DNA from: Parafrankia sp. EUN1f
Lineage (GTDB): Bacteria; Actinomycetota; Actinomycetes; Frankiales; Frankiaceae
Length of the DNA: 64,000 bases
Assembly (NCBI RefSeq): GCF_000177675.1
Contig: NZ_ADGX01000001.1
Span: 1-64,000 of the forward strand
Direction: 5' to 3'
Shown: positions 1 through 64,000 of the stretch, piece after piece
Position numbering within the stretch: position 1 is the first letter of the stretch
Layout of the letters: each line of letters opens with the position of its first letter
Translations under genes and position numbers: made by a program
The notes under the pieces: model-generated
What the model was told of the DNA's origin: nothing
Databases searched by the model: none
What the model saw: the letters and a program-made list of their open reading frames with translations, nothing else

Positions 1-1431
1 GAGGTTGGCGAGGGCGAGAAGGGTCACCAGGAGAACCGCCAGGACCGCGATCGCATAACGGCGTGGATGCTCGCCCGGGTCGAGATCGAGCCCGAACAGG
101 GAGGGCGTCGTCACGGGTAGGCCGTCGGTGCTGCCGGCGAGCTGGGTGTTGGCCAGGAACAGGGCGTACAGGGAGATGGCGATACCCAAGGTGCTGACCG
201 CCAGGTTGACGCCGCGGGTACGGAGCGCGGGTGCGCCCAGTACCGCGCCGATGATCATCGCGCTGACGACGCCACCCAGGAACGACAGCTCGAACGGAAG
301 CCCGAGGGCGTCCATCAGCTTCACAGCGATGAAGGCGCCTATCGCGCCGATGAGGTACTGCGCCAGCGACAGCTGGCCGGCGTACCCGGTGACCAGCAGG
401 ACGGAGAGCCCGACCACGGCGTTGGCCAATGTCACCGACATCGCCGTGACCCAGCCGTCGGACAGGACCAGGATCACGCCCGTCACGGCGATGATCGTCA
501 CGCCCAGTGGGACCGGCCTGACACGCCCGGTGCCCACAGCGGGCAGACGGTCGAACACGTGGCTGCGCAGCGGGACCCCTCGACCACGAAACACGAGGTA
601 GATGATCACGACGATGAACGGGAGCGCTTGCGGCCACCCCGTCCACCACCCGTGCTGGGAGACCTCGAACGTCAGCACGGACTGCACCACGCCGATCCCG
701 AGCGCAGCCACCAGCGCCAGCGGGAACGAGGAGAACCCCCCGAGGAGGGCCGCGGCCAGGGCCGGCAGGAGCAGCGCCGCGAGCTGGCTCGGTTCGAGCA
801 CGGTGATCTGCGCGACCAGGGCGCCGGTGAGGGTGGCGAGGGCTGATCCCACTGCCCAGTTCGCCGTGGCCACGACGTCGGGGGAATGCCCCGTCACCGA
901 AGCAGCCAGCTCGTTCTCCGCAACCGCCGCCGTGATGCGGCCGAAGCGGCTGAAGCGGTAGACGACCCACAGCACTGCGGTGATGAGGAGTCCGAACCCG
1001 AAGAGGATCATGCGATCCTCCGTCACGACGACTCCGCCCAGATCGACCGGACCATGGGGCAGGATCGCGTCCGCGGTGACAATGCTGTGCGTGTAGCGGA
1101 GCACGGCGATGCTCTGCAGAAGGGCGAGGACGCCCAGCGTCGCCACCGCTCGCACGAGGGGAGACGCGTGACGCAACGGGGCCATCAACACACGATGCAT
1201 CAGCAGGCCGAGAACGCCGCCGACCGCGATGACCAGGACAAGCACGATCGGCATCGCCAGTTCGCGCACCGTACCGAGCTCGTAGTAGACGTACGCGCCC
1301 GTCATCACGAAGGCGCCCTGCGCGAAGTTCACCACGCCGGAAGCGCGATAGATCAGGACGAGCCCTTGCGCGCAGACGGTGTACAGCGCTCCGATCCCGA
1401 GCCCCAGCAGGGCAAAACGAAGGATCTCCAT
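1..1431 (-). CDS. Branched-chain amino-acid-type ABC permease, LivH-LivM fusion (partial)
   Basis: The frame is open from an ATG at 1431 to the left edge, 477 codons with no stop, so the gene continues outside. Residues about 1-290 look like LivH: GLVLIYRASGVVNFAQGAF, near residue 20, is the usual first-helix signature. From about residue 300 a LivM part begins, with GYAGQLSLAQ near residue 345 and hydrophobic segments up to the edge. It would form the inner-membrane channel for the binding protein and ATPase encoded just upstream on the same strand (43 nt from the binding-protein stop). A homologous fusion at 19324-22065 continues into a LivG ATPase, and only LivF is seen here, so this gene may also end in LivG beyond the window; that is inference. 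The substrate is unknown. Confidence 0.85.
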   Translation of the reverse strand, partial: MEILRFALLGLGIGALYTVCAQGLVLIYRASGVVNFAQGAFVMTGAYVYYELGTVRELAMPIVLVLVIAVGGVLGLLMHRVLMAPLRHASPLVRAVATLGVLALLQSIAVLRYTHSIVTADAILPHGPVDLGGVVVTEDRMILFGFGLLITAVLWVVYRFSRFGRITAAVAENELAASVTGHSPDVVATANWAVGSALATLTGALVAQITVLEPSQLAALLLPALAAALLGGFSSFPLALVAALGIGVVQSVLTFEVSQHGWWTGWPQALPFIVVIIYLVFRGRGVPLRSHVFDRLPAVGTGRVRPVPLGVTIIAVTGVILVLSDGWVTAMSVTLANAVVGLSVLLVTGYAGQLSLAQYLIGAIGAFIAVKLMDALGLPFELSFLGGVVSAMIIGAVLGAPALRTRGVNLAVSTLGIAISLYALFLANTQLAGSTDGLPVTTPSLFGLDLDPGEHPRRYAIAVLAVLLVTLLALANL

Positions 1432-1473
1432 CGTCGCTCTCGCTTCCTCAGCAGAGTGGACCGGACTAGTCCG

Positions 1474-2682
1474 TCAGCAGTAGCTCTCGAACTTCCCGGT
1501 GTCCGCGACGATCTGGCCGTCTTTGATCGTGCCGACCATGTACTGGGTGTTGAGAATCGTCGGATACTCGGTATCGCAACTCGTCCCGGCACCGAGGAAG
1601 GGGCCGAATGTCCCGGCTTCGACCGGGGTCGTGAGGCGGTCGAACGCCGCGATGACATCCTGGCCGGTGAACGAGCCCGCGGAGTTCGCCATCACCTTCG
1701 CGAACAGCTCCACCGACGACCAGCCGTTGGTTCCACGCTCGTCCATGCGGGTGCCGGCGGGTGCGTAGTTGAGGATGTCGTCCTTGTACTGACGCATCTC
1801 GGGACCGGTGTCGGAGAGGAAGCGGCCGCGGCCGACGACCCGAACGCCCTCGCCCGCATCCCGCAGGGCCTCGACTCCGCTAGGCGGCAGGGCGGACGAG
1901 TAGGTGTAGATGCGGCCGGCGTATCCCGTCTGCCGCACCGCCTGGATCAGCGGGACGACCGCCTCTGCGGTGCCCGCCAACACCACGGCGCTGGGATTGC
2001 CCCGAGCGAGGCTCGCCGCCTCCGCTGATCGGTCGCCGCTCGAAGCCGCGTGTGCCAGCGACGTAATCACTTTGACCCCCGCGGGGTCGAGGACACTGCG
2101 GATCAGAGTGTTGGCGAAGGCACCGGTGGTCGTGTCGGTGTAGGTCACAGCGACCGTGTCGTTCTTCTCGTCCGCGACCAGCCGGCCGAGGCCCTTGAAC
2201 CAGCCCATGTTGTTGCCGAGCAGGTAGGCATGCGGGTAGGCGATCTCACCCGGACTCAGACTCTGCGTCGCGATCAGGGGGATGCTCGCGGCCTCCAGCT
2301 TGCTGTAGTCCCGGGTGAACAGGAGCATCGACCCCACGATCGCGGCGACGTTGTCGCTGACCGCCTGGTCAAGGCAGCCGGCTTCCAGATTGGGGTCGAG
2401 GTTGGCATCGCAGACGATGAGCTGGAGCGGGCGCCCGCCGAGGCCGCCGCTGTCGTTGACGTAGTCCACGCGCGCCTGAGCCGCAGCGAACATGTTTTCC
2501 TGGCTGGCGACCGGGTTGTTTTTCGCCCCGATAATCATGATCTTTACGGGTTCGCCGGTGGGGGCGGGCCCGGTCGGCCTGGTCGAGCTGGCCTGCTCCG
2601 TCGGGCTGCTAGAGCCACAGGCGGCTAACAAGCTGGCAAGGACCAGAGCAGCGCCAACCTTGGTCCGTAGTGCGATCTTCAT
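1474..2682 (-). CDS. Liv-type ABC transporter substrate-binding lipoprotein
   Basis: A 402-residue type I periplasmic-binding protein of the branched-chain amino-acid/amide family. The N-terminus MKIALRTKVGAALVLASLLAAC is a lipoprotein signal with lipobox LAAC and Cys22, followed by a Ser/Thr-rich linker, so the protein should be anchored outside the membrane. It lies between the LivF ATPase (upstream) and the LivHM fusion (downstream) in one leftward operon. Many actinobacterial members of this family bind aromatic or CoA-pathway precursors rather than amino acids, and the catabolic neighbours favour that. The sequence does not reveal the ligand. Confidence 0.85.
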   Translation of the reverse strand: MKIALRTKVGAALVLASLLAACGSSSPTEQASSTRPTGPAPTGEPVKIMIIGAKNNPVASQENMFAAAQARVDYVNDSGGLGGRPLQLIVCDANLDPNLEAGCLDQAVSDNVAAIVGSMLLFTRDYSKLEAASIPLIATQSLSPGEIAYPHAYLLGNNMGWFKGLGRLVADEKNDTVAVTYTDTTTGAFANTLIRSVLDPAGVKVITSLAHAASSGDRSAEAASLARGNPSAVVLAGTAEAVVPLIQAVRQTGYAGRIYTYSSALPPSGVEALRDAGEGVRVVGRGRFLSDTGPEMRQYKDDILNYAPAGTRMDERGTNGWSSVELFAKVMANSAGSFTGQDVIAAFDRLTTPVEAGTFGPFLGAGTSCDTEYPTILNTQYMVGTIKDGQIVADTGKFESYC

Positions 2683-2724
2683 GGAGATTCCTCGTTGTCA
2701 CGGGGTGCGGGTGGTAAGGGCTCC

Positions 2725-2757
2725 GAGAGGTGAGAACTCACTGAGAGGTGAGAGCTC
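2725..2757. repeat. Two-copy tandem repeat between ATPase and binding-protein genes
   Basis: GAGAGGTGAGAACTC at 2725-2739 is followed at an 18-base period by GAGAGGTGAGAGCTC at 2743-2757. The repeat fills much of the 79-base gap between the LivF stop and the binding-protein start. No hairpin or operator function is evident; it may be a slippage duplication. Confidence 0.6.
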
Positions 2758-2761
2758 GGAC

Positions 2762-3481
2762 TCAGAGATAGGTGGTGACCAGGCGCTGCGCGGAGGCTTC
2801 GTCCGCGTCGCCGCTGTCGGCGACGGTGCCCTGGCGCAGGAGGTACCACCGGTCGGCGACAGAGAGGGCGCGCCGGACCTGCTGCTCGACGAGCAGGACC
2901 GCGACGCCGGTCGCCTTCGCCTCTCGCCGTAGCGAGGCCAGCAGGTCCTGGACGACAATCGGCGCCAGGCCCTGGGACAGCTCGTCGACCAGCACCACCT
3001 GCGGCCGGGCCACCAGGCACCGGGCCAGGACGAGCATCTGCTGCTCGCCCCCGGACAGCAGCCCGGCAGGCCGGCGCAGAAGTGCTTCCAGCGCGGGGAA
3101 GCGGTCGACCGCCTCGTCGGGCCGGCCGCGACCGAGCTTGAGGTTCTCCGCGACCGTCAGTCGGTTGACGATCGCACGATCGGAAGGCAGGTACCCGAGA
3201 CCGCTGCGGACGCGGGCATGGACCGGTCCCGTCACCGGCTTGCCCAGGAGGCGCACCTCGCCACCGAGCGCCGGAAGCGCGCCGGCCAAGGCCGCCAAGG
3301 TCGTCGTCTTGCCAGCTCCGTTGGGGCCCAGGAGCGCCACGATCTCACCGGCCCGGACCTGGAGGTCGACGCCCCGTACCGCGGCGAGCTCTCCGTAACC
3401 GGTAGTCAGGTCCCTCGCCTCGAGAACTGTCTGGGCACTGGGCGCGTACGTCCCTGGCGCCGCGGCACTCACCATCGCCAC
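2762..3481 (-). CDS. Liv-type ABC transporter ATP-binding protein (LivF)
   Basis: A 239-residue ABC ATPase. Walker A GPNGAGKTT is at residues 52-60, the signature LSGGEQQ near residue 140, and Walker B VVLVDE shortly after, followed by the H-loop-region VEQQ (Gln in place of His, common in LivF). It is the first gene of the leftward operon ATPase, binding protein, LivHM. Start ATG 3481 is used; ATG 3475 is an alternative. A palindromic site about 110 bases upstream (3591-3613) is the likely operator. It energises import together with a LivG partner that is not visible in this window. Confidence 0.88.
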   Translation of the reverse strand: MAMVSAAAPGTYAPSAQTVLEARDLTTGYGELAAVRGVDLQVRAGEIVALLGPNGAGKTTTLAALAGALPALGGEVRLLGKPVTGPVHARVRSGLGYLPSDRAIVNRLTVAENLKLGRGRPDEAVDRFPALEALLRRPAGLLSGGEQQMLVLARCLVARPQVVLVDELSQGLAPIVVQDLLASLRREAKATGVAVLLVEQQVRRALSVADRWYLLRQGTVADSGDADEASAQRLVTTYL

Positions 3482-3590
3482 GACGACACCGGTGGCTTGG
3501 CCGACACCGCGGGGATCACTTCAGAGCAGTTCACTCCGGTACCTCGTCTCGCCGCTAGCAGGACACTGTCGCCCACTTGGTAGGCAGGAA

Positions 3591-3613
3591 TGTATGCATC
3601 TTTGTGATGCACG
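3591..3613. promoter_or_regulatory. Putative GntR-type operator upstream of Liv operon 1
   Basis: The sequence TGCATC-TTTGT-GATGCA is a perfect 6-5-6 inverted repeat in the 280-base gap before the LivF start at 3481. It resembles the other ATGCAT-containing sites in this window but lacks the TTGGCATGC form. The rest of 3482-3767 shows no gene. Confidence 0.45.
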
Positions 3614-3767
3614 TCTAGACTGTCTTCGAGCAACGAGGCTTCGGGGGCCCGCTCTACGAGGGGAGTGCGCACGCTCTTGCCGGAACCGGGTGACCTACCG
3701 GGCGCCGGAGTGGCCCGCCCGGGCCGTCACGGATGACCCCCGGGCGAGCCGCCTGGGTGAAAGTGGT

Positions 3768-4484
3768 TCAGAAGATCCGGCCAGCTACCCGCACCCGCGT
3801 GGCCGATGCCAGGGTGGAGCGGAGCCGGTCCACCGAGACGGGGCCCCCGGGCGCCTCGAGAAAGCGCTCGACGGGAGTCGCCGGATCGGCGAGGTACATC
3901 CGGGTGTAGGCCGCCGCCTCGGGCTCGAACCGCCAGCTCTCGGACAGCGAACCGGCGTCGACGGTCTCGAACCCGAGCCGCTCGATGAGCTCGACCGCGA
4001 CGGTCTTCGCCTCGTCATCGTCGGACGCGACCGGCAGCGCCGTCCGGGCCGCGACTCCCACTGGGCGCGCTAGCTGGGGGATGTGGTGCGCCAGGATGTT
4101 GTTGAACACCTTGACGACACGGGCGTCGCCGCCCAGCCAGTCAAGCACCAGCTGGCTCGTCGTCCGTTCGTCGGAGTCGAGCTCGGCGACCCGGCCGTCA
4201 CGGGACGGATAGTAGTTGGTCGTGTCCAGAACAATCTGGTTCTTCAGGAGCCCACTCGGCAGGGACGGGATCGCGAACAACGGCACGGAAAGAACGACCA
4301 GCTTTGCAGCGGCAGCCTGATCGATCGTACCGGCGGAGGAGGACGGGCCCAGTTCCGCGACGAGCTCGCCCAGGCTCTCCGGTCCGCGCGAGTTGGCCAC
4401 GACCACCGTCTCCCCGCAGCTGACCGCCAGCCGCGCCACCGCCGAGCCGATGTTGCCGCTTCCGATGATTCCCAGAGTCGCCAT
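3768..4484 (-). CDS. NADPH-dependent F420 reductase-like NAD(P)-binding protein
   Basis: A 238-residue Rossmann protein of the F420H2:NADP oxidoreductase (FNO) type. Its N-terminus MATLGIIGSGNIGSA carries GxGxxG at residues 8-13, and VVANSRGPESL is the NSRGP segment that recognises the 2'-phosphate of NADP in this family. The frame reaches upstream to 4568, but the conserved N-terminus begins at ATG 4484, preceded by GGGGTGG. FNO enzymes exchange hydride between NADPH and F420, which would suit the LLM enzymes nearby, but many relatives are uncharacterised. It is transcribed divergently from the crotonase gene across a strong palindromic site at 4575-4596. A second copy is at 44855-45589. Confidence 0.75.
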   Translation of the reverse strand: MATLGIIGSGNIGSAVARLAVSCGETVVVANSRGPESLGELVAELGPSSSAGTIDQAAAAKLVVLSVPLFAIPSLPSGLLKNQIVLDTTNYYPSRDGRVAELDSDERTTSQLVLDWLGGDARVVKVFNNILAHHIPQLARPVGVAARTALPVASDDDEAKTVAVELIERLGFETVDAGSLSESWRFEPEAAAYTRMYLADPATPVERFLEAPGGPVSVDRLRSTLASATRVRVAGRIF

Positions 4485-4574
4485 GCCCACCCCATCGGCG
4501 TTGTCGGTCGAACCCGTAGCCGCGGTCGCAGGTCGGCCAGGTGCTTTCGTGTACGGCCTTGCCTGCAAACCGGA

Positions 4575-4596
4575 TTGGCATGCAGTATGACATGCC
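4575..4596. promoter_or_regulatory. Operator-like TTGGCATGC palindrome, divergent promoter
   Basis: TTGGCATGCAGTATG followed by ACATGCC sits between the divergent F420/NADP-type reductase (leftward) and crotonase (rightward) genes. Essentially the same sequence recurs at 17166 and 55534, each time between divergent genes. The dyad form fits a GntR/FCD-family dimer; the regulator gene at 41628 is a candidate (inference). Confidence 0.65.
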
Positions 4597-4625
4597 TTCC
4601 TGTATGAGCGAGGAGTTCAGTGATC

Positions 4626-5411
4626 ATGGCCCCGATCGGCATCACCACGCACGACAACGGGCGGACCGACATCATCCTTACCCGTCCCGACCTGCTGAAC
4701 CGCGTGGACGACGAGCTCCGGGACGCGCTGATCGCCGCCTTCCGCGAGGTATCCGTGGACGGCACCACGCGGTGCGTCGTCCTGGGTGCGCAGGGCCGGG
4801 TCTTCTCCGCCGGCGGCGACATGGAGATGATGAAGGCGAAGCACGGCGACCTGGCGGCCATCCACCGCGGGACCGACGCCGGCCGGCGCTTGATCGACAC
4901 GTTGTTCAACACGCCGGTACCGGTCGTCGCGGCCGTCCACGGTCACGCGGTCGGCCTGGGGTCGACACTCGTCCTGGCCTGCGACGCGGTCGTCGCGGCG
5001 CGCGGCGTGCGGATCGTCGACTCGCACGTCGCAATCGGCCTCGTCGCGGGGGACGGCGGTGCCGTCATGTGGCCGGCGGCCATGGGCATGGTGAAGGCAA
5101 AGCGTCACCTGCTCACCGGCGACCCCTTGCTCGCCGAGGACGCGGCCGCCCTGGGCGTGGTGTCGGACCTGGTGGAGACCCCCGAGGAGGTCCTTCCGAC
5201 GGCCCGGGCCCTAGCCGATCGCATCGCCGCGCTGCCGCCGCTCGCGGTGCAGGGGACCAAGCGGTCCCTCAACCACGTGATGCGCCTGCGTGCGGAGGAG
5301 GTCCTCGAGCTCTCCTTCGCCTATGAGGCGGAGACCATGAGCTCGCAGGACCTGCTCGAAGGCATCGCCGCCTTCATCGAGAAGCGCAGTCCGAAGTACT
5401 CGGGCCGCTGA
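4626..5411 (+). CDS. Crotonase-family protein (enoyl-CoA hydratase/isomerase type)
   Basis: A 261-residue crotonase fold. The oxyanion-hole segment VFSAGGDMEMM near residue 62 and the GLGSTLVLACD helix near residue 110 are present. The two catalytic glutamates of rat mitochondrial enoyl-CoA hydratase (Glu144 in GCELAMMCD, Glu164 in GQPE) align here with Thr (GSTLVLACD) and His (DSHVAIGL). Classical hydration is therefore doubtful and isomerase, hydrolase or another crotonase reaction is possible; the GDGG segment is typical of an actinobacterial subgroup. ATG 4626 follows GAGGAG; GTG 4620 is an alternative. It is divergent from the reductase gene across a shared operator-like site. Confidence 0.8.
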   Translation: MAPIGITTHDNGRTDIILTRPDLLNRVDDELRDALIAAFREVSVDGTTRCVVLGAQGRVFSAGGDMEMMKAKHGDLAAIHRGTDAGRRLIDTLFNTPVPVVAAVHGHAVGLGSTLVLACDAVVAARGVRIVDSHVAIGLVAGDGGAVMWPAAMGMVKAKRHLLTGDPLLAEDAAALGVVSDLVETPEEVLPTARALADRIAALPPLAVQGTKRSLNHVMRLRAEEVLELSFAYEAETMSSQDLLEGIAAFIEKRSPKYSGR

Positions 5412-5451
5412 TCGGGCCACTCGCGTGAACGCGGTCGCCCGGCGCAGAGAA

Positions 5452-6402
5452 CTACGGGCCTGCCCGCCACAGCAGCTCCGCCAGCTCGCGGGCCGCCGAG
5501 AGCGGGTCCTGCCGGCCGCCTGCGACAGCGGCGGCAAGGGAGTCGAGCCGGGTATGGAGTAGCTCGAGGGCCAGCGTCTCGATCTCGCGACGGCTGCGCG
5601 CCGCACGCCGCCCATCCAGCTCACCCGAGGAGACAAGCTGGGCCCAGTGGCGATCCACCGCGTCGACCACCGCGTCGACACCCGCTCCCGTCGTCGCGGT
5701 CGTCAACTCGACGGGAGGGGTCCATGACGCCGTGGCGTGCGCACCGCCGGACACCGCGAACCTGATCTGCGAGCGCGTGGTCTCGGCTCCGCCACGATCC
5801 GCCTTGTTGACCACGAAGATGTCGCCGCGCTCGATGATGCCCGCCTTATCTGCCTGAACCTGGTCGCCCATGCCCGGGACCAGGATGACCACCGTGGTGT
5901 CGGCGACAGCGGCGATGTCGACCTCAGACTGCCCGACCCCGACGGTCTCGAGGATGACGACGTCGAAGCCGGCCGCGTCGAGGACACGGACGGCGGTCGA
6001 TGCCTTGGACGACAGGCCGCCGAGGCTCCCACGGCTCGCCATCGACCGGATGAAGACACCCTGGTCCAGGTCGTGTTGGTGCATCCGCAGGCGGTCGCCG
6101 AGAAGCGCGCCGCCCGTGGTGGCGGAGCTCGGGTCGATCGCCAGCACGGCCACGGTCCGGCCCCGCTCTCGCAGCACCGCGGTCAGGGCGCCGACCGTCG
6201 TAGACTTGCCGGCTCCGGGCGGCCCGGTGACCCCGACGACATGGGCCCGGCCGACCAGCGGGAGGATCAGCTCGTTGATGTCCTGGACGATCGATGGCTC
6301 GTTCTCCACCAGGGTGATCAGCCGGCCCAGCGCACGGATGTCGGCGGCTCGCGCGCGGGTAAGCAGTGACGTCACATCGTTGCCGGCCATGGCCGTGAAC
6401 AC
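5452..6402 (-). CDS. meaB: MeaB/ArgK-type G3E GTPase (acyl-CoA mutase chaperone)
   Basis: A 316-residue P-loop GTPase with Walker A GPPGAGKST at residues 60-68, the conserved DPSS and GDRLRM segments, ETVGVGQSE switch region and NKAD base-recognition motif. MeaB proteins protect and reload B12-dependent methylmalonyl-CoA or related acyl-CoA mutases. No mutase is found in this window, so the partner must be encoded elsewhere. The gene converges on the crotonase gene (40 bases apart) and is divergent from the ThDP dehydrogenase operon across the site at 6518-6535. GTG 6402 is used; ATG 6390 is possible. A second MeaB paralogue lies at 42399-43427. Confidence 0.88.
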   Translation of the reverse strand: MFTAMAGNDVTSLLTRARAADIRALGRLITLVENEPSIVQDINELILPLVGRAHVVGVTGPPGAGKSTTVGALTAVLRERGRTVAVLAIDPSSATTGGALLGDRLRMHQHDLDQGVFIRSMASRGSLGGLSSKASTAVRVLDAAGFDVVILETVGVGQSEVDIAAVADTTVVILVPGMGDQVQADKAGIIERGDIFVVNKADRGGAETTRSQIRFAVSGGAHATASWTPPVELTTATTGAGVDAVVDAVDRHWAQLVSSGELDGRRAARSRREIETLALELLHTRLDSLAAAVAGGRQDPLSAARELAELLWRAGP

Positions 6403-6517
6403 CTCGCTGGACGTGATCGGTACCGGGGAGAGCGCCCCGGATTGTCGGAGGAGGCACCCACGGGCCCTCAGGGCGCTCGTGGATCACCGCAGGATATATC
6501 TTCCTCCATTCGGTTTC

Positions 6518-6535
6518 GCATGCTAAAGTGCATGC
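6518..6535. promoter_or_regulatory. Operator-like GCATGC pair, divergent promoter
   Basis: GCATGC-TAAAGT-GCATGC lies between the divergent meaB and E1-alpha genes. Each GCATGC is itself palindromic, and the spacing puts the two on adjacent DNA faces. It belongs to the family of TGCATGC sites found before most operons here. Confidence 0.6.
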
Positions 6536-6742
6536 ACGAGATCCGGCAAGAGTAGGAACAAGAAGGAGTGTCGAGTCGTGGTTGCGTCCGCTCGGGCGCG
6601 TGAGCGGTACCCGGGCAGACCGGCACGGACGAGCAGGCAACGGGGCGCCGACGGCCACCGAACGATCGACTGCGACACGACGACCCTGGAGTCGTACGAG
6701 CCCACCGTTAGGGCATACGCGCCCCAGCATTCATGGGAGCAG

Positions 6743-7765
6743 ATGGTGACCAACACGTTGTCCGAGACCGACCCTACGCGGAATGCACTTTCACCGGCCG
6801 ACATGCTTCGGCTTTACCGGTCTATGCGGCTGATCGCAGCGGTAGATCAACGCATCAACCAGGAGGTCCGGGCGGGCACTCTGAACGCGGCCACGTACCC
6901 GGTGCGGGGTCTCGAAGGTTCGTGCGCCGCGGTCGGTCTGAACCTACGGCCGGTCGACCAGCTGGTCTCCACCTACCGGAACCTCGGCGACGCCCTCGCC
7001 AAGGGCTCTTCGCTGGACGCCCTCGTCGCGGAGATCTATGGGCGGCTGACGGGAGCGTCCAAGGGCAAGGGCGGGGCGATGCACCTGCAGGACCAGTCCG
7101 TCGGCTTCGTCACCAGTACCGGCATCGTCGGGTCCGGCATCCCCATCGCGGTCGGGCTGGGCGTCGCGGCGCAGCTCGACGGTAGCGACCGCGTCGTCGT
7201 CACGACCTTCGGGGACGGCGCGACCTCCATCGGCGCGTTCCACGAGTCCATGAACCTGGCGAGCCTGTGGAGGCTCCCGGTGATCTTCGTGTGTCAGAAC
7301 AACCAGTGGGGTGAGCACACCCCGATCGCGGAATACGCGGCGTCCACCGATCTGGCCGGTCGCGCGGCCGCCTATGCCATGGCTTCGGCGCGGGTCGACG
7401 GCTTCGACCCCATCGCCACCGCCCTCGAGGTGCGCGTCGCCGTCGAGCGGGCTCGCCGAGGCGAGGGCCCGACCTTCCTTGAGGTGGTCACCTACCGCCT
7501 CACCGGGCACTCGGGCGTCTCCGACTACTCCTACGTCCCGAAGGACGCGCTGGCCCGTGCGCTGGAGCGGGATCCCGTCCCGACCTTCCGGCGGAGGATG
7601 GTCGAGCAGGGCGTCGCCCCGGTCGCCGAGATCGAGGAGATCGACAGTCAGATCGCTGCCGAGGTCGACGCCGCGTTCAGCAAGGCCCTCGAAGAGCCGT
7701 TCCCGCCGCCGTCCGAGCGGTTCACCGATGTCTTCGCCGACGAGAGGCTGGTGCAGGGACTGTGA
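6743..7765 (+). CDS. Thiamine-diphosphate-dependent dehydrogenase E1, alpha subunit
   Basis: A 340-residue E1-alpha of the pyruvate/acetoin/branched-chain 2-oxoacid dehydrogenase family. The ThDP motif runs from FGDGATSIGAFHESMN to CQNNQW near residues 155-190. The segment usually read as YRxHGH is YRNLGDALAKG here, so the usual histidine pair is absent. The start chosen is ATG 6743 behind GGGAG, which fits family N-termini; a GTG at 6578 behind AAGGAG would add 55 low-complexity residues and cannot be excluded. It overlaps the beta-subunit start by four bases (GTGA). No E2 or E3 gene follows, so it may be an acetoin-type or stand-alone E1, or recruit an E2 encoded elsewhere. Confidence 0.85.
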   Translation: MVTNTLSETDPTRNALSPADMLRLYRSMRLIAAVDQRINQEVRAGTLNAATYPVRGLEGSCAAVGLNLRPVDQLVSTYRNLGDALAKGSSLDALVAEIYGRLTGASKGKGGAMHLQDQSVGFVTSTGIVGSGIPIAVGLGVAAQLDGSDRVVVTTFGDGATSIGAFHESMNLASLWRLPVIFVCQNNQWGEHTPIAEYAASTDLAGRAAAYAMASARVDGFDPIATALEVRVAVERARRGEGPTFLEVVTYRLTGHSGVSDYSYVPKDALARALERDPVPTFRRRMVEQGVAPVAEIEEIDSQIAAEVDAAFSKALEEPFPPPSERFTDVFADERLVQGL

Positions 7766-8760
7766 CGACCACAGCCGACCGACAGGTCACGCGGATGACC
7801 ATGGCTGCCGCGCTCAACTCCGCGCTGGACCACGCCATGGAGCTCGACGACAAGGTCATCATCATCGGGGAGGACGTGGCCGACCCCGCCGGTGGCGTCC
7901 TGAAGGTCACGAAGGGCCTCTCCACGAAGTACGGAACCGGCCGGGTCCGTGCGACCCCTATCGCGGAGCAGGCCATCGTCGGGGCCGCGATCGGGGCGGC
8001 GCTCGGCGGCTACCGGCCGGTCGCCGAGGTCATGTACATGGACTTCACCGCCGTGGCCCTAGACCAGATCGTCAACCACGCGGCCAAGCTCCGCTACATG
8101 TCCGGCGGAGCCTCTCCCGTTCCGCTGACCATCCGGACGTGCATCGGCATGCAGCGATTCGGGGCTCAGCACGCCCAGTCGCTCGAGGCGTGGTTCATGC
8201 ACACACCAGGTATCAAGGTCGTCATGCCGTCGACCGCGACCGAGGCCAAGGGCCTGCTTGCGTCGTGCATTGCCGACGATGACCCGTGCCTGTTCGTCGA
8301 GAACTTCGCGATGGTCTTCAGCCAGAAGGGCGACGTCCCGGTCGGGGAGTTCCGGATCCCTCTCGGCGAGGCGGCGGTCAAGCGCGCCGGCAGTGACGTC
8401 TCGGTGATCACCTATGGGGCGGCGGTCCACACGGCACTCGAGGCCGCGGAGCAGGCGGCGGCGGCCGGCATCTCGCTCGAGGTCATCGACCTGCGTACCC
8501 TCATGCCGCTTGACTGGGACACCGTTCTCCAGTCGGTGAGCCTGACTCGCCGAGCGATCGTGCTGCACGACGCCACGATGTTCTGCGGACCCGGCGCGGA
8601 GATCGCCGCCAGGATCCACGAGGAGCTCTTCGAGGAGCTTCTCGCACCGGTCAAGCGTCTGGGAGCGGCCTACACGCCGGCGCCCTACGCCCCGTCGGGA
8701 CTGCCTTTCCTGCCGACGGCTGCGGACGTCCTCGCTGGGGCGAAGCAGCTGACGGGCTGA
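7762..8760 (+). CDS. Thiamine-diphosphate-dependent dehydrogenase E1, beta subunit
   Basis: A 332-residue transketolase-like E1-beta. It shows the IGEDVADPAGGVLKVTKGL N-terminal segment, TPIAEQAIVGAAIGAAL with the conserved glutamate that activates ThDP, and a C-terminal domain with EVIDLRTLMPLDWDTV. It starts at GTG 7762 overlapping the alpha-subunit stop, so the pair is translationally coupled and should assemble as an alpha2beta2 tetramer. The substrate is a 2-oxo acid or acetoin-like compound; the sequence does not distinguish these. Confidence 0.88.
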   Translation: MTTTADRQVTRMTMAAALNSALDHAMELDDKVIIIGEDVADPAGGVLKVTKGLSTKYGTGRVRATPIAEQAIVGAAIGAALGGYRPVAEVMYMDFTAVALDQIVNHAAKLRYMSGGASPVPLTIRTCIGMQRFGAQHAQSLEAWFMHTPGIKVVMPSTATEAKGLLASCIADDDPCLFVENFAMVFSQKGDVPVGEFRIPLGEAAVKRAGSDVSVITYGAAVHTALEAAEQAAAAGISLEVIDLRTLMPLDWDTVLQSVSLTRRAIVLHDATMFCGPGAEIAARIHEELFEELLAPVKRLGAAYTPAPYAPSGLPFLPTAADVLAGAKQLTG

Positions 8761-8839
8761 CCTGCCCAGCCAGGGACGGGTTGTCGCTCGCACGAGAATT
8801 GTGGTCGGGGAGGCCCTCGTGGCGTGGAAGGAGACGGCA

Positions 8840-9778
8840 GTGGCTGCAGCCAGTACAGCGAGAACGAGCGATGTGGGCGTGGATCCGATCCGCGCCCTGG
8901 GTCGGGTAGGTCTGTGGAGCCAGGCCCTGGACCTGCTGCCGGCTTCGATGGCCCGTGATGTGGTCCAGGAACTGGAGGATCTGGGCTACCCCTCGCTGTG
9001 GATCTCGGAAGGCCTACGTCGTGAGATCTTCGTGAATGCCTCGCTCCTTCTGAGCGCCACCCGCCATATGGTCGTGGCGACGGGAGTCGCCAACATCTGG
9101 GCTCGTGACGCTGCGGCCATGGTGGCAGGCCAGCTCACCCTCGCGGAGGCGTTCGACGGCCGTTTTCTGCTGGGTATGGGCGTCAGCCAGCCGGCCATCG
9201 TGGAAGGTGTGCGGGGACATGTGTATAGCAGTCCTCTGAAGCGAATGTCGTCCTACCTGGACGCGATGGACGAGGTCCGCTACCAGTCTCCCGCTCCCAC
9301 CAACACACCTCCCCGTGTCCTCGCGGCTGTCGGGCCGAGGATGCTCGAGTTGGCGGGGCGGCGAAGTGCGGGAGCCCATCCCTATTTCGTGGCCCCGGAG
9401 CACACGGCTGCCGCCCGGGCAGTGTTGGGACCGGACCGCCTGCTGTGCCCCGAACAGGCGGTGGTCCTCGAGACCGACCCTGATCAGGCCCGCGCGATCG
9501 CACGGAGATACGCTCAGTTTTATCTCGGCTTTCCGAGCTACCGCAACGACCTGAAGAAACACGGGTTCGTCGATTCCGACTTCTCCAGTGGCGGCACTGA
9601 TCGCGTGATCGACGCTGTCATCGCCTGGGGTGACGTGGACGCGGTGAGGTCCCGGGTCCAGGCCCACCTTGATGCGGGAGCTGATCACGTCAGCGTGCAG
9701 GTCCTGTCGCCGGACACGACGGTGGCCCCGCTCGACCAGTGGCGCGAGCTCGCTCCAGTCCTGCGGTCCTGCTCTTGA
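8840..9778 (+). CDS. LLM-class (F420-type) flavin-dependent oxidoreductase
   Basis: A 312-residue luciferase-like TIM-barrel protein. GTG 8840 follows AAGGAG by six bases and is preferred over GTG 8801. Segments typical of the family are GYPSLWISEG, the VATGVANIW strand, GRFLLGMGVSQP and the C-terminal DHVSVQVL. Such enzymes use F420 or FMN for hydride transfer or oxygenation. It follows the E1 genes in the same direction after about 80 bases, so co-transcription is likely. It is closely related to the frameshifted LLM gene at 43583-44507 (both have the GPRM(I/L)ELA segment and PALD-type ending). Confidence 0.82.
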   Translation: MAAASTARTSDVGVDPIRALGRVGLWSQALDLLPASMARDVVQELEDLGYPSLWISEGLRREIFVNASLLLSATRHMVVATGVANIWARDAAAMVAGQLTLAEAFDGRFLLGMGVSQPAIVEGVRGHVYSSPLKRMSSYLDAMDEVRYQSPAPTNTPPRVLAAVGPRMLELAGRRSAGAHPYFVAPEHTAAARAVLGPDRLLCPEQAVVLETDPDQARAIARRYAQFYLGFPSYRNDLKKHGFVDSDFSSGGTDRVIDAVIAWGDVDAVRSRVQAHLDAGADHVSVQVLSPDTTVAPLDQWRELAPVLRSCS

Positions 9779-9834
9779 CGCCGTGCGTGTAGCCCTGCCC
9801 TCGCCGTCCTCCGCACGGGGGCGCTGCGCCGGTC

Positions 9835-10020
9835 AGTCCGGGCCGGTCGGCCGGTGGGCGTGGCTGGCCGCCGGTCTGCCCGAGCACATCCCGTCGTTCG
9901 CTCTGCACCGTGCGTGCGGGTCGAGCCAGTAGACGGCTGACTTCGGCGCGCAGGGGATCATCGCGGGCGTACGACGTCGTCGTCGCCTCGGGTTTGGAAT
10001 CGATGAGCCGGATCGGGTGT
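9835..10020 (+). pseudogene. Thiolase gene scar (internal fragment with stop and frameshift)
   Basis: One frame reads AWLAAGLPEHIPSFALHRACGSSQ-like thiolase sequence (LPEHIPSF then RACGSSQ, with the nucleophile-cysteine motif), then meets TAG at about 9931. It continues as ADFGAQGIIAG, and one frame over reads YDVVVASGLESMSRIG, the thiolase G-x-ESMSR segment. Both thiolase ends are missing. It lies in the 350-base gap between the LLM and ACAD genes, so the ancestral operon probably had a thiolase here. The rest of 9779-10129 holds nothing else recognised. Confidence 0.75.
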
Positions 10021-10129
10021 GCGGGCCTTCGTGGAAAAGGGCGCGCCGGTGTGGGTCGGCGCCTGACAGCGGGGCGATCACCTGCCGCCCGCCCATACGT
10101 TCCATGGCACATAGTGACTGGAGAGACAC

Positions 10130-11287
10130 ATGTTCGATCTGACCGACGAGCAGCGGGAGCTGCGGGATCTGGCCGCGCGGCTGGCTGCCGAGCAGTACCG
10201 GCCGCGGGCAGGCGAGTGGGATCGGAACCGTACCCATCTGCCGGATGTCGAGCGGCGGCGTCTGGGTGAGCTCGGTTTGCTCGCGCTGACGCTGCCGGAG
10301 GAGCACGGCGGAGGTGGGCGGCCGTTGATGGACGCGCTGGTCGTCTTGGAGGAGCTGGCGAAGGCGAGCCCGGTCGCCGCCTGGCCGGTGTTCGAGGCCT
10401 GCACCGGTCCAGCCCGGGTCATCGACTTGTTCGGCACGCAGGAGCAGAAGAAGAGGTACCTGCCCGCGGTGGCGGCCGGGGAGTCGACGATCGCGGTGTC
10501 GATCTCCGAGCCGGACGCGGGTTCGGCGGCCACCGACGCGTCCACCACGGCCCGGATCGACGGCGACGAGGTCGTGCTCAACGGCACGAAGCGGTGGTGT
10601 TCAGGTGCGGGCTTCGCCGAAAAGTACCTGGTCTATGTCCGCTTCGGCCCCGAGCGGGGTGCTGCCGGGATAGGTGCGGTGGTGGTCGACAAGGAGGCGG
10701 CGGGGCTCACATTCGGCCCGCAGGAGGAGCTGATGGGTTTCCGCGGAATCGGTTCCGCAGACATGTTCCTATCCGATGTCCGGGTGCCGGTGGAAGATAT
10801 TGTCGTGCCAAAGGGCGGGTTCAGGACGCTGTTCGCTGCGTTCTCCATCGAGCGCCTCGGCAACGCCACGATGTCGCTGGCGATTGGCCAGTCCGCGTTG
10901 GACCGCACCACACGATACGTGCGGGAACGGCGCCAGTTCGGCAAAGAGATCGCGCAGTTCCAGCTGGTGCAGGCGGCCTTGGCAGACATGGTCATGCAGG
11001 TGGACGCGGCCCGGTTGCTGATCCGTCGGGCGGCGGTTAATGCCGGCGTCGGATATCCACTGGCGCTGGAGGCGTCCATTGCGAAGTGCTTCGCCAACGA
11101 GACGGCCAAGCGTGTCTCCGATCTCGCGATCCAGTTGCACGGGGGCTACGGCTATTCGGCCGAATATGAGGTGGAGCGGATGCACCGGGACGCGCACGGC
11201 TGGGCGCTGGCCGGTGGCACGCCCAGCATGCAGCGCGTCCGTATCGCTTCTGAGCACCTGGACAGGCGCTTCGACCAGCGGGCATGA
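10130..11287 (+). CDS. Acyl-CoA dehydrogenase
   Basis: A 385-residue ACAD with the three usual domains: an N-terminal helical domain (LTDEQRELRDLAARL), the FAD-binding beta domain with ISEPDAGSAATDASTTA, and the C-terminal helical domain with RRQFGKEIAQFQLVQAALADM and IQLHGGYGYSAEYEVERMHRDA. At the position of the MCAD catalytic glutamate (EGT) it has GGT, so the base, if any, must come from elsewhere as in isovaleryl- or long-chain-type enzymes. GAGAGAC precedes ATG 10130. It is followed by an IS3 relic. The substrate is an unknown acyl-CoA. Confidence 0.88.
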   Translation: MFDLTDEQRELRDLAARLAAEQYRPRAGEWDRNRTHLPDVERRRLGELGLLALTLPEEHGGGGRPLMDALVVLEELAKASPVAAWPVFEACTGPARVIDLFGTQEQKKRYLPAVAAGESTIAVSISEPDAGSAATDASTTARIDGDEVVLNGTKRWCSGAGFAEKYLVYVRFGPERGAAGIGAVVVDKEAAGLTFGPQEELMGFRGIGSADMFLSDVRVPVEDIVVPKGGFRTLFAAFSIERLGNATMSLAIGQSALDRTTRYVRERRQFGKEIAQFQLVQAALADMVMQVDAARLLIRRAAVNAGVGYPLALEASIAKCFANETAKRVSDLAIQLHGGYGYSAEYEVERMHRDAHGWALAGGTPSMQRVRIASEHLDRRFDQRA

Positions 11288-11324
11288 CCCGCGCCAGGAC
11301 ACCGGCAATGCTCGACGTCCGCGT

Positions 11325-11633
11325 CGGTGACCGCTCGGTCGGCCGAGGGACCGGCTTGGCGCATGAGCCGGGCCACCCGACGCGTCAACCACCCACTCCG
11401 CCTTCCCTGCCCAACTGCGCATAGGCCTTCCGCACCCCATACACGCCGTGGTTCTCGTCGTGGACCCGTTCAATCTCCTTCAACGTCTCAGCGTCGTTGA
11501 CCGCCCGCCGTAACGGCGGCCTCTTCGAAGCATTGTAGGTACTCGGGGCGGTCTGAACACCGGCATCCTTGAGTACGGCGCAGATCGACTCGACCCCGAA
11601 CCGCTCCTTGCGCTCATCGATATAGTCGAGCAC
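11325..11633 (-). pseudogene. IS3 transposase orfB, N-terminal fragment
   Basis: GTG 11633 begins MLDYIDERKERFGVESIC, the typical orfB N-terminus. The frame runs to HGVYGVRKAYAQLGREGG and stops at 11385. The next expected residues (VARLMRQAG) appear in another frame, and then homology ends. The catalytic DDE domain is absent, so no transposase is made. Confidence 0.75.
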
Positions 11634-11952
11634 TACCGGCGCTGGCGGTCGAGCTCAGCCGCGAAAAAGCCGACGCCGACTTCAAAATCTTGTTCGCCTG
11701 CTGCAACTCACGGTTCTCCCGCTCCAACTGCGCAAGCCGCTCGGCCACCTCACTCGGCACCCCTGGCCGCGTGCCCGCGTCGACCTCCGCCTTCGCGACC
11801 CACACCCGCAGCGTCTCCGGCGAGATCCCCAACTGCGACCCGATCCGCTGACACGCACCCTTCGCGCTCGCCCCCGGTTCAGCCCTCGCGTCCAGCACCA
11901 GCCGAATCACCCGCTCCCGCAGCTCATCGGGGTACTTCCTCGGCGCGCCCAT
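11614..11952 (-). CDS. IS3 transposase orfA (helix-turn-helix, frameshifted end)
   Basis: A 112-residue orfA: MGAPRKYPDELRERVIRLVL, an HTH around residues 25-60, then a leucine-zipper-like coiled coil (LAQLERENRELQQANKILKSA). The usual end FFAAELDRQRR-stop is visible one frame over: the T run at the AF-F codons seems one base short, so the frame passes the normal stop and ends 20 residues later in GSARLYR. This is either decay or the element's programmed-frameshift site. Confidence 0.75.
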   Translation of the reverse strand: MGAPRKYPDELRERVIRLVLDARAEPGASAKGACQRIGSQLGISPETLRVWVAKAEVDAGTRPGVPSEVAERLAQLERENRELQQANKILKSASAFSRLSSTASAGSARLYR

Positions 11953-12324
11953 GTCGTCCGCATCCTCATGGTCCGACTCTCTCCATCAAACCCGGCACGG
12001 TTCAGACAGCCCGCAGTTCATACCCGAGCTGGAGAAGGTACGAGTGCCCGGGCCGATCGGCCGTCCCCGTACCCGACCCGGGCCGGTCGCCGGCCGGCAG
12101 CGGTGTACGGGGGAGGCGCTGGCGAAGCTCCAGTTGAGGTTGGTACTGGCTAGCTACTCGACCACGTTCCGGACATGCAGCCCGACGGCGACGCGGCCTG
12201 GGGCGGTCGGGTCATCTCCCGCGGTGTCACGACGCTGCCGGCCCCTCTGCCCGCACGGCCGTAGGAACGTGTGGGCAAGGCCGGCCGAGGCTACCCCCCA
12301 CCACTCGAACGAAATGCACACCGC

Positions 12325-12349
12325 TTTGCATGCAAATTGGTTGCCAATT
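12325..12349. promoter_or_regulatory. Double palindrome operator upstream of CoA-transferase
   Basis: TTTGCATGCAAA (12325-12336) is a perfect 12-base palindrome. It is followed by AATTGG-TTG-CCAATT (12335-12349), a second perfect inverted repeat sharing two bases. It lies about 240 bases before the CoA-transferase start. Apart from this site and the IS3 end, 11953-12587 shows nothing recognisable. Confidence 0.65.
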
Positions 12350-12587
12350 CTGCCCTATCCGTGCGACGATCGACAGATCAACGCATGCCTGTGGGCGTAC
12401 AAGGAGCATCCAGGACGGGCGCGGATTCCCCGCCCCTGCCGCAGCCGCGTGCGGGTCCTTCCCCGTTAGCCACCCGAGCGGATGACGCCCACGGGTCGAG
12501 GGTGGGCAGCTCGAGGCAACAGGAGGGACCGCGGTCCGAGCGGGTCACGTGGAGCCGCACAACTGTGCAACGGTAAGGAGACCGAGG

Positions 12588-14966
12588 GTGAGCGATATCA
12601 GCACTGACGCCGTGGCACGGGCGCTGCCGTCCAGGTCGTTGCTTGAAGGAATCCGGGTGGTCGAGGTGTCCTCCCGAGCCTCGGGCGCGTACGCGGGACG
12701 CCTCTTCTCCGTGCTCGGAGCCTCTGTCGTCCGGTATGGGCCGGTGCTGGATCTTGCTGCGGTCGGCACCGTCGCGAGCCTCACGGAGCAGTGGCTGCAC
12801 GAGGGCAAGACCCTGGGCGCCGCGTCGAGGATGGAGCCCGAGCAGGTCGTGTCGGGGGCGGACCTGGTGCTGCTCGAAGTCGACTCGGCCGACGCCGAGT
12901 GGCGGAGCTGGGCGTCCGAGGTCGAGGCGGCGGCCGGACGTCGGCCCTCGAGCGACTCGGTGCGGCCACCCGTCGTGCTCCGCGTCGAAGGCGCCGTGGT
13001 CGATGGTCGGCCGATCCCGTCCGACGCGCTGTCGGTAGGGGCCTGGTCGGCGATGAGCTGGTCCATCGGCGGCGCGGACAGGGAACCGCTCACCCTGCCG
13101 TTCGATCTGCCGGACTTCCAGGCCGCCCTCTACGGGGCGGCTGCTGGGCTGGCTACGTTGCTCGCCGACCCCGCGGCGCCGGACCTCCGTTCCGTCGAGG
13201 TCGCCACCAGGGATGTGCTGGCCTACTACGTCGGCATGATCACTGCGAACTTCCTTCCGTACGAGCGGCCCTGGACCCGCGACGGCGCCCGGCCGCCGGG
13301 CTCCGCGGGGGTCTACCCGGCCAGCATCTTCCCCTGCGCGGACGGTCACGTTGTCCTGATGTGCCGCAACCAGCGGGAGTGGAAGGCGTTGCTGGCCGCT
13401 ATGGATGATCCGGAGTGGGCTCGCGATGCCCGGTTCGACGATCCGCGGGTCGTCGCCCGGCTGCACGCCGACGAGGCCGACAGCCATCTGATGCCCTGGG
13501 TGCGGGGGCAGACCACCGAGGAGCTGATGGTGATCGGCCAGAAGCACGGGCTGGCGGTCGCACCGATCCGCTCGATGAGTGAGGCGCTCGAGGAGCCACA
13601 GTTCGCGGAGCGCGGCTTCCTCGGTGAGCTGCCGAGGGCACCGCGGCCCGTCAGGGTCGCGACCGTCCCGTGGCACCTGTCCGAGATCGGCGACGCTCCG
13701 TCGGAGGCCCGTTCGTGGCCCGTCGGGTCCTCGGCGACCGAGCCGGCCCGGCTGCTCGAGGGGCTGCGGGTGCTGGACCTGAGCTGGGTCTGGTCCGGCC
13801 CGCTCACCACGTCGATCCTGAGCGACCTTGGCGCCGAAGTGATCAAGGTGGAGCACGAGGGCCATCTCGACACCGGGCGGCTGCGCGGCAAGGCCCGGCG
13901 CGGGGGCGTCGAGGTCGAGGGCCCCGAGCACGAGGCCACGCCCTACTTCAACCAGATGAACCACGGCAAGCGGAGCATTACGGTCGACCTCAAGCATCCG
14001 CGCGCGCGCACACTCCTGCTGGACCTGGCGGAGCAGTGCGACGTGGTGGTGGAGAACATGAGGCCGGGCGCGCTGCAGCGGCTGGGCCTGTCCTACACCG
14101 ACTTCGCGGGGCGGAACCCGTCCATCGTGATGCTGTCCATGTCCATGGCCGGCCAGGAGGGACCGCTGCGGACCATGAAGGGCTACGCTGGGATCATGGC
14201 CGCGATGTCCGGCCTGGAATCCCTGATCGGGTACGACGAGGCCAATATCGTCGGCAGCCTTTCGCCCGCCCTCGGCGACCCGAATGCCGCCGGACACGCC
14301 CTCACGGTCCTGCTCGGTGCCCTGATCCGGCGGCGGCGGACGGGCGGCGGGGCGTGGATCGACCTGTCGCAGATCGAGGCGCTGCTCTGTGCCCTGCCGG
14401 CGCCCGTTGTCCAGAGCCAGCTGGAACCCGCCATCCCTGTTCCCGCGAACTCGCACCCGCGGATCGCCCCGCACGGTCACTTCCCCTGCCGCGGGGAGGA
14501 CCGGTGGATCGCCCTCAGCGTGCGGGACGACGACTGGTCCGCCTTCACCTCGGTTGCCGCCGACGCGCCGTTCGCCTCGGAACCCCGCTGGTCGAGCCTG
14601 CGGGAGCGGATCAGCGGACGGTCACAGCTCGAGGCCGCCGTCGCGGAATGGTCCGCGGGGCAGGAGCGCGATGAGCTGGTAGACCGCCTGCTCTCCGCCG
14701 GCCTGCCGGCGGCGCCGGTGGCGAGCTTCGAGGAACTGACTGACGCCGCGTGGACGAAGGAGCGGGAGCTGACGGTACGAGTGTCACACAAGTACCTCGG
14801 GGACGTCGAAGTCTTCGTCGTGCCGTGGAGGTTCGGCGGCCACACGGCGGGGCGAGCCCAGCCGGCTCCGCTCCTCGGGGCGGACACCGACGACGTCCTG
14901 CAGCGCCTGCTCGCGCTGACGCCGCGCGAGATCGGGGAACTGCGCGCCGACGGCGTGCTGCGGTAG
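12588..14966 (+). CDS. Tandem class III (CaiB/BaiF-type) CoA-transferase
   Basis: A 792-residue protein with two CaiB/BaiF domains in tandem, about residues 15-385 and 395-790, twice the usual length. The second begins LLEGLRVLDLSWVWSGPLTT and keeps the catalytic Asp in LGDPNAAGHALTVLLGAL. The first has a weaker match, with Asp in LPDFQAALYGAAAG. Class III enzymes move CoA between carboxylic acids through an aspartyl-CoA intermediate. GTG 12588 is used because GGTAAGGAG precedes it by seven bases. The MaoC gene follows in the same direction after 47 bases. Similar tandem proteins occur in actinobacterial degradation clusters; the acid substrate is unknown. Confidence 0.85.
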   Translation: MSDISTDAVARALPSRSLLEGIRVVEVSSRASGAYAGRLFSVLGASVVRYGPVLDLAAVGTVASLTEQWLHEGKTLGAASRMEPEQVVSGADLVLLEVDSADAEWRSWASEVEAAAGRRPSSDSVRPPVVLRVEGAVVDGRPIPSDALSVGAWSAMSWSIGGADREPLTLPFDLPDFQAALYGAAAGLATLLADPAAPDLRSVEVATRDVLAYYVGMITANFLPYERPWTRDGARPPGSAGVYPASIFPCADGHVVLMCRNQREWKALLAAMDDPEWARDARFDDPRVVARLHADEADSHLMPWVRGQTTEELMVIGQKHGLAVAPIRSMSEALEEPQFAERGFLGELPRAPRPVRVATVPWHLSEIGDAPSEARSWPVGSSATEPARLLEGLRVLDLSWVWSGPLTTSILSDLGAEVIKVEHEGHLDTGRLRGKARRGGVEVEGPEHEATPYFNQMNHGKRSITVDLKHPRARTLLLDLAEQCDVVVENMRPGALQRLGLSYTDFAGRNPSIVMLSMSMAGQEGPLRTMKGYAGIMAAMSGLESLIGYDEANIVGSLSPALGDPNAAGHALTVLLGALIRRRRTGGGAWIDLSQIEALLCALPAPVVQSQLEPAIPVPANSHPRIAPHGHFPCRGEDRWIALSVRDDDWSAFTSVAADAPFASEPRWSSLRERISGRSQLEAAVAEWSAGQERDELVDRLLSAGLPAAPVASFEELTDAAWTKERELTVRVSHKYLGDVEVFVVPWRFGGHTAGRAQPAPLLGADTDDVLQRLLALTPREIGELRADGVLR

Positions 14967-15013
14967 GACGTGATGGCGCGCGAGAACCTGCTCGAAGCCA
15001 CGTCCAGCGGGGG

Positions 15014-15874
15014 ATGACAGTGGCCCTCAACATCGATGCCGTCGGCGCCAGCGCCGAACCGTTCACCGTCGACTGGACGGAGGACGACACGATCCGGTAC
15101 GCGTTGGGGGTTGGCGCCGGTCAGACCGACCCCCTCGCGGAACTGGATCTCACTACGGAGAACACCGCCGGGGTTGCGCTGCGGGCGCTGCCGACTCTCG
15201 GTATCCCGCTCGTCCAGAGCAGGCTGCTGCGTCGTCTGCCGGTCGGCGACTTCGACCGCACGAAGCTGGTGCACGCCGACCAGAGCCTCCAGGTGCACAC
15301 CCGCGTCGCGCCCTCGGGATCGGCCGTCGTGCACGCTCGTCTGGACGGCATCTACGACAAGCGCAGCGGTGCGCTTCTGGTCGTCTCAGCCCAGGCACGC
15401 GACCCGGGGACGGGCCGGCCGATGTGGACGAGCAGGCTCGGCTACTTCATCCGCGGTGAGGGCGGTTTCGGTGGTGCAGGCGCGCCGCCGGACGGCTGGG
15501 CGGAACCCGAGATCGAACCCGACCAGGTCGTGGAGACGGCGACACGGCCGGATCAGGCGCTGCTGTACCGCCTCAACGGCGATCGCAACCCGCTCCACTC
15601 GGACCCTGCCTTCGCCGCTCGAGCCGGCTTCCCTCGTCCCATCCTGCACGGACTCTGCACATATGGCGTGGTCCACCGGGCGCTGGTCGCATCGGAACGT
15701 GGCGGGGACGTCTCCCTGGTTCGCGGCATGTACGCGCGGTTCAGCCGACCGGTGATGCCGGGGACGCTGCTGCGCACCGAGGTGTGGCGGCGCGGCTCGG
15801 ATGTCCGATTCCGCACGAAGGACGCGGACGGGCGGACGGTTCTTGACAGGGGACGGCTGGCCTTCGGCGCTTGA
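15014..15874 (+). CDS. MaoC-type (R)-specific enoyl-CoA hydratase
   Basis: A 286-residue double hot-dog protein. The hydratase-2 motif is clear in the C-terminal half: YRLNGDRNPLHSDPAFA, with catalytic Asp and His, followed by PRPILHGLCTYG. The N-terminal half is a hot-dog repeat without this motif. It would hydrate a trans-2-enoyl-CoA and could supply the hydratase step missing from the 53-60 kb locus (inference). ATG 15014 directly follows a G-run; GTG 15020 is an alternative. It is probably co-transcribed with the CoA-transferase and ends at a bidirectional hairpin. Confidence 0.87.
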   Translation: MTVALNIDAVGASAEPFTVDWTEDDTIRYALGVGAGQTDPLAELDLTTENTAGVALRALPTLGIPLVQSRLLRRLPVGDFDRTKLVHADQSLQVHTRVAPSGSAVVHARLDGIYDKRSGALLVVSAQARDPGTGRPMWTSRLGYFIRGEGGFGGAGAPPDGWAEPEIEPDQVVETATRPDQALLYRLNGDRNPLHSDPAFAARAGFPRPILHGLCTYGVVHRALVASERGGDVSLVRGMYARFSRPVMPGTLLRTEVWRRGSDVRFRTKDADGRTVLDRGRLAFGA

Positions 15875-15876
15875 GC

Positions 15877-15918
15877 GGCGGCCCGACCCGCTCTCCTCCG
15901 GGCGGGTCGGGCCGCCGG
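15877..15918. terminator. Bidirectional hairpin between convergent genes
   Basis: CGGCGGCCCGACCCGC (15877-15892) and its exact complement (15903-15918) form a 16-pair stem with a 10-base loop. It sits three bases after the MaoC stop and before the convergent ADH stop. Confidence 0.75.
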
Positions 15919-15966
15919 GCGGTCGCTCACCGTCCCGTGGGCCGCAGCGGCGCCAGGCCTCGCCCC

Positions 15967-17097
15967 TCAGCGGTGCGCATCGACCGGCCCCGCCAACGCC
16001 GCGAGCAGGACGTCTTCCAGCTCCTCGACCACGGGTTGGAAGGTCGTGCCGCGGGCCGCGGGGTCCATCAGCGCCGTGGCGGCCAACGCGGGAACGTCCT
16101 CGCGGGACACCCCGAGCTCGGCGAGGCCATTGACCGGCACGATGCCCTCGAGGAGCCGGGTGCAGGCCAGGGGAACCGCCACCGGCGCGCAGCCGAGTAC
16201 GGCGGCGAGTCGATCCAGACTGGCCGGGTCGCGCTGGGCGCAGAGCCGTAGGGCGTGCGGGAGGACCACAGCGTCGACGGGCCCATTGTGCCCCCCGGTC
16301 ACGTGTCCGACGGTGTGCGCGATCGCGGCGGTCAGGGCACCACCAGTGGCGTCCGTCGCATCGCCGACGGCGGCGGCGGCCAACACGAGCCGGGTCCGTA
16401 CACCGAGGTCGGCGGGCTCGGTCGCCGCGCGGCGGAGCAGATCGGGCAGCTCCAGGACGGCACGGCCCAGCGCCTGCTCGGCCTCGGCGTCGCGGCGTCG
16501 AGTGGTGAGGCCCTCGACCGCCATGACCAGCGTGGTCAGTCCGGCGTCGCGGACTAGGGCGGGCGGGGTCGAGGCGAGCAGGCGCGGGTCGACGATCAGG
16601 GCGGTGGCCCGGGTCGCCGGGTCCAGCATCGCCCGCCGGCGCATCAGGCCGCGCTCGGTCACCGCGGTGCCTGCCTTCACGGACGCGGTTGTCGGAGTGG
16701 TGGGCAGGACCACGATCGGCAGCCGCGGGGCCGTTCCCGGCCTGCGGAACTCGGGTCCGTCGGCGAGCACGATCGCGGTCGCCCGCGCGGTCACGATGGC
16801 GGAGCCGCCGCCGGCGACCACGATCGCGTCTGCACCCGCGGCGCGGAGCCGCTCCGCGGCCGCGAGGACGCTTTCGATCGGGCTGTGCTGCGCGAGCGAG
16901 GACTCGACGATCGCGTACGGACGCCCGGCGGCGCCGCCGAGGAGGGCTCGCAGGCCCGGATCGTGCGCGACCGACCGGGGGGCGAGGAGCGCGGGGCGGC
17001 GCGAGCCGAGCCGGCTGAGCTCGTCAGCGAGCCGGGCGGCGCTGCCCGGGCCGTGGTGCAACCGCACCGAGGACCGCAGCACAGGTCCATCGCTCAC
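15967..17097 (-). CDS. Iron-ADH/maleylacetate reductase-family dehydrogenase
   Basis: A 376-residue protein of the iron-containing alcohol dehydrogenase superfamily. It has GGGSAIVTARATA (nucleotide binding), the PTTPTTASV segment, and C-terminal AIAHTVGHVTGGHNG. By comparison with FucO, two of four metal ligands (Asp and His of DALTH) are replaced (TTLVM), while the two later histidines remain. A metal-free maleylacetate-reductase-like chemistry is possible. GTG 17097 is chosen because it overlaps the stop of a 10-codon upstream frame, and the same GTGA overlap joins the homologous fragment at 53131 to the preceding ACAD. The locus is a collapsed copy of the 53-60 kb locus. The start at ATG 17187 lies inside the operator and is rejected. 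Confidence 0.8.
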   Translation of the reverse strand: MSDGPVLRSSVRLHHGPGSAARLADELSRLGSRRPALLAPRSVAHDPGLRALLGGAAGRPYAIVESSLAQHSPIESVLAAAERLRAAGADAIVVAGGGSAIVTARATAIVLADGPEFRRPGTAPRLPIVVLPTTPTTASVKAGTAVTERGLMRRRAMLDPATRATALIVDPRLLASTPPALVRDAGLTTLVMAVEGLTTRRRDAEAEQALGRAVLELPDLLRRAATEPADLGVRTRLVLAAAAVGDATDATGGALTAAIAHTVGHVTGGHNGPVDAVVLPHALRLCAQRDPASLDRLAAVLGCAPVAVPLACTRLLEGIVPVNGLAELGVSREDVPALAATALMDPAARGTTFQPVVEELEDVLLAALAGPVDAHR

Positions 17098-17114
17098 CGA
17101 CGTGCCGGTCCCAG
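16913..17114 (+). repeat. 202-bp repeat, copy 1 (5' end of ADH gene)
   Basis: This segment matches 52947-53148 in the same orientation, with a single mismatch (17076 G against 53110 A). It covers the first roughly 60 codons of the ADH gene and the end of the preceding frame. Copy 2 is a truncated ADH gene. Confidence 0.9.
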
Positions 17115-17126
17115 GTGAAGGTCCAC
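17094..17126 (-). CDS. Ten-codon leader frame from an ACAD-ACAD deletion
   Basis: GTG 17126, behind GAGGAGGAG, encodes MDLHLGPARR, and its TGA overlaps the ADH GTG start (GTGA). The beginning MDL is the start of the ACAD encoded at 55488 (MDLRYSAAEQ). The end LGPARR is the C-terminus of the ACAD encoded at 53128 (GLGLGPARR). The mini-frame is therefore what remains after an in-frame deletion of both ACAD genes, and it keeps translational coupling into the ADH gene. Whether the peptide itself matters is doubtful. Confidence 0.6.
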   Translation of the reverse strand: MDLHLGPARR

Positions 17127-17165
17127 GTCGCTCCTCCTCGTCGGATGTGACCCCATAGGCGCAGC

Positions 17166-17187
17166 AGCTTGGCATACAGTATGGCAT
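17166..17187. promoter_or_regulatory. Operator-like TTGGCAT palindrome before ADH
   Basis: TTGGCATACAGTATG followed by GCATGCC. It matches the divergent operator at 55534-55554 almost base for base, and the DNA on both sides (the leader to the right, the GAGGAGGAG ribosome site to the left) is also homologous to that locus. Confidence 0.65.
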
Positions 17188-17245
17188 GCCTTCGCGGATA
17201 CGGCATTGCCGCCCGGCCGCCGCTCTGCGGGGCCGCTACCAGAGG

Positions 17246-17311
17246 GTGCCCTCCACCATCGACGACGCCTCGGCACTCGACACCCTGCGACCTAACCTGC
17301 ACCCTCGGTAA
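17246..17311 (+). pseudogene. 3' scrap of an acyl-CoA synthetase gene
   Basis: Sixty-six bases encode VPSTIDDASALDTLRPNLHPR-stop (given here to show the match). They align without gaps to the last 66 bases of the acyl-CoA synthetase gene ending at 59936 (VPSTLDDASVLDALRPILRPR). Upstream, 17188-17243 instead matches the 5' leader of the SDR gene at 55634. The breakpoint is at about 17244, so a deletion removed SDR, thiolase-like, DUF35 and synthetase genes. Confidence 0.8.
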
Positions 17312-17358
17312 TGGCCGCGTAAGCACGCGACGGCAGAGGGACATCAGCAACCGACGAC

Positions 17359-17388
17359 GCGGGCCCGATGTCGTGACATCGGGCCCGC
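17359..17388. terminator. Terminator hairpin after synthetase scrap
   Basis: GCGGGCCCGATGTC and its exact complement form a 14-pair stem with a 2-base loop. A hairpin of the same sequence type (GCGGGCCCCGATGCC) follows the full synthetase gene at 59984. Here it lies 43 bases before the NTF2-like gene and would insulate it from the ADH operator region. Confidence 0.7.
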
Positions 17389-17430
17389 AGGCGCCGGTCG
17401 AGCGCCAGCCGACGGACCGCTAGGAGGAGG

Positions 17431-17958
17431 GTGGCGCGTGCCGCCGGACGGACGAGACATGGAGACATTCTGAGCGCGTCCCAGCAGTTGCGACGGCTCG
17501 TGGACCAGGGCGAGATCCGCGACCTGGTCCACCGATACTGCCACGCCGCCGACCAGCAGGACCACGAACAGCTCAGCACCCTGTTCACCGCGGACGGGGC
17601 GCTGAGCTTCGAGCGGTCGCCACTGGCCACGCCACCGTCCTCCTCGCCCTTGCCGCCCTCGGCCTTCGTCACCTACCGGGGCCGCGCGGACCTGCGGTCG
17701 ATGCCGAGATCGCCGCTTCCCCGGGGCCTCCACGTCACGACGAACACTGTGATCACCTTCGATGGTCAGGACGACGCCACCGGGCTCAGCTATTTCGTCC
17801 GGTTACTGACGGACGACGACGGGTACCGCATCGGGAACGCCGGCCTCTACCGTGACCGGTACCGAAGGACTCCGGCGGGTTGGTTCATCTACCAGCGCAC
17901 GATCCACTCCCTGCCTCCCGGCGGGTTGCCGCTGGAGCTCTTCGCTCCGTCGAACTGA
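17431..17958 (+). CDS. SnoaL/NTF2-like domain protein
   Basis: A 175-residue protein of the SnoaL_4 type: LRRLVDQGEIRDLVHRYCHAADQQDHEQLSTLF is the typical first helix and strand, followed by FTADGALSFE and RDRYRRTPAGWFIYQRTIH. Such proteins act as cyclases, isomerases or small dehydratases, often as accessory proteins in ring-degradation clusters. GTG 17431 follows TAGGAGGAGG closely. It stands alone, downstream of the collapsed locus. Confidence 0.75.
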   Translation: MARAAGRTRHGDILSASQQLRRLVDQGEIRDLVHRYCHAADQQDHEQLSTLFTADGALSFERSPLATPPSSSPLPPSAFVTYRGRADLRSMPRSPLPRGLHVTTNTVITFDGQDDATGLSYFVRLLTDDDGYRIGNAGLYRDRYRRTPAGWFIYQRTIHSLPPGGLPLELFAPSN

Positions 17959-18434
17959 AGGTATGCAAAATTAACGCAGACATTGACGCGGCGTCGTGCC
18001 ATCGCCGACCTGGGCTACGAGAGCAGAGCCCCTTGCGCCTCGTTCGCCGAGTGGCACACGCCTGACAAGATCGACCTGACGTTCTCGTCGACAGGTTGGT
18101 CACGGACGTCTACGCCCCGGCCGGGTGACGTCGATTCCCTCATGGCCCGGCCACTTTCTGGTCCCGCTGGCCTTCGGGGACCCGTCACTCCAGCTGCTGG
18201 TCTCATGGAGCCCCTGCCAATGCTGATACTCGCAGCGCCCATCTTGATCCCCACGCCGAAGTCGCTCGACATCTCGCCGCTGTGGTTGTGGCGTCTTGGC
18301 GGTCTTCCGCGTTGCGCGCCCCAGGCGCCGACCGCGGTTCAGCTGTCTCGTCGTCGTAGACCTCGGCGTGGAGACATCTGAGTAGTCGTTGCTCACGGTC
18401 TGCGTCGAGCTCCCCCATCGAGCCGCACCGCGGG
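17959..18434. other. Gene-free stretch
   Basis: About 475 bases between the NTF2-like gene and the convergent SDR stop. It begins with GTATGCAAAATTAACGC, which resembles half of the TGCAT-type sites but has no gene to serve. I see no coding homology or repeat in the rest. Confidence 0.4.
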
Positions 18435-19289
18435 TCAGACCTGGCTGCGCAGCTCCCCGCCGTCGACCGGGAGGACGTGACCGGTGAAGAAACGCGAGGC
18501 ATCGGTGCACAGGAACTCCATCGCGTCGATGCAATCGTCGACCTCCCCGATGCGACGCAAGGCGTTTCGTTCCTCGAGCTGGGTCGCCTGTTCTCCGAAC
18601 CGCGCGCTGTCGCTCTCGCCGAACACCGAAAGCATGCGACCCGTCCGCGTGACCCCTGGTGCGAGGCAGTTGACGCGGACGCCGAAGGGGCCGAGCTCCT
18701 GAGCGAGGTAGCGCGTATACATGATCACCGCGGCCTTCGCGGCGCCGTAGTGCGCGGACGCCCCGCTCTTGAGCGCCTCGATTCCGTTGACAGATCCAAG
18801 AGTGACGATCACCCCGGCACCCTGCCGCTTCATCACGGGCGCCACGGCGACGCACGTGGCGACCGTCGAGACCAGGTTGCGGCGCAGGATGAGGTCGAAC
18901 TCCTCGGGGTCGAGCTGGGAGGCAAACATCGATGGCCCCATCGAGATGCCGGGGAGCCCGACGGATCCGCCGGCGTTGCAGACGACGACGTCGAGTCGTC
19001 CCCAGCGCTCCCGCACCTGCTCGACGAGTGCGGCCTGGGCGGCAAAGTCGGCGGCGTCCTGCTGCGTGGCCATGGCCTCGACACCGTGCTGCTCGAGTTC
19101 CTGGGTGACCGGCCTCCCGGCGCTGGCTGCCTTGTCGAACTCGAACTCCCCGTCGTTGTGGAGGTCAACGTCGCTCACGGCAACATTCGCCCCGAGCGCG
19201 GCCAGGCGTATGGCGAAACCTCGGCCGAGGCCCCGGTTCCCGCCGGTGACCAAGGCGGCCTTCCCAGCGAGAGGTCGAGTCGTTGCCAC
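18435..19289 (-). CDS. Short-chain dehydrogenase/reductase
   Basis: A 284-residue SDR: cofactor motif TGGNRGLG at about residues 15-22, the NAG segment CNAGGS, and the catalytic Ser...Tyr-x-x-x-Lys set in LGSVNGIEAL...HYGAAK. The start chosen is GTG 19289 behind GAGGAG; the open frame extends to 19424 into the end of the Liv fusion gene without conserved sequence. It lies 34 bases after the LivHMG stop on the same strand and is probably the last gene of that operon. An alcohol/ketone substrate is expected but not identifiable. Confidence 0.83.
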   Translation of the reverse strand: MATTRPLAGKAALVTGGNRGLGRGFAIRLAALGANVAVSDVDLHNDGEFEFDKAASAGRPVTQELEQHGVEAMATQQDAADFAAQAALVEQVRERWGRLDVVVCNAGGSVGLPGISMGPSMFASQLDPEEFDLILRRNLVSTVATCVAVAPVMKRQGAGVIVTLGSVNGIEALKSGASAHYGAAKAAVIMYTRYLAQELGPFGVRVNCLAPGVTRTGRMLSVFGESDSARFGEQATQLEERNALRRIGEVDDCIDAMEFLCTDASRFFTGHVLPVDGGELRSQV

Positions 19290-19323
19290 GATGATCTCCT
19301 CGTGCGGGTAATGGTGGTCGGTG

Positions 19324-22065
19324 TCATGGACCTGGCACGACGCTCGGTGCGGGACGCTCGTCGCGTTCCGGGGTGCTGGCCCGGCCTGAGTAGGCCGCGA
19401 CGACAGCGGGGTCGGTACTGACAATCGACGGGTCGCCGGCAGCGATCACCCTGCCGAAGTCGAGCACGACGATCCGGTCGCAGCACTCGCGGACCAGCGC
19501 CACGTTGTGCTCGACGAGCAGCACGGCGATTCGGAGCTCGTCGGCCAGCTGACGAACCAGCTGAGCGAGCTCGGCCGACTCGACGTCGCTCAGTCCCGCG
19601 GCCGGCTCGTCGAGGAGAAGCACGGCCGGCGAAGTAGCGACGGACCGTGCGACGGCCGTCAGCCGTCGGCGCCCGTAGGCGAGGTTCGCGGGCAGTTCGT
19701 CGAGATCACGCTCAAGGTCGAACTGGCGGATGGCACCGATTGCTGAGGCCGGCAGGGGCTCGAACCGGTGCAGGAGGAGGCTTCTCACGAGGGACCGCGT
19801 ATCCCGGCCCGGCCCGCCGACGCGGAAGTTGTCCGCGACCGAGATGTCGTCGAGGAGCTCGAGCGACTGGAACGAGCGGCTCAGACCCCCTCGTGCGCGT
19901 CGGTGTGCGGGCCACGACGTCACGTCGTCCACCCCGAGCCGCACGACGCCGCCGGTGGGGTCGACGAAGCCGGTGATGGCGTCGATCAGCGTGGTCTTGC
20001 CCGCTCCGTTGGGTCCGATCACTCCGACGACCTCTCCCGGCTCGACCGACAAACTCACGCCGGCGAGCGCGGTGACACCCCCGAACCTGACTGTCAGGTC
20101 CTGGACCTCGAGCCGCCGGCGAGGGCCGGCCTCCGCTGCGTCGAGCGCCGTGTCGACCACGACCTCGCGGCCCCGCCGACCCGGTGCCGGCTGCCGGCCG
20201 AACATCCGCAGGACCGCCCGCTTGACGGCCTTGACCTGCAGGATCGTCGGTCTGGCCATGCCGTTCGGGTCCTGGATGAGCAGCAGGATGAGGAAGACTC
20301 CGGTGAACAGCACCAGCCACTGGTTGAGATTGCCGAGACCGAAGGAGTCGCCGAGCCGGGTGCCGACGCCGCCGGTGCTCAGCTGGCCCCCGAGCGGAGC
20401 GCCGACGATGTAACCGACGCCGCCGATCACCGCGAGCGTCACCGTCATCAGCGAGCCGATGGGATCGAACTGGCTGAACAGTGCCACGGGATTGCCCAGG
20501 ATGAGCAGGACTCCGGCGAGGCCGGCTATGGCCGACCCGACGGCGAAGGCGGTGAGCTTGGTGACGGCGACGCTGACCCCCAGCGACGCCGCTGCACGCT
20601 CGCGGGTCCTGATGGTGATCATGCTGAGCCCCGGTTTGCTGCGGCGCAGGTTGGCCACGAGCAGCGCGGTGACGACGAACGCCACGAGTACGACGATCGC
20701 GAACCGTCGAGGGTGATCGAAGGAGTCGATGCCGATGCCGAAAAGCGACCGCTGCGAGACGTCCATGCCCGACACCCCGCCGGTGAACTCGGCGCTGTTG
20801 AACACCATGGCGTGGAGGACGGCGCTGAGACTGAGCGTGACGATAGCCAGCTCGATGCCGCGAGTCCTCAACGCTGGAAGCGCGAACAGGAGGCCCGCCG
20901 CGGTCGCGGCGGCGACGCCGGTGACCGCGGCTGCCTCGAGGGGCCAGCCCTTGCTGCTGATCAACCACGAGGTCGTGAGCGCGCCGACGCCCCCCAGGGC
21001 GAACTGGGCCAGGCAGAGCTGACCGGCGTACCCGGTCAGGACGACCACGGACAGCAGGAAGATGGACCAGACCAGCGTCACCCGCAAGGCGTCCACCCAG
21101 GGGATCGGCAACAGGAGCAGCGCGGCGGCACCGATGGCCGCGAACCCCGCGACTCCGTAGCCGGATATCCGGCCGTCGCCCAGCGATGGGAACTTCACCC
21201 CGACGTGGTCACGCGCCGGCAGCTTGCTCCCACGCCACACCAGCAGGCCGATGATGATGACCAGGGGGACGGTCTGAGCCGCGCCCTGCAGTTCGACGTA
21301 GCTGGGGATGACTGCCTGTGCGATGCCGATCCCGAAGCCGCCGAGCGCGGCGAGGGGGAACGAGGACAGGCCGCCGATGAGCGCTCCGGCGAGCCCGCCG
21401 ATGACGATGAGCGTCAGGGTCTGCGGGTCGACTCCGGTGAAGGGCCCGACCAGGATGCCGGCCAGCCCGGCGAGCCCTGATCCGCTCGCCCATGCCACCG
21501 TCCCGATGACATGTGGCGACCAGCCGAGCGCGGCGGCCGCCTCGCTGTTTTCGGCCGTCGCCGAGATGGCGAGGCCGATCGTGGACCACCGGAAGACGGC
21601 GTAGAGCAGCCCCGTCAGGAGCAGGGCGATGAGGGCCAGCACAATGCGGTCCTGCGGGACTGAGATCCCACCGACTCGCGTGACGGCCTGAGGCAGGAAC
21701 GATTGCACGAACGTGGCGTCGGTGCCGAAGATCAAGGTCACGCCGGCCTGCGTGATGAGGAGCACGGCGATCATCGCGATGGACTTGACCAGGATCGACG
21801 CCTCGCCCATGGGGCGCAGCACGGCGTTGTGAATCACGGCTCCCATCAGGCTGGACAACGCGATGGTGATGACCGCCGCCTGCCACGAGGCCCATCCGGC
21901 GTCGCTCAACGCGATGTAGATGTGCGCCGCGAGCATGGCGATGGCGCCGTGAGCTAAGTTCAGCACACCAGAGCCTCGGTAGATCAGCACGATGCCCTGA
22001 GACAGCAAGGAAAGCGCGGCGCCGGCACCGACACCGAGCACGGCCAGCTGCAAGAAGTCGGTCAT
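19324..22065 (-). CDS. LivH-LivM-LivG triple-fusion ABC transporter protein
   Basis: A 913-residue single chain. LivH permease occupies residues about 1-290 (SQGIVLIYRGSGVLNLAHGA), LivM permease about 305-610 (GYAGQLCLAQFALGGVGAL), and a LivG ATPase about 660-913. The ATPase has Walker A GPNGAGKTT from residue 684, signature region NLAYGRRR and Walker B VLLLDEPAAGLSD. Normally these are three proteins. The fusion fixes two channel halves and one ATPase in one chain, leaving LivF and the binding protein separate. ATG 22065 overlaps the LivF stop (ATGA). This is the third gene of the leftward operon binding protein, LivF, LivHMG, SDR. Confidence 0.88.
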   Translation of the reverse strand: MTDFLQLAVLGVGAGAALSLLSQGIVLIYRGSGVLNLAHGAIAMLAAHIYIALSDAGWASWQAAVITIALSSLMGAVIHNAVLRPMGEASILVKSIAMIAVLLITQAGVTLIFGTDATFVQSFLPQAVTRVGGISVPQDRIVLALIALLLTGLLYAVFRWSTIGLAISATAENSEAAAALGWSPHVIGTVAWASGSGLAGLAGILVGPFTGVDPQTLTLIVIGGLAGALIGGLSSFPLAALGGFGIGIAQAVIPSYVELQGAAQTVPLVIIIGLLVWRGSKLPARDHVGVKFPSLGDGRISGYGVAGFAAIGAAALLLLPIPWVDALRVTLVWSIFLLSVVVLTGYAGQLCLAQFALGGVGALTTSWLISSKGWPLEAAAVTGVAAATAAGLLFALPALRTRGIELAIVTLSLSAVLHAMVFNSAEFTGGVSGMDVSQRSLFGIGIDSFDHPRRFAIVVLVAFVVTALLVANLRRSKPGLSMITIRTRERAAASLGVSVAVTKLTAFAVGSAIAGLAGVLLILGNPVALFSQFDPIGSLMTVTLAVIGGVGYIVGAPLGGQLSTGGVGTRLGDSFGLGNLNQWLVLFTGVFLILLLIQDPNGMARPTILQVKAVKRAVLRMFGRQPAPGRRGREVVVDTALDAAEAGPRRRLEVQDLTVRFGGVTALAGVSLSVEPGEVVGVIGPNGAGKTTLIDAITGFVDPTGGVVRLGVDDVTSWPAHRRARGGLSRSFQSLELLDDISVADNFRVGGPGRDTRSLVRSLLLHRFEPLPASAIGAIRQFDLERDLDELPANLAYGRRRLTAVARSVATSPAVLLLDEPAAGLSDVESAELAQLVRQLADELRIAVLLVEHNVALVRECCDRIVVLDFGRVIAAGDPSIVSTDPAVVAAYSGRASTPERDERPAPSVVPGP

Positions 22066-22823
22066 CCGTGTGCCTCCGAGGCCTCGTCAACCTGGGTACG
22101 GCCGCCGAGGTAGACCTCCTCGATCTCGGTCGATCGTGCCGAGACGGCTGCCGCCGTGCCGGCCATGACGATGCGCCCCCGGGCAAGCACGTAGGCCCGA
22201 TCGGCGAGACTCAGCGCCTTCTCGACGTGCTGCTCGACGAAAAGGACGCCGGTTCCCTCACGGGCCGCCTCATTGATGGCGCGGTAGAGCCGGTCGATGA
22301 CGACGGGCGCCAGGCCCAGCGAGAGCTCGTCGATGATCAGCAGTCGTGGCTTTCGGGCAAGCGCCCTTCCCAGGCTCAGCATCTGCTGCTCGCCGCCGGA
22401 CATCGAGCCCGCCGAGACCGTCAGGCGCTTTTCGAGCTCGGGAAAGTGACGCAGCACGTCGTCGACGGCGCACCGCCCGACCCGGATGTTGTCGGCCACG
22501 GTCATCCTGCTGAAGATCGACCGTTCGGCGGGGACGAATCCCAAACCATGCTTGGAGCGTTGGTGCAGGAGACCCGAGGTGGCGCGACCGAGCCACATCA
22601 CCGTGCCACCGAGTGGTGCGACGAGTCCGGCCAACGCCATGAGCGTGGTGGTCTTTCCTGCCCCGTTGGCCCCGAGCAAGGCGACTTTCTCGCCGGACCT
22701 TACGTCCAGATTCACCTCGCGCACGAAGGCGCGACGATTGAACCCGACCTGCAAGTCCTGGGTGGCGATCACCGGCTCGTCGGCGCCATGTACGGCCGAC
22801 GTGCCCTCGGCGACCCCGGCCAC
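22062..22823 (-). CDS. Liv-type ABC transporter ATP-binding protein (LivF)
   Basis: A 253-residue ABC ATPase with Walker A GANGAGKTT at residues 51-59, signature MSGGEQQ, Walker B LLIIDELSLGLAP and the VEQHVEKAL H-loop region. GTG 22823 is chosen: it starts two bases after the binding-protein stop and follows GAGAGG. A longer open frame reading into the binding-protein gene is not conserved. Four-base overlap with LivHMG shows tight coupling. Confidence 0.88.
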   Translation of the reverse strand: MAGVAEGTSAVHGADEPVIATQDLQVGFNRRAFVREVNLDVRSGEKVALLGANGAGKTTTLMALAGLVAPLGGTVMWLGRATSGLLHQRSKHGLGFVPAERSIFSRMTVADNIRVGRCAVDDVLRHFPELEKRLTVSAGSMSGGEQQMLSLGRALARKPRLLIIDELSLGLAPVVIDRLYRAINEAAREGTGVLFVEQHVEKALSLADRAYVLARGRIVMAGTAAAVSARSTEIEEVYLGGRTQVDEASEAHG

Positions 22824-22825
22824 CG

Positions 22826-24097
22826 TCAGTGCCTCTCGCCGAAGGGGGCGATAGGGGTCTTGCTCGTGAGCTTGAGCTTGCCGTCGTCGACGACAGAGAC
22901 GAAGCTGGCGTCGTTCGAGATGCGCTCGAAGTTCTTGGGTCCGACGAAGTTGGTCGGTGTCCACGGCGGCGTGCCGAACCCCAGATCGATATCGTGCGCC
23001 TGCTTGAAGGCTGCCAGCACTGTCTCGTTAGTAACCTCCGCGGGCTTGGCGGCGTTGACCACGTCGGCGATCGCCTTGACCGCCACCCAGGCGCGGAGCG
23101 TCTCGCCTCGGATTCTGTTCCGCGCGGCACCGCCGTTGCCCGCGTCCTCCTCGGCCTTCATGTCGCCGAGGAACTCCTGCATGTCGGGTGAGGCGGCGGA
23201 GTCGTCGGACAGGACGGGCAGAAAGCTGCTACCGATGATGTAGCTGTCGACCGCGGGACCCAGTTTGTTGATGGTATTCTGGTCGAGCCCGGACTCCGTT
23301 CCGCCCATCGTGAAGGTAGCGCCCTGCTGCTGCCGCGCCGTCAGCGCTGAGGCCAAGGCGGAGGCGCCGAATATGGTCGCCACGTAGTCGACGTCCGAAT
23401 TCGTCAGCCGTTGGACGACAGGGGCCCAGTCCGACGTGGTGGGCGAGATCCTCAGGGCGTCGACCCACTCCAACCCTAAGGCCTCCGCGGCGGCTCGCAC
23501 GGCGTCCTCGGCCCCTTGCAGGGAGGCCGCATCGCTGCGCACGAGGGTGACGCGCTTGGCGCCCTGCCTCTTGGCTTCCACGTAGGTCGCGATCAGCTGA
23601 CCGACGGTTCCGGTATCGGTCATGAAGGTCGTCGGGTTGTCGAACTCGGCGGGGGTGAAGGGGATCGGACCGACCTGCGCGATTCCCGCGTCGCTCAAGA
23701 TCTTTGCGGGGCCGTTCGTGGAAAGGGTAAAGTTGAACGCCGTAGCCACCACCTTGTCCTTCACGAAGTCGCGAGCGCAGGTGATACTGGCGTTCGGATC
23801 GTTCTTGTTGTTGCAGAAGTCGAGAACCACCTCGTGGCCCATGATGCCGCCGGCGGCGTTGATCGCCCGGACCGCGGCCCGGGCGCCGTCTAACGAGACC
23901 TGCGAATCGTAGATCGGGCTCCCGGTAGGCACTGTTAAGCCGATCTTGATCGGCGAACCGTCGGGCTTGGCTCCGTCAGCGGTCGAGCCACCGTCAGCGG
24001 AACCGCAGGCTGTCGCGCCGAGGAGCATGACGAGGGTGGCGAGGGCCACGCGCTCCGGCCGGAGCCGGGATAAGCGGGTGCGAGAAGGCATCTTCAT
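22826..24097 (-). CDS. Liv-type ABC transporter substrate-binding lipoprotein
   Basis: A 423-residue type I periplasmic-binding protein. The N-terminus is a basic stretch, then VALATLVMLLGATACGS with lipobox ATAC, so it is an exported lipoprotein. IKIGLTVPTGSPIYDSQVSLDGARA opens the binding domain. It is the first gene of the second Liv operon and is followed directly by LivF. An operator-like site lies about 150 bases upstream. The ligand is not evident. Confidence 0.86.
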   Translation of the reverse strand: MKMPSRTRLSRLRPERVALATLVMLLGATACGSADGGSTADGAKPDGSPIKIGLTVPTGSPIYDSQVSLDGARAAVRAINAAGGIMGHEVVLDFCNNKNDPNASITCARDFVKDKVVATAFNFTLSTNGPAKILSDAGIAQVGPIPFTPAEFDNPTTFMTDTGTVGQLIATYVEAKRQGAKRVTLVRSDAASLQGAEDAVRAAAEALGLEWVDALRISPTTSDWAPVVQRLTNSDVDYVATIFGASALASALTARQQQGATFTMGGTESGLDQNTINKLGPAVDSYIIGSSFLPVLSDDSAASPDMQEFLGDMKAEEDAGNGGAARNRIRGETLRAWVAVKAIADVVNAAKPAEVTNETVLAAFKQAHDIDLGFGTPPWTPTNFVGPKNFERISNDASFVSVVDDGKLKLTSKTPIAPFGERH

Positions 24098-24246
24098 CGT
24101 AGGTTCCTATCGTTCTCTGGACAGCATGATTTCTCTGGACAGCCGATGGTTGGCGCGCTCGCGGAAGCGCCGACGACCTCTGCGGATCGTGGCGTGGCGT
24201 CGCGTGGCCTACGACACTAACAGTCAGAGTTCTGGCTGAACACCAC

Positions 24247-24277
24247 TTGGCATGTTATTTGGCCGATGATCGCATGC
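24247..24277. promoter_or_regulatory. Operator-like TTGGCATG site upstream of Liv operon 2
   Basis: TTGGCATGTTATTTGGCC at 24247-24264 is followed by GCATGC at 24272-24277. It has the TTGGCATG half seen at 4575, 17166 and 55534 but a less regular second half. The remainder of 24098-24420 holds nothing recognised. Confidence 0.5.
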
Positions 24278-24420
24278 GGTTCACCGAGAGCGGTGCGGCA
24301 GCGGGCCTCGTGTCCGGCAGGCATCGACGCGGGTAGCCTGGCGCCGATCCGCCACCGCCGGCGCGCTCCGTCACCCAGGCGACTGCCGGCAGTGACGTCC
24401 TGCCAGGGGAGCGGGAGCGC

Positions 24421-24700
24421 TCAGCCGAGAAGTGCCTGACGAAATTGGTCGACCCGCATCGTGTAGTACCACTCCAGACCCGGTGTCAGGTCGGCAGAGC
24501 CAGGCATATCCGGAGGGTCGCCACCCAGAGCGCCGTTGTCTCCTCCGCAGTCGCCGACTCCAGGTGGATCCGGCCGGACCTGCCCAACCGCCGCTGCCGC
24601 TCAGATCCACATCGATCCGGGGCATGAGATCGTCCCCGGCAACGGCCGCGACGCGGATCCGGTCGCCGACACCGAGCTCGAGCACCCGCCGCGCACATCC
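24421..24700 (-). pseudogene. SRPBCC-family gene fragment, frameshifted
   Basis: The last codons read DMPGSADLTPGLEWYYTMRV then DQFRQALLG-stop at 24421, and one frame over the preceding part reads RIHLESATAEETTALWVATL. Together they match the C-terminal half of the intact SRPBCC protein at 26994 (GRIQLDRTADGETAVSWLTT, VPDLPGAAELVDGFRTYY). The N-terminal half is missing and one frameshift splits the rest, so the gene is dead. Confidence 0.65.
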
Positions 24701-24810
24701 GGACGGGTTCATCCTGCCCGCATTGCAGCGGATCGTGATGTCCCGTCCGAGGGCGTCACGGAGGCAATCGCACAGGATGGGGTCGATGTCTCATCGTGCA
24801 CGGAAGAATG

Positions 24811-24990
24811 GGCTCTGGCTCACTTTCGGTGGTGACGGAGTGTGGTCCCTGGTGAGGCCTGACGGCGGAAGGCGGCCAATCCGCCCGGCGTGTGGCGACA
24901 CGATGTGTCATGTCGGGATCGAATCGTCTGGTTGAGCTGGTGTTTTCGGGTCTCTCGCCGCTGGTCATCGAGGACGTGGTGGACGGGGTC
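24811..24990 (+). mobile_element. ISL3-family insertion-sequence end with transposase start
   Basis: The terminal repeat GGCTCTGGCTCACTTTCGGT begins at 24811. After about 100 bases an ATG at 24909 opens a frame reading LVELVFSGLSPLVIEDVVDG, the usual N-terminus of ISL3-family transposases. The homology stops near 24990, just before another copy of the terminal repeat. Only a 5' stub remains. Confidence 0.65.
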
Positions 24991-25002
24991 TGTAAAGTTA
25001 GC

Positions 25003-25210
25003 GGCTCTGGTGCACATTCGGTGGTGACTAAACGTGAGTAGACGCCCCGGCGCCCACTTTGCCCTGTATCCATTGGATTTGAGCGCCCCGCGCCGGGGCT
25101 CGCCGGGACTTCGAATCGACGCCGAACTGCCCGGCTTGGCCGATTTGCCGACCGGCAGCACGCATCCGCCGACACTAACGCACGGTTACCACCGAATGTG
25201 ACACAGAGCC
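25003..25210. mobile_element. 208-bp element bounded by ISL3-type inverted repeats
   Basis: GGCTCTGGTGCACATTCGGT begins at 25003. An inverted copy, GGCTCTGTGTCACATTCGGT read on the minus strand, starts at 25210. The enclosed 208 bases carry no transposase frame. It could be an internally deleted ISL3 copy or a MITE mobilised by an ISL3 enzyme, nested next to the stub at 24811. Confidence 0.65.
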
Positions 25211-25311
25211 GTTGCCTTTGCAGGCCCTAATGCTGATATAGTTCCCGATACGCAGGTGTCCGAGGAACGGGATACACCTCAGTGCAGGCACCAGGATGCT
25301 GATCACGGTCG

Positions 25312-26901
25312 TCAGATGTCGATCATGGCACGCAATCGGCGGGCGCGCGCATCCCTGGCCACGCTCGATGCGGGTGCCATGACATCGAAGGCGTGGTACG
25401 CGCCCGGGTAGACGTGGAACTCGGTCGTGACGCCGCTGGCGATCAGGCGGCGGGCGTAGTCGACGCTCTCAGTGACGAGGATGTCGAGCGCCCCGACTTC
25501 GAGGTACGTGGGCGGGAGACCCCGCAGCGACTCCGCCCGCGCTGGTACCGCGTGCCTCGGTGGAGTACTCCGATCGAGCGCCGGGCCGAGGTAATCGGCC
25601 CACGCGCTCGCGTTCGCCGAATGGCTCCACGTGCCCTGGGCAGCGTCCGCCGTCGTCGGTTCGACCGACGTCCGCTCGTCGAGCATCGGGTAGATCAGGA
25701 CCTGCTTCGCGAGCGGGGGCACGTCCCCGTCGAGCGAGCGCAGGGCCAGGCTTGCAGCGAGGAGGCCCCCCGCACTGACCCCGTGGACACCGATCCGGTC
25801 GGACCGCAGGTGCAGGCGCGTGGCCTGCGCGGATAGCCACGTCAACGCGGCGGCACAGTCGTCCACAGCGCCCGGGAAGGGGACCTCGGGTGCGAGTCGG
25901 TAGTCGACGGAGAGGATCACGCACCCGGAGTCGGCCGCGAGGTTCGCCGCCGCGAGGTCCGAGGAGTCCAGATCTCCCACGCTCAGCCCGCCGCCGTGGA
26001 GGTAGAGCCAGGCGGGCAGGGCGGCGTCGGCGTACCCGGCCGGGAAGTACAGCCGCGTCCTCACCGCCGGCGAGCCCGGCACACCAGGAACGACCTGGTC
26101 CTGCACGGTGACCGTGGCCGGCATCGTGCGCGCCGCGGCGACGCGCCGGGCATGGGCGTGGAACGCCGCGCGACGTTCGTGCACGTCGACGATGCCCGCG
26201 ATGCCAACGTCACCCACCGCCGCATGGTAGGCAGCGAGCGGCCCGCGGAGCTCGGGGTGAACCGAGGCGTCCGAACCAGACTCGGGCGAGAAGACCCGGT
26301 CCGCCCGATCGCTCTCAGCCGATGTCGACACGAGACGTCCTCGGCCGCGGTCACTCGCGGCGAACGCTCCGGGACCCAGCACCATCGCGGCGTACTCGCG
26401 GTGTCCGAGCGCGCGGAGCTTGCGCTCCCGGATCAGCCACCGCCCACCCACCTTCGCGAGTTCCCAGCGGTTGGACGACGCACCGATGACGTGCAAACCG
26501 CCGTCCCGGGAGATGATGCTCAGGGCGTAGCCGCTCGCGATGGCGGTGTTTCCCGTGACCGTCACCTCGACATTGTTGCCCTGCACGTGCATCACATTGC
26601 CGTACCAGCTCTTGTCCCAACGGCCCTCCGGGTCCGCGACGAAGTCGCGCAGACGGGCGCTGCCCTCCCACCGCTCCGACGACGCGTACTCGCCGTATGA
26701 GGACCCCATCGAGATGTCCAGCGCACCATCGGGCGTGAACAGGTCAACGAAGTCGTCGACGCTACCGAAGTCCGACATGTATCCGTACCTGGACAGGACG
26801 TACCGGATCTCCCGCTCGTCCTCCAGCTCGCCGATCCGTCGTTCCAGGCGCGCGAGCCGGTCCTCGTCCCGGCCGATGCCAGCCGTCTCGGCGTCAGTCA
26901 T
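25312..26901 (-). CDS. NTF2-like domain fused to alpha/beta-hydrolase (HSL-type esterase)
   Basis: A 529-residue fusion. Residues about 20-170 form a SnoaL/NTF2-like domain (EREIRYVLSRYGYMSDFGSVDDF, LFTPDGALDI). Residues about 215-529 form an HSL-family alpha/beta-hydrolase with oxyanion motif HGGG at 302-305, nucleophile elbow GVSAGG (Ser376), an Asp in GALDILVTES and His in AYHAFD. It should hydrolyse a carboxylic ester, plausibly the ester made by the monooxygenase upstream in the same operon. About 45 residues of low-conservation linker join the domains. It is the last gene of the operon monooxygenase, SRPBCC, esterase. Confidence 0.85.
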   Translation of the reverse strand: MTDAETAGIGRDEDRLARLERRIGELEDEREIRYVLSRYGYMSDFGSVDDFVDLFTPDGALDISMGSSYGEYASSERWEGSARLRDFVADPEGRWDKSWYGNVMHVQGNNVEVTVTGNTAIASGYALSIISRDGGLHVIGASSNRWELAKVGGRWLIRERKLRALGHREYAAMVLGPGAFAASDRGRGRLVSTSAESDRADRVFSPESGSDASVHPELRGPLAAYHAAVGDVGIAGIVDVHERRAAFHAHARRVAAARTMPATVTVQDQVVPGVPGSPAVRTRLYFPAGYADAALPAWLYLHGGGLSVGDLDSSDLAAANLAADSGCVILSVDYRLAPEVPFPGAVDDCAAALTWLSAQATRLHLRSDRIGVHGVSAGGLLAASLALRSLDGDVPPLAKQVLIYPMLDERTSVEPTTADAAQGTWSHSANASAWADYLGPALDRSTPPRHAVPARAESLRGLPPTYLEVGALDILVTESVDYARRLIASGVTTEFHVYPGAYHAFDVMAPASSVARDARARRLRAMIDI

Positions 26902-26993
26902 GTGGTCCTACCTCTCGTGAGATGCCGGACATGGGTCGCGGCGGACGGCGATCGCACAGCGGGTCGCGCCACCGAGGTGCGTCTCGGGTCGGA

Positions 26994-27464
26994 TCAGGAC
27001 GCGGAGCCGGACACCGCGTCCCGGAGGTTCTCGACGCGACCCGCGTAGTACGTCCGGAACCCGTCCACCAACTCAGCTGCTCCGGGTAGATCCGGCACGG
27101 TCGTGAGCCAGGACACGGCGGTCTCCCCGTCCGCCGTCCGATCAAGCTGAATGCGGCCGGTCAGCCCGATGGTCTGCGGCCGGCCCACGACGACGCTGTA
27201 CTGGACGGCGTGCCTGGCGTCATCCAGTTCGTCCAGCCGCTCGACGACCTCTCGATCACCAAGCTGGACCACGCGCAGCGCTCCGACCCCGGAACCCTGG
27301 ACCTTGCAGCTGGTGACCGAGGGATGCCACGCCATGATGCCTGCAAAGTCACGCACGAGCTGCCATACGCGCTCGATCGGCGCGGCCAGGATCCCGGTGG
27401 TCGTGAAGCTCGTGAGCGCACGGGGACGACCCTGCTGCTCGTCGAACGGGTTCGGCTGGTCCAT
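26994..27464 (-). CDS. SRPBCC (START/Bet v1-like) family protein
   Basis: A 156-residue polyketide-cyclase/START-type protein: ILAAPIERVWQLVRDFAGIMAWHPSV is the typical first strand and helix, followed by SCKVQGSGVGALRVVQL and a C-terminal helix. ATG 27464 follows GGAGGTGG. Such proteins bind hydrophobic ligands in a deep cavity. The gene lies 47 bases after the monooxygenase and 92 before the esterase fusion, on the same strand. A decayed relative lies at 24421-24700. Confidence 0.78.
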   Translation of the reverse strand: MDQPNPFDEQQGRPRALTSFTTTGILAAPIERVWQLVRDFAGIMAWHPSVTSCKVQGSGVGALRVVQLGDREVVERLDELDDARHAVQYSVVVGRPQTIGLTGRIQLDRTADGETAVSWLTTVPDLPGAAELVDGFRTYYAGRVENLRDAVSGSAS

Positions 27465-27511
27465 CTCATCCACCTCCACGTCCACGCCCCATCTCGATCG
27501 AGAGCCCCCGA

Positions 27512-28981
27512 TCACCGTTCGATGGACGCAGGCCGGCGTAGCAGTTTGAGCAGCAGCGAGAACACCACGAGACCGTCCCGCCACTGCGTGACGATTTGAC
27601 CCTTCGGGCCCTTGAAGTAGTTGTTCCCCTGCGCCCAGGCGGTCCTGCTGAGGCGCCGTTGCAGCACCTTGTTGTACCGGTCGGTCCACGAGGACTTGAC
27701 CTCGATGGACTTGACCCCGGTCCGAAGCATCCGCTTCAGGTTGGCGACGACGTATGCCGCCTGACGCTCGTGCACGTAGGTGATCGGTGCGGCGCCGTTG
27801 GTGTTCGGGCCGTACAGGAGGTACAAGTTCGGGAACTCGGGCACAGTGGTGCCCAGGAATGCGAAGGCGCCGTCACGCCACTTCTCGTGGAGGTCCCGGC
27901 CGCCCCGGCCGTACACGCGCAGAGACGAGAGGTAGTCGCTGGCCTTATAGCCGATCGCCGTGATGATCACGTCGACCTCACGTTCGTACCCGGTGCTGTC
28001 GACAATCCCCGTCGCGGTGACGCCGCTGACCTCGTGCGGCACGAGCTCGACGTTAGTGCGCTTCAGCGTCGGATAGAAGACGTCCGTGAGGATCCGGCGC
28101 TTGCCCGAAAACGGATACTGAGGGGTCAGCGCAGCCTTCAGGTCGGGACGGTCTGCGAAGACCTCGTCCAGGTAGGCCAACGCGCGGTCCCTACCGGCCA
28201 GGTTCCGCTTGCTGTTCACCTGGAAGACCGGGTGATACAAGTAGGCCCACTCGTTCTTCGCCATGAGTTTCAGCTTGCGCCCGAGCCGCTTGGACCGTTT
28301 GCTCAGCTCCCGTAACTCGGCCTCACTGAAGTCGCGGTCGTGCTTAGGCAGCACCCAGCCAGGCTCACGCTGGAAGACGTAGAGCTGCTTGACCTCGTCG
28401 GCGATGGACGGGACGATCTGGGCCGCCGAGGCGCCGACACCTACGACAGCCACGCGCCTGCCGGACAGGTCCACGTCCTTGGGCCACTTCTGGGTGTGGA
28501 ACATCCGACCCTGGAACGTCGCGGCGCCTGGCCACGGCGGAGGCTTCGGATCGCTCAACATGCCGACGGCCGACACCACTACATCGCACTCCAGACGTTC
28601 GCCGTCGGCGGTCCTCACCGTGTACGTGCAGGTCTGGTCGTCCCAGCGGATCTCCTCCACGCGAACGCCGAACCGGAAGCGCTCCCGAACGTGGTAGATA
28701 TCGAGCGTCTCCTCGATGTAATCTAATAATTCGGGCTGCTTCGCGTGCGTCCGCGTGAACACGTGATCCCGGTAAGGCAGCGAGTAGATGGCGGAGTCGA
28801 CGTCGACCTCGCAACCGGGATAGTCGTTGACCCGCCAGGTACCACCGGCTCCTTCCTCCGCCTCAAGGACGACGAAGTCGTGGAACCCCGCCTTGGTGAG
28901 CTTGACGGCCATCGTCACTCCGCCGAGGCCCGCTCCGACGACGACAACCCGCGGGGGCGGGGACGATACCTTGACGCCCAT
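27512..28981 (-). CDS. Baeyer-Villiger-type flavin monooxygenase
   Basis: A 489-residue class B flavoprotein. The FAD motif GAGLGG begins at residue 16. The Baeyer-Villiger fingerprint FQGRMFHTQKWP is at about residues 156-167, and a second Rossmann motif VGVGASAAQI for NADPH follows. It would insert oxygen next to a ketone to give an ester or lactone, or oxygenate a heteroatom. It is the first gene of the operon that continues with an SRPBCC protein and an esterase fusion, a logical order for ketone to ester to acid plus alcohol. An operator-like site lies about 140 bases upstream. Confidence 0.85.
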   Translation of the reverse strand: MGVKVSSPPPRVVVVGAGLGGVTMAVKLTKAGFHDFVVLEAEEGAGGTWRVNDYPGCEVDVDSAIYSLPYRDHVFTRTHAKQPELLDYIEETLDIYHVRERFRFGVRVEEIRWDDQTCTYTVRTADGERLECDVVVSAVGMLSDPKPPPWPGAATFQGRMFHTQKWPKDVDLSGRRVAVVGVGASAAQIVPSIADEVKQLYVFQREPGWVLPKHDRDFSEAELRELSKRSKRLGRKLKLMAKNEWAYLYHPVFQVNSKRNLAGRDRALAYLDEVFADRPDLKAALTPQYPFSGKRRILTDVFYPTLKRTNVELVPHEVSGVTATGIVDSTGYEREVDVIITAIGYKASDYLSSLRVYGRGGRDLHEKWRDGAFAFLGTTVPEFPNLYLLYGPNTNGAAPITYVHERQAAYVVANLKRMLRTGVKSIEVKSSWTDRYNKVLQRRLSRTAWAQGNNYFKGPKGQIVTQWRDGLVVFSLLLKLLRRPASIER

Positions 28982-29692
28982 GGCACCTCACCTTCGTTGG
29001 TCCGCAGCCGATGGAAGAGTGGCACCGGTTGGCACGTCCCGGTGATCTGACCAATGAGTGCTCGCGGCACGGCGAGCGGCTAGTGATCGGCCACCCATGG
29101 ACTCCGACGTGCACATCTTTGCATGCGATTTGCCATACACGCAAGGCATCGAGACGGTGCGCCAAGCGAGCGACGCGCCTATGACTGCCCGTGACGGCGC
29201 AGGCCTGAATCACCGGCCCTGACCCGTCTCACGGTCGCCCAGGCTGGCTCAGGAGGACGAGGCCGGAGAAGAATCAGGCGGCAGCCGCCGATCGACCCGC
29301 TCCCACCGACATCCCGCGTCGGAGCCCGTCACCACCTCCCCGGGTGAAGCGATAGGCATGGTCATCGGTGTTTCGGCAGTATTCATCGTGGCACCGGCGT
29401 CAGGCGCCGACAGCGCCGTCCACATCGTGCAGGTGATCGACGTCAGGCGGCGGCGCGAAGTCGAACTCGGTTCGCCGGAACTCCGACGCCTTGAGCTTCA
29501 CACTGATGTCCGCGCTCACCAGCCCCAACTCGATCGCCATGATCATGACCGCGAACGGTCGCGAGTGGAACCGGGACTGCTGAATGCCGCCGGTGAAGGC
29601 CCAGAGCCTCGGGTTCCGGCAGGCCGGAAGCTCGTGCGGATGAAGTGGGGACGCCAGCCGGTGATCACGCGTTGTGGCTCGGGTTGGCCGCG
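28982..29692. other. Intergenic stretch with one operator and a possible gene relic
   Basis: This 711-base gap contains the TTTGCATGC site at 29118. On the minus strand at about 29400-29560 a frame reads FHSRPFAVMIMAIELGLVSA and ends FRRTEFDFAPPPDVDHLHD. It looks protein-like and may be the 3' part of a lost gene, but I do not recognise the family. Nothing else is seen. Confidence 0.35.
29118..29139. promoter_or_regulatory. Operator-like TTTGCATGC site upstream of the monooxygenase operon
   Basis: TTTGCATGCGATTTGCCATA. The left half equals that at 12325, and the TTGCCATA right half resembles the GGCATAC halves elsewhere. It is placed before the leftward operon starting at 28981. Confidence 0.58.
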
Positions 29693-30547
29693 TCACGGCC
29701 AGCCGGCGCCGGGAACATCGACCTCGAGATACTCGATGAACCCCTTAGCCTCTCCCCGCGCGAGCTGCTCCTTCGAGGTCTCGGCCGTGCATAGGAAGAG
29801 CGTCGTCCGGTTCGGGCCGCCGAGTGCCGGCGCGATGCCGCACTTGTCCAGCTGGATGTGGTCCAGGACCTTGCCGCCCTCAGCCACGCGGAAGAACTCG
29901 TGGGTGTAGACCGATCCGAACCAGACAGCACCCTCCGCGTCCAGACAGATGCCGTCCGGCGTGGCTCCCGGCACCCGCGCCCAGACCCGCGAGTTGCTCA
30001 GCGTGCCGTCCTCCGCGATGTCGAACGCTGTGAGGTGATCGGAGTCCAACTCCGCGATGATCAACGTGCTGTAGTCCGGAGTGACGATGATGCCGTTGGC
30101 GCCGGCGATGCCGTCCGCCACCTCGAGCGCGGTGCCATCCGGCCTGACGAGCAGGATGCCGGTCGAGTCGTGGTTAGGTCCCGCCCCGTAGCTGCCGATA
30201 TACGCGTTCCCCCGGCCGTCGACGGCCATGTCGTTGATGAGGCAGCCCCAGTAGTTCGTCCCATCAGCGTACGAGGACAGATCAGCTAATACGCCTAGGC
30301 TTCCGTCATCGGACAGGGCGAGCAGTTGACCGTCGAGCATCGAGGTGACCAGGAGCTGGTCACCCCGGAATCCCAGACCGGACGGCCAGTTCGGAACGTC
30401 GGCCACCGTCGTCAGCACGCCCGCGCCGTCGCAGGTCACCACGCGCTTCCCGTAGATGTCCGAGACGTAGAGCTTGTCGCCATGCCACCGCGGGCCCTCC
30501 GGCATCACCAGACCGCTGGCCAGCACGGTGCTCTTCAATTCGCTCAC
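29693..30547 (-). CDS. SMP-30/gluconolactonase-family protein
   Basis: A 284-residue six-bladed propeller of the SMP-30/luciferin-regenerating/gluconolactonase family. Candidate metal ligands are Glu in MPEGPRW (N-terminal), Asn in NDMAVDGRG and Asp in TPDGICLD. It should hydrolyse a lactone in the cytoplasm, since no signal peptide is seen. It lies 63 bases after the SDR gene on the same strand. In context it could open a lactone formed by SDR or LLM oxidation of a cyclic hemiacetal; that is inference. Confidence 0.85.
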   Translation of the reverse strand: MSELKSTVLASGLVMPEGPRWHGDKLYVSDIYGKRVVTCDGAGVLTTVADVPNWPSGLGFRGDQLLVTSMLDGQLLALSDDGSLGVLADLSSYADGTNYWGCLINDMAVDGRGNAYIGSYGAGPNHDSTGILLVRPDGTALEVADGIAGANGIIVTPDYSTLIIAELDSDHLTAFDIAEDGTLSNSRVWARVPGATPDGICLDAEGAVWFGSVYTHEFFRVAEGGKVLDHIQLDKCGIAPALGGPNRTTLFLCTAETSKEQLARGEAKGFIEYLEVDVPGAGWP

Positions 30548-30610
30548 GTTTCCTCCTCCTCAGTGTTTCTCTCGACGAACTTCATGGGCAATCCCTGGGC
30601 GTGCCCGCCG

Positions 30611-31360
30611 CTACTGTGCCGTGAAGCCACCATCGATGATCAGCATGGAGCCGGTGACGTAGGACGAGCGATCCGAGCACAGCCAGAGGGCGCCGTTGGC
30701 GATCTCGAGGGGACGCGCGAGCCGCCGCATGGGGATCTGTGTCTCGATCTCGTCCCGCACCGACTTCGGGATCCCGGCCAGGATCGGAGTCTCGGTCACG
30801 CCCGGCACCAGCGTGTTGACGCGGATCCCCTTGTCGGCGTAGTCCAGTGCCGCCGCCTTGGACAGGCCCACGACGCCGTGCTTCGCCGCCACGTACGACG
30901 GATTCCAGCGAGTACCGACTACGCCCGATCCCGATGAGACATTGACGATCGAACCGCCCGTCTCTCCCATCTGCAGGATCTCATATTTCACCGACAGGAA
31001 CAGTCCCCTCAGGTCGACGGACAGGATCTCGTCGAATGTCTGGACGTCGACGTCCCCGGTACGGTTCCGAGCACCTTGGACCGTCACCGCAGCACAGTTG
31101 ACCGCACAGTCCAGTCGACCTGCTTCGGAGCCGACCTGGGCCAGGCCATCTCTCACCGAAGCCTCATCGGTGACGTCGACCCGTACGAATGTGACACTGA
31201 GCCCCAACGCCCGGATCTCGGTCTCGGCGAGCTTTCCTGCCTCCTCGTTGATGTCTGCGACGTAGACGTTCGCGCCCTCGCGCGCAAACAATTCAGCGAC
31301 CGCCCGGCCGATACCAGTGGCGGCACCCGTCAGGAATGCACTCTTACCTTCTAGTTCCAT
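30611..31360 (-). CDS. Short-chain dehydrogenase/reductase
   Basis: A 249-residue classical SDR: TGAATGIG at residues 11-18, Asp for NAD preference in YVADINEE, and catalytic NVSSGSG...SYVAAKHG with Ser, Tyr and Lys. The C-terminal MLIIDGGFTAQ is complete. It is encoded between the LLM and lactonase genes. NAD-dependent oxidation of a secondary alcohol or hemiacetal is expected; the substrate is unknown. Confidence 0.87.
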   Translation of the reverse strand: MELEGKSAFLTGAATGIGRAVAELFAREGANVYVADINEEAGKLAETEIRALGLSVTFVRVDVTDEASVRDGLAQVGSEAGRLDCAVNCAAVTVQGARNRTGDVDVQTFDEILSVDLRGLFLSVKYEILQMGETGGSIVNVSSGSGVVGTRWNPSYVAAKHGVVGLSKAAALDYADKGIRVNTLVPGVTETPILAGIPKSVRDEIETQIPMRRLARPLEIANGALWLCSDRSSYVTGSMLIIDGGFTAQ

Positions 31361-31482
31361 CGTCGACCCTCCACACTCGTCATTAGTGCCACGCCTGCGA
31401 GTTCCCGCCCGGCAGAGTTCCGACGGCCTCCGTCATGTCGCACACGAGCAGGCAGCCTGAGCCCGGCAAGCACGCGACAGCG

Positions 31483-32343
31483 TCAAAAGAATTCGGCAGC
31501 GAATCCCCTCATCATGTCGAGCCCCTCCGCCGCAGACGTCGACACCGGGCAAAAGATGATCTCGTCCAACCCCAACGCCTCATAGTTGGACATGCGGTCT
31601 TTGTGCGGACGCACCAGGTCGATGTCCGTGGCGCCCAGCTGCATGTACAGGTCTGATACCTGCCGCCCCCGGTCCGCCATCGGCTTCGCAAGTCGCTCCA
31701 AGAACCCGCTGAACTCTTCCGGCGTCTTCCAGTTGATATAGAACCCGTCGCCGTACCTGGCGATGCGCCTGAGTGCCGGCGGGGAATCACCACCGATGAG
31801 GATCGGAGGATGAGGTCGTTGGGTGGGAGGCGGGCTGAGGTAGCCACCAGGGAAGTCGATGAACTCACCACGGTGGCCCTCGCCGTTTCCCGACCAGAGC
31901 AGCTTCATCACCTGAAGGTACTCGTCAGCACGTTGCCCTCGGTCCGAGAAGGCGACGCCGAGCGCTCCGAATTCTTCCCGCATCCAGCCGACCCCGGCGC
32001 CGTAGGAGAGCCGGCCGCCGCTGATGAAATCCAGAGTGGCCACAGCCTGCGCCTGCTGGATGGGGGGCCGGTACGGCACCACCGCGACGCCCGTACCCAG
32101 GCGAATAGTCTGGGTACGGGCGGCGATAGCGGCCAGTACAACGAAGGAGTCGTACCAGTGCACGTCGGACTGGAGTGTGCCCGCGGGGTACGTCGACTCA
32201 TCGAAGGACCGTGGCTGCAGGACGTGATCCGACGCCACGATCGAGTAGTATCCGACCTTTTCGGCTTCCTGGGCCAGACGCACGACATCCTGGGCGCCGG
32301 GCGATGGGCCGAGCATGTGGGTGAAGCATAATCCGTACTTCAT
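31483..32343 (-). CDS. LLM-class F420-dependent oxidoreductase
   Basis: A 286-residue luciferase-like TIM barrel with YYSIVASDHVLQPRS, GTGVAVVPYRPPIQQAQAVAT, and GRLSYGAGVGWMREEF, which are hallmark segments of the F420-dependent TIGR03619-type group. It is encoded between the mycofactocin-type SDR and the SDR/lactonase pair, so it probably acts in the same oxidation series. Its closest in-window relatives (8840, 43583) belong to another LLM subgroup. Confidence 0.85.
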   Translation of the reverse strand: MKYGLCFTHMLGPSPGAQDVVRLAQEAEKVGYYSIVASDHVLQPRSFDESTYPAGTLQSDVHWYDSFVVLAAIAARTQTIRLGTGVAVVPYRPPIQQAQAVATLDFISGGRLSYGAGVGWMREEFGALGVAFSDRGQRADEYLQVMKLLWSGNGEGHRGEFIDFPGGYLSPPPTQRPHPPILIGGDSPPALRRIARYGDGFYINWKTPEEFSGFLERLAKPMADRGRQVSDLYMQLGATDIDLVRPHKDRMSNYEALGLDEIIFCPVSTSAAEGLDMMRGFAAEFF

Positions 32344-32437
32344 TGCGCTCTTCCCGCCCGGCGGCTGCTAGGGCCCCGTTCTGAGCTCCGGAGCGGGCTC
32401 GGCCGCCGGCGATGAGGCGGCCGACGGCTCACCAGGC

Positions 32438-33349
32438 TCACAAGGGCTCCGCGAGGATCTGCCGCTCGTCGAGTTGTGCGGCCAGGGACCCGAGGCGTTC
32501 GGCGGCGGTCGGCGGGACACCAGGAGGCTGGGCCAGCGTTCCCCCGTCGACCGGCATGGCGATCCCCGTCACGTGACGCGACTCGTCGGACGCCAAGAAC
32601 AGCACGGCCTGCGAGATGTCGTCGGGCTCCATCCACGGGATCGGCAGGAGAAAGGTCGCCTGGGAAGGGAACCTAACGTCCTCGATCGTTCCGCCCGGAC
32701 CGCCCTTGAACGCATCGAGCACGTCCTGGTTGAACAGCATCGGTGTCGCCGTGCTGCCCGGCAGGACAGCGTTGACACGGACCGAGTGCGGCGCCACCTC
32801 GGACGCCAGCGCACCCATCAGCCCTACCAGCCCGGCCTTCGCCGCGCTGTATGCCGACAATGCGAACTGAGGTCGCGCGGCAGCGACCGAAGCGGTGAAG
32901 ATGACCGACCCCGATCGCTGCTCGACCATGTGCGGTAAGACCGCCTTCACCGTGCGCCACCCCGCCGCCAGGTTGTTCTCGATCACCATGTCGAAGAACT
33001 CGTCCGACATCTGGTCCCAGAGGCTGACCGGCCCGATACCGTGGTTGACCGACAGCGCGTCGATCTTGCCGAATTCCGCGATGGCAGTGTCGACGGCCGC
33101 CTTCATCTCACCTGACCGGCGGGAGTCCGCCTTGATCGCTAGACACCGGCGACCGAGAGCGTCGACCAACCGCCGCGTCTCGTCGAGGTCCTCGCGGGTC
33201 GCGTTGTACGGCGCGACCTGCGGAATCGGCTCACAGATGTCGGTGACCACGACATCTGCGCCCTCCTTCGCCAGCAGCAGGGCGTGCGACCGGCCCTGCC
33301 CCCGCGCCCCTCCCGTGATGAAAGCGACCTTGCCATCCATGCATCCCAT
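32438..33349 (-). CDS. Mycofactocin-type SDR family oxidoreductase
   Basis: A 303-residue SDR with the features of mycofactocin-coupled members: TGGARGQGRSHA (from residue 12), VVVTDICEPIP and an extra helix before the NxG segment that seals the nucleotide. The catalytic set is FTASVAA...YSAAKAG. After GTLAQPPG there is a 25-residue C-terminal extension unusual for the family. Members keep their NAD bound and pass electrons to mycofactocin; no mycofactocin genes are seen here. It follows the Rbs-type transporter genes in one operon. A paralogue is at 60040. Confidence 0.85.
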   Translation of the reverse strand: MGCMDGKVAFITGGARGQGRSHALLLAKEGADVVVTDICEPIPQVAPYNATREDLDETRRLVDALGRRCLAIKADSRRSGEMKAAVDTAIAEFGKIDALSVNHGIGPVSLWDQMSDEFFDMVIENNLAAGWRTVKAVLPHMVEQRSGSVIFTASVAAARPQFALSAYSAAKAGLVGLMGALASEVAPHSVRVNAVLPGSTATPMLFNQDVLDAFKGGPGGTIEDVRFPSQATFLLPIPWMEPDDISQAVLFLASDESRHVTGIAMPVDGGTLAQPPGVPPTAAERLGSLAAQLDERQILAEPL

Positions 33350-33440
33350 GTCTGCATCCCTTTCTCGACGTGTCGTCTTCGCGCAATTAGATGGGCTGCA
33401 TCCCGGCCGACCGATGGATCACCTATGACACCCCCTGGGC

Positions 33441-34610
33441 CTAGGAGACCTGCCAGAGCGCCTCGTACTGCTCCTTGAAGTTGGTGGGGTCCCAACCGGT
33501 CACGCCCTTCGGCACGCTGTTCGTCGTCCAGAGCCGCATGTACATGTCACCGTGTGACTTCTGGTCGACGTCCATTCCCACGCTCTGCCGAGCGATCTGG
33601 TCAATCAGCAGCCAGGTTCGGTCCTCGTCGGGGGGTAGGACGCCGGCCGCGTAGCCGCCCTTGGCGATGATCTGCACGGATGCGGAGGTGGGAGTGCAGA
33701 TAAAGATCTGGACATCGGCCAGCCCGGCGGCCTTGAGGGCCTCGGGCAGGCCGCTGACCAGGGCGTCGAAGCTCGCCACGACGTATTTGATCTTGGGGTT
33801 CTGGCGGATCGCCGCGACCGTGCCAGAGGCCACGTCCCCGCCCAGATCCGCGGCGGAGATGTCCCGGGTCGCGAGGGAGCATCCACTGCAGTTGTCGGCG
33901 ACGAACTTCTTCATCTGGGCATCAAGGGGCGTCAGCAGGGGGTAGTCCGGCGCGTTCACGAACAGCGCGCTGCCGGATCCCTTGCTGTCGACGATCATCT
34001 TGTCCAGGAGCCGGAGGTTCGCCACCTGGGTGGTGTTGGCCTGGGTGTTGCCGTAGACGCCGTTCGTCGCACCGCCCGGCTCGCCCACGCCAGCCGCGAG
34101 GAAGACCGGCACTCCCGCCTTCTTGGCTGCCTCGAGACCCGGTCCCATCCCCGGGATGCTGCCGGAGTTCACGGCGATGTAGTTGGCGCCCTGACTGACG
34201 GCACGGATCATCGCGTTCGGCACCGACTGCGGGTCGCTCGCGTCGACCGCGAGGACAGTGCCCTTCCAGCCCAGCGCCTTGGTCGCCTCAACGAACGGCG
34301 CGTCCAGTTCCGCGGCGATGGGCAGGTTGTAGTGGATGTAGTAGACGCTCTTGCCGGCGTCAGGCTTACGCGTGAGCGGCGTGCTCACCTCGATCTTGTC
34401 GACCGGGTTCAGGTACGGCTCGAGACGCCTCTGCGCCGCCGCGACCGCCGCGGCGTCCCCAGTTCCGGATGATCCGCTGCCGGTGGACGTGACGTCCGAC
34501 GAGGAACTGCTGCACGCGGTGAGGACGCACACGGCGAGGCCGAGGGACACTGCACCGAGTCCGCGCGCTCCCGGAGTGCCTCGGCGTATGCGCGTGAATA
34601 ACGCGAACAT
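33441..34610 (-). CDS. Sugar-type (CUT2) ABC transporter substrate-binding lipoprotein
   Basis: A 389-residue periplasmic-binding protein of the ribose/xylose/autoinducer type. The signal LGAVSLGLAVCVLTACSSSS has a lipobox ending in Cys, followed by a Ser/Gly-rich linker. ATG 34610 is preferred because GGGAG precedes it; a TTG five codons upstream is the alternative. It follows the ATPase and permease genes. CUT2 proteins mostly bind sugars, but actinobacterial members occur with terpene or aromatic pathways, so the ligand is open. Confidence 0.82.
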   Translation of the reverse strand: MFALFTRIRRGTPGARGLGAVSLGLAVCVLTACSSSSSDVTSTGSGSSGTGDAAAVAAAQRRLEPYLNPVDKIEVSTPLTRKPDAGKSVYYIHYNLPIAAELDAPFVEATKALGWKGTVLAVDASDPQSVPNAMIRAVSQGANYIAVNSGSIPGMGPGLEAAKKAGVPVFLAAGVGEPGGATNGVYGNTQANTTQVANLRLLDKMIVDSKGSGSALFVNAPDYPLLTPLDAQMKKFVADNCSGCSLATRDISAADLGGDVASGTVAAIRQNPKIKYVVASFDALVSGLPEALKAAGLADVQIFICTPTSASVQIIAKGGYAAGVLPPDEDRTWLLIDQIARQSVGMDVDQKSHGDMYMRLWTTNSVPKGVTGWDPTNFKEQYEALWQVS

Positions 34611-34675
34611 AGTGGTAGCTCCCAACGAATGTAGGTGTCGAACAGCCGATGGTTCGTCGGCACCGGACGCGAGGC

Positions 34676-35785
34676 TCAGCGGCGGGACACCTCGGAGTCG
34701 GGGGTGGTCGCGGCCACGTCTTCGGTCAGTGGGCTCACGCTCGTGGTCTTCTCATCCACTGGGACCTCCGCGCGATTTACCGGATCCTCGGCGCGATCCA
34801 CTGAGACCTCGGCGCGCTGCGCCTGCCGGATGCCCTGCTGCCGGCTGAACATGACCGCGGCGACCAAGGCCACACCGTTGAACAGCGGCGTGATCCAGAA
34901 CCCTCCGGAGGAGGAGGACAGTTGCAGCCCCTGCACTCCCAGCGCGAGTGTGAAGATCGCCAGTAGCGTGCCCCACACGTTGGGCCGGAAGTTGAACTGC
35001 GTGGCGCCCAGGAACACGGCGGCAAACGCGGGGAAGAGCAACGGCGCACCGATGGAGTTGGAGAACGTGCCGACCTGACCGACGTAGACCACGCCGGCGA
35101 CCCCGGCGATCAGTCCGGAGGCGACGAAGGAACCGATCACCACCGGTCTGGTGCGCACTCCCGACAGCCGGGCGGCCTCACGGTTGAACCCGGCGGCGTA
35201 CAGATGCCTGCCCAGCTTGGTGAACTGGAGGATGTACCAGACCACCAGGGCCAGGCCCAGGGCCACGAACACGCCGTTGGGGAGACCGAGGCTCCGGCCC
35301 TGCCCCAGGTTCATAAAGGCGTGCGGCAGTGACGCCAGCACCTGCTGGTTGTTGGAGATCTTCAACGCGACCGCCACGATGACCTGACTAGTGGCGAGCG
35401 TCGCGATGAAGGAGTTGATGCCGAACCGGCCCACCAACAGCCCGTTGCACAGCCCCACAAACCCGCAGACCAGCACCGCGATCAGGCACATGGGGATGAC
35501 CCCCACACCGGGGTGGGAGTTGCTCAGCGACGTGATGATGATGACCGACAACGCCATGTTGGAACCGACCGTGATGTCGAACTCCCCCGCGACGAACGGC
35601 AGCAGCGCGCCGACCGCCAGGATTCCCACGACCGCTTGACTCGAGGCCACGCTCTGCAGGGTGATCGAGGACAGGAATAGGTCGGGAATGGTGATGCTGA
35701 ACACCGCGAAGATGACGACCAGCAGGTACACCACGCTGATCCGGCGTGGACTTAACATCCCAAGCAGACCTGTCCTGTCACGCAT
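34676..35785 (-). CDS. CUT2-type ABC transporter permease (RbsC-like)
   Basis: A 369-residue membrane protein with about nine hydrophobic segments and the family motif GEFDITVGSNMALS early in the chain, then LVGRFGINSFIATLATS and FPAFAAVFLGATQF. The C-terminal 60 residues are polar and contain an imperfect repeat (DRAEDPVNRAEVPVDE). ATG 35785 overlaps the ATPase stop (ATGCGTGA) and follows GGGAGAG. Confidence 0.87.
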   Translation of the reverse strand: MRDRTGLLGMLSPRRISVVYLLVVIFAVFSITIPDLFLSSITLQSVASSQAVVGILAVGALLPFVAGEFDITVGSNMALSVIIITSLSNSHPGVGVIPMCLIAVLVCGFVGLCNGLLVGRFGINSFIATLATSQVIVAVALKISNNQQVLASLPHAFMNLGQGRSLGLPNGVFVALGLALVVWYILQFTKLGRHLYAAGFNREAARLSGVRTRPVVIGSFVASGLIAGVAGVVYVGQVGTFSNSIGAPLLFPAFAAVFLGATQFNFRPNVWGTLLAIFTLALGVQGLQLSSSSGGFWITPLFNGVALVAAVMFSRQQGIRQAQRAEVSVDRAEDPVNRAEVPVDEKTTSVSPLTEDVAATTPDSEVSRR

Positions 35786-37397
35786 TCGAACTCTCCCTGT
35801 ACAGGCCCGCGCTGTCGGCGGTGGTCGATTCAACTACGGTTGGCCGCAGTAGTTCCTCTTCGAGGTGCTCCACAGTCAGTGCCGCACCGGTCAGCTCGGC
35901 ACCGACCACTCCCCGCCGCACCACCACCACTCGAGTGGAGACCTGGATCAGGTCCTCAAGGTCCGAGGAACACACGATCACCGTCGCGCCGCCGGCGGCG
36001 GCCTCCTCGATAAGATCGTGAATGGCTGCCCTGGCACCGATGTCGACGCCCTGCGTCGGCTCGTCCAGCACCAGAACCTTCGGTTTGGTCCGTAACAGTC
36101 GACCCAGCACAACCTTCTGCTGGTTCCCCCCGGAGAACTGCAGGATCGCCCGCTCCTCATCGCGAGGCCGGACATCCAACGTCTCGATCCAGGTCCGCGC
36201 CTCCTTGCGCTCCAGACGCCGGCTCAGCCGCCGCCGCCGGGACACCGAACGCAGATCGGCGATCGTCAGATTCTCCCGCAAGGTCGCCGCACCCAGCAAC
36301 GCATCCCGTCGACGCTCCGCGGGCGCGTAGGCCAACCCCCGAGCGAGCGCGTCGCGGGGATCACCGGGCTTGAGCGGATGACCATCGATCGCCACCTGTC
36401 CCGACACGTCAGTCTGACCGCCCACCGCGCCCGCGAGGTTCTCGCGCCCAGACCCGGTTAGTCCTGCGACGCCCACAACTTCACCGCACCGCGCCTCCAG
36501 ACTCAATCCGTGCAGGTTCACGCCATGAACTCTGTCGACCGTGAGCCGCGGCACCGGACCATCACCTGCGTCCTCGGTGCGGGACGGGCCGGCCACCGGA
36601 GCCCGCGGAGCCAACGGGCGCCCGAGCATCAACTCCACCAGCCGATCGTGAGACAACTCCTTCGAGGAGGTGGTGGCCGCCAGCCGGCCATCGCGCAACA
36701 CCGTCACGGAGTCCGCCAGCCCCATCACCTCGTCCAGGTGATGGCTGATGAACAACACCGATCCACTCCCACGGACCAACCGCCGTAACGCGGCGAACAG
36801 CAACTCCGCATCGGGCCCCGGTAGGGACGCCGTGGGCTCATCGAGGATCAGCAGCGCGGGAGGCCTTTCCCCGTGGAGGGCACGCACGATCGCGACCACC
36901 GTGCGCTGCGCCGCCGACAATGACGACACCTGCGCGCCGGGATCAATCTCGTATCCGAAATCGGCCAGCGCCCGCGCCGTACGAGAACGCTCCGCGCCAG
37001 CCGACAGCGGCCGCACCCACCCCGCTCGGGGGGACATGAAGAAGTTCTCCGCAACCGTCATGTGCTCGACGAGACCGAGGTCTTGGTGCACGAACCTCAA
37101 CCCGGCAGCATGCGCCGCCGTCATCGACCCCAGTTGGAACGGCCGATCCCCTACGAACGCCTCGCAGCCCTCATCCGGCACGTGGTAACCACCGAGCAAT
37201 TTCACCACCGTCGACTTGCCGGACCCGTTCTGCCCGACCAGCGCGTGGATCTCACCCATCCTGACCGTCAGGTCGACCGAGTCCAACGCCAACTGGGCGC
37301 CGAAGGTCTTGCTCACCGACCGGAGCGCCAGCGCCGCTCTCGCTCCCGACACAGGGCTGCTCACCGACCCACATCCGTGAACCGGCTCGAAGGCCAC
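35778..37397 (-). CDS. CUT2-type ABC transporter ATPase (RbsA-like, two ABC domains)
   Basis: A protein of about 539 residues with two ABC cassettes in tandem. The first has GQNGSGKST, SLSAAQRTV and LLILDEPTASL. The second has a degenerate Walker A region (GLTGSGREN, normal for RbsA), signature FSGGNQQKV and Walker B VLVLDEPTQGVD. It is the first gene of the leftward operon ATPase, permease, binding protein, SDR, LLM, SDR, lactonase. GTG 37397 is taken; GTG 37364 is possible. A two-part TGCATGC site lies just upstream. Confidence 0.88.
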   Translation of the reverse strand: MAFEPVHGCGSVSSPVSGARAALALRSVSKTFGAQLALDSVDLTVRMGEIHALVGQNGSGKSTVVKLLGGYHVPDEGCEAFVGDRPFQLGSMTAAHAAGLRFVHQDLGLVEHMTVAENFFMSPRAGWVRPLSAGAERSRTARALADFGYEIDPGAQVSSLSAAQRTVVAIVRALHGERPPALLILDEPTASLPGPDAELLFAALRRLVRGSGSVLFISHHLDEVMGLADSVTVLRDGRLAATTSSKELSHDRLVELMLGRPLAPRAPVAGPSRTEDAGDGPVPRLTVDRVHGVNLHGLSLEARCGEVVGVAGLTGSGRENLAGAVGGQTDVSGQVAIDGHPLKPGDPRDALARGLAYAPAERRRDALLGAATLRENLTIADLRSVSRRRRLSRRLERKEARTWIETLDVRPRDEERAILQFSGGNQQKVVLGRLLRTKPKVLVLDEPTQGVDIGARAAIHDLIEEAAAGGATVIVCSSDLEDLIQVSTRVVVVRRGVVGAELTGAALTVEHLEEELLRPTVVESTTADSAGLYRESSNA

Positions 37398-37473
37398 CAG
37401 AGGCTCATGGGCACCACGTCACCCTCTCCGTACTACCGTCACCCCGCACGAACGTGTCTCGTGTCACAGGTTC

Positions 37474-37508
37474 CTTGCATGCAGGATCGTTGTCAAGGAT
37501 GCATGCCA
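37474..37508. promoter_or_regulatory. Paired TGCATGC operator upstream of Rbs-type operon
   Basis: CTTGCATGCAGG and, 25 bases further, ATGCATGCCA flank GATCGTTGTCAAGG. The pair lies 77-111 bases before the ATPase start, as expected for a repressor site of the long operon running left to 29693. Confidence 0.6.
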
Positions 37509-37615
37509 TTTTGCTCATTCAAGGACGAAGCAGGCAGCGAAGCCGCCGACCGCCCGCGGGTGATCCGCGACCGGGTCGCCGACCTTGCCGGGCACCAGGC
37601 AACGACAGAGAACTG

Positions 37616-37730
37616 TTGTGGCTGTGCGCGTCAGGATGCGGGCGACCGGGAGGGCGTGCAGCGCCGCACGCAGCGTCCGGCTCACCTTCAGTCGCTCCGA
37701 GATGATCCGCTGGTCCACTCGCTGCGGCGA
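37616..37730 (-). pseudogene. GntR-family regulator scrap (winged-helix part)
   Basis: A minus-strand frame reads SPQRVDQRIISERLKVSRT then LRAALHALPVARILTRT. This matches the DNA-binding domain of the intact regulator at 41628 (QRVDQRVISELLGVSRTPLR, EALRALAIDGVLTRT) with two codons missing. No start, wing or effector domain remains. Confidence 0.65.
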
Positions 37731-37768
37731 CCGCTCTTTGTATGGATCAACCGGCACAAAGCCCTTGA

Positions 37769-38568
37769 CTACTTCAGTGCCACCGGATTGACCGGCGAGC
37801 CCACGGCGCCGGTGATCAGGAGGGGCTGGGCCACCAGCATGAACTCGTACACGCGGTCCTCGTGGCAATCGCGACCGAGAGCCTCGAGGTCCCAGATCTC
37901 GCCGAGCATCATCCCCATGTCACGCAGCGCGAGCATGTGGAAGGGCAGGAACACCCCCGGGAACTCTTGGACCGGGGTCTCGACGGCGAAATTGTCCGCC
38001 GCGATCGCCGCGACGCTCCGCTCGTGCAGCCACTCCGCGCAGCGCCAGCTGATGCCCGGCGACGTGGGACCCCATGTCGCGGTATCGCGCGTCTCCAGCC
38101 ACCGCTGCCACCAGCCCATGCGGACCAGGACGATGTCGCCCTCACCCACCTCCACGCCCTGCGCCCGCGCCGTCGCTTCCAGCTCCTCGGGCTCAATGAT
38201 CGACAATGGCTCGAGGTATCGCACGCCACGGTGGCGCGCGACATCGAGCAGGACCCCACGACCCACAACCGCGCCGGTGGCGGCGACCTTGTCGATGCCG
38301 TCCCGCGCCGCTCCGAAACTGGTGATCGAGTCCGCGGGGAACCCGTTGTACAACTGGTTCTCGTAGTACCCGTGGGACAAGGCATCCCACTGGGTCGCCG
38401 CCTGCAGCGGCATGATGATGAAGTCGTCGGTGAAGCGGAAAGGACTGCGCCAGACCTGCCCCACACGATGCTCCGTCGGGCCTCCCCAGTCGCCCAGCCG
38501 CCGGGTCATCTCGTCGTCACCGCCGTCCAACGACATCAGGTGGATCGGGTTCCGACGGTAACCACTAG
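37769..38568 (-). pseudogene. Cyclase-family gene, C-terminal part (split by IS5-like element)
   Basis: From 38568 the frame reads SGYRRNPIHLMSLDGGDDEM and continues to a normal end at 37769, with ATQWDALSHGYYENQ and DNFAVETP typical of the cyclase/kynurenine-formamidase-like (PF04199) family. The first about 79 residues lie at 39887-40123 on the other side of the IS. Joining GGGGCT to AGTGGT restores one uninterrupted frame, so the insertion is the only visible lesion. The ancestral enzyme would be a metal-dependent hydrolase of amides or lactones. It probably is inactive now. Confidence 0.85.
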
Positions 38569-38624
38569 GGCCTGTTTCAGAACCCCGGTTTCCTAGTGGA
38601 TCACCGCCGTGATGATGATCCGCT

Positions 38625-38996
38625 GTGGGCCGTGGGGATCTTTCGGATGAGCAGTGGGCGGTGCTGGGACCGTTGCTGCCGGTGGCGGGGCGGGGACGTC
38701 CGGCCGGGTGCCGGCGCAGGTTGATCGACGGGATCCGGTGGCGGATCCGCACAGGCGCACCGTGGCGGGACCTCCCCGCGGAGTACGGGCCGTGGCAGAC
38801 GGTCTACGGCCTGTTCCGCCGCTGGCAGCGCGAAGGGGTCTGGGCGCGGATTGTGACCCGTTTACAGGCCCGCGCGGACGCGGCCGGTCTGATCGTCTGG
38901 GACGTCAACGTCGACTCCACGGTCTGCCGGGCCCACCAGCACGCCGCCGGCGCCCGCCGCGACGGTGACACGCAGAAGGAACACCCGGCGGCGTGA
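38625..38996 (+). CDS. IS5-family transposase, first frame
   Basis: A 123-residue DUF4096-type N-terminal transposase part: [60 protein letters not shown] with the first Asp of the DDE triad in WDVNVDST. The frame overlaps the second by four bases. A frameshift is expected to give the full enzyme. Confidence 0.85.
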
Positions 38997-39523
38997 CCGC
39001 CGAACCGGCGGACCACGCGCTCGGCCGGTCCCGCGGCGGACTGACCAGCAAGATCCACCTGGCGGTCGAGCAGGGACAGAAACCCCTGTCGGTGCTGGTC
39101 ACGGCCGGGCAGCGCGGTGACAGCCCTCAGTTCACCGTCGTCCTCGACCGGATCCGGGTACCCCGCCAGGGTCCCGGACGTCCCCGGACCCGGCCCGCGC
39201 GGGTCCGCGCGGACAAGGCCTACTCGTCCCGCGCGAACCGGGCCTGGCTACGCGCCCACAAGATCGCCGCGACGATCCCGGAGCCCGCCGACCAGATCGC
39301 GAACCGGAAACGACGTGGCCGGGCCGGTGGACGTCCGCCCCGGTTCGACCGGGAGGACTACAAGGCCCGGCACGCCGTCGAGTGTGGGATCAACCGGCTC
39401 AAACGCCACCGTGCCGTGGCCACCAGGTTCGACAAACTCGCGGTCCGTTACGAGGCCACGATCCACCTCGCCGTGATCGGCGAATGGCTCCGGCCGCTGG
39501 CCGGGACCGGACTGTCATGCTGA
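38993..39523 (+). CDS. IS5-family transposase, second frame
   Basis: A 176-residue C-terminal transposase part: [31 protein letters not shown] with the second Asp, and [24 protein letters not shown] with the catalytic Glu in the C(1) YREK-like region. It overlaps the first frame, as in the IS427 group. Confidence 0.86.
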
Positions 39524-39558
39524 ACCCGTAACCGTCAGCGAGCCGGAGAGGCAGGGGC

Positions 39559-39849
39559 ATGGTCGCCGAGCGTTACTGCGCCGACAGCGAGAACGGCGAC
39601 CACGTCGACGACCCGTCGGCACGGGTCCTGACCAGGCTGATCGCGTCCCTGGACCTGGCCGGGAACACGTTCGTCGTGATCCAGCCCGACACCGACGACC
39701 CGGCCTGGTTCACCTCCGCGGTCCTGCTCGACTCCGTCACCTACGAAGTCGAACGCCACGACCACCGCACCGGTGAACAGGCCAAGACCACCATGACCAA
39801 CCCCGCGGCCATCGCCCACGACCTCACGGCCTGGATGACCAGCCGCTAA
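39559..39849 (+). CDS. Passenger gene inside the IS5-like element (Imm1-like?)
   Basis: A 96-residue frame from ATG 39559, behind GGAGAGGCAGGGGC, ending 22 bases before the right inverted repeat. It reads NTFVVIQPDTDDPAWFTSAV, SVTYEVERHDHRTGEQ and ends AIAHDLTAWMTSR. The pattern of a short acidic protein with a single aromatic-rich sheet recalls immunity proteins of the Imm1 type, but this is weak. IS5 elements normally have only the transposase. It could be a passenger or a conserved accessory protein of this IS lineage. Confidence 0.55.
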   Translation: MVAERYCADSENGDHVDDPSARVLTRLIASLDLAGNTFVVIQPDTDDPAWFTSAVLLDSVTYEVERHDHRTGEQAKTTMTNPAAIAHDLTAWMTSR

Positions 39850-39886
39850 CCCGCCGACCAGCTCAAACCACTTCTAAAACAGGCCC

Positions 39887-40123
39887 AGCCCCCTGGGGAC
39901 CGTAGGAGTCCAGCGGCACACTGAGCGAGAACATCTTTCCCTGCCGGATCAGGGTCCCGGCGCGTGCCACGGAAGCCGGCGAGATATGATTCAGCGTCCC
40001 CAGCTCGTCCTCGCTGCCCCACCTGCCCCAGTTGCACACCCGGCGAGCAGCCGCACGCACCTCGCCCGGGACCCCAATACGGTCCGCATCCGCCAGCGCA
40101 TCCACGACACCATCAGGCATCAA
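39887..40123 (-). pseudogene. Cyclase-family gene, N-terminal part (split by IS)
   Basis: ATG 40123 begins MMPDGVVDALADADRIGVPG and runs through CNWGRWGSEDELGTLNHISP to SVPLDSYGPQGA, the conserved N-terminus of cyclase-family proteins, then enters the IS end. The C-terminal part is at 37769-38568. In its present form a 86-residue dead-end peptide would be made. Confidence 0.8.
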
Positions 40124-40181
40124 TGTGCCTCCCCTTCCATCGTCGCGCGCTCGCTCGGATCGGCCCGCAGCCCCCGCGCCG

Positions 40182-40760
40182 TTACGTGGGCGTCACCATC
40201 TCGCGCAGCCGGGTGGAGATGATGCTCTCGGCCTGACTGACAATCCGGTGGACCAGCTCTGCCACGCTCAGTACGTCGTCGATCAGCGACTGCGACAGAC
40301 CGACCGTCCACACCCCGGCGTCCAGGTCGCCCGTCTCGAAAACGGTGCGGCCCCGTGCTCCGGCAACAAGCGGCTGGATGTCGGCGAATGCGCAACCGGC
40401 GCGGAGACGGCTGAGGACCTCGTCGCTGACGATGTTGCGGGCGCCCCGGGAGGTGTTGTTGACCTGTCGCATGATCAGGTTGGTGTCCAGCTCTGTCGCC
40501 TCGACGATCCGGCGCTTCACATAGCTGTGAACCGGCGCTTCCTGCGAAGCCAGGAATCGTGTTCCCATGCTGACGCCGTCCGCGCCGAGCGCGAGCGCGG
40601 CGGCCAGGCCTGCGCCGGTGGCGATCCCACCACACGCTATGACGGGGACGGAGACGGCGGCGACGGTCGCGGGGATCAACACGAGAGCCGGGACGTCGTC
40701 CTCGCCCGGATGCCCGGCGCACTCGAAGCCGTCGATGCTGACGGCGTCGACCCCCGCCCT
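40182..40760 (-). pseudogene. Nitronate monooxygenase gene, 5'-truncated
   Basis: The frame reads AGVDAVSIDGFECAGHPGED, PVIACGGIATGAGLAAALAL and GADGVSMGTRFLASQEAPVH, the C-terminal half of nitronate monooxygenase/2-nitropropane dioxygenase (FMN-phosphate binding GG-I-A-x-G and GT-RF). About 130-150 N-terminal residues are missing; homology ends near 40757, exactly where a crotonase gene begins on the other strand without its own 5' end. A GTG at 40682 could start a fragment, but the active site would be incomplete. Confidence 0.8.
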
Positions 40761-41490
40761 CCCGAGCGGCGCAACGCCACGAGCGCCGAGTTAATGGCCG
40801 ACCTCAACGAGGCCCTGCCGCTGCCGTCGGACGAGTCGATCCGCGCGGCGGTCCTGACCGGCAACGGTCCGTCCTTCAGCGCCGGCGGCGACCTCAAGGC
40901 GGCGCGGCTGCCCATCGAACCGGGATCACGCCGCATGCGTGAGGTCTTCAACCCGGTCGTCGCCCGACTGGCTGCGCTGCCGCTGCCGGCCGTCGCGGCC
41001 GTCAACGGTCCGGCGCTCGGTGCGGGACTGTCCCTGGCGCTCGCGGCGGACCTCCGGGTTGCGTCGACGCGAGCGATGTTCTCCGCAGGCTTCGTCAACG
41101 TCGGGCTGGCGCCTGACACCGGCGCGAGCTTTTTCCTGCCGCGACTGGTCGGCCACGGCCGTGCATTCCAGATCCTGGCGACGGGACGGAAGGTGGGGGC
41201 GGAGGAGGCGCTGGCCATCGGCTTGGTCAACCGGGTCGTCGAGCACGAGGCGCTGATGACGGAGGCGGTCGAGCTCGCCGAACTGCTGAGCGCGAAGCCC
41301 GGGATCGCGGTGCAGGCGGTGAAGGAGCTACTTGAGGCAGCCGGCCACAACAGCCTGGCCGGGCAGTTCGAGGCGGAAGCCAGGATGTACGACCGGGCGT
41401 CGACGCATCCGGGGCGGATCGCGGCCAGGAAGGCCATGGTCGCGAAGCTGACGAGCGGGCGGCCCGGGCCCCAGGCCGCTGAGGCCCCTC

Positions 41491-41532
41491 CCGGCTCCGG
41501 GATGACGCCCCCAGCCGTCATCCCGGAGCCGG
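41491..41532. terminator. Strong hairpin before the GntR gene
   Basis: CCGGCTCCGGGATGACG and its exact complement form a 17-pair stem with an 8-base loop. It lies inside the over-long 3' end of the crotonase frame, about 40 bases before the regulator's operator, so it most likely ended the crotonase transcript. Confidence 0.75.
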
Positions 41533-41573
41533 CGCCGGCCCGACGGCCGACGCGAGGCCACCCGCGCCGCCCA

Positions 41574-41583
41574 TTTTGCATGC
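41574..41583. promoter_or_regulatory. TTTTGCATGC half-site before the GntR gene
   Basis: TTTTGCATGCCCGATCC lies 45-55 bases before ATG 41628. Its left half equals the halves at 12325 and 29118. Autoregulation by the downstream GntR protein is the natural reading (inference). Confidence 0.55.
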
Positions 41584-41627
41584 CCGATCCGGTACGGTCA
41601 TCGTGAGTGCACAGAGGAGGTCGGGTC

Positions 41628-42323
41628 ATGGGTGACGACCCGCTGGTTGATGCCCTGTATCGGCTTATTCGTACCGGCGAGTTGTCTCCAGGGCAGCGCG
41701 TGGACCAGCGAGTCATCTCGGAACTGCTCGGGGTCAGTCGGACGCCGCTCCGCGAGGCTTTGCGAGCGCTCGCCATCGATGGCGTCCTGACGCGCACTCC
41801 GAATGCCGGCTACGCGGTGGCGAAGCTCAGCGCGGAGGATCTGCTGCAGTACTACTCCTTGCGGGCCTTTCTCGAGACCCAGGTCCTTGCAGCGCTCCAC
41901 TGGCCCTCCGAGGAGGAGCTGGACCAGCTGCGGCGCTCGAACGAGGACTGTCGCGTCGCAGCGGAGGCGGGCGACCTCGATCAGCTGATGACGGCCAACC
42001 GGGCCTTCCACTTCGGCATGTTCCGCTGGTCGACGTTGACGATCATGGTGAACGAGCTCGAGCGGGTCTGGCGGGTGTCGGACCCCTATCGCGCCCTTCA
42101 CCTGTCAAACCGCGAGCGGCGCTCGCATGTCGCCATCGATCACGACCGCATGATCGAGGCGATCGAGTCCCGCGACCCGGCGCGGCTCATCGAGCTGCAG
42201 GACGCGCATCGCGCCACGTCCCGGATGCTGCTGCACGACATGTTGAGCCACGGCCGGCCTCAGTCGCTGATGGGACTGCCCCAGTCAAAGGCGCAGCTGG
42301 GCGTGCGGATATCGGTCGCCTGA
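41628..42323 (+). CDS. GntR-family regulator with FCD effector domain
   Basis: A 231-residue FadR-subfamily regulator. The winged helix covers residues about 5-70 (RVDQRVISELLGVSRTPLRE is the helix-turn-helix). The all-helical FCD domain follows (LQYYSLRAFLE, NRAFHFGMF, DHDRMIEAI, DAHRAT), with histidines where FCD proteins bind metal or an organic acid. ATG 41628 follows GAGGAGG by eight bases. FCD regulators usually repress catabolic genes until a carboxylate or acyl ligand binds. It is the only intact transcription factor in the window, and its own promoter bears the motif shared by about a dozen others, so it is the candidate master regulator. Confidence 0.85.
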   Translation: MGDDPLVDALYRLIRTGELSPGQRVDQRVISELLGVSRTPLREALRALAIDGVLTRTPNAGYAVAKLSAEDLLQYYSLRAFLETQVLAALHWPSEEELDQLRRSNEDCRVAAEAGDLDQLMTANRAFHFGMFRWSTLTIMVNELERVWRVSDPYRALHLSNRERRSHVAIDHDRMIEAIESRDPARLIELQDAHRATSRMLLHDMLSHGRPQSLMGLPQSKAQLGVRISVA

Positions 42324-42398
42324 CGTCGGCGCGACGGATCACTGTGATGCCCGACATGGATGCGATACGGCACGATCCAGGCTCGTCCAGGTGACGCC

Positions 42399-43427
42399 GT
42401 GACGAGGGCGCAGGGGCCGCCGCTGGCGACGCCCGATCGTGCCATGCTCCCGGGGCGGCGCGGCGGCCCTGCGCTCGACGTCCCGTCGCTGGTCGCGCGG
42501 GCGCGCACATGGGACCCGAGGGCGGTCGGGCGGCTGATCTCGATGGTCGAGAATGCCGGCCCCGAGCTGCGCGAGGTGGCCGCGGCCCTCGCACCGCACA
42601 CCGGCAGGGCCCAGGTGATCGGACTGACGGGACCTCCCGGGGTGGGGAAGTCCACGACGACGACCGCCCTCGTGCGGTCGCTCCGCGCCCGCGACCGGCG
42701 CGTCGGGGTGCTCGCGGTCGACCCATCGTCGCCTTTCTCCGGCGGGGCCCTGCTCGGTGATCGGGTGCGGATGCAAGCTCACTCCGGCGACCGCGACGTC
42801 TACATCCGGTCCATGGCCACCCGCGGGCGGCTCGGCGGGCTGGCGCCAGCGACCCCGCAGGCGCTGCGCGTCCTCGATGCCGCCGGTTGCGATATCGTCC
42901 TCGTGGAGACCGTGGGCGGCGGGCAGTCCGAGCTGGAGATCGCCTCGCTCGCGGACACAACGCTCGTGCTCATGGCGCCCGGGATGGGCGACGGCATCCA
43001 GGCGGCCAAGGCGGGGATCCTCGAGGTGGCCGACATCTTCGTCGTCAACAAGGCCGACCGGGAGGGCGCGGACCAGACGGTCGGCGACCTGCGCGCCATG
43101 CTGTCCCTCGGCGGCCGGCACGCCGAGCCCGGTGCCTGGCGGCCGCCGATCATAAAGACCGTCGCCAGCCAGGAGGGCGACAGTGGCATCGACGAGGTCC
43201 TCGACCGGCTGGATGAGCACCGGGCGTGGCTGGCGTCCTCTGGCGAGGGGCACCGCCGGCGCACCGACCACGTCAGGCGCGAGATCGAGGCGATCGCCAT
43301 CGCCGGCCTTCGCGAGCGCCTGGGCAACGTGCACTGGTCAGCCACCCTGAGCTCGCTGGCTGCGTCGGTCGTCGCAGGGGAGACCAACCCCTACCGCGCG
43401 GCCGACGACCTGCTCGGGGCGCTCTGA
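42399..43427 (+). CDS. meaB: MeaB/ArgK-type G3E GTPase (second copy)
   Basis: A protein of about 342 residues with GPPGVGKST Walker A, DPSSPFSGGALLGDRVRMQ, ETVGGGQSE and NKADREGAD. It is related to the protein at 5452 but clearly diverged. The start is uncertain: GTG 42399 behind AGGTGACG is chosen, ATG 42360 and ATG 42444 are alternatives. It follows the GntR gene in the same direction and may be co-transcribed. As with the first copy, no acyl-CoA mutase is nearby. Confidence 0.85.
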   Translation: MTRAQGPPLATPDRAMLPGRRGGPALDVPSLVARARTWDPRAVGRLISMVENAGPELREVAAALAPHTGRAQVIGLTGPPGVGKSTTTTALVRSLRARDRRVGVLAVDPSSPFSGGALLGDRVRMQAHSGDRDVYIRSMATRGRLGGLAPATPQALRVLDAAGCDIVLVETVGGGQSELEIASLADTTLVLMAPGMGDGIQAAKAGILEVADIFVVNKADREGADQTVGDLRAMLSLGGRHAEPGAWRPPIIKTVASQEGDSGIDEVLDRLDEHRAWLASSGEGHRRRTDHVRREIEAIAIAGLRERLGNVHWSATLSSLAASVVAGETNPYRAADDLLGAL

Positions 43428-43582
43428 TCGGTGGTTCGGAGCAAGGGCCCCGCCCGCGGCTCCTGGTGTGCGGCGGGGCGGTGGGGTCACCAGGGCAGCG
43501 ATCTGACGTCCCCGGGCAGGACCCGGTCCGACCGCGACGAGGCAGCACCCGAAACAGTGCGGCGAGGACCTGTCGGCCGTCC

Positions 43583-44507
43583 TCAGCGGCTTGGCAGCTC
43601 GAATGCCGCAGCGAGCTCGCGCAGCGCTGGGCGTGGATCAAACAGCCCGTCGTCCCCGAGCGGTTGCACCACCACATGGTCGGCGCCGGCTTCGAGGTGA
43701 GCGAGGACGGCCCCGGCCGCCTCGTCCACGGAGCCAAGGCCGATCAGGGAGCGGACCAATCGCTCGGAGCCGCCGTCCTCGAAGTCGGACTCGGCGAAAC
43801 CCTGGCGTAGCCAGGACCGGCGATAGTTGGGCAGCCGCAGGTAGAGGCGCAGGTGATCACGCGCACGGCGTAGCTGGTCGTCGATGTCGCCACCCGCCGC
43901 TACCGCCACCTCGGTGACGACCCACTTGTCGGGACCGACCGCCTCGCGGGTCGCGCGAGTCTGGTCGACGGTGACCAGGTAGGGATGGACTCCGTCGCTG
44001 GCCGCGGCGGCCAACTCGATCATCCTTGGTCCGAGGGCCGCGGAGCAGCCGCGGCGCCCGTCCGGCACCCGGCTCGACGTCGGCCGGGAAATGCTCCATC
44101 CGCTCGAGGTATCCGCGCATTGTCGCGATCGGCGTCCCGTAGTGCTCCGCGAAGCGGCCCTCGACGGTGGACGCGTGGCTGACTCCGAGGCCGAGCACGA
44201 ATCGACCCGGGTGGAGGCCTGTCAGGGTGCGGCCCGCCCCCTCGGCCGCCAGCGCGTTCCGCAGGTAGATATTCGCGATCCCGGTACCCACGACGAGCTC
44301 TCGGGTGGCGTTGAGGAAGGTGCTGGCCTGGATCAGGGAGTCCTTGCCCGCCCCTTCGGGGAAGAAAAGCGAACCGTAGCCGAGTTCCTCGATCTCGCCG
44401 GCAACCGAGAGCGCATCTCGGGACGGCCAGTTGTCGGTGCGCCACCAGACACCGAGGCGCGACGGGAAGGAGATCGATGCACGTTGCATCAGGAGGCACG
44501 GCGCCAA
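43583..44507 (-). pseudogene. LLM-class oxidoreductase gene with one frameshift
   Basis: The first frame from 44507 (MQRASISFPSRLGVWWRTD, GYGSLFFPEGAGKD, GRFVLGLGVSHAS) ends its homology at RAPRLL near 44045. The match resumes one frame over with AALGPRMIELAAAASDGVHP and runs to a normal end at 43583. One extra C in CTGCTCCGCGG explains the break. It is paralogous to the intact gene at 8840. Either a recent pseudogene or a base-calling error; otherwise the sequence is well preserved. Confidence 0.75.
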
Positions 44508-44736
44508 GGGGGGAGGATCTTGAACGGCGGCAGCTCCCCTGCGTCGACGATATGCGTCGTCCCTGTGACGTTGTCCGGGCGTCCCATGGCACGCGGTCCT
44601 CTCAGGTCACCGGCGTGAGCCAGCGCCAGATCTACTGTGGGCTGGCGTCCCGGCCGCCTCGCGTTCGCAACGACGCGTCACCTGGGTGTCACCACCTCGT
44701 CCAGCGGCTTACGATGGACCGCGACCTTATCTGTGT

Positions 44737-44758
44737 GCAGAATTGTCGTCAATTATGC
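44737..44758. promoter_or_regulatory. GCAnAATTG inverted repeat before the F420/NADP-type reductase
   Basis: GCAGAATTG-TCGT-CAATTATGC, a 9-4-9 inverted repeat with one mismatch per arm, about 100 bases before ATG 44855. The AATTG arms resemble the second palindrome at 12335. The gap 44508-44854 holds nothing else. Confidence 0.5.
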
Positions 44759-44854
44759 GGACGATCCCACGCATCGGGTGCCACGCCGCCGATGCGCGGT
44801 GCCCTCCGGCGGGGACGTTTCGTGCGCGGGGACGGTTGAGGAGAGGGACACACC

Positions 44855-45589
44855 ATGAAGATCTCGGTCATCGGAGCAGGCGCGATAGGCGGCAACCTCG
44901 CACGGCTGCTCAGCGCGGCCGGACACGATGTCCTGGTCGCGGACGCCCGGGGACCGGAGGCCGTGTCGGCCGAGGTGCTGGCGGCAGGGGCGCGGGCCGT
45001 GGAGCTGGCAGCCGCAGCCGAAGGTCGGGAGGTCATCATCCTGTCGATTCCGTTCGGCAGGCAGCCCGAGGTCGCCGACCTCGTCGCCACTGCCCCACGC
45101 GAGGCGGTGATCGTCGACACGGGGAACTACTACCCCTTCATCGCCGGCAACATCAGGGCCGTCGACGACGGGCAGGTCGAGAGCCTGTGGAGCGCCGAGC
45201 AGCTTGGCCGGCCGATCGTGAAGGCCTGGAACGCAGCTCTCGCAGCGACCCAGCAGACCAAGGGCCTTCCCGCCGGATCGCCTGGTCGGATCGCCATCCC
45301 CGTCGCGGCCGACTCGGCCGAGGCCCGCAGCACTGTCATGCGCCTCGTCGAGGACACGGGCTTCGATGCCTTCGACGCCGGCGTGCTGGCGGACTCCTGG
45401 CGTCAGCAGCCGGGAACACCCGCGTACTGCACCGAGCTGAACCTTGAGCAGCTGGCCCGGGCCCTCGCTATGGCCGACAAGGATAAGGCGCCTGAGACCC
45501 GCGACCGCCTCATGCGGCACTTCGCGAGCCTTCCGGAATGGCCCTCCCACGAGGACACAGTCGCGACCAACCGAGCCGAGCACTCCTGA
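44855..45589 (+). CDS. NADPH-dependent F420 reductase-like protein (second copy)
   Basis: A 244-residue Rossmann protein: MKISVIGAGAIGGNLARLL with GxGxxG at residues 7-12, VADARGPEAV in the NADP-phosphate loop (Ala-Arg instead of Asn-Ser-Arg), then IPFGRQPEVADLV and VDTGNYYPF. It is of the same family as the protein at 3768. ATG 44855 follows GAGAGGGA. It is divergent from the LLM pseudogene, which supports a link to F420 chemistry. Confidence 0.78.
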   Translation: MKISVIGAGAIGGNLARLLSAAGHDVLVADARGPEAVSAEVLAAGARAVELAAAAEGREVIILSIPFGRQPEVADLVATAPREAVIVDTGNYYPFIAGNIRAVDDGQVESLWSAEQLGRPIVKAWNAALAATQQTKGLPAGSPGRIAIPVAADSAEARSTVMRLVEDTGFDAFDAGVLADSWRQQPGTPAYCTELNLEQLARALAMADKDKAPETRDRLMRHFASLPEWPSHEDTVATNRAEHS

Positions 45590-45783
45590 CCGAGTACCCG
45601 TCGCGGCGCAGCTGTCGACGTCACGTCGTCGTCAGGCACCCGATAGGGGGCCTCATCGCCGCGCGTTACGGCAGCAACGCTGACCGGGACATGAGCACGG
45701 CATAGGCCAGTCGGTTCACCTCGATGACACACGAGGTGAACCGCGGCCCCCAGCGAAGCGATGGCCGGCGATCGACCACAAGG

Positions 45784-45824
45784 TGCATGCTGTTATGCAT
45801 GCACAGCGATACGCTGTTATGCAT
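45784..45824. promoter_or_regulatory. Repeated ATGCAT operator before the monooxygenase fusion
   Basis: TGCATGC at 45784, ATGCATGCA at 45796, and GCTGTTATGCAT occurring twice (45789-45800 and 45813-45824) at a 24-base period. It lies 97-137 bases before GTG 45921. The array suggests several regulator dimers binding on one DNA face. Confidence 0.6.
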
Positions 45825-45920
45825 TTTCCGACGTCACCGTCGACGCCACAGGGGCTGACGGTCACAGCGACCAAGGACCGGCGTCGTGAGGGCGGCGCGG
45901 GCGCCAGGGGAGGATCTCGA

Positions 45921-47681
45921 GTGACTCAGGCAATCGCAGGTAGGTCGAGCGTCGCGTCAAGCGCACCGGACGAGGCGGTAGCCGCCTGGCTCCCGCCGTT
46001 CGCGGCAGCTGTAGCTGCCCGAGACGTCGGCGCCATCGTCGATCTCTTCGCCGAGGACTCCTGGTGGCGCGACCTGCTCGCGATGTCATGGAATCTTCGA
46101 ACACTGCGGGGGCCGCAGCAGATGCGCACCTTCCTCGAGGACCGGACGGCCGCGTCGGGCATCGGCGAGTTCAGGGTGTGGGATGAGGCCGACCCGGCGT
46201 TCGTGGACAACGGGGACGGCAGCGGTTTCGTGCAGGTGTTCCTGAGCTTCCGAACCAGCGTGGGGCGAGGGCTCGCCGTGGCCCGGCTGATCGAGGTCGA
46301 GGGACGGTGGAAGGCGCACAGCCTGATGACCTCGCTGCAGGAGCTGGACGGTCGTGAGCTCCCCGTCGGCCTCAACCGTCCGAAGGGCGAGCGGATCCCC
46401 ACCCGAAATTGGGCGACACGGCGCCGGGAAGCGCTGGAGTTCAAACAGGACCCGGACGTCGTCGTCCTCGGGGCGGGGCACGCCGGGCTGGCGGCCACCG
46501 CGTACCTCCAGCTCATGGGGGTTAGCACGCTCACTTTGGAGCGGAATGCGAGCGTCGGCGACGGCTGGCGCAACCGCTACGACTCGCTCGTGCTGCACGA
46601 CCCGGTCTGGCTCGACGAGATGCCGTTCCTGCCGTATCCGGCGACCTGGCCGCAGTACTTGCCCAAGGACCTGATCGCCGACTGGTTCGAGGTCTACGTG
46701 AAGGCGCTCGACTTAAACGTTTGGACGAGCACGAAGTTGACCTCGGCCACGTACTCGCCCACTGACGAGCGTTGGACGGTCGAAGTCCGCCGGGGCGACG
46801 GGACCACCCATACACTGCGACCGCGCCACTTCGTCATGGCCACCGGCCTCATGACCGAGCCGAACATCCCCACGTTCGAGGGCCGGGACGACTTCACGGG
46901 GACCGTCATCCACACCACCGAGTACGTCAACGGTCGGGACTGGGAGGGCAAGAAAGCCGTCGTCGTCGGCACCGCCAACAGCGGACACGACGTCGCCAAG
47001 GACCTCTGCGACCACGGTGCCCAGGTGACCATGCTCCAGCGGTCGGCGACGTACGTGATGACGCAGGATGGCAGCAAGCCCTTCGTCGACGGGCCCGCGT
47101 ACACCGCAACCGGTCCGGGGGTGCACATCGCCGACCTGATGCAGCTCGCGATGCCGTTTGGGCAGATGCTCGCGATCGCCCCCGAGTTGACCCGCAAGAT
47201 GGGCGAGCTCGACCGGAAGACCATCGAGGGCCTCGAGGGCGCAGGCTTCCGGGTCGAGGACGGCTCCGTGAGCGGTGGCCTGGTCGGCCTCGGCCTGGGA
47301 GTCGGCGGGGGCTACCTCATCGACGTCGGTTCTGCCCAGTACATCATCGACGGGAAGATCGCGGTCGCCCACGGCGAGATCCGCCGGTTCGTGCCGGAGG
47401 GGCTCGAGCTCGCTGACGGCACGGTCCTCGAGGCCGACATCGTCGTACTGGCCACCGGGTTCAAGAACATGCGCGAGACGGTGCGCAAGGTCCTCGGTGA
47501 TCGGGTGGCCGACGCGTGCGGGCCGCTCTGGGGGCTCGACGAGGGTCACGAGCTCAACGGGATGTGGCGGCCTACCGGTCACCCGAACCTGTGGTTCTCG
47601 GCGGGTAGCTTCCCGTACAGCCGGATCTACAACCGGTTCCTCGCTCTGCAGATCGCCGCGGATCTGGACGGACTCCGGTAG
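45921..47681 (+). CDS. NTF2-like domain fused to flavin-containing monooxygenase
   Basis: A 586-residue protein. Residues about 15-150 are NTF2-like (AVAAWLPPFAAAVAARDVGAI, LFAEDSWWRDL). Then comes a class B flavoprotein with GAGHAG at 184-189 (FAD), ERNASVGDGWRNRYDSLVLH, and GTANSGHDVAKDL for NADPH. ATGFKNM lies near the C-terminus. The Baeyer-Villiger fingerprint is not exact (FTGTVIHTTEYVNG). GTG 45921 follows GGGGAGG; the longer frame from 45783 would start inside the operator. Similar NTF2-FMO fusions are known in actinobacteria; the substrate is unknown. Confidence 0.83.
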   Translation: MTQAIAGRSSVASSAPDEAVAAWLPPFAAAVAARDVGAIVDLFAEDSWWRDLLAMSWNLRTLRGPQQMRTFLEDRTAASGIGEFRVWDEADPAFVDNGDGSGFVQVFLSFRTSVGRGLAVARLIEVEGRWKAHSLMTSLQELDGRELPVGLNRPKGERIPTRNWATRRREALEFKQDPDVVVLGAGHAGLAATAYLQLMGVSTLTLERNASVGDGWRNRYDSLVLHDPVWLDEMPFLPYPATWPQYLPKDLIADWFEVYVKALDLNVWTSTKLTSATYSPTDERWTVEVRRGDGTTHTLRPRHFVMATGLMTEPNIPTFEGRDDFTGTVIHTTEYVNGRDWEGKKAVVVGTANSGHDVAKDLCDHGAQVTMLQRSATYVMTQDGSKPFVDGPAYTATGPGVHIADLMQLAMPFGQMLAIAPELTRKMGELDRKTIEGLEGAGFRVEDGSVSGGLVGLGLGVGGGYLIDVGSAQYIIDGKIAVAHGEIRRFVPEGLELADGTVLEADIVVLATGFKNMRETVRKVLGDRVADACGPLWGLDEGHELNGMWRPTGHPNLWFSAGSFPYSRIYNRFLALQIAADLDGLR

Positions 47682-47724
47682 CCGGATGACGGGAGTGGTT
47701 CCGTCCTGCTGGGCGGGGACCTCT

Positions 47725-47764
47725 CCGGGGGCCGGCACGCGGTCGTCCACGTGCCGGCCCCCGG
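47725..47764. terminator. Hairpin after the monooxygenase fusion
   Basis: CCGGGGGCCGGCACG and its exact complement form a 15-pair stem with a 10-base loop between the convergent monooxygenase and AKR genes. Confidence 0.75.
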
Positions 47765-47785
47765 ACGGGACAGGAGGTCGTGCTT

Positions 47786-48555
47786 TCAGGCGAGCTCCTC
47801 AAACGCGGCCACGTCGCCATCGTCGAGCCGCAGGTTGGCCGCCGTGACCAATGGGTCGACCTGGTCCGGACGGCGAAAGCCCACAATCGCGCCGTCGACG
47901 GCCGGGTTGCGCAGTGTCCAGGCCACCGCCACCGTGCCCGGGCTGGTGCCGAGGCGCTCGGCTGTCGTGCGGAGCCGCTCGACGAGCGCGAGGGCACTCG
48001 ACAGCCGGGGCTCCTGGAAGCGCGGGTCGTCCTTGCGCCAGTCGTTGTCCGGCAGGTTCGCGACCCACTCGTGCGTCATGGCGCCGGACAGAAGACCCGA
48101 GGGCCATGGGAGCGTAGACGATGACGCCGATCCCCTCGCCCAGTGCGAAGGGAAGCACGTCGTCCTCGGCGGCGCGGTCGAGGAGCGAAAGCTGCGGCTG
48201 AACGGTCTCGACGGGCGCGATCTGCTGAATCCGTCGGAGCTGGTCCACGCTGAGGTTGGAGACGCCTATGTGCCGGACGAGGCCCTGCTCCTTGAACTCG
48301 GCGAAGGTCGACCATCCCTCCTCCAGGTCTTCGGCGGGCAGGGGCCAGTGGACCTGGTAGAGGTCGATCGCCGCCCGCCCCAATCGCCGCAAGCTCGCTT
48401 CCGCCTCGCGCAGGATCGATTCGCGCTTGACGCTGTGCTCGATGGTCCCTCCCGGGCCCTCGAGCAACGACGCCTTGGTGAACACGTAGGGACGTCGGCC
48501 GGGAGGGAGTTCGGCGAGCGCCCGGCCGACGACCCGCTCGGAACGGCCGAACCCG
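47786..48555 (-). pseudogene. Aldo/keto reductase gene, 5'-truncated and frameshifted
   Basis: From about 48555 the frame reads GHGFGRSERVVGRALAELPP, then LYQVHWPLPAEDLEEGW (with the catalytic His region), IGVSNLSVDQLRRIQ and VIVYAPMA. At about 48098 one extra C shifts the frame; SGLLSGAMTHEW continues in the next frame to the end at 47786 (AWTLRNPAVDGAIVGFR). The first about 60 residues, including the catalytic Asp and Tyr, are missing, replaced by the 63-base repeat next to the IS66 fragment. Confidence 0.8.
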
Positions 48556-48615
48556 TGTCCACCCGGTGGACGATCCCGCCGTCGAGGGCCGACGACCCGC
48601 CGTGGGGAGCGGGCG
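48553..48615 (+). repeat. 63-bp repeat with perfect palindrome, copy 1
   Basis: Identical to 50570-50632 except for one base (48584 G against 50601 A). It contains GTCCACCCGGTGGAC (48557-48571), a perfect 7-1-7 inverted repeat. It separates the truncated AKR gene from the IS66 fragment. Site-specific recombination end or short repeat element: undecided. Confidence 0.8.
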
Positions 48616-49085
48616 TGGTTCTCTTCGACGAGACCGGGTTCCGGGTCGACGGCGCGAATCACTGGATTCACTCCGCCTCCACCGCCGAGTATTCGCTGTT
48701 GACCGCGCACCGTCGGCGCGGCCGGGAAGCGATGCTCGCCGCCGGGGTGCTCCCCGGGTCCACCGGCATCGCGGTGCACGACGGCCTGGGCCCCGTACGA
48801 CACGTTCACCGACGCCGGTCACGCCCTGTGCAACCGCGCATCTCCTGCGGGAACTCCAGGCCGTCATCGGCGCGACCGGCGACGGCGACGACTGGCGCTG
48901 GGCCCAGCAGGTCACCGACGGCCTCCTCGAACTCAAGGCGCACGCCGAGCGCGCCCACGCGGCGGGTGTCGCGATGGACCGCGCCGACCTCGATCTTCAT
49001 ACCCGGCGGATCCGTGACGCCGCCCGGATCGCAGCCGATGACCAGACGGTCCGCGGCCCTCTGGGTAACAAACACCGCGCGCTCA
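48612..49085 (+). pseudogene. IS66-family transposase fragment
   Basis: The frame begins VVLFDETGFRVDGANHWIHS, with the DDE-region DETG motif of IS66 transposases, then GIAVHDGLGP. After two single-C insertions near 48790 and 48832 it continues in another frame as AHLLRELQAVIGATGDGDDW to GPLGNKHRAL. Both ends of the transposase and the IS ends are absent. Confidence 0.8.
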
Positions 49086-49117
49086 ACGACATTTACGATA
49101 GGAGAACGGAGCCAAAC

Positions 49118-50371
49118 GTGTTGCCGGTCGGGAGATCTTCATTAATACGTCATATTGCCGCGCCGTTGGCGATTTACTGTCTCGCTGGCGTGATGGCGAC
49201 GGGTTGTAGCGACGCACCAGATTCAGCGGGGCCGGCCGGAGCGAGGTCGTGCACGGCGCCGGGTGTGACCAGCTCCGAAGTCCGAGCCGGCTTGCTGTTC
49301 AGCGACACAGGGCGGGAGGCGTCCGGTAGTCTTGCATTCCGCGCCGGTGTGGACGCTCGTCTCGGTGTGGCCAATGATGCGGGCGGCGTCAACGGCAGGA
49401 GGATCACGTATTCTTGGCGGGACGACGCCACGGACACCACACTAAATCTCGCCGCAGCCCGCGAGCTCGTTGAAGGCGAAGGGGTCTTTGGCGTTATCCA
49501 AGGGGGAAACGCTGCATCTGTTTCCGCGGGGTACCTGAGCGACCGGAGGGCCCCGGTTGTTGGGCTTGCTGGCGAGGCTGCCTGGGGCGCGTACGAAAAC
49601 ATGTTCTCCTGGCACTACTACAGCGCTGCGGCAGGTTCTTCCGACGTATGGGGGAACTTCGTCCGCAGTCAGGGCGGAACCCGCGCCGCGATAGTGAACA
49701 TGGCCTTGAGCGAGGCCACCCGGAATTATAACCGACAGCTTGTCGACAGCCTGCAGGCTGCTGGCGTCAGCGTTGACCTGACCTTCGAGGTGACAGCCGC
49801 CGTAACCAGCTTCGACACGATAGCCCGGCTGATGAAGGCAGCCAAAATCGACACCATCACCGGTATCATCTACCCGAACGTCCTCGCCAAGCTTCTTCCG
49901 GCGGTCCGCGCAGCGGGCGTCAATCTCAGGGTTGTGCTCAGCCCGACCGGTTACGACGGGACGCTGCTGGAGGAGATCGGTCCCGCCCTCGCTGGAGCGA
50001 CCATCTACGTGGACTTCGTCCCCTTCGAGACGAACACCCCCACGCATGCACGGCTTCTCACCGCGATGGTCAGGTACGCCCCACAGATCCAACCTCCGGC
50101 GCGGGACAGCGCGGTATATGGCTGGCTGGCCGCAGACTTGTTTCTACGCGGCCTCCAGGCGGCGGGCAACTGCCCGACCCGTGAGTCGTTCATCCGCGGC
50201 CTACGGGGGGTCCACGACTATGACGGCGGCGGCCTGCTGCCCCAAAAGGTCGATTTCGCGACAAACCGCGGCCGGCTCAGCAACTGCTACGCCTTCGTCC
50301 GGGTCAGCGACGACGGCAGCCGGTTCGTACCGCTGCAACCCGCCCTGCGGTGCGGCAAGTCGATCGACTGA
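49118..50371 (+). CDS. Orphan Liv-type substrate-binding lipoprotein
   Basis: A 417-residue type I periplasmic-binding protein. LIRHIAAPLAIYCLAGVMATGC is a lipoprotein signal with a Cys after ATG (lipobox MATG-C), followed by VTSSEVRAGLLFSDTGREAS, FRAGVDARLGVANDAGGVNG and VFGVIQGGNAA. GTG 49118 follows ACGGAG. No transporter genes accompany it, and it is enclosed by the two 63-base repeats together with an IS66 fragment. It may serve one of the Liv systems as an alternative receptor or act as a sensor. Its codon use looks slightly less GC-biased than its neighbours. Confidence 0.8.
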   Translation: MLPVGRSSLIRHIAAPLAIYCLAGVMATGCSDAPDSAGPAGARSCTAPGVTSSEVRAGLLFSDTGREASGSLAFRAGVDARLGVANDAGGVNGRRITYSWRDDATDTTLNLAAARELVEGEGVFGVIQGGNAASVSAGYLSDRRAPVVGLAGEAAWGAYENMFSWHYYSAAAGSSDVWGNFVRSQGGTRAAIVNMALSEATRNYNRQLVDSLQAAGVSVDLTFEVTAAVTSFDTIARLMKAAKIDTITGIIYPNVLAKLLPAVRAAGVNLRVVLSPTGYDGTLLEEIGPALAGATIYVDFVPFETNTPTHARLLTAMVRYAPQIQPPARDSAVYGWLAADLFLRGLQAAGNCPTRESFIRGLRGVHDYDGGGLLPQKVDFATNRGRLSNCYAFVRVSDDGSRFVPLQPALRCGKSID

Positions 50372-50569
50372 CGTCACCGTCACGATCTCCACTCGCGCTC
50401 CGCCCGTGCACCCTGCGGCAGCGGGCCACCGATTGTGATCACGGGCGGGTGAACTGCGGCGGCCGCTTCTGCGCGGGCGCCTGCTTTGGTTCGGCATAGT
50501 TCGGCTGGTACCGCAGCGGCCGGCAGCGGGTAGCCATGGCGGAGTACTCCGCTCGGCCTTCGCTGCCGG

Positions 50570-50632
50570 CCGTGTCCACCCGGTGGACGATCCCGCCGTC
50601 AAGGGCCGACGACCCGCCGTGGGGAGCGGGCG
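50570..50632 (+). repeat. 63-bp repeat with perfect palindrome, copy 2
   Basis: Direct repeat of 48553-48615 with one mismatch; the palindrome GTCCACCCGGTGGAC is at 50574-50588. The two copies bracket the IS66 fragment and the orphan lipoprotein (about 1.95 kb). Between 50372 and 50722 no gene is seen. Confidence 0.8.
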
Positions 50633-50722
50633 GCCCGGCGCAGGTGCGCCGGTCGTGCGGCTCATCGCAGGAGACAAGGCTGTGGGTCCGTGCGCGGGGC
50701 CAGTGGCGCAGCGTCTCCGCGC

Positions 50723-50890
50723 TCACGTGACGGGTGCGTGGTTGAAGCTGGGGAGCACCATGTGACCGGCGTCGACCGGGATGGTCACGCCGGTGACTAC
50801 CGCGGCTAGCTCGGAGTTCAGGTACAGGGCGGTGTCCGCGATGACCTGCGGATCCATGAAGGCCTCGCGCTCGCTCCCACTCCGGGCCGA
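50723..50890 (-). pseudogene. 3' scrap of an SDR gene
   Basis: The frame reads AFMDPQVIADTALYLNSELA, VVTGVTIPVDAGHM and VLPSFNHAPVT-stop, the C-terminal 45 residues of an SDR (the VTGVTIPVDAGH segment is diagnostic). Everything upstream, including cofactor and catalytic residues, is missing; the adjoining sequence is a SnoaL-like gene in another frame. Confidence 0.75.
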
Positions 50891-51237
50891 GGAACTGGAC
50901 CCGAGCTCCGCGCGCGCCCGCGTCGTGCCGTTGGAAGCTGATGCCGTGCGACTCGACCAAGGCGTGCGTCTCGTTCCACGAACTCGATGAGAATGTCGGT
51001 GGAGTAGAAGATCACCTGCTCGATGTGGGCGTGGTAGTCCTTCATCCACCCGAGGAACTCCTGGACCCCGCCGTTGACCGACCCGTGGTTGTCCTGGCCG
51101 TCGGGTGTGTAGCAGGAAGCGACCAGATCCCAGTCCTTCCGGGCCACTCCACGTGACCACTGGTAGATCACGTCCCTGATCTCGTCCTTGGCGATGACAC
51201 GGCCGATACCAGTCGGTCCTGGAGGCACGATGTCCAC
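50885..51237 (-). pseudogene. SnoaL-like gene, frameshifted and 3'-truncated
   Basis: ATG 51237 begins MDIVPPGPTGIGRVIAKDEI then RDVIYQWSRGVARKDWDLVA and FYSTDILIEFVE. At about 50975 the frame breaks; the match continues one frame over as HALVESHGISFQRHDAGARG and then runs into the SDR scrap. The typical closing strands of the fold are missing. It follows the VOC gene by three bases and was once its operon partner. Confidence 0.72.
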
Positions 51238-51240
51238 TCC

Positions 51241-51780
51241 TTACTGATTCTGAACCGCCGGGCGGATGCGAACAGCGAGGCCGCCGGTGGAGTCCGAGTG
51301 GATCCACACCTCGTCCGGTGTGTCTCCAGCGCGGACCTCGGCTGTCCGTGCCTCACTGCGCTCGAGGTGCCGAGCGAGGTCCGCCAGGGCGGACGACTCG
51401 AAGCCGACGTAGGCGACGCCGGGCGCCGGGACGCCCAACATACGGTGGAGGCCCCCAGGTGAGACACCACGGATCATTTCGATCGACGGTCCGACTCCGG
51501 GCCGGAGGTCCACTCGGTCGACCTCTTCTCCGAACACGTGCGTCCTGACAGTCGGCAACTCCGCGGCGAAGCCGAGGCCCGCGGTGTAGAAGTCGACGGC
51601 GGCGTCGAGGTCCTCGACGAGGAGTCCGACGCAGCGCAGCGTTGGCGTCAACGGGTTGAACTCGACTGACGGCGCGCTCCCAGCCGGCCGGAATCCCGAG
51701 AGCTCGATCCCGTCGATCAGCGACGGGCCTGCCGCCGGACCGTTCTCGGGCGTGTTCTCCTCGGGGACTACCGTGAGCAC
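51241..51780 (-). CDS. VOC (glyoxalase/extradiol dioxygenase-like) family protein
   Basis: A 179-residue protein with one vicinal-oxygen-chelate module: LRCVGLLVEDLDAAVDFYTAGLGFA is the classical first beta-alpha-beta unit, and HSDSTGGLAVRIRP the last strand. GTG 51780 follows GGAAGG. The fold chelates a metal for epimerase, lyase or dioxygenase chemistry, but here the usual first His is not evident, so the role is open. The following SnoaL gene is broken. Confidence 0.72.
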   Translation of the reverse strand: MLTVVPEENTPENGPAAGPSLIDGIELSGFRPAGSAPSVEFNPLTPTLRCVGLLVEDLDAAVDFYTAGLGFAAELPTVRTHVFGEEVDRVDLRPGVGPSIEMIRGVSPGGLHRMLGVPAPGVAYVGFESSALADLARHLERSEARTAEVRAGDTPDEVWIHSDSTGGLAVRIRPAVQNQ

Positions 51781-51910
51781 GGGTGTGCCTTCCCGACCGA
51801 CGCGCCAACGTCGGCCTGACTGAGACCTCAACCTCGATCACCGGGAAGGTACGCCCTCCCCAGCCGATCCACAGGTCTCAACCATTGCTCTGGTGGCCGC
51901 ATATGTCGGT

Positions 51911-52283
51911 CTGTGGGAGGCGATGGCCGAGGCGGCCATACCTCGGACTGGCAGTCGCCCGAGCTGGCGCGGTACGCATCGGGGGATGCGTTACAGGCAG
52001 TCTCCGGCAGCCTGTATGCCGATCATTACAACGGGCTGGTGTCGCGTGGCGCCCCCGTGCTGCATCCGGAGGTCACCTCCGTGGAGCCGGCCGACGCGCC
52101 GACGACGGTGATGGTGTTCGACTGCTCCGACAGCACGAACTGGCTGCGTCACCGTGCGGACGGGGCGCCGTTCACCGCGAGCCGGGTGGGCGGCGGGCGG
52201 TGACGTCCGAGGTACGGCTGCATCAGGACGGGTCGTGGAAGGTGACCCGGTTCGCTGTCGAGCCGGTGAGCTCATGCAGTTGA
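51911..52283 (+). pseudogene. Conjugative-element-associated hypothetical gene, two frameshifts
   Basis: Across three frames the sequence reads LWEAMAEA, then HTSDWQSPELARYASGDALQ and SLYADHYNGLVSRGAPVLHP, then EVRLHQDGSWKVTRFAVEPV and a normal stop. This is a small protein commonly found beside conjugation genes in actinobacterial integrative elements. Breaks near 51933 and 52182 (a missing G) disable it. It overlaps the next gene by a few bases, as operon partners do. Confidence 0.6.
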
Positions 52284-52946
52284 CACGCCTCGTCCTCACC
52301 GGCACATGCCTACTGGGATTACTTGCTGCGGGGGCTCCGGCGTTCGCTGACAGCTACGCGACCACGGACTGTGCGCAGAATCCGATCCCGGGCTGTGACC
52401 TGGCCGCGGGTGGTGACGGCCTCGCACCGGCATCTCCTGGCGGGCAGGCGCCGCCACCGCAGGGCGGCGGGAGCGGCGGCTCGGGTCGCGGTGGGTCGAC
52501 CCGCCCTCCGGGTGATGTGGCGCTCGACCCTGCGGATGTCGCGCGCTGTTCCTACGTCCGCAGCGACCTCCAGCCCACCACAGAGGCGATCCAGCCGGTG
52601 CTGTTCCGCCCGGCCCCCGACGACGGCGGTCTGCGGGTGGTGACGGCGGTCGACCGGCCCGGCCCGCTCCTCGCGCGGCCGGTCGCGACGGGGCCCGGAC
52701 GGTCGGCCGGGTGCCTGGTATGTCTACCAGTGCCAGACCGAAGGGGTGCGGGACGCGTTGTACCGGCCGCCGGTATGGATAGCCGACGGCCAGGGCGGGC
52801 CGGTGGCAGGCAGGCCGGGATGTGGGTGGGCTGGCGGAGCAGGCCCGCAGCCAGCTGCGGCTGCAAGGCCCGGCGATCGCGTTGAGCCCGATCGGCCGGC
52901 AGTTGATCCGCTTGCCGACCTGGATGTGGCTGGACCCCGCCGGCTG
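52274..52946 (+). pseudogene. Secreted conjugation-associated protein gene, frameshifted and cut off
   Basis: ATG 52274 encodes MQLTRLVLTGTCLLGLLAAG-APAFA, a clear signal peptide, then a Pro/Gly-rich linker and DLQPTTEAIQPVLFRPAPDD. Near 52710 the frame breaks; the match resumes as AWYVYQCQTEGVRDALYRPP and later LIRLPTWMWLDPAGW, a pattern typical of exported proteins in actinobacterial conjugative elements. At 52947 it is cut by the 202-bp ADH repeat. Confidence 0.6.
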
Positions 52947-53131
52947 GCGTACGGACGCCCGGCGGCGCCGCCGAGGAGGGCTCGCAGGCCCGGATCGTGC
53001 GCGACCGACCGGGGGGCGAGGAGCGCGGGGCGGCGCGAGCCGAGCCGGCTGAGCTCGTCAGCGAGCCGGGCGGCGCTGCCCGGGCCGTGGTGCAACCGCA
53101 CCGAGGACCACAGCACAGGTCCATCGCTCAC
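52947..53131 (-). pseudogene. 5' fragment of the iron-ADH gene
   Basis: GTG 53131 overlaps the ACAD stop (GTGA). The frame reads VRLHHGPGSAARLADELSRL and LLGGAAGRPYA, then stops matching at 52947 where the conjugation-type gene begins. It equals the first about 60 codons of the intact gene at 15967-17097. It shows that the ancestral operon order was ACAD, ACAD, ADH. Confidence 0.88.
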
Positions 53132-53148
53132 CGACGTGCCGGTCCCAG
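52947..53148 (+). repeat. 202-bp repeat, copy 2
   Basis: Same orientation and one mismatch relative to 16913-17114, 36,034 bases away. Its left end is an abrupt junction to the conjugation-type gene and its right end lies in the last codons of the ACAD gene. Confidence 0.9.
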
Positions 53149-54240
53149 CCCGAGGCCCGCAGCGAGCCGGTCGAGGTGTTCGTCGGCCGGCCCGAGTAGC
53201 CGCGCGGAGGACAGCGCCCGCTTGTAGTAGAGGTGGGCAGGGTGCTCCCACGCGTACCCGACCCCGCCCAGGACCTGGAGCGCGGCGGCGGCGGCGCGTT
53301 CGATCGCCGGGGAGACATGGGCGCAGGTGAGCGCGGCGAGCTCCACCGGGTCCTCGAGCCTGTCGACAGCAGCGGCGGGGGTCGAGACCGCCCAGGCCGC
53401 GTAGCGGGCGACCACCCGGGCCGAGTCCACGTCGGCATAGGCGTCGGCCAGCAGGTGCTTGACCGCCTGGAAGCCACCGATGGGCCGGCCGAACTGCTGC
53501 CGGGTGAGCGCGTGCTCGACGGCGAGGTCCAGGACGCCCTGGCCGACGCCGACCTGCTCGGCAGCGAGCAGGATGCGGGTGATCGCCTGGGCGCGGACGA
53601 GCGCGGCCTCGTCGAGATCGGTGGCCACCGAGGTGGCCGGCGTCCCGTCCAGGACCACCGTCCCGAGCGAGCGGGCCGGGTCCAGTGGCGTCTCGGACGT
53701 CACGGAGGCACTCCCCCGCTCGACCGTGAAGAGGCCGAGACCGTCCGCCGTTCTCGCGGCCACGAGGAGCAGGTCGACCGAGTCCCCGTGCAGCACGTGC
53801 GCCCGCTGGCCGGTCACGCGCCAGCCCCCGTCCCGGGCGCTGGCGGTGAGCCCGTCCGCGGGCCGCGCGGCGTCCACCCAGGTGGCTGTGCGTTCCCCGG
53901 CGGCGATCTCGGTCAGCGCGGGGTGGGCACCCGGCCCGCCGGCGCGCAGCACAGCCACCGCCGCGCCCGCGGTCGCGAGCAGCGGCTGGGAGGACACCGC
54001 CTGCCCGGCGGCCTCCAGCACGAGCGCAAGATCCAGCCATGTTCCGTCCGCGCCATCGTGCTCGGCCGGCACCGCGATGGCGGGAAAGCCCGCCTCGGTG
54101 GCCAGCCGGGCCCAGATCTTGGGCTCCTGACCGGGGCGCCCGGCCAGGATCGCCGCACGGTCGTCCGCGAGCACGTCGGTGAAGAACCGGCGGGCCAAGG
54201 CGGCGAGGTCGGCCTGGTCGGCGTCGAGTTCAAAACGCAT
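53128..54240 (-). CDS. Acyl-CoA dehydrogenase (second subunit of a pair)
   Basis: A 370-residue ACAD-fold protein: LDADQADLAALARRFFTDVL at the N-terminus, ALTRQQFGRPIGGFQAVKHL in the C-terminal domain, and LGGVGYAWEHPAHLYYKRAL. The usual EGT/GGT segment is missing; it ends SSARLLGPADEHLDRLAAGL, as in the partner subunits of heteromeric ACADs. It is encoded nine bases after another ACAD gene, so an alpha2beta2 enzyme like the FadE pairs for steroid side chains in Mycobacterium is plausible. Its stop overlaps the start of the ADH fragment. Confidence 0.85.
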   Translation of the reverse strand: MRFELDADQADLAALARRFFTDVLADDRAAILAGRPGQEPKIWARLATEAGFPAIAVPAEHDGADGTWLDLALVLEAAGQAVSSQPLLATAGAAVAVLRAGGPGAHPALTEIAAGERTATWVDAARPADGLTASARDGGWRVTGQRAHVLHGDSVDLLLVAARTADGLGLFTVERGSASVTSETPLDPARSLGTVVLDGTPATSVATDLDEAALVRAQAITRILLAAEQVGVGQGVLDLAVEHALTRQQFGRPIGGFQAVKHLLADAYADVDSARVVARYAAWAVSTPAAAVDRLEDPVELAALTCAHVSPAIERAAAAALQVLGGVGYAWEHPAHLYYKRALSSARLLGPADEHLDRLAAGLGLGPARR

Positions 54241-54249
54241 GTCCGTCTC

Positions 54250-55488
54250 CTACCGAGCAGCTGTGGTCGGGCGCTGTTCACGGGGCAGGCCGAGCAGCCG
54301 CTCACCGATGGTGTTGCGCTGGATCTGAAGTGAGCCGCCGTAGACGGTGATCGGCCGGGCATGCAGGGCGGCCTGGATCCAGGCCGTGCGCGAGGTGGGG
54401 TCGACCCCCTTCGGCTGCGGGCCGCGTGCGGCGACGGTGTCGGGGCCCACCAGAGCGACTGCGTCCGGACCGAGCACGTCCAGCGCGAGTTCGGTGACGC
54501 GCTGGCGGTAGCGGGAGACGAACCACTTGGTCACCGACGACTCGGCTCCGGGGACCGCCTTCGAGGAGACGGCGGCCAGCGTGCGCAGGGCCAGGCAGCG
54601 GATCGCGTGCGCGTCGGCCCGGCAGCGGGCGAGGCGCCGGGTCACCGACGTGTCGTCGGCCCGGCCGCTCTCGACGATCAGCTTCGCCAGCCGCTCCAGC
54701 TCGATCCGGGACGAGACGGCCAGGGCCAGGCCGCCCGCGCCGCGCTCGAACCCGAGGAGCGCCATGGCCACCGTCGCGCCTTGCCCGACACCGCCGACGA
54801 CGTGGTCGGCGCGGGCCACGGCATCGTCGAAGAACACCTCGGCGAGTTCGGTCTCTCCGGCCATGTTCCGGATGCCCCGGACGGTCACGCCGCGCTGGTC
54901 GATCGGGATGAGCAGGAAGCTCAGCCCCTTGGCTCCCTTGACCTCCGGGTCCGTCCGGACGACGGTGAAGATCCAGTTCGCGGTGGTGCCGGCGGTCTGC
55001 CAGACCTTCTGCCCGTTGACGATCCAGGTATCGCCGGAGCGGTGCGCCACGGTCCGCACGTTGAACAGGTCGGAGCCGGCCTCGGGCTCGGAGTAGCCCT
55101 GGGCCCAGCGGATCTCGCCGGAGAGGGTCCGGGGCAGGAAGTAGTCACGCTGTTCCGGGGAGCCGTAGTGCATCAACGTCGGGCCCAGCAGCTGGAGGCC
55201 GAAGGTGTCGTTCGGTGTCGGGTACTGGGGTGCGCCGGCCTCCGCCAGCTCCTCCGCGACGATCGACTGCTCGATGATGCTCAGCCCACCGCCGCCGTAC
55301 TCGGCGGGCCAGCCCGCTGCGAACATGCCGCTCTCCAGCAGTCGTTCCCGCCACCACGGGTCGAATCGGGCCCGTTCCTCCGTACCGAGCGCGCCATAGC
55401 CAGCCCAGTCCGCGGGCAACAGGGAGCGCAGCGTCGACCGGACCTCGTCGCGATAGGCCTGCTCGGCGGCGGAATAGCGAAGGTCCAC
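54250..55488 (-). CDS. Acyl-CoA dehydrogenase (first subunit of a pair)
   Basis: A 412-residue ACAD: GGGGLSIIEQSIVAEELAEA, the FAD/substrate segment WAQGYSEPEAGSDLFNVRT, WIVNGQKVWQT, and the C-terminal TVYGGSLQIQRNTIGERLLG. The start is GTG 55488 behind AGGAGGAGC. It is the first gene of the leftward arm, starting 46 bases from the shared operator at 55534. Remains of its first codons are found at 17126 in the collapsed locus. Confidence 0.88.
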   Translation of the reverse strand: MDLRYSAAEQAYRDEVRSTLRSLLPADWAGYGALGTEERARFDPWWRERLLESGMFAAGWPAEYGGGGLSIIEQSIVAEELAEAGAPQYPTPNDTFGLQLLGPTLMHYGSPEQRDYFLPRTLSGEIRWAQGYSEPEAGSDLFNVRTVAHRSGDTWIVNGQKVWQTAGTTANWIFTVVRTDPEVKGAKGLSFLLIPIDQRGVTVRGIRNMAGETELAEVFFDDAVARADHVVGGVGQGATVAMALLGFERGAGGLALAVSSRIELERLAKLIVESGRADDTSVTRRLARCRADAHAIRCLALRTLAAVSSKAVPGAESSVTKWFVSRYRQRVTELALDVLGPDAVALVGPDTVAARGPQPKGVDPTSRTAWIQAALHARPITVYGGSLQIQRNTIGERLLGLPREQRPTTAAR

Positions 55489-55533
55489 GTTGCTCCTCCT
55501 AGTAGGGCATGACCTCGTATGGTAAGCATCTAC

Positions 55534-55554
55534 TTGGCATGCAGTATGGCATGC
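55534..55554. promoter_or_regulatory. Operator-like TTGGCATGC palindrome, divergent promoter
   Basis: TTGGCATGCAGTATGGCATG followed by C, between the ACAD arm (leftward) and the SDR arm (rightward). It differs from the 4575 and 17166 sites at only one or two bases. Its central position allows one regulator to control all six genes of the locus. Confidence 0.68.
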
Positions 55555-55633
55555 TTATGGTGGATGCAGCAGGCGGAATTCGCAGTGGTGCGGGCCGCCG
55601 CTCTTCGGTCCGCTCCCAGAGAGGAACGACCAC

Positions 55634-56395
55634 ATGGTGAACCTGACGGACCGGGTCGCGATCGTCACCGGAGGAGGACAGGGGATCGGGGCCGCGACCG
55701 CGCAGCGGCTGGCCACCGCGGGAGCCGCGGTCGCGGTGATCGATCTGGTCGAGGCGAACGCCAAGTCGGTCGCCGCCCAGATCGCCGAGGCCGGCGGCGC
55801 CGCTGTGGCGGTGGCATGCGACGTGTCCCAGGAGGACCAGGTCGCGGCCGCCGTCGAGCGGACCGTGGCGGAGCTCGGCCCGGTTGGGGTCCTCGTGAAC
55901 AACGCCGGCGTGCTGCGGGACAACCTGGTCTTCAAGATGTCGCTCGACGACTGGACCACCGTGATCGACACCCATCTGCGGGGGACGTTCCTGTTCACCC
56001 GGGCGGCGCAGGCGTCGATGGTGAAGCAGCGGTGGGGCCGCATCGTGAACCTGTCGAGCGTGGCGGCGCTGGGCAACCGGGGGCAGACCAACTACTCGGC
56101 CGCGAAGGCCGGCCTGCAGGGCATGACCAAGACGCACGCGATCGAGCTGGGCCAGTTCAACATCACGGTCAACGCCGTAGCGCCCGGTTTCGTGGAGACG
56201 CCGATGATCAGGCAGACGGCTGCCCGGCAGGGCCTCGACTTCGAGGCGTACAAGGAGGCGGTGGCGGAGCGGAACCCGATGCGCCGCGTCGCCCAGCCGA
56301 TCGACATCGCGAACGCGATCGCCCTGCTGGCCAGCGAGGACGCCGGTTTCATCAACGGGCAGGTCATCTACGTCGCCGGCGGGCCACGGGCATGA
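55634..56395 (+). CDS. Short-chain dehydrogenase/reductase (FabG-like)
   Basis: A 253-residue SDR: TGGGQGIG at about residues 11-18, VAVIDLVEAN with Asp for NAD, NNAGVLRDN, and NLSSVAALGNRGQTNYSAAK with Ser, Tyr and Lys. The product resembles 3-hydroxyacyl-CoA or 17-hydroxysteroid dehydrogenases. It is the first gene of the rightward arm; its stop overlaps the next start (ATGA). Its leader is partly retained at 17188-17243. Confidence 0.87.
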   Translation: MVNLTDRVAIVTGGGQGIGAATAQRLATAGAAVAVIDLVEANAKSVAAQIAEAGGAAVAVACDVSQEDQVAAAVERTVAELGPVGVLVNNAGVLRDNLVFKMSLDDWTTVIDTHLRGTFLFTRAAQASMVKQRWGRIVNLSSVAALGNRGQTNYSAAKAGLQGMTKTHAIELGQFNITVNAVAPGFVETPMIRQTAARQGLDFEAYKEAVAERNPMRRVAQPIDIANAIALLASEDAGFINGQVIYVAGGPRA

Positions 56396-57543
56396 GCATC
56401 CGGGGGGCGGCGTTCATTGCGGGCGCCTACGAGCATCCCGGCCGCGTGCTGCCGGACACATCGACTGCGCAGATCCACGTCGAGGCCGCGGTCGGTGCCC
56501 TCGCGGACGCGGGCCTGGACCTGACAGATGTTGACGGCTACCTCTGCTCCGGAGACGCGCCGGGCGGGCCCATCGCGATGGCCGACCACCTCGGTCTCGC
56601 GGCGCGGCACCTCGACTCGACCGACCTCGGTGGCTCCACCTACGTGGCTGAGGTGAGCCATGCCGCGCAGGCGATCGCGGCGGGCAAGTGCTCGGTCGTA
56701 TTGATCACGATGGGCGGGCGGCCGCGGTCCGCGGGCCGGCGGGTACCGCCCTCGGCCGGGCCAGCGCAGCCGTTCGAGATGCCGTACGGGCACAGCAACC
56801 CGGCGTCGTATGCCCTGGCGGCCAGGCGGCACATGCACGAGTTCGGCACCACGCCCGCGCAGCTGGCCGAGGTGAAGGTCGCTGCCGCCGCGCACGCCCA
56901 GCACAACCCGAACGCGTTCCTCCAGAAGCCGGTCACGGTAGAGGAGGTCCTGGGCTCACCGCTGATCGCGGCTCCGCTGCACCGGCTGGACTGCTGTGTC
57001 GTCACCGACGGCGGTGGAGCGCTGGTCGTGGTGTCACCGCAGGTGGCACAGTCCCTGGAACGCCGGACGGTGAAGGTGCTGGGGGCCGGAGAGGCCGCCA
57101 AGCACACCGATCTGGGCAGGATCGACCTGACCTACACGGGAGCGGTGTGGTCGGGACCACGCGCGTTCACCGAGGCCGGCGTGTCACACGCCGACATCGA
57201 CTACGTCTCGATCTACGACTCGTTCACCATCACCGTGATCATCACGCTGGAGGATCTCGGCTTCTGCGCCAAGGGCGAGGGCGGGCGGTTCGTCTCGGAT
57301 GGCACGTTGCAGGCGACAGGCCGCCTCCCGTTCAACACCGATGGCGGGTCACTGTGCAACAACCATCCGGCCAACCGCGGGGGAATGACCCGCACGATCG
57401 AGGCCGTGCGTCAGCTGCGCGGGGAGGCAGCCGCGGCAGTGCAGGTTCCGAACTGCGACCTCGCACTGGTACACGGGACCGGCGGGTGGCTCGGCACCCG
57501 AATGGGCAGCGCGACGTTGATCCTGGGGCAGGAGGACGCATGA
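56392..57543 (+). CDS. Thiolase-like lipid-transfer-type protein (probable aldolase subunit)
   Basis: A 383-residue thiolase-fold protein. The N-terminal half has LGGSTYVAEVSHAAQAIAAG where thiolases carry the nucleophile Cys, so the Cys is absent. The C-terminal half has VSIYDSFTITVIITLEDLGF, NTDGGSLCNNHPANRGGMTR and HGTGGWLGTRMGS, again without the second Cys. This pattern is that of Ltp2-type proteins, which with a DUF35 partner perform retro-aldol cleavage in steroid side-chain breakdown. The next gene encodes a DUF35 protein and overlaps it by four bases. A retro-aldolase role is therefore favoured over thiolysis (inference). Confidence 0.83.
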   Translation: MSIRGAAFIAGAYEHPGRVLPDTSTAQIHVEAAVGALADAGLDLTDVDGYLCSGDAPGGPIAMADHLGLAARHLDSTDLGGSTYVAEVSHAAQAIAAGKCSVVLITMGGRPRSAGRRVPPSAGPAQPFEMPYGHSNPASYALAARRHMHEFGTTPAQLAEVKVAAAAHAQHNPNAFLQKPVTVEEVLGSPLIAAPLHRLDCCVVTDGGGALVVVSPQVAQSLERRTVKVLGAGEAAKHTDLGRIDLTYTGAVWSGPRAFTEAGVSHADIDYVSIYDSFTITVIITLEDLGFCAKGEGGRFVSDGTLQATGRLPFNTDGGSLCNNHPANRGGMTRTIEAVRQLRGEAAAAVQVPNCDLALVHGTGGWLGTRMGSATLILGQEDA

Positions 57544-57965
57544 CCAGCGCCGAACGGCGATTCCCCGACGTGGACCCGCCCGTCGAGCCCGGCCTCGAGC
57601 CGTATTGGGAGGCAGCCACCGAGGGACGGCTGGTCCTGAGCCGCTGCGCCGAGGACGGTGCCGCGCTGTGGCCGCCCCGGCCCTTCTGCCCCCGGCACGC
57701 GTCCGCCGGCGTCCGCTGGGAGCCCGCCGGCGGCGGCGCGGAGGTCTACAGCTACACGGTCGTGCACCGGGGCGAGGGGGCCTTCGCGGCAGTCGCCCCG
57801 TACGTCCTCGCCTACGTTCAGCTCGACGAGGGGCCCCGGATGCTGACCAACCTGGTGACGTCCGACGGCAGGCCAGCGACCGAGGCCAGCATCGGGCAGC
57901 GTGTCGTGGCCCGGTTCGAGCAGCAAGGGAAGCTCCCCGTCCTTCGGTTCACCCAGAGCCACTGA
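57540..57965 (+). CDS. DUF35 OB-fold protein, partner of the thiolase-like protein
   Basis: A 141-residue protein with an N-terminal helix (LEPYWEAATEGRLVLSRC), a zinc-ribbon-like part and an OB fold (VYSYTVVHRGEGAFAAVAPY, VARFEQQGKLPVLRF). The rubredoxin-like cysteines are reduced to RCAED and FCPRHAS, so only two Cys remain and metal binding is doubtful. DUF35 proteins bind the acyl-CoA and dock on thiolase-like aldolases. Four-base overlap with the thiolase-like gene supports a complex. Confidence 0.83.
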   Translation: MTSAERRFPDVDPPVEPGLEPYWEAATEGRLVLSRCAEDGAALWPPRPFCPRHASAGVRWEPAGGGAEVYSYTVVHRGEGAFAAVAPYVLAYVQLDEGPRMLTNLVTSDGRPATEASIGQRVVARFEQQGKLPVLRFTQSH

Positions 57966-58034
57966 CGGCGGGCACCGTGCTTTCCCAAAACAGAGCTTTC
58001 CTGAAACAGCGCCGTGCATGGCAAGGAGGCCCGC

Positions 58035-59936
58035 GTGGGTAGGTACGAGGACGTTTTCCGGGCCAGCGTGGAGGACCGGGAGAGGTTCTGGCTGAACGCC
58101 GCGGGGGCGCTCGACTGGCACCGGGCACCCACCAGGGCCCTCGACGACTCGAACCCGCCTTTCTACCGCTGGTTCGCCGACGGGGAGATCAACGTCGCGC
58201 ACAACGCGCTGGACCGACACGTCGAGGCCGGCCGCGGCGACCAGGCCGCGCTGATCTACGACTCTCCGGTCACCGACACCCGACGCACCTACACCTACAC
58301 GCAGCTGCGCGACGAGGTCGCGACCTTCGCCGGGGTGCTGCGCGGCCTGGGCGTCGGGCTCGGGGACCGCGTGGTGATCTACATGCCGATGATCCCCGAG
58401 GCCGCGATCGCGATGCTCGCCTGCGCGCGGCTCGGCGCGGTGCACTCGGTGGTGTTCGGCGGGTTCGCCGCCAAGGAACTCGCGGCCCGCATCGACGACG
58501 CAGCCCCCAAGGTCGTCGTCTCCGCCTCGTGCGGGATCGAGGGCAGGCGGATCATCGAGTACAAGCCGCTGCTGGACAAGGCGATCGAGCTGTCGGCGAA
58601 CAAGCCGCAGACGCAGGTCATCCTGCAGCGCCCGCAGGCCGTGGCAGCGATGGGCCCGAACGACGCCGACTGGGCCGAGGCCGCCGCCTCGGCGACCCCC
58701 GCCGACCCGGTAACCGTGAAGTCGACCGACCCCCTCTACGTGCTCTACACCTCCGGCACCACGGGCCGGCCCAAGGGCGTGGTCCGCGACAGCGGCGGCT
58801 ACGCCACCGCGCTGGCCTGGTCGATGCCCAACGTCTACGACGTCGGCCCCGGCCAGACAATCTTCACCGCCTCCGACGTCGGCTGGGTCGTCGGGCACTC
58901 CTACATCGTCTACGCCCCGCTGCTGGCCGGGGCGACCACCGTCCTCTACGAGGGCAAGCCGGTCGGCACCCCCGACGCCGGTCAGTTCTGGCGGGTCATG
59001 TCCGAGTACGGCGTGCGCAGCATGTTCACCGCGCCGACGGCCTTTCGGGCACTGCGCAAGGAGGACCCGAACGGCGACTACGCGCGCAGGTACGACCTGT
59101 CCGGGCTGCGCTACCTGTTCCTGGCCGGGGAGCGGCTCGACCCTGAGACCTACCGCTGGGCCTCGGAACTGCTGAAGATCCCGGTCATCGACCACTGGTG
59201 GCAGACCGAGACCGGCTGGCCGATCGTGGCCAACCCGGCCGGCATCGAGCTGCTGGAGATCAAGCCCGGCTCACCGACCCGGCCCCTGCCCGGCTGGGAC
59301 ATCCGGGTCCTCGACACCGACGGCAGGCCCGCGCCGGCCGGGGAGGACGGCGCGATCGTCGCGAAGCTGCCGCTCCCGCCGGGCGCGTTCCCCACTCTGT
59401 GGAACGACGACGAGCGGTTCGTGAAATCCTACCTGTCGGCTTTCGACGGCTACTATCTCACCGGCGACGGCGGCCGCATCGACGCCGACGGCTACGTGTT
59501 CGTGATGGGCCGCACCGACGATGTCATCAACGTCGCGGGGCACCGCCTGTCCACCGGCGGCATGGAGGAGGTCCTCGCCTCGCACCCCGACGTCGCCGAA
59601 TGTGCAGTCATCGGCGTCTCGGACCAGATGAAAGGCCAGCTCCCGCGCGGGTTCGTAGTCCTCAAAGCCGGTGTCCTGGACCGAGAAGGGGCCGCCACCG
59701 AAGGCTACGAGGACAGGCTACGCGCCGCGCTGGTCCAGATGGTGCGCGACCAGGTCGGCGCGGTGGCCTCACTCAAGGAGATCTCGATCGTGCCCGCACT
59801 ACCTAAGACCCGCTCCGGGAAGATCCTGCGCAAGACCATGCGCGGTATCGCCGACGGCATCGACGAGCCGGTGCCGTCCACCCTCGACGACGCCTCAGTC
59901 CTCGACGCCCTGCGGCCCATCCTGCGCCCTCGGTGA
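58035..59936 (+). CDS. Acyl-CoA synthetase (acetyl/propionyl-CoA synthetase type)
   Basis: A 633-residue AMP-forming synthetase close to PrpE/Acs: N-terminal RFWLNAAGALDWHRAPTRAL, the P-loop YTSGTTGRPKG, DHWWQTETGWP (AMP-binding and acyl-pocket Trp), GRTDDVINVAGHRLSTG, and C-terminal PKTRSGKILRKT with the catalytic Lys. GTG 58035 follows AAGGAGG by five bases. A short or medium acid such as propionate is expected, possibly recycling a product of the aldol cleavage. It closes the rightward arm; a strong terminator follows. The last 22 codons recur as a scrap at 17246. Confidence 0.87.
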   Translation: MGRYEDVFRASVEDRERFWLNAAGALDWHRAPTRALDDSNPPFYRWFADGEINVAHNALDRHVEAGRGDQAALIYDSPVTDTRRTYTYTQLRDEVATFAGVLRGLGVGLGDRVVIYMPMIPEAAIAMLACARLGAVHSVVFGGFAAKELAARIDDAAPKVVVSASCGIEGRRIIEYKPLLDKAIELSANKPQTQVILQRPQAVAAMGPNDADWAEAAASATPADPVTVKSTDPLYVLYTSGTTGRPKGVVRDSGGYATALAWSMPNVYDVGPGQTIFTASDVGWVVGHSYIVYAPLLAGATTVLYEGKPVGTPDAGQFWRVMSEYGVRSMFTAPTAFRALRKEDPNGDYARRYDLSGLRYLFLAGERLDPETYRWASELLKIPVIDHWWQTETGWPIVANPAGIELLEIKPGSPTRPLPGWDIRVLDTDGRPAPAGEDGAIVAKLPLPPGAFPTLWNDDERFVKSYLSAFDGYYLTGDGGRIDADGYVFVMGRTDDVINVAGHRLSTGGMEEVLASHPDVAECAVIGVSDQMKGQLPRGFVVLKAGVLDREGAATEGYEDRLRAALVQMVRDQVGAVASLKEISIVPALPKTRSGKILRKTMRGIADGIDEPVPSTLDDASVLDALRPILRPR

Positions 59937-59983
59937 CGGCCGCAGCTGCACAGGCACTACGGCCAACCCGCCGGCCGCTTACG

Positions 59984-60020
59984 CTGCGGGCCCCGATGCC
60001 GATGGCATCGGGGCCCGCAG
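59984..60020. terminator. Bidirectional terminator hairpin
   Basis: CTGCGGGCCCCGATGCC and its exact complement form a 17-pair stem with the 3-base loop GAT. It lies between the convergent synthetase and mycofactocin-type SDR genes. The related hairpin at 17359 follows the synthetase scrap. Confidence 0.85.
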
Positions 60021-60039
60021 GCAGTTCTGGCCGCTTTGA

Positions 60040-60879
60040 TCAGACCTTGGTGATGGCCCCGCCGTCGACGCGCATCGAACTGCCGGTGATGTGCCGAGCC
60101 TCGTCCGACACCAGGAACATGACCAGATCGGTGACGTCCTGCGCCTCAAGCCACGGTAACGGCAGGACCTGCACGGCAGCGAAGGTACCTCGGACGCCCT
60201 CGAGGGTGCCGTCGGTCTCCCCCATGGGGTCGAAGAGATCGACGGTCGCACGGTTCTCGATCATCCCGGTACGCACACTCGTGGGGAGAACGGCGTTGAC
60301 CCTGATGTTGAACGCCCCCAGCTCGTTCGCGAGGGCCTTGGTAAGCCCGATGACGCCGTGTTTGGCCGCCACGTAGTGCGCGAGGTGGGGAATCCCGATC
60401 TCACCGGCGGTGGAGCTGGTCAGGACGATCGACCCGCCACTCTCGTTGCGTTTAAGGTGCCTGATCGCGGCCTGGGCGGTGAAGAACACACCGCCCAGGT
60501 CAGTCCCGACGACCTCGTTCCAGGCCTCCTCGCTGATGTCCTCCGCCGCGCACGGGGTCATCACACCGGCGTTGGCGAGGACGATGTCGAGACGCCCGAG
60601 CTCGGACACCCCCGCATCCATGGCAGCTCGGACGCCTGCGGGGTCACGGACGTCAACCTTGGTCGCGACGATCCGTCGATCGAGCTTCTCGACCAGGCTG
60701 ACCGTCTCCTGGAGGTCCGCCTCGGTCCCGAGCGGATAGGGAACCGCAGCCAGATTCGCGCAGATGTCGATCGCGATGATGTCGGCGCCCTCCCTGGCCA
60801 GGGCAACCGCGTGGCTGCGTCCCTGTCCCCGGGCAGCGCCGGAGATGAATGCGACCTTGCCGTCATGCTTTCCCATCAA
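60040..60879 (-). CDS. Mycofactocin-type SDR family oxidoreductase
   Basis: A 279-residue SDR with GAARGQGRSHAVALAREGAD, IIAIDICANLAAVPYPLGTE and the inserted helix (LQETVSLVEKL) of mycofactocin-coupled enzymes; catalytic LTSSTAG...HYVAAKHG. The end SMRVDGGAITKV has no extension, unlike the paralogue at 32438. Start at 60879 or ATG 60876. Such enzymes oxidise alcohols with non-exchanging NAD. It is convergent with the synthetase gene and follows the P450 gene on the same strand after 224 bases. Confidence 0.86.
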   Translation of the reverse strand: MMGKHDGKVAFISGAARGQGRSHAVALAREGADIIAIDICANLAAVPYPLGTEADLQETVSLVEKLDRRIVATKVDVRDPAGVRAAMDAGVSELGRLDIVLANAGVMTPCAAEDISEEAWNEVVGTDLGGVFFTAQAAIRHLKRNESGGSIVLTSSTAGEIGIPHLAHYVAAKHGVIGLTKALANELGAFNIRVNAVLPTSVRTGMIENRATVDLFDPMGETDGTLEGVRGTFAAVQVLPLPWLEAQDVTDLVMFLVSDEARHITGSSMRVDGGAITKV

Positions 60880-61103
60880 ATCTCCTCAGGTCGTCTGGCC
60901 ATGGCCGACGAAAGAGCGGATGACCCGGCCGGCCCATCAGTTGGGAGGCTTCCGACCAGGTCCGGCGCCCCCGCAGGATGTTTCAGTCCGTCGATATGCC
61001 GCCACCAATCCACTCGTCGGGTGGGCGGCATACACTCTCTTGAGGCTGATAGCCGTCGATGTCCGCGACGCCCTGCTGGCCGTTTGAGAGGGAGCGTCAC
61101 TGT

Positions 61104-62411
61104 CTAGCGACGCAGGTCGAAAGACATCCAGAGCTGGTTCGGTCCGTAGGTGGTGTACGAGCGCTGCAGCCGGACGCTATCCGCCCCGCGGGACGGCCTC
61201 ATGCCATCGAGGCGCCGGACTAGGGTTTGAAAGGCCAGCCGCAGCTCCGCACGAGCAAGCTGATTCCCGACGCACATGTGGATCCCGGCGCCGAAGGACA
61301 TATGGCTCGCGCTGTTCTTCCGCTCCAGATCGACATCGGCCGGGCAGGGGAACTTGCGGGGATCGCGGTTGGCGGCGCCGAAGCGCACCTCGACGATCGA
61401 GCCGACGGGAATGGTGACGCCATGCAGTGCTACTTCCGTCGTGACCCTGCGAAAAAGCGTTTGGAGCGGAGCTGCCACGCGCAGCGTCTCCTCGATGAAC
61501 GGCCGGACAGAATCCGGATTCACCCTGATCTCCTCGGCAAGCTCGGGCCGCTCCAGCAGCATCGACATTCCGGAGGCCAAGGTCGTCGTAGTCGTCTCGT
61601 TTCCCGCAACGAGGATCTGAAGAATCAGACTCTGCAGCTCCCGCATGTCCAGGAGCCGTCCCTCGGTCTCGGTGTTGGCTAGCCGGCTAATGAGCCGATC
61701 GTCGGGAGTGGCACGGACTCGCTCAATCGCGCGGGCCATATACTGCTGCATGTCAACAAACTCGCAAGCAAGCTCGACCTGCCGTTGCGGGGTGAGTAGC
61801 GGCTGCATGCTCTCCATCGCCGCGGCCGACCACCGCTTGAAATCGGCTCGATCCTCTCGGGCCACGCCGAGCTGTTCGGCGATAACGTACATTGGCAGCG
61901 GAGCCGCGAAGGCGTCGAAGAAGTCGATCTCAGGCTCGTCAGAAAAAGCGTCGATCAGCTCGTCGATGATTTCCTGAACGCGCGACTCAAGGCTCGCGAC
62001 CTTCTTCGCGGTGAACACCTTGTCGAGCAGCGAACGGTAGGTACGGTGCCCCGGAGGGTCGTTAGAGACCAACGTGTTCATCGGTAACCAACCCTGCGCC
62101 GCAAACAGATCGCTCGCCTTTTGATCCCACCCGAGTTCGCCGAGAAGACCGGTGTTGCTGCTCAGGACGCCCACATTCAGTAAAGCCTTCCGGACATCGT
62201 CGTACCTCGTGAGGATGTAGTTCCCTGACTTCGGATCGCGATAGACGGGCTGCTCGTCGTACAATTTCTCGTAGACCGGGAACGGACATTCATAGACGTC
62301 CGGGTCGGTGAGCGTGACGTGACTATCAGAGTTCGGCTCGCCGGAACCCTCAGTCGTGTCACTGTGATGGATCTGGTTTTCGCCGGAGTCGACGTACGAC
62401 TTCTCGATCAC
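61104..62411 (-). CDS. Cytochrome P450
   Basis: A 435-residue bacterial P450. The I-helix oxygen-binding segment is LVAGNETTTT (Asn for the usual Gly/Ala, common in CYP107-like families), the ExxR pair is ETLR, and the heme loop is MSFGAGIHMCVGNQLARAEL with axial Cys380. The first 30 residues are polar and variable. It needs a ferredoxin and reductase, neither encoded here. No clear GCATGC-type site precedes it. Hydroxylation of the pathway substrate is a reasonable role. Confidence 0.9.
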   Translation of the reverse strand: MIEKSYVDSGENQIHHSDTTEGSGEPNSDSHVTLTDPDVYECPFPVYEKLYDEQPVYRDPKSGNYILTRYDDVRKALLNVGVLSSNTGLLGELGWDQKASDLFAAQGWLPMNTLVSNDPPGHRTYRSLLDKVFTAKKVASLESRVQEIIDELIDAFSDEPEIDFFDAFAAPLPMYVIAEQLGVAREDRADFKRWSAAAMESMQPLLTPQRQVELACEFVDMQQYMARAIERVRATPDDRLISRLANTETEGRLLDMRELQSLILQILVAGNETTTTTLASGMSMLLERPELAEEIRVNPDSVRPFIEETLRVAAPLQTLFRRVTTEVALHGVTIPVGSIVEVRFGAANRDPRKFPCPADVDLERKNSASHMSFGAGIHMCVGNQLARAELRLAFQTLVRRLDGMRPSRGADSVRLQRSYTTYGPNQLWMSFDLRR

Positions 62412-62910
62412 TACCCGCTCCTCGTTGTCGTCGAGAGGCGCGGTGACTGCGACAGAAGCACAGCGCCGATCCGCGCCTTCGGAGTGAGGGTGCCCCGATG
62501 GTTCCCGCAGCCGCGCTTCTCCGGACGCACCTAGCGTCCCAAGGACCTTGCGAATCGCGGGCCATCAGAGACCGTTCTGGACTGCGGCTGCGTAAGATGC
62601 TCGCCCACGCGACGCCGAAATGATGCGCGTCAGAAAAGCCGTGACGGTAGGTGCGCGGGCTTCCAGCCTCCGCAACTCCCTACGCCTTACACTTGGATCT
62701 CATGCAGAAAGTCGGAATCTGCCCAGTATCACCGAAAGCCGATTGGACCAATCACCGATCACAGCAGCCTGGCTATTACACGCCGGTCACCTCGGCGCCT
62801 GACCCGAGGATGCCGCTGGCGGACCTGATCAGGCTCCATCACGACCGCTGGCCGACGAACCCCTTGCGACTGAGCATGGACCCGGCGGTTCCGGCAGCCG
62901 CATGCGTAGA
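62412..62910. other. Gene-free stretch
   Basis: About 500 bases between the P450 start and the stop of the NmrA-like gene. I see no homology, hairpin or operator of the kind found elsewhere. Confidence 0.4.
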
Positions 62911-63864
62911 TCAACCGGCCCGAGAACCTGCGAGTGGCTCGGCAGACGGGTCGAAGGTCCAGTCCTGGCGCTCCGCCCACTCCTCGAAGGTCTCCATGCT
63001 GATCGGGATCTCTCGGAGCACCGACGCGACATCAACCCTGAACGGCTGATGCGGGGAGTTGTTGTTGAACGAGTAGAAGCTGTCGAAGAACGCCGCGGAG
63101 ACTGCCTTCGGCCGGTCGCGCTCGTCGTACCCGAGGGCGGCATGCGCGAGCAGGCCAAACTCGTAGGGGGTGACATACTCATACCGCAGGGGCTTGCCCA
63201 TCACACGCGAGAGAACGGCGAGAATCTCGTCGATGCCAAGGGTCTGCGGCCCACCCAGACAGATCCGCTTCCCGTGGAGGTCGGGGCGGTCAAGTGCAGC
63301 AACCATGAACTTCGCCAGGTCGTCCATGGACATCCAGTCCGCCCGCATGTCCGGCCGTTGACAATACCGGTAGACACCTTCCAGCGCCAATGCCGGCTTG
63401 GCGAATCGGGTAAGCAAATTGTCCATGAAGAGAACGGGCCTGAACGTCACGACAGGCAGCCCGGCGCCAGCGAACAGGTTCTCAATCTCCAGCACCAGAT
63501 CGTAGCGTGGTTCACCGCATGGCCGGTCCGGTGCCCACATCTTGGAGTTGAGAACGACGACGCCTGCCCCGGAGCTCTGCGCTGCGGCGATCACGTGCTC
63601 GCTCTGACGGAGCGCGGAATCCCTGTCGACGGAGGCCGGCGAGTAGAAGATCGCGTCCGCCCCGGATACAGCCCGCTGCAACGAATCCAGATCGGCGTAG
63701 TCGGCGGCGACGACGTCGGCATCGAAGATCCCCAGACGGTCGAAGAGCCCGACACTGCGTGTCACTGCGCGAGGTCGATGCCCCGCACGGATCAACTCAC
63801 GTACCTGTGCTTGGCCCATGCGCCCACTGGCGCCGAAGACCGTGACCGTTCGCCTATTCCGCAC
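62911..63864 (-). CDS. NmrA/NAD(P)-binding atypical SDR
   Basis: A 317-residue NmrA-like Rossmann protein: VTVFGASGRMGQAQVRELIR carries GxSGxxG near residue 10, followed by RAVTRSVG for NADP and the segment VVVLNSKMWAPDRP. No YxxxK active site is seen, so it may be a redox sensor or an isoflavone-reductase-like enzyme. It follows the partial gene at the right edge on the same strand, with about 30 bases between. Confidence 0.78.
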   Translation of the reverse strand: MRNRRTVTVFGASGRMGQAQVRELIRAGHRPRAVTRSVGLFDRLGIFDADVVAADYADLDSLQRAVSGADAIFYSPASVDRDSALRQSEHVIAAAQSSGAGVVVLNSKMWAPDRPCGEPRYDLVLEIENLFAGAGLPVVTFRPVLFMDNLLTRFAKPALALEGVYRYCQRPDMRADWMSMDDLAKFMVAALDRPDLHGKRICLGGPQTLGIDEILAVLSRVMGKPLRYEYVTPYEFGLLAHAALGYDERDRPKAVSAAFFDSFYSFNNNSPHQPFRVDVASVLREIPISMETFEEWAERQDWTFDPSAEPLAGSRAG

Positions 63865-63895
63865 GGCTCATCCCTTCGTTGACCGCGACTATTTG

Positions 63896-64000
63896 CTATG
63901 TGCCATCTGCGCCGGGATTCGTGGTGACCGCGCGCATACCGACTGCTATCTCATCCCACAGCTCCCTCGTGGTCGGGTACGGTGTCAGCGCACTGACGCG
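63896..64000 (-). CDS. Partial gene at right edge, unrecognised
   Basis: A minus-strand frame open to the window edge ends TRELWDEIAVGMRAVTTNPG-ADGT-stop at 63896 (about 35 residues visible). Codon bias is coding-like and it is positioned to precede the NmrA-like gene in an operon. The family cannot be recognised from this piece. Confidence 0.4.
   Translation of the reverse strand, partial: RVSALTPYPTTRELWDEIAVGMRAVTTNPGADGT

Follow-up and report, generated by a model that had tools for sequence, protein, structure and literature searches.

The closest described counterparts of the catabolic genes considered here are the Ltp2-ChsH2/DUF35 aldolase systems of steroid side-chain degradation (PMC12329534), and the nearest context for their rearrangement is Frankia, in which IS-rich genome plasticity has been described (PMC2770080). 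The gene set in the window (the whole 64,000-nucleotide stretch of Parafrankia sp. EUN1f DNA that was analysed) resembles the Ltp2-ChsH2 systems in combining a thiolase-fold protein and a DUF35 protein with MaoC, ACAD1/ACAD2, SDR and acyl-CoA synthetase genes. According to the Pfam assignments, the Thiolase_C_1 protein adjoins the DUF35/ChsH2 OB-fold protein, the ACAD pair is present, and the Thiolase_C_1-DUF35 pairing is conserved in many loci. A major difference is that MaoC and DUF35 are separate genes here, and that a double CoA-transferase and an iron-type alcohol dehydrogenase (ADH) are present. The likeness is one of gene content, the steroid side chain being the substrate of the known system.

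A control-region remnant at 17 kb

The features of the window are listed in Table 1. The initial annotation described the region around 17 kb as a single collapsed copy of the 53-60 kb locus, in which the outer ends, the control region and the ADH gene had survived. A BLASTN comparison of 15800-17500 with 51500-60600, from which the block coordinates and E values are taken, reveals three collinear blocks on the same strand. The control-region block (17117-17189 against 55479-55554; 78%, E 3e-11) continues through the SDR leader to 17244/55621 with 70% identity overall, and gapped alignment lengthens the synthetase-tail match to include the spacer and the terminator hairpin up to 17392, giving a right piece of 17244-17392 in full. 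The chance level was assessed by dinucleotide shuffles (200-500 per piece), and the pre-operator region alone, the operator region, the leader alone, the synthetase tail, and the spacer with the terminator score above every shuffle (0 of 200-500), as does the terminator alone. The outer ends and the control region of the intact locus are thus present at 16913-17392, and the alignment bears out the annotated matches of the ACAD1 start, the leader and the synthetase end.

Table 1. Features of the intact locus, the remnant and the intervening segment
Feature	Coordinates	Strand	Evidence
CoA-transferase family III, double domain (CoAT), pathway partner	12549..14966	+	Pfam PF02515; 55% to Blastococcus L038 homologue
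MaoC-type hydratase, pathway partner, convergent with ADH	14750..15874	+	Pfam PF01575/PF22622; 51% to L038, 42% to L039
Hairpin between convergent MaoC and ADH	15880..15930	.	-38.4 kcal/mol, z -4.1
Iron-type ADH, complete, 376 aa, GTG start	15967..17097	-	Pfam PF00465, PF25137
Left repeat copy: first 61 ADH codons and last 17 nt of ACAD2	16913..17114	+	201/202 to 52947-53148, E 6e-102 (BLASTN); exact run 163 bp
10-codon minigene VDLHLGPARR-stop: ACAD1 start fused in frame to ACAD2 end	17095..17127	-	Sequence; stop overlaps ADH start (GTGA)
Diverged control region (ACAD1 start, ribosome site, operator)	17115..17189	.	78% to 55479-55554; 0/200 shuffles
Operator GGCATACAGTATGGCATGC	17171..17189	+	Only three copies, <=1 mismatch, in 9.35 Mb: 4577, 17171, 55536
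SDR leader remnant	17190..17244	+	0/500 shuffles against 55555-55633
Acyl-CoA synthetase remnant: last 66 nt and 8 nt beyond	17245..17318	+	84% to 59870-59943, E 8e-18 (BLASTN)
Terminator-type hairpin, homologous to 59981-60022	17354..17392	+	-38.1 kcal/mol, z -3.6; 0/500 shuffles
Segment between direct repeats, 35,832 bp	17115..52946	.	Starts with diverged remnant, ends in decayed ICE fragment
Decayed ICE-type fragment	51892..52948	+	87% to L154, 71-74% to others
Truncated ADH 5' end: first 61 codons of ADH 15967-17097	52947..53131	-	BLASTN; sequence
Right repeat copy, ICE fragment adjoining on its left	52947..53148	+	BLASTN; sequence
ACAD2	53128..54240	-	Pfam
ACAD1	54250..55488	-	Pfam
Operator of intact locus	55536..55554	+	Motif search
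SDR	55634..56395	+	Pfam
Thiolase-fold protein with Thiolase_C_1 domain (probable aldolase)	56392..57543	+	Pfam PF22691
DUF35/ChsH2-type OB-fold partner	57540..57965	+	Pfam PF01796, PF12172
Acyl-CoA synthetase	58014..59936	+	Pfam PF00501, PF16177
Terminator hairpin of intact locus	59981..60022	+	-50.7 kcal/mol, z -6.2

On the right, the annotated junction of the SDR leader with the synthetase end and the terminator is upheld (70% to 17244 and 84% over 17245-17318, all shuffles beaten); the SDR ribosome site and start are absent, and the leader passes straight into the synthetase tail. This tail matched nothing else in the genome, which rules out another paralogue as its source. A 41-codon frame running from inside the remnant operator to the synthetase stop was given no weight. 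On the left, the ACAD1 start is indeed joined in frame to the ACAD2 end (GTG GAC CTT CAC followed by CTG GGA CCG GCA CGT CGG TGA), but the match is not limited to the six ACAD2 codons originally reported: it covers 202 bp, and its age differs from that of the rest. What stands of the initial annotation is that 17115-17392 is the remnant of a second copy of the divergent locus, which has lost almost all sequence from the operon starts to the right-arm end.

Two ages at the 17-kb site

The two copies of the 202-bp repeat lie on the same strand and flank the segment 17115-52946. The repeat contains 163 exact bp to the left of its sole mismatch and is identical out to both edges, where the ICE sequence starts on one side and the jump to the ACAD1 start occurs on the other, with microhomology of only 0-4 bp at the ADH-ICE junction and the left junction. 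In this ADH/ACAD2-tail block 1/202 positions differ, versus about 40/205 in the rest (28/131 in the control region and leader, 12/74 in the synthetase tail; Fisher p 5e-12); divergence from the 53-60 kb locus amounts to 16-22% in the control region, the SDR leader, the synthetase tail and the terminator. The left block (16913-17114) is recent. Given 0.5% versus 16-22% divergence, the ADH block and the rest were joined at different times, and protein constraint does not explain the identity of the block, since no synonymous change is seen in the 61 shared ADH codons.

One duplication followed by collapse would leave all surviving pieces equally diverged, which is not what is found, and a single collapsed copy with a surviving ADH, as first annotated, is therefore not supported. 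The stretch is instead a composite in which a gutted control region of older date (17115-17392) adjoins an ADH block that has been shared recently, and ADH is best read as a displaced gene of the intact operon, not as the survivor of a collapse. Two ages within 480 bp illustrate that an apparent collapsed copy can be composite, and annotators should be warned that this ADH belongs to the 53-60 kb pathway.

The counterpart of ADH at the 53-kb locus is a stump, absent from the initial annotation, that is cut at 52947 by the decayed ICE fragment. The genome contains one complete ADH, and the remaining part of the second was found nowhere else in it. At both the 17-kb and the 53-kb sites the ADH start overlaps the preceding stop as GTGA, and, judging from the sequence, expression of ADH from the remnant operator by translational coupling behind the ten-codon minigene is plausible. 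Two of the usual metal-binding histidines of iron-type ADHs are apparently missing in this ADH and in its closest relatives (L016 and L027), where NG replaces HG and the other altered position is the second one of the D-H pair, and ADH may represent a metal-independent subfamily. The neighbouring CoAT is an 805-aa double protein that is conserved in the Blastococcus locus.

The segment between the direct repeats

Joining 17114 to 53149 in silico restores intact ACAD1 (412 aa), ACAD2 (370 aa) and ADH (376 aa) genes with the GTGA overlap, and places CoAT and MaoC (12549-15874) about 1.2 kb from ACAD2. Direct repeats around the segment and restoration of an intact gene set upon its removal are as expected from a single crossover. 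The segment encodes transporters, SDRs, flavin monooxygenases, oxygenases and an IS4/5-type transposase pair, in addition to the same-pathway genes ECH (40527), a GntR/FCD regulator (41700) and MeaB (42444). Its right end consists of debris, including an IS66-type fragment (recognised by eye from the translation), a broken AKR gene, a 63-bp direct repeat and the decayed ICE piece. Of the segment genes scanned, none was recognisable as encoding a recombinase or a replication function. Nor did these genes include an integrase, as an ICE would carry with conjugation genes and att repeats; the only ICE material is the decayed 1.06-kb fragment at 51892-52948. Homology of this fragment to other genomes of the order is lost at 52948-52950, at the junction with ADH, beyond which the ICE gene of those genomes continues differently. 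Base composition reveals no clear segment boundary.

Several further observations concern the same region. The genome with the 87% match to the ICE fragment (L154) is another of the same genus, and the fragment is fused on its left to a repeated sequence of 51-190 bp that recurs elsewhere in the family with identities of up to 100%; this repeat-type stretch stops at 51891. The 63-bp repeat (48553-48615 and 50570-50632, 98% identical) holds a piece of an aldo/keto reductase gene and flanks the IS66-like fragment and a periplasmic binding protein gene, in a style like that of the 202-bp repeat. Two MeaB-type GTPase genes on opposite strands, one outside the segment (5452-6402) and one inside it (42444-43427), are 70% identical over 461 bp, and 19324-22065 encodes a branched-chain transporter of 913 aa in which the permease domains and the ATPase are fused into a single protein.

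Corresponding loci in other genomes

In Blastococcus endophyticus (L038), F420 oxidoreductase-ACAD2-ACAD1 is divergent from CoAT-MaoC-SDR-thiolase-DUF35 within about 8 kb. The genes MaoC-SDR-thiolase-DUF35-ACAD1-ACAD2 form an uninterrupted series in Amycolatopsis acidicola (L039), and homologues of GntR and MeaB are found close by. The ACAD pair, SDR, thiolase, DUF35, MaoC and CoA-transferase genes thus occur together in other genera, where ADH never adjoins ACAD2. A search of 35 genomes from the order, 394 from the class and 80 thiolase loci, an incomplete sampling, did not reveal a complete ancestral locus that includes ADH, and none of the ACAD1/ACAD2 loci retrieved at order and class level contained an ADH. 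The closest ADHs (37-41%; L165 and L166, with fragments in L167) have no ACAD pair beside them; a scan of the genome collection with ADH returned no relative, and the plasmid collection yielded only distant ADHs. Because ADH lies beside ACAD2 in none of these genomes, it is the GTGA overlap and the repeat that indicate its ancestral position.

Operator and candidate regulator

The operator occurs at three sites on the contig and in a weaker form in other genera, which defines a small regulon. The leader of the first locus has no homology to the region of the third operator (4577), for which 183/300 shuffles score as well, and the leader match is therefore specific to two loci. The 4577 operator was considered as another collapsed copy and rejected, as it shows neither leader homology nor an ACAD1 start. 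An F420-dependent oxidoreductase gene lies beside it, the homologue of which follows ACAD2 in Blastococcus.

The Blastococcus locus contains a weaker operator (3 mismatches) before the CoAT gene, in an intergenic space of roughly 190 bp; since control patterns gave only 4 matches at <=3 mismatches in 9.35 Mb, this site is unlikely to be due to chance. Operator-like sites before MaoC and after ACAD2 in A. acidicola (4 mismatches), and near a GntR gene that lies beside an ADH in L167, a further genome of the family (5 mismatches), are only suggestive. The GntR/FCD gene at 41700-42323 is a candidate regulator of the three operators.

Proposed history and alternatives

With a probability of about one half, a cluster that used to be contiguous has been interrupted by a segment, at the left edge of which lies an old copy of the control region with two deletions. 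The window looks like a split cluster because removal of the segment rejoins genes that are contiguous in other genera; here, CoAT/MaoC and ACAD/SDR/thiolase/DUF35 are contiguous only with the segment taken out. The ancestral cluster would have formed one piece, with CoAT-MaoC facing ADH-ACAD2-ACAD1, followed by the operator and SDR-thiolase-DUF35-synthetase. An older copy of the control region would have lost most of both arms before the segment joined, and would have retained three ACAD1 codons, the operator and the terminator together with the SDR leader and the synthetase tail. Recombination through the shared ADH/ACAD2 block probably brought the segment in, either when a circular or displaced piece entered by a single crossover or by copying repair. 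A complete ADH under the remnant operator and an ADH stump at the intact locus would result, and ADH would still be translatable behind the minigene, whose stop overlaps its start. Insertion of the segment needs an extra step, because its block is near-identical while the neighbouring pieces are 20% diverged. Also counting against it are the lack of a genome with ADH-ACAD2 and of a recombinase or replication gene, the same-pathway genes within the segment, and the microhomology of 0-4 bp.

The same pieces might have arisen if the whole divergent locus was duplicated long ago, two deletions collapsed both arms while ADH was kept, and the 5' ends of ADH later underwent gene conversion, a history that we consider doubtful. 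It accounts for the collinearity of all pieces and for the retention of the operon starts, the right-arm end and the terminator, and the tidy fusions, including the in-frame left fusion coupled to ADH, would be explicable by selection for ADH expression. However, conversion must extend exactly to the two ends of the block, which contains the single difference, and the rejoining of a cluster contiguous in other genera upon removal of 17115-52946 is left unexplained; nothing specific was found in the literature on gene conversion and direct repeats. Misassembly is an unlikely source of the arrangement: MaoC, ADH, ACAD2 and ACAD1 would be truly joined, with 17115-52946 lying elsewhere or forming a circle and the repeat walked wrongly. 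The draft comprises 396 contigs, and the path X-R-E-R-Y has junction words in common with X-R-Y plus a circle E-R. As the 163 bases left of the mismatch are identical, the link of the ADH body to the remnant depends on reads or pairs spanning them. Read pairs longer than about 200 bp would resolve such a repeat, and a replication gene is missing from the segment genes scanned. If the join is wrong, ADH simply belongs to the intact operon, and the remnant carries only the ADH stump.

Chance similarity between regulated promoters beside an unrelated ADH is scarcely credible: about 20 bp are common to all three operators as a regulon, but the leader, pre-operator region, synthetase tail and terminator each beat all shuffles, and the third operator region does not match the leader of the first locus. 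BLASTN and the dinucleotide shuffles led to its rejection. The segment might also be reversibly excisable through the 202-bp repeats, with a split and a joined state forming a recombinational operon switch that would derive from a gutted operon copy. This is very unlikely; if true, excision would switch ADH between the remnant operator (split) and the ACAD operon (joined).

Comparison with known systems

The arrangement is an ordinary though instructive rearrangement, a fossil of genome shuffling and not a new kind of system; as fossils go it is well resolved, recording a catabolic operon that was split and rewired. It resembles Campbell-type single crossover in that a large segment lies between near-identical direct repeats of a split gene, with the whole gene on one side and a truncated form on the other. 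Unlike in Campbell-type integration, no plasmid or phage functions are recognised in the segment, the repeat is short, and a circular form is hypothetical here. The large, repeat-rich genome is also of the type described for plastic actinobacteria such as Frankia (PMC2770080), with partial gene copies, IS/ICE debris, short duplications, and deletions close to points where gene order is broken. In contrast to such remnants, the surviving pieces of the second copy represent the beginnings and ends of operons on either side of a control region, and a particular joined arrangement, MaoC-ADH-ACAD2-ACAD1, is predicted from the 202-bp direct repeats at the flanks.

Follow-up and report, generated by a model that had tools for sequence, protein, structure and literature searches.

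The window analysed here, a stretch of 64,000 nucleotides, is the start of a 136,044 bp contig in a 9.35-Mb draft genome of 396 contigs (Parafrankia sp. EUN1f). On its minus strand, an intact gene of the Fe-ADH family (hereafter ADH) is preceded by a short leader frame, beside which lie relics of a promoter and of an acyl-CoA synthetase gene; counterparts of these pieces are found in a cluster at 53.1-59.9 kb. The features are listed below in window coordinates.

15967-17097, minus strand: Fe-ADH-family gene, intact, 376 aa, GTG start, with Pfam domain matches
16913-17114: left copy of a 202-bp direct repeat, comprising the last 21 nt of ACAD2 overlapping by 4 nt the first 185 nt of ADH
17094-17126, minus strand: leader frame MDLHLGPARR and stop, 10 codons, 33 nt, GTGGACCTTCACCTGGGACCGGCACGTCGGTGA
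17117-17244, minus strand: promoter island relic, homologous to the ACAD1/SDR divergent promoter at 55479-55621
17127-17146, minus strand: predicted Shine-Dalgarno stretch before the leader GTG, GAGGAGGAG, duplex energy -11.6 kcal/mol
17171-17190, minus strand: operator-like site, GGCATGCCATACTGTATGCC
17245-17318, plus strand: gene-end relic of an acyl-CoA synthetase (propionate-CoA-ligase-like), last 22 codons, VPSTIDDASALDTLRPNLHPR and stop
52947-53148: right copy of the 202-bp direct repeat, with ADH truncated at 52947 against unrelated, frame-broken sequence
53128-54240, minus strand: ACAD2, intact, overlapping the ADH fragment by GTGA
54250-55488, minus strand: ACAD1, intact, with the start GTGGACCTTC common to the leader
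55634-59936, plus strand: divergent arm of the complete cluster, made up of SDR (55634-56395), a thiolase-like gene (ending at 57543) and acyl-CoA synthetase (58014-59936)

The ADH product matches both Fe-ADH models, PF00465 and PF25137, above the curated cut-off (79.6 and 47.2 bits), and its reading frame stays open upstream as far as an ATG at 17187. When the protein is aligned with lactaldehyde reductase, GVDALTHA corresponds to GLTTLVMA; two metal ligands look lost at this stretch, and the enzyme may work without a metal, as maleylacetate reductases do. Matches to ADH with E up to 1e-25 were found in only 3 genomes of the class (393 scanned) and 2 of the order (35 scanned), own genome included in both counts, and across both sets the best ones outside the own genome were 37-41% identical. 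None of the three extended ADH-match loci (L139-L141) carried ACADs, the plasmid search yielded 2 matching records of 72,556 (both <40% identical), and a first scan of genome contigs with the ADH query gave no match.

The leader begins with GTG and ends in a TGA (17096-17094) that overlaps the ADH GTG (17097-17095), forming GTGA with a -4 nt overlap. The first-pass annotation had described MDLHLGPARR as the start of one ACAD run into the end of another, and its overlap with ADH as the same one that joins ACAD2 to the ADH fragment at 53128-53131; both descriptions can be read directly in the sequence. From 17126 to 17094, the leader consists of four codons on the promoter side (GTG GAC CTT CAC), which resemble an ACAD1 start and of which codons 1-3 match ACAD1 itself, followed by six codons (CTG GGA CCG GCA CGT CGG) and the stop TGA, 21 nt in all, identical to the tail of ACAD2. 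Within the leader, an ACAD start meets an ACAD end. The overlap at 53131-53128 between ACAD2 and the truncated ADH is GTGA as well; this identity, however, does not amount to an independent second case, since both overlaps lie inside one 202-bp repeat.

The two copies of this repeat have the same orientation and are identical at 201 of 202 positions, with a single mismatch at 17076. The repeat extends exactly from the joint between leader and promoter (17114/17115) to the truncation point of the right-hand ADH; the left copy continues into the complete ADH and the right copy into complete ACAD2 and ACAD1. At the edge of the right copy, genes with broken frames (51883-52946) end abruptly where the ADH fragment begins; they gave no Pfam match and presumably resemble hypothetical genes of actinobacterial conjugative elements. 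A shorter direct repeat of 63 bp (48553-48615 and 50570-50632, 2 kb apart) is 98% identical.

On the other side of the joint, the promoter island aligned with 55479-55621 at a local score of 92, compared with a maximum of 36 in 300 shuffles, and 104 of 125 ungapped columns were identical (83%), with 21 further gap columns. The island spans the Shine-Dalgarno stretch and the first ten bases of ACAD1 and ends in four ACAD1-like codons. The assignment of the leader start to ACAD1 holds in that it is ACAD1-like, but an alignment of this quality does not describe a recent copy of the ACAD1 in the window. Next to the island, 17245-17318 is identical to the acyl-CoA synthetase end at 59870-59943 at 62 of 74 nucleotides (84%), the border between the two relics falling at about 17231-17245 with an uncertainty of ~14 bases. 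This tail also matches synthetase-gene ends in three genomes of the same genus (G002, G003 and G005). The relic promoter could be aligned over most of its length in none of 34 other family genomes; short matches occurred in five of the 34, those in G002, G003 and G005 being the synthetase-gene ends.

Within the relic promoter, the GGCATGCCATACTGTATGCC motif is one of three genome-wide, all inside the window (4577-4596, 17171-17190 and 55536-55555), and with up to two mismatches it was present in 7 of 393 class genomes, own genome included, as single sites elsewhere. The three sites probably constitute one small local regulon. They precede catabolic genes, namely an enoyl-CoA hydratase gene, the ADH leader and ACAD1/SDR. 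Among the window frames scanned with Pfam there was no TetR-type regulator, and a scan of 17000-17500 limited to the sigma-70 consensus found no sigma-70 hexamers. Across the relic promoter from the leader, a SnoaL-like gene (17431-17958) with a strong Shine-Dalgarno stretch may have become the plus-strand gene that this promoter now serves.

The two sides of the joint differ markedly in identity. The repeat (201/202) is far more alike than either the synthetase-tail relic (62/74; Fisher's exact P 7e-7) or the promoter relic (104/125 ungapped columns; Fisher's exact P 8e-9), and therefore the 202 bp were copied or moved recently, and relics and repeat did not separate at the same time. By this comparison, the leader joins pieces of different age: the ACAD2 tail with the ADH head would have recently passed from one locus to the other, or a single operon would have been split. 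The first-pass annotation had attributed the leader to an in-frame deletion that replaced two genes. The ACAD joint and the relics of a second cluster copy agree with such a loss, but a single in-frame deletion is insufficient alone, as its remnant would have ends of the same age, whereas here the tail side stands at 201/202 and the promoter side at 104/125. Because the sides differ in age, the history includes one exchange or more, and the recent event, be it an exchange or an insertion, may itself have created the joint. In-place deletion is possible, and so is capture of the promoter through a large insertion. A simple scenario in which the whole operon was recently duplicated and then suffered a deletion was rejected as a full account, given relics at about 83-84% beside a repeat at 201/202.

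The cluster at 53-60 kb has the layout expected of the lost copy, yet is itself truncated. Elsewhere in the genome, no high-identity copies of the lost genes were found: the best long match to the cluster was 71% (the synthetase), and the best other match of ACAD2 was 44%. An undeleted second copy was likewise absent from the relatives examined, of which the nearest named for ACAD1 is Pseudofrankia (59%). None of 80 loci with ACAD1 relatives had an ADH match in flanks of up to 6 kb, many contigs being shorter, and at the five closest (L028-L032) ACAD1 adjoins ACAD2 with no such ADH behind. Two further gene arrangements were observed in the window: MeaB-like GTPase genes at 5452-6402 and 42360-43427 are oppositely oriented with 72% DNA identity over 486 alignment columns, and an 805-residue frame at 12549-14966 contains two CoA-transferase family III stretches in tandem.

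Duplex energies with the anti-Shine-Dalgarno sequence were compared with a background of 3000 random sites. The stretch before the leader has a predicted energy as low as that of only 0.6% of random sites, whereas 39% of random sites are as low as the ADH GTG (-4.8 kcal/mol), which is therefore without a Shine-Dalgarno sequence of its own; the same value means that no second such sequence was found before this GTG, inside the leader. The in-frame ATGs upstream of ADH, at 17187 and 17175, also lack one (-3.8 each). In the predicted mRNA fold, the ribosome site and start region of the leader are largely paired (mean unpaired 0.18). The leader and ADH have the features of a coupled pair, an NTGA overlap of -4 nt and an efficient initiation site of its own upstream, the latter as a predicted Shine-Dalgarno sequence, so the earlier claim that the coupled start was kept stands as far as layout is concerned. 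On the 136-kb contig, 8 of the 1816 ATGA/GTGA sites are the end point of a frame of up to 20 codons led by a Shine-Dalgarno sequence, the leader being among the eight. If ADH is translated, the leader would be the sole strong ribosome entry point seen. Because the leader has a strong predicted site and the ADH start has none, termination and reinitiation from the leader is the likeliest route to ADH translation.

We moderately favor the reading that the leader is a scar frame left where a second copy of the cluster, diverged from the first, has been reduced to a relic, and that ribosomes probably re-initiate at the ADH GTG. The second copy is inferred because its promoter and synthetase tail remain beside the leader. 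A diverged version of the divergent cluster at 53.1-59.9 kb would once have occupied this locus and would have lost the coding sequence on both sides of its promoter except for gene ends: on the ADH arm the stretch that begins at ACAD1 codon 5 and stops close to the ACAD2 end, and on the other arm the stretch between the start of SDR and synthetase codon -22. The promoter, Shine-Dalgarno stretch and four ACAD1-like codons would thereby have come to stand in phase with the six final codons and the stop of an ACAD2 gene. Provided that the relic promoter is transcribed, ribosomes would load at the leader, translate its ten codons, terminate at the TGA and re-initiate at the GTG that overlaps it, and ADH would now be the first real gene of this promoter.

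The extent of the repeat also accommodates an insertion, which we regard as a tentative alternative. A 35.8-kb segment (17115-52946) would have split a single ACAD1-ACAD2-ADH operon and duplicated 202 bp of its target, through staggered breaks or a single crossover; its left end would have brought the relic promoter with the four ACAD1-like codons, and the insertion would itself have made the leader. The repeat runs exactly from joint to joint, ADH is whole on the left and ACAD2 on the right, a scripted junction of the two outer flanks reconstitutes the two genes, GTGA overlap included, and the repeat is much younger than the adjoining relics. The segment contains genes for catabolism and transport, a single IS5-type transposase and, at its right end, hypothetical genes; however, its scanned frames revealed neither an integrase nor a replication gene nor anything att-like, its ends showed no recognisable mobile-element machinery, a target duplication of 202 bp is unusual, and the unsplit operon was seen at none of the 80 ACAD1-relative loci, where ADH had no match. 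Alternatively, the draft may be mis-joined or mix populations, the assembler having swapped partners at the repeat, such that the true genome has ADH with ACAD2 and the relic promoter with the ADH fragment; undoing the swap gives an ordinary operon. The 202-bp repeat, the 396 contigs and a contamination estimate of 4.86% leave room for this, but we consider it very improbable, as the copies are told apart by the mismatch at 17076, paired reads normally span 202 bp, and the swap implies a 36-kb circle existing separately, for which no replication gene was recognised. With a comparably slim chance in our estimate, the direct repeats constitute a switchable operon; if so, recombination between them would loop out 36 kb to give one coupled ACAD1-ACAD2-ADH operon, the leader would keep ADH expressed from a second promoter while the segment is in place, and the same regulator would drive ADH in both states via the shared operator.

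The remaining alternatives concern the leader's function and the direction of copying. The leader could be untranslated debris, with ADH started at the in-frame ATG 17187 or 17175 or left untranslated; the frame is open up to 17187, and a ten-codon frame may couple poorly, as one report on deletion scars suggests (PMC8547470). We nevertheless judge this unlikely, because neither ATG has a Shine-Dalgarno sequence, ATG 17187 sits inside the operator-like site, and the leader site ranks with the strongest 0.6%. It is also doubtful that the GPARR tail and ADH head were copied from the leader locus to the ACAD2 locus, which would make the leader the older structure. This direction draws on ACAD2 homologues, in which the position of residue 365, where the repeat begins, is directly followed by a stop in 23 of 56 rows (16 of 52 readable ends by script tally, plus 7 rows with a stop inside the aligned piece; median end 368; six loci of the window's own ACAD2 excluded beforehand). 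However, tails vary widely, L054, L133, L134 and L059 also extend past residue 365, and rows L028 and L110, which end identically, may be from the same species.

The first-pass annotation had seen in the coupled start a fit with selection for continued ADH expression; the intact ADH and the kept operator lend mild support to the idea that relic promoter and ADH still matter, but coupling is hardly evidence of selection, because the overlap was inherited in the repeat, leaving nothing but the joint's phase to vary. In a script that generated all three phases, one phase yields the leader, with ADH expressed by coupling; another fuses the ACAD1 start directly to ADH, which is again expressed; the third produces a 33-codon frame that misses the ADH start. 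Two of the three would suffice for ADH expression, and selection is accordingly weakly supported.

Short coupled frames have precedents. In mycobacteria, 23 of 220 leaderless short ORFs are RTGA-coupled (Shell et al. 2015, PMC4633059); the leader shares with them a short upstream frame, the RTGA overlap and an actinobacterial host, whereas those counted are on leaderless mRNAs and the leader has a Shine-Dalgarno sequence and is built from two enzyme-gene ends. A review describes short ORFs delivering ribosomes, and mycobacterial MIRU insertions coupled at -4 nt (PMC12548453); there, too, a rearrangement left a short ORF coupled at -4 nt to a gene, but the leader is not a mobile repeat, and the operator motif of its promoter has three genome sites, all in the window. 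Bicistronic designs (BCD) use leaders of <20 residues carrying a second Shine-Dalgarno sequence (PMC5995908). The leader resembles them as a short first cistron of <20 codons, led by a Shine-Dalgarno sequence, that would deliver ribosomes to the second, but it is not engineered and, unlike a BCD, has no second site inside. Closest in construction are Keio scars, in which a start codon is followed in the same phase by the final 21 nt of the deleted gene, exactly the length retained in the leader; their 34-residue peptides were insufficient for most downstream genes tested, and 41 or 60 residues helped (PMC8547470). The leader is natural, would span two genes, has no FRT sequence and has 10 codons rather than 34. 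By analogy, the poor coupling of short scars would speak against efficient coupling here.

RTGA-coupled mini-ORFs are already known, and the special point of the leader is its origin as scars of gene ends; it is probably a natural but modest example, to judge from its layout, of a known mode of translation start. In the literature on coupling, leaders and deletions we found no natural two-gene deletion that left a coupled leader, which does not prove its absence from print. The leader is a datable natural counterpart of the laboratory deletion scar, and may serve only for ribosome loading. Claims of this kind can be tested by comparing the ages of the two sides of a joint and counting the phases that keep expression. 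If the coupling is true, gene-loss scars offer a concrete route by which short coupled ORFs, which are common in actinobacteria, could originate.
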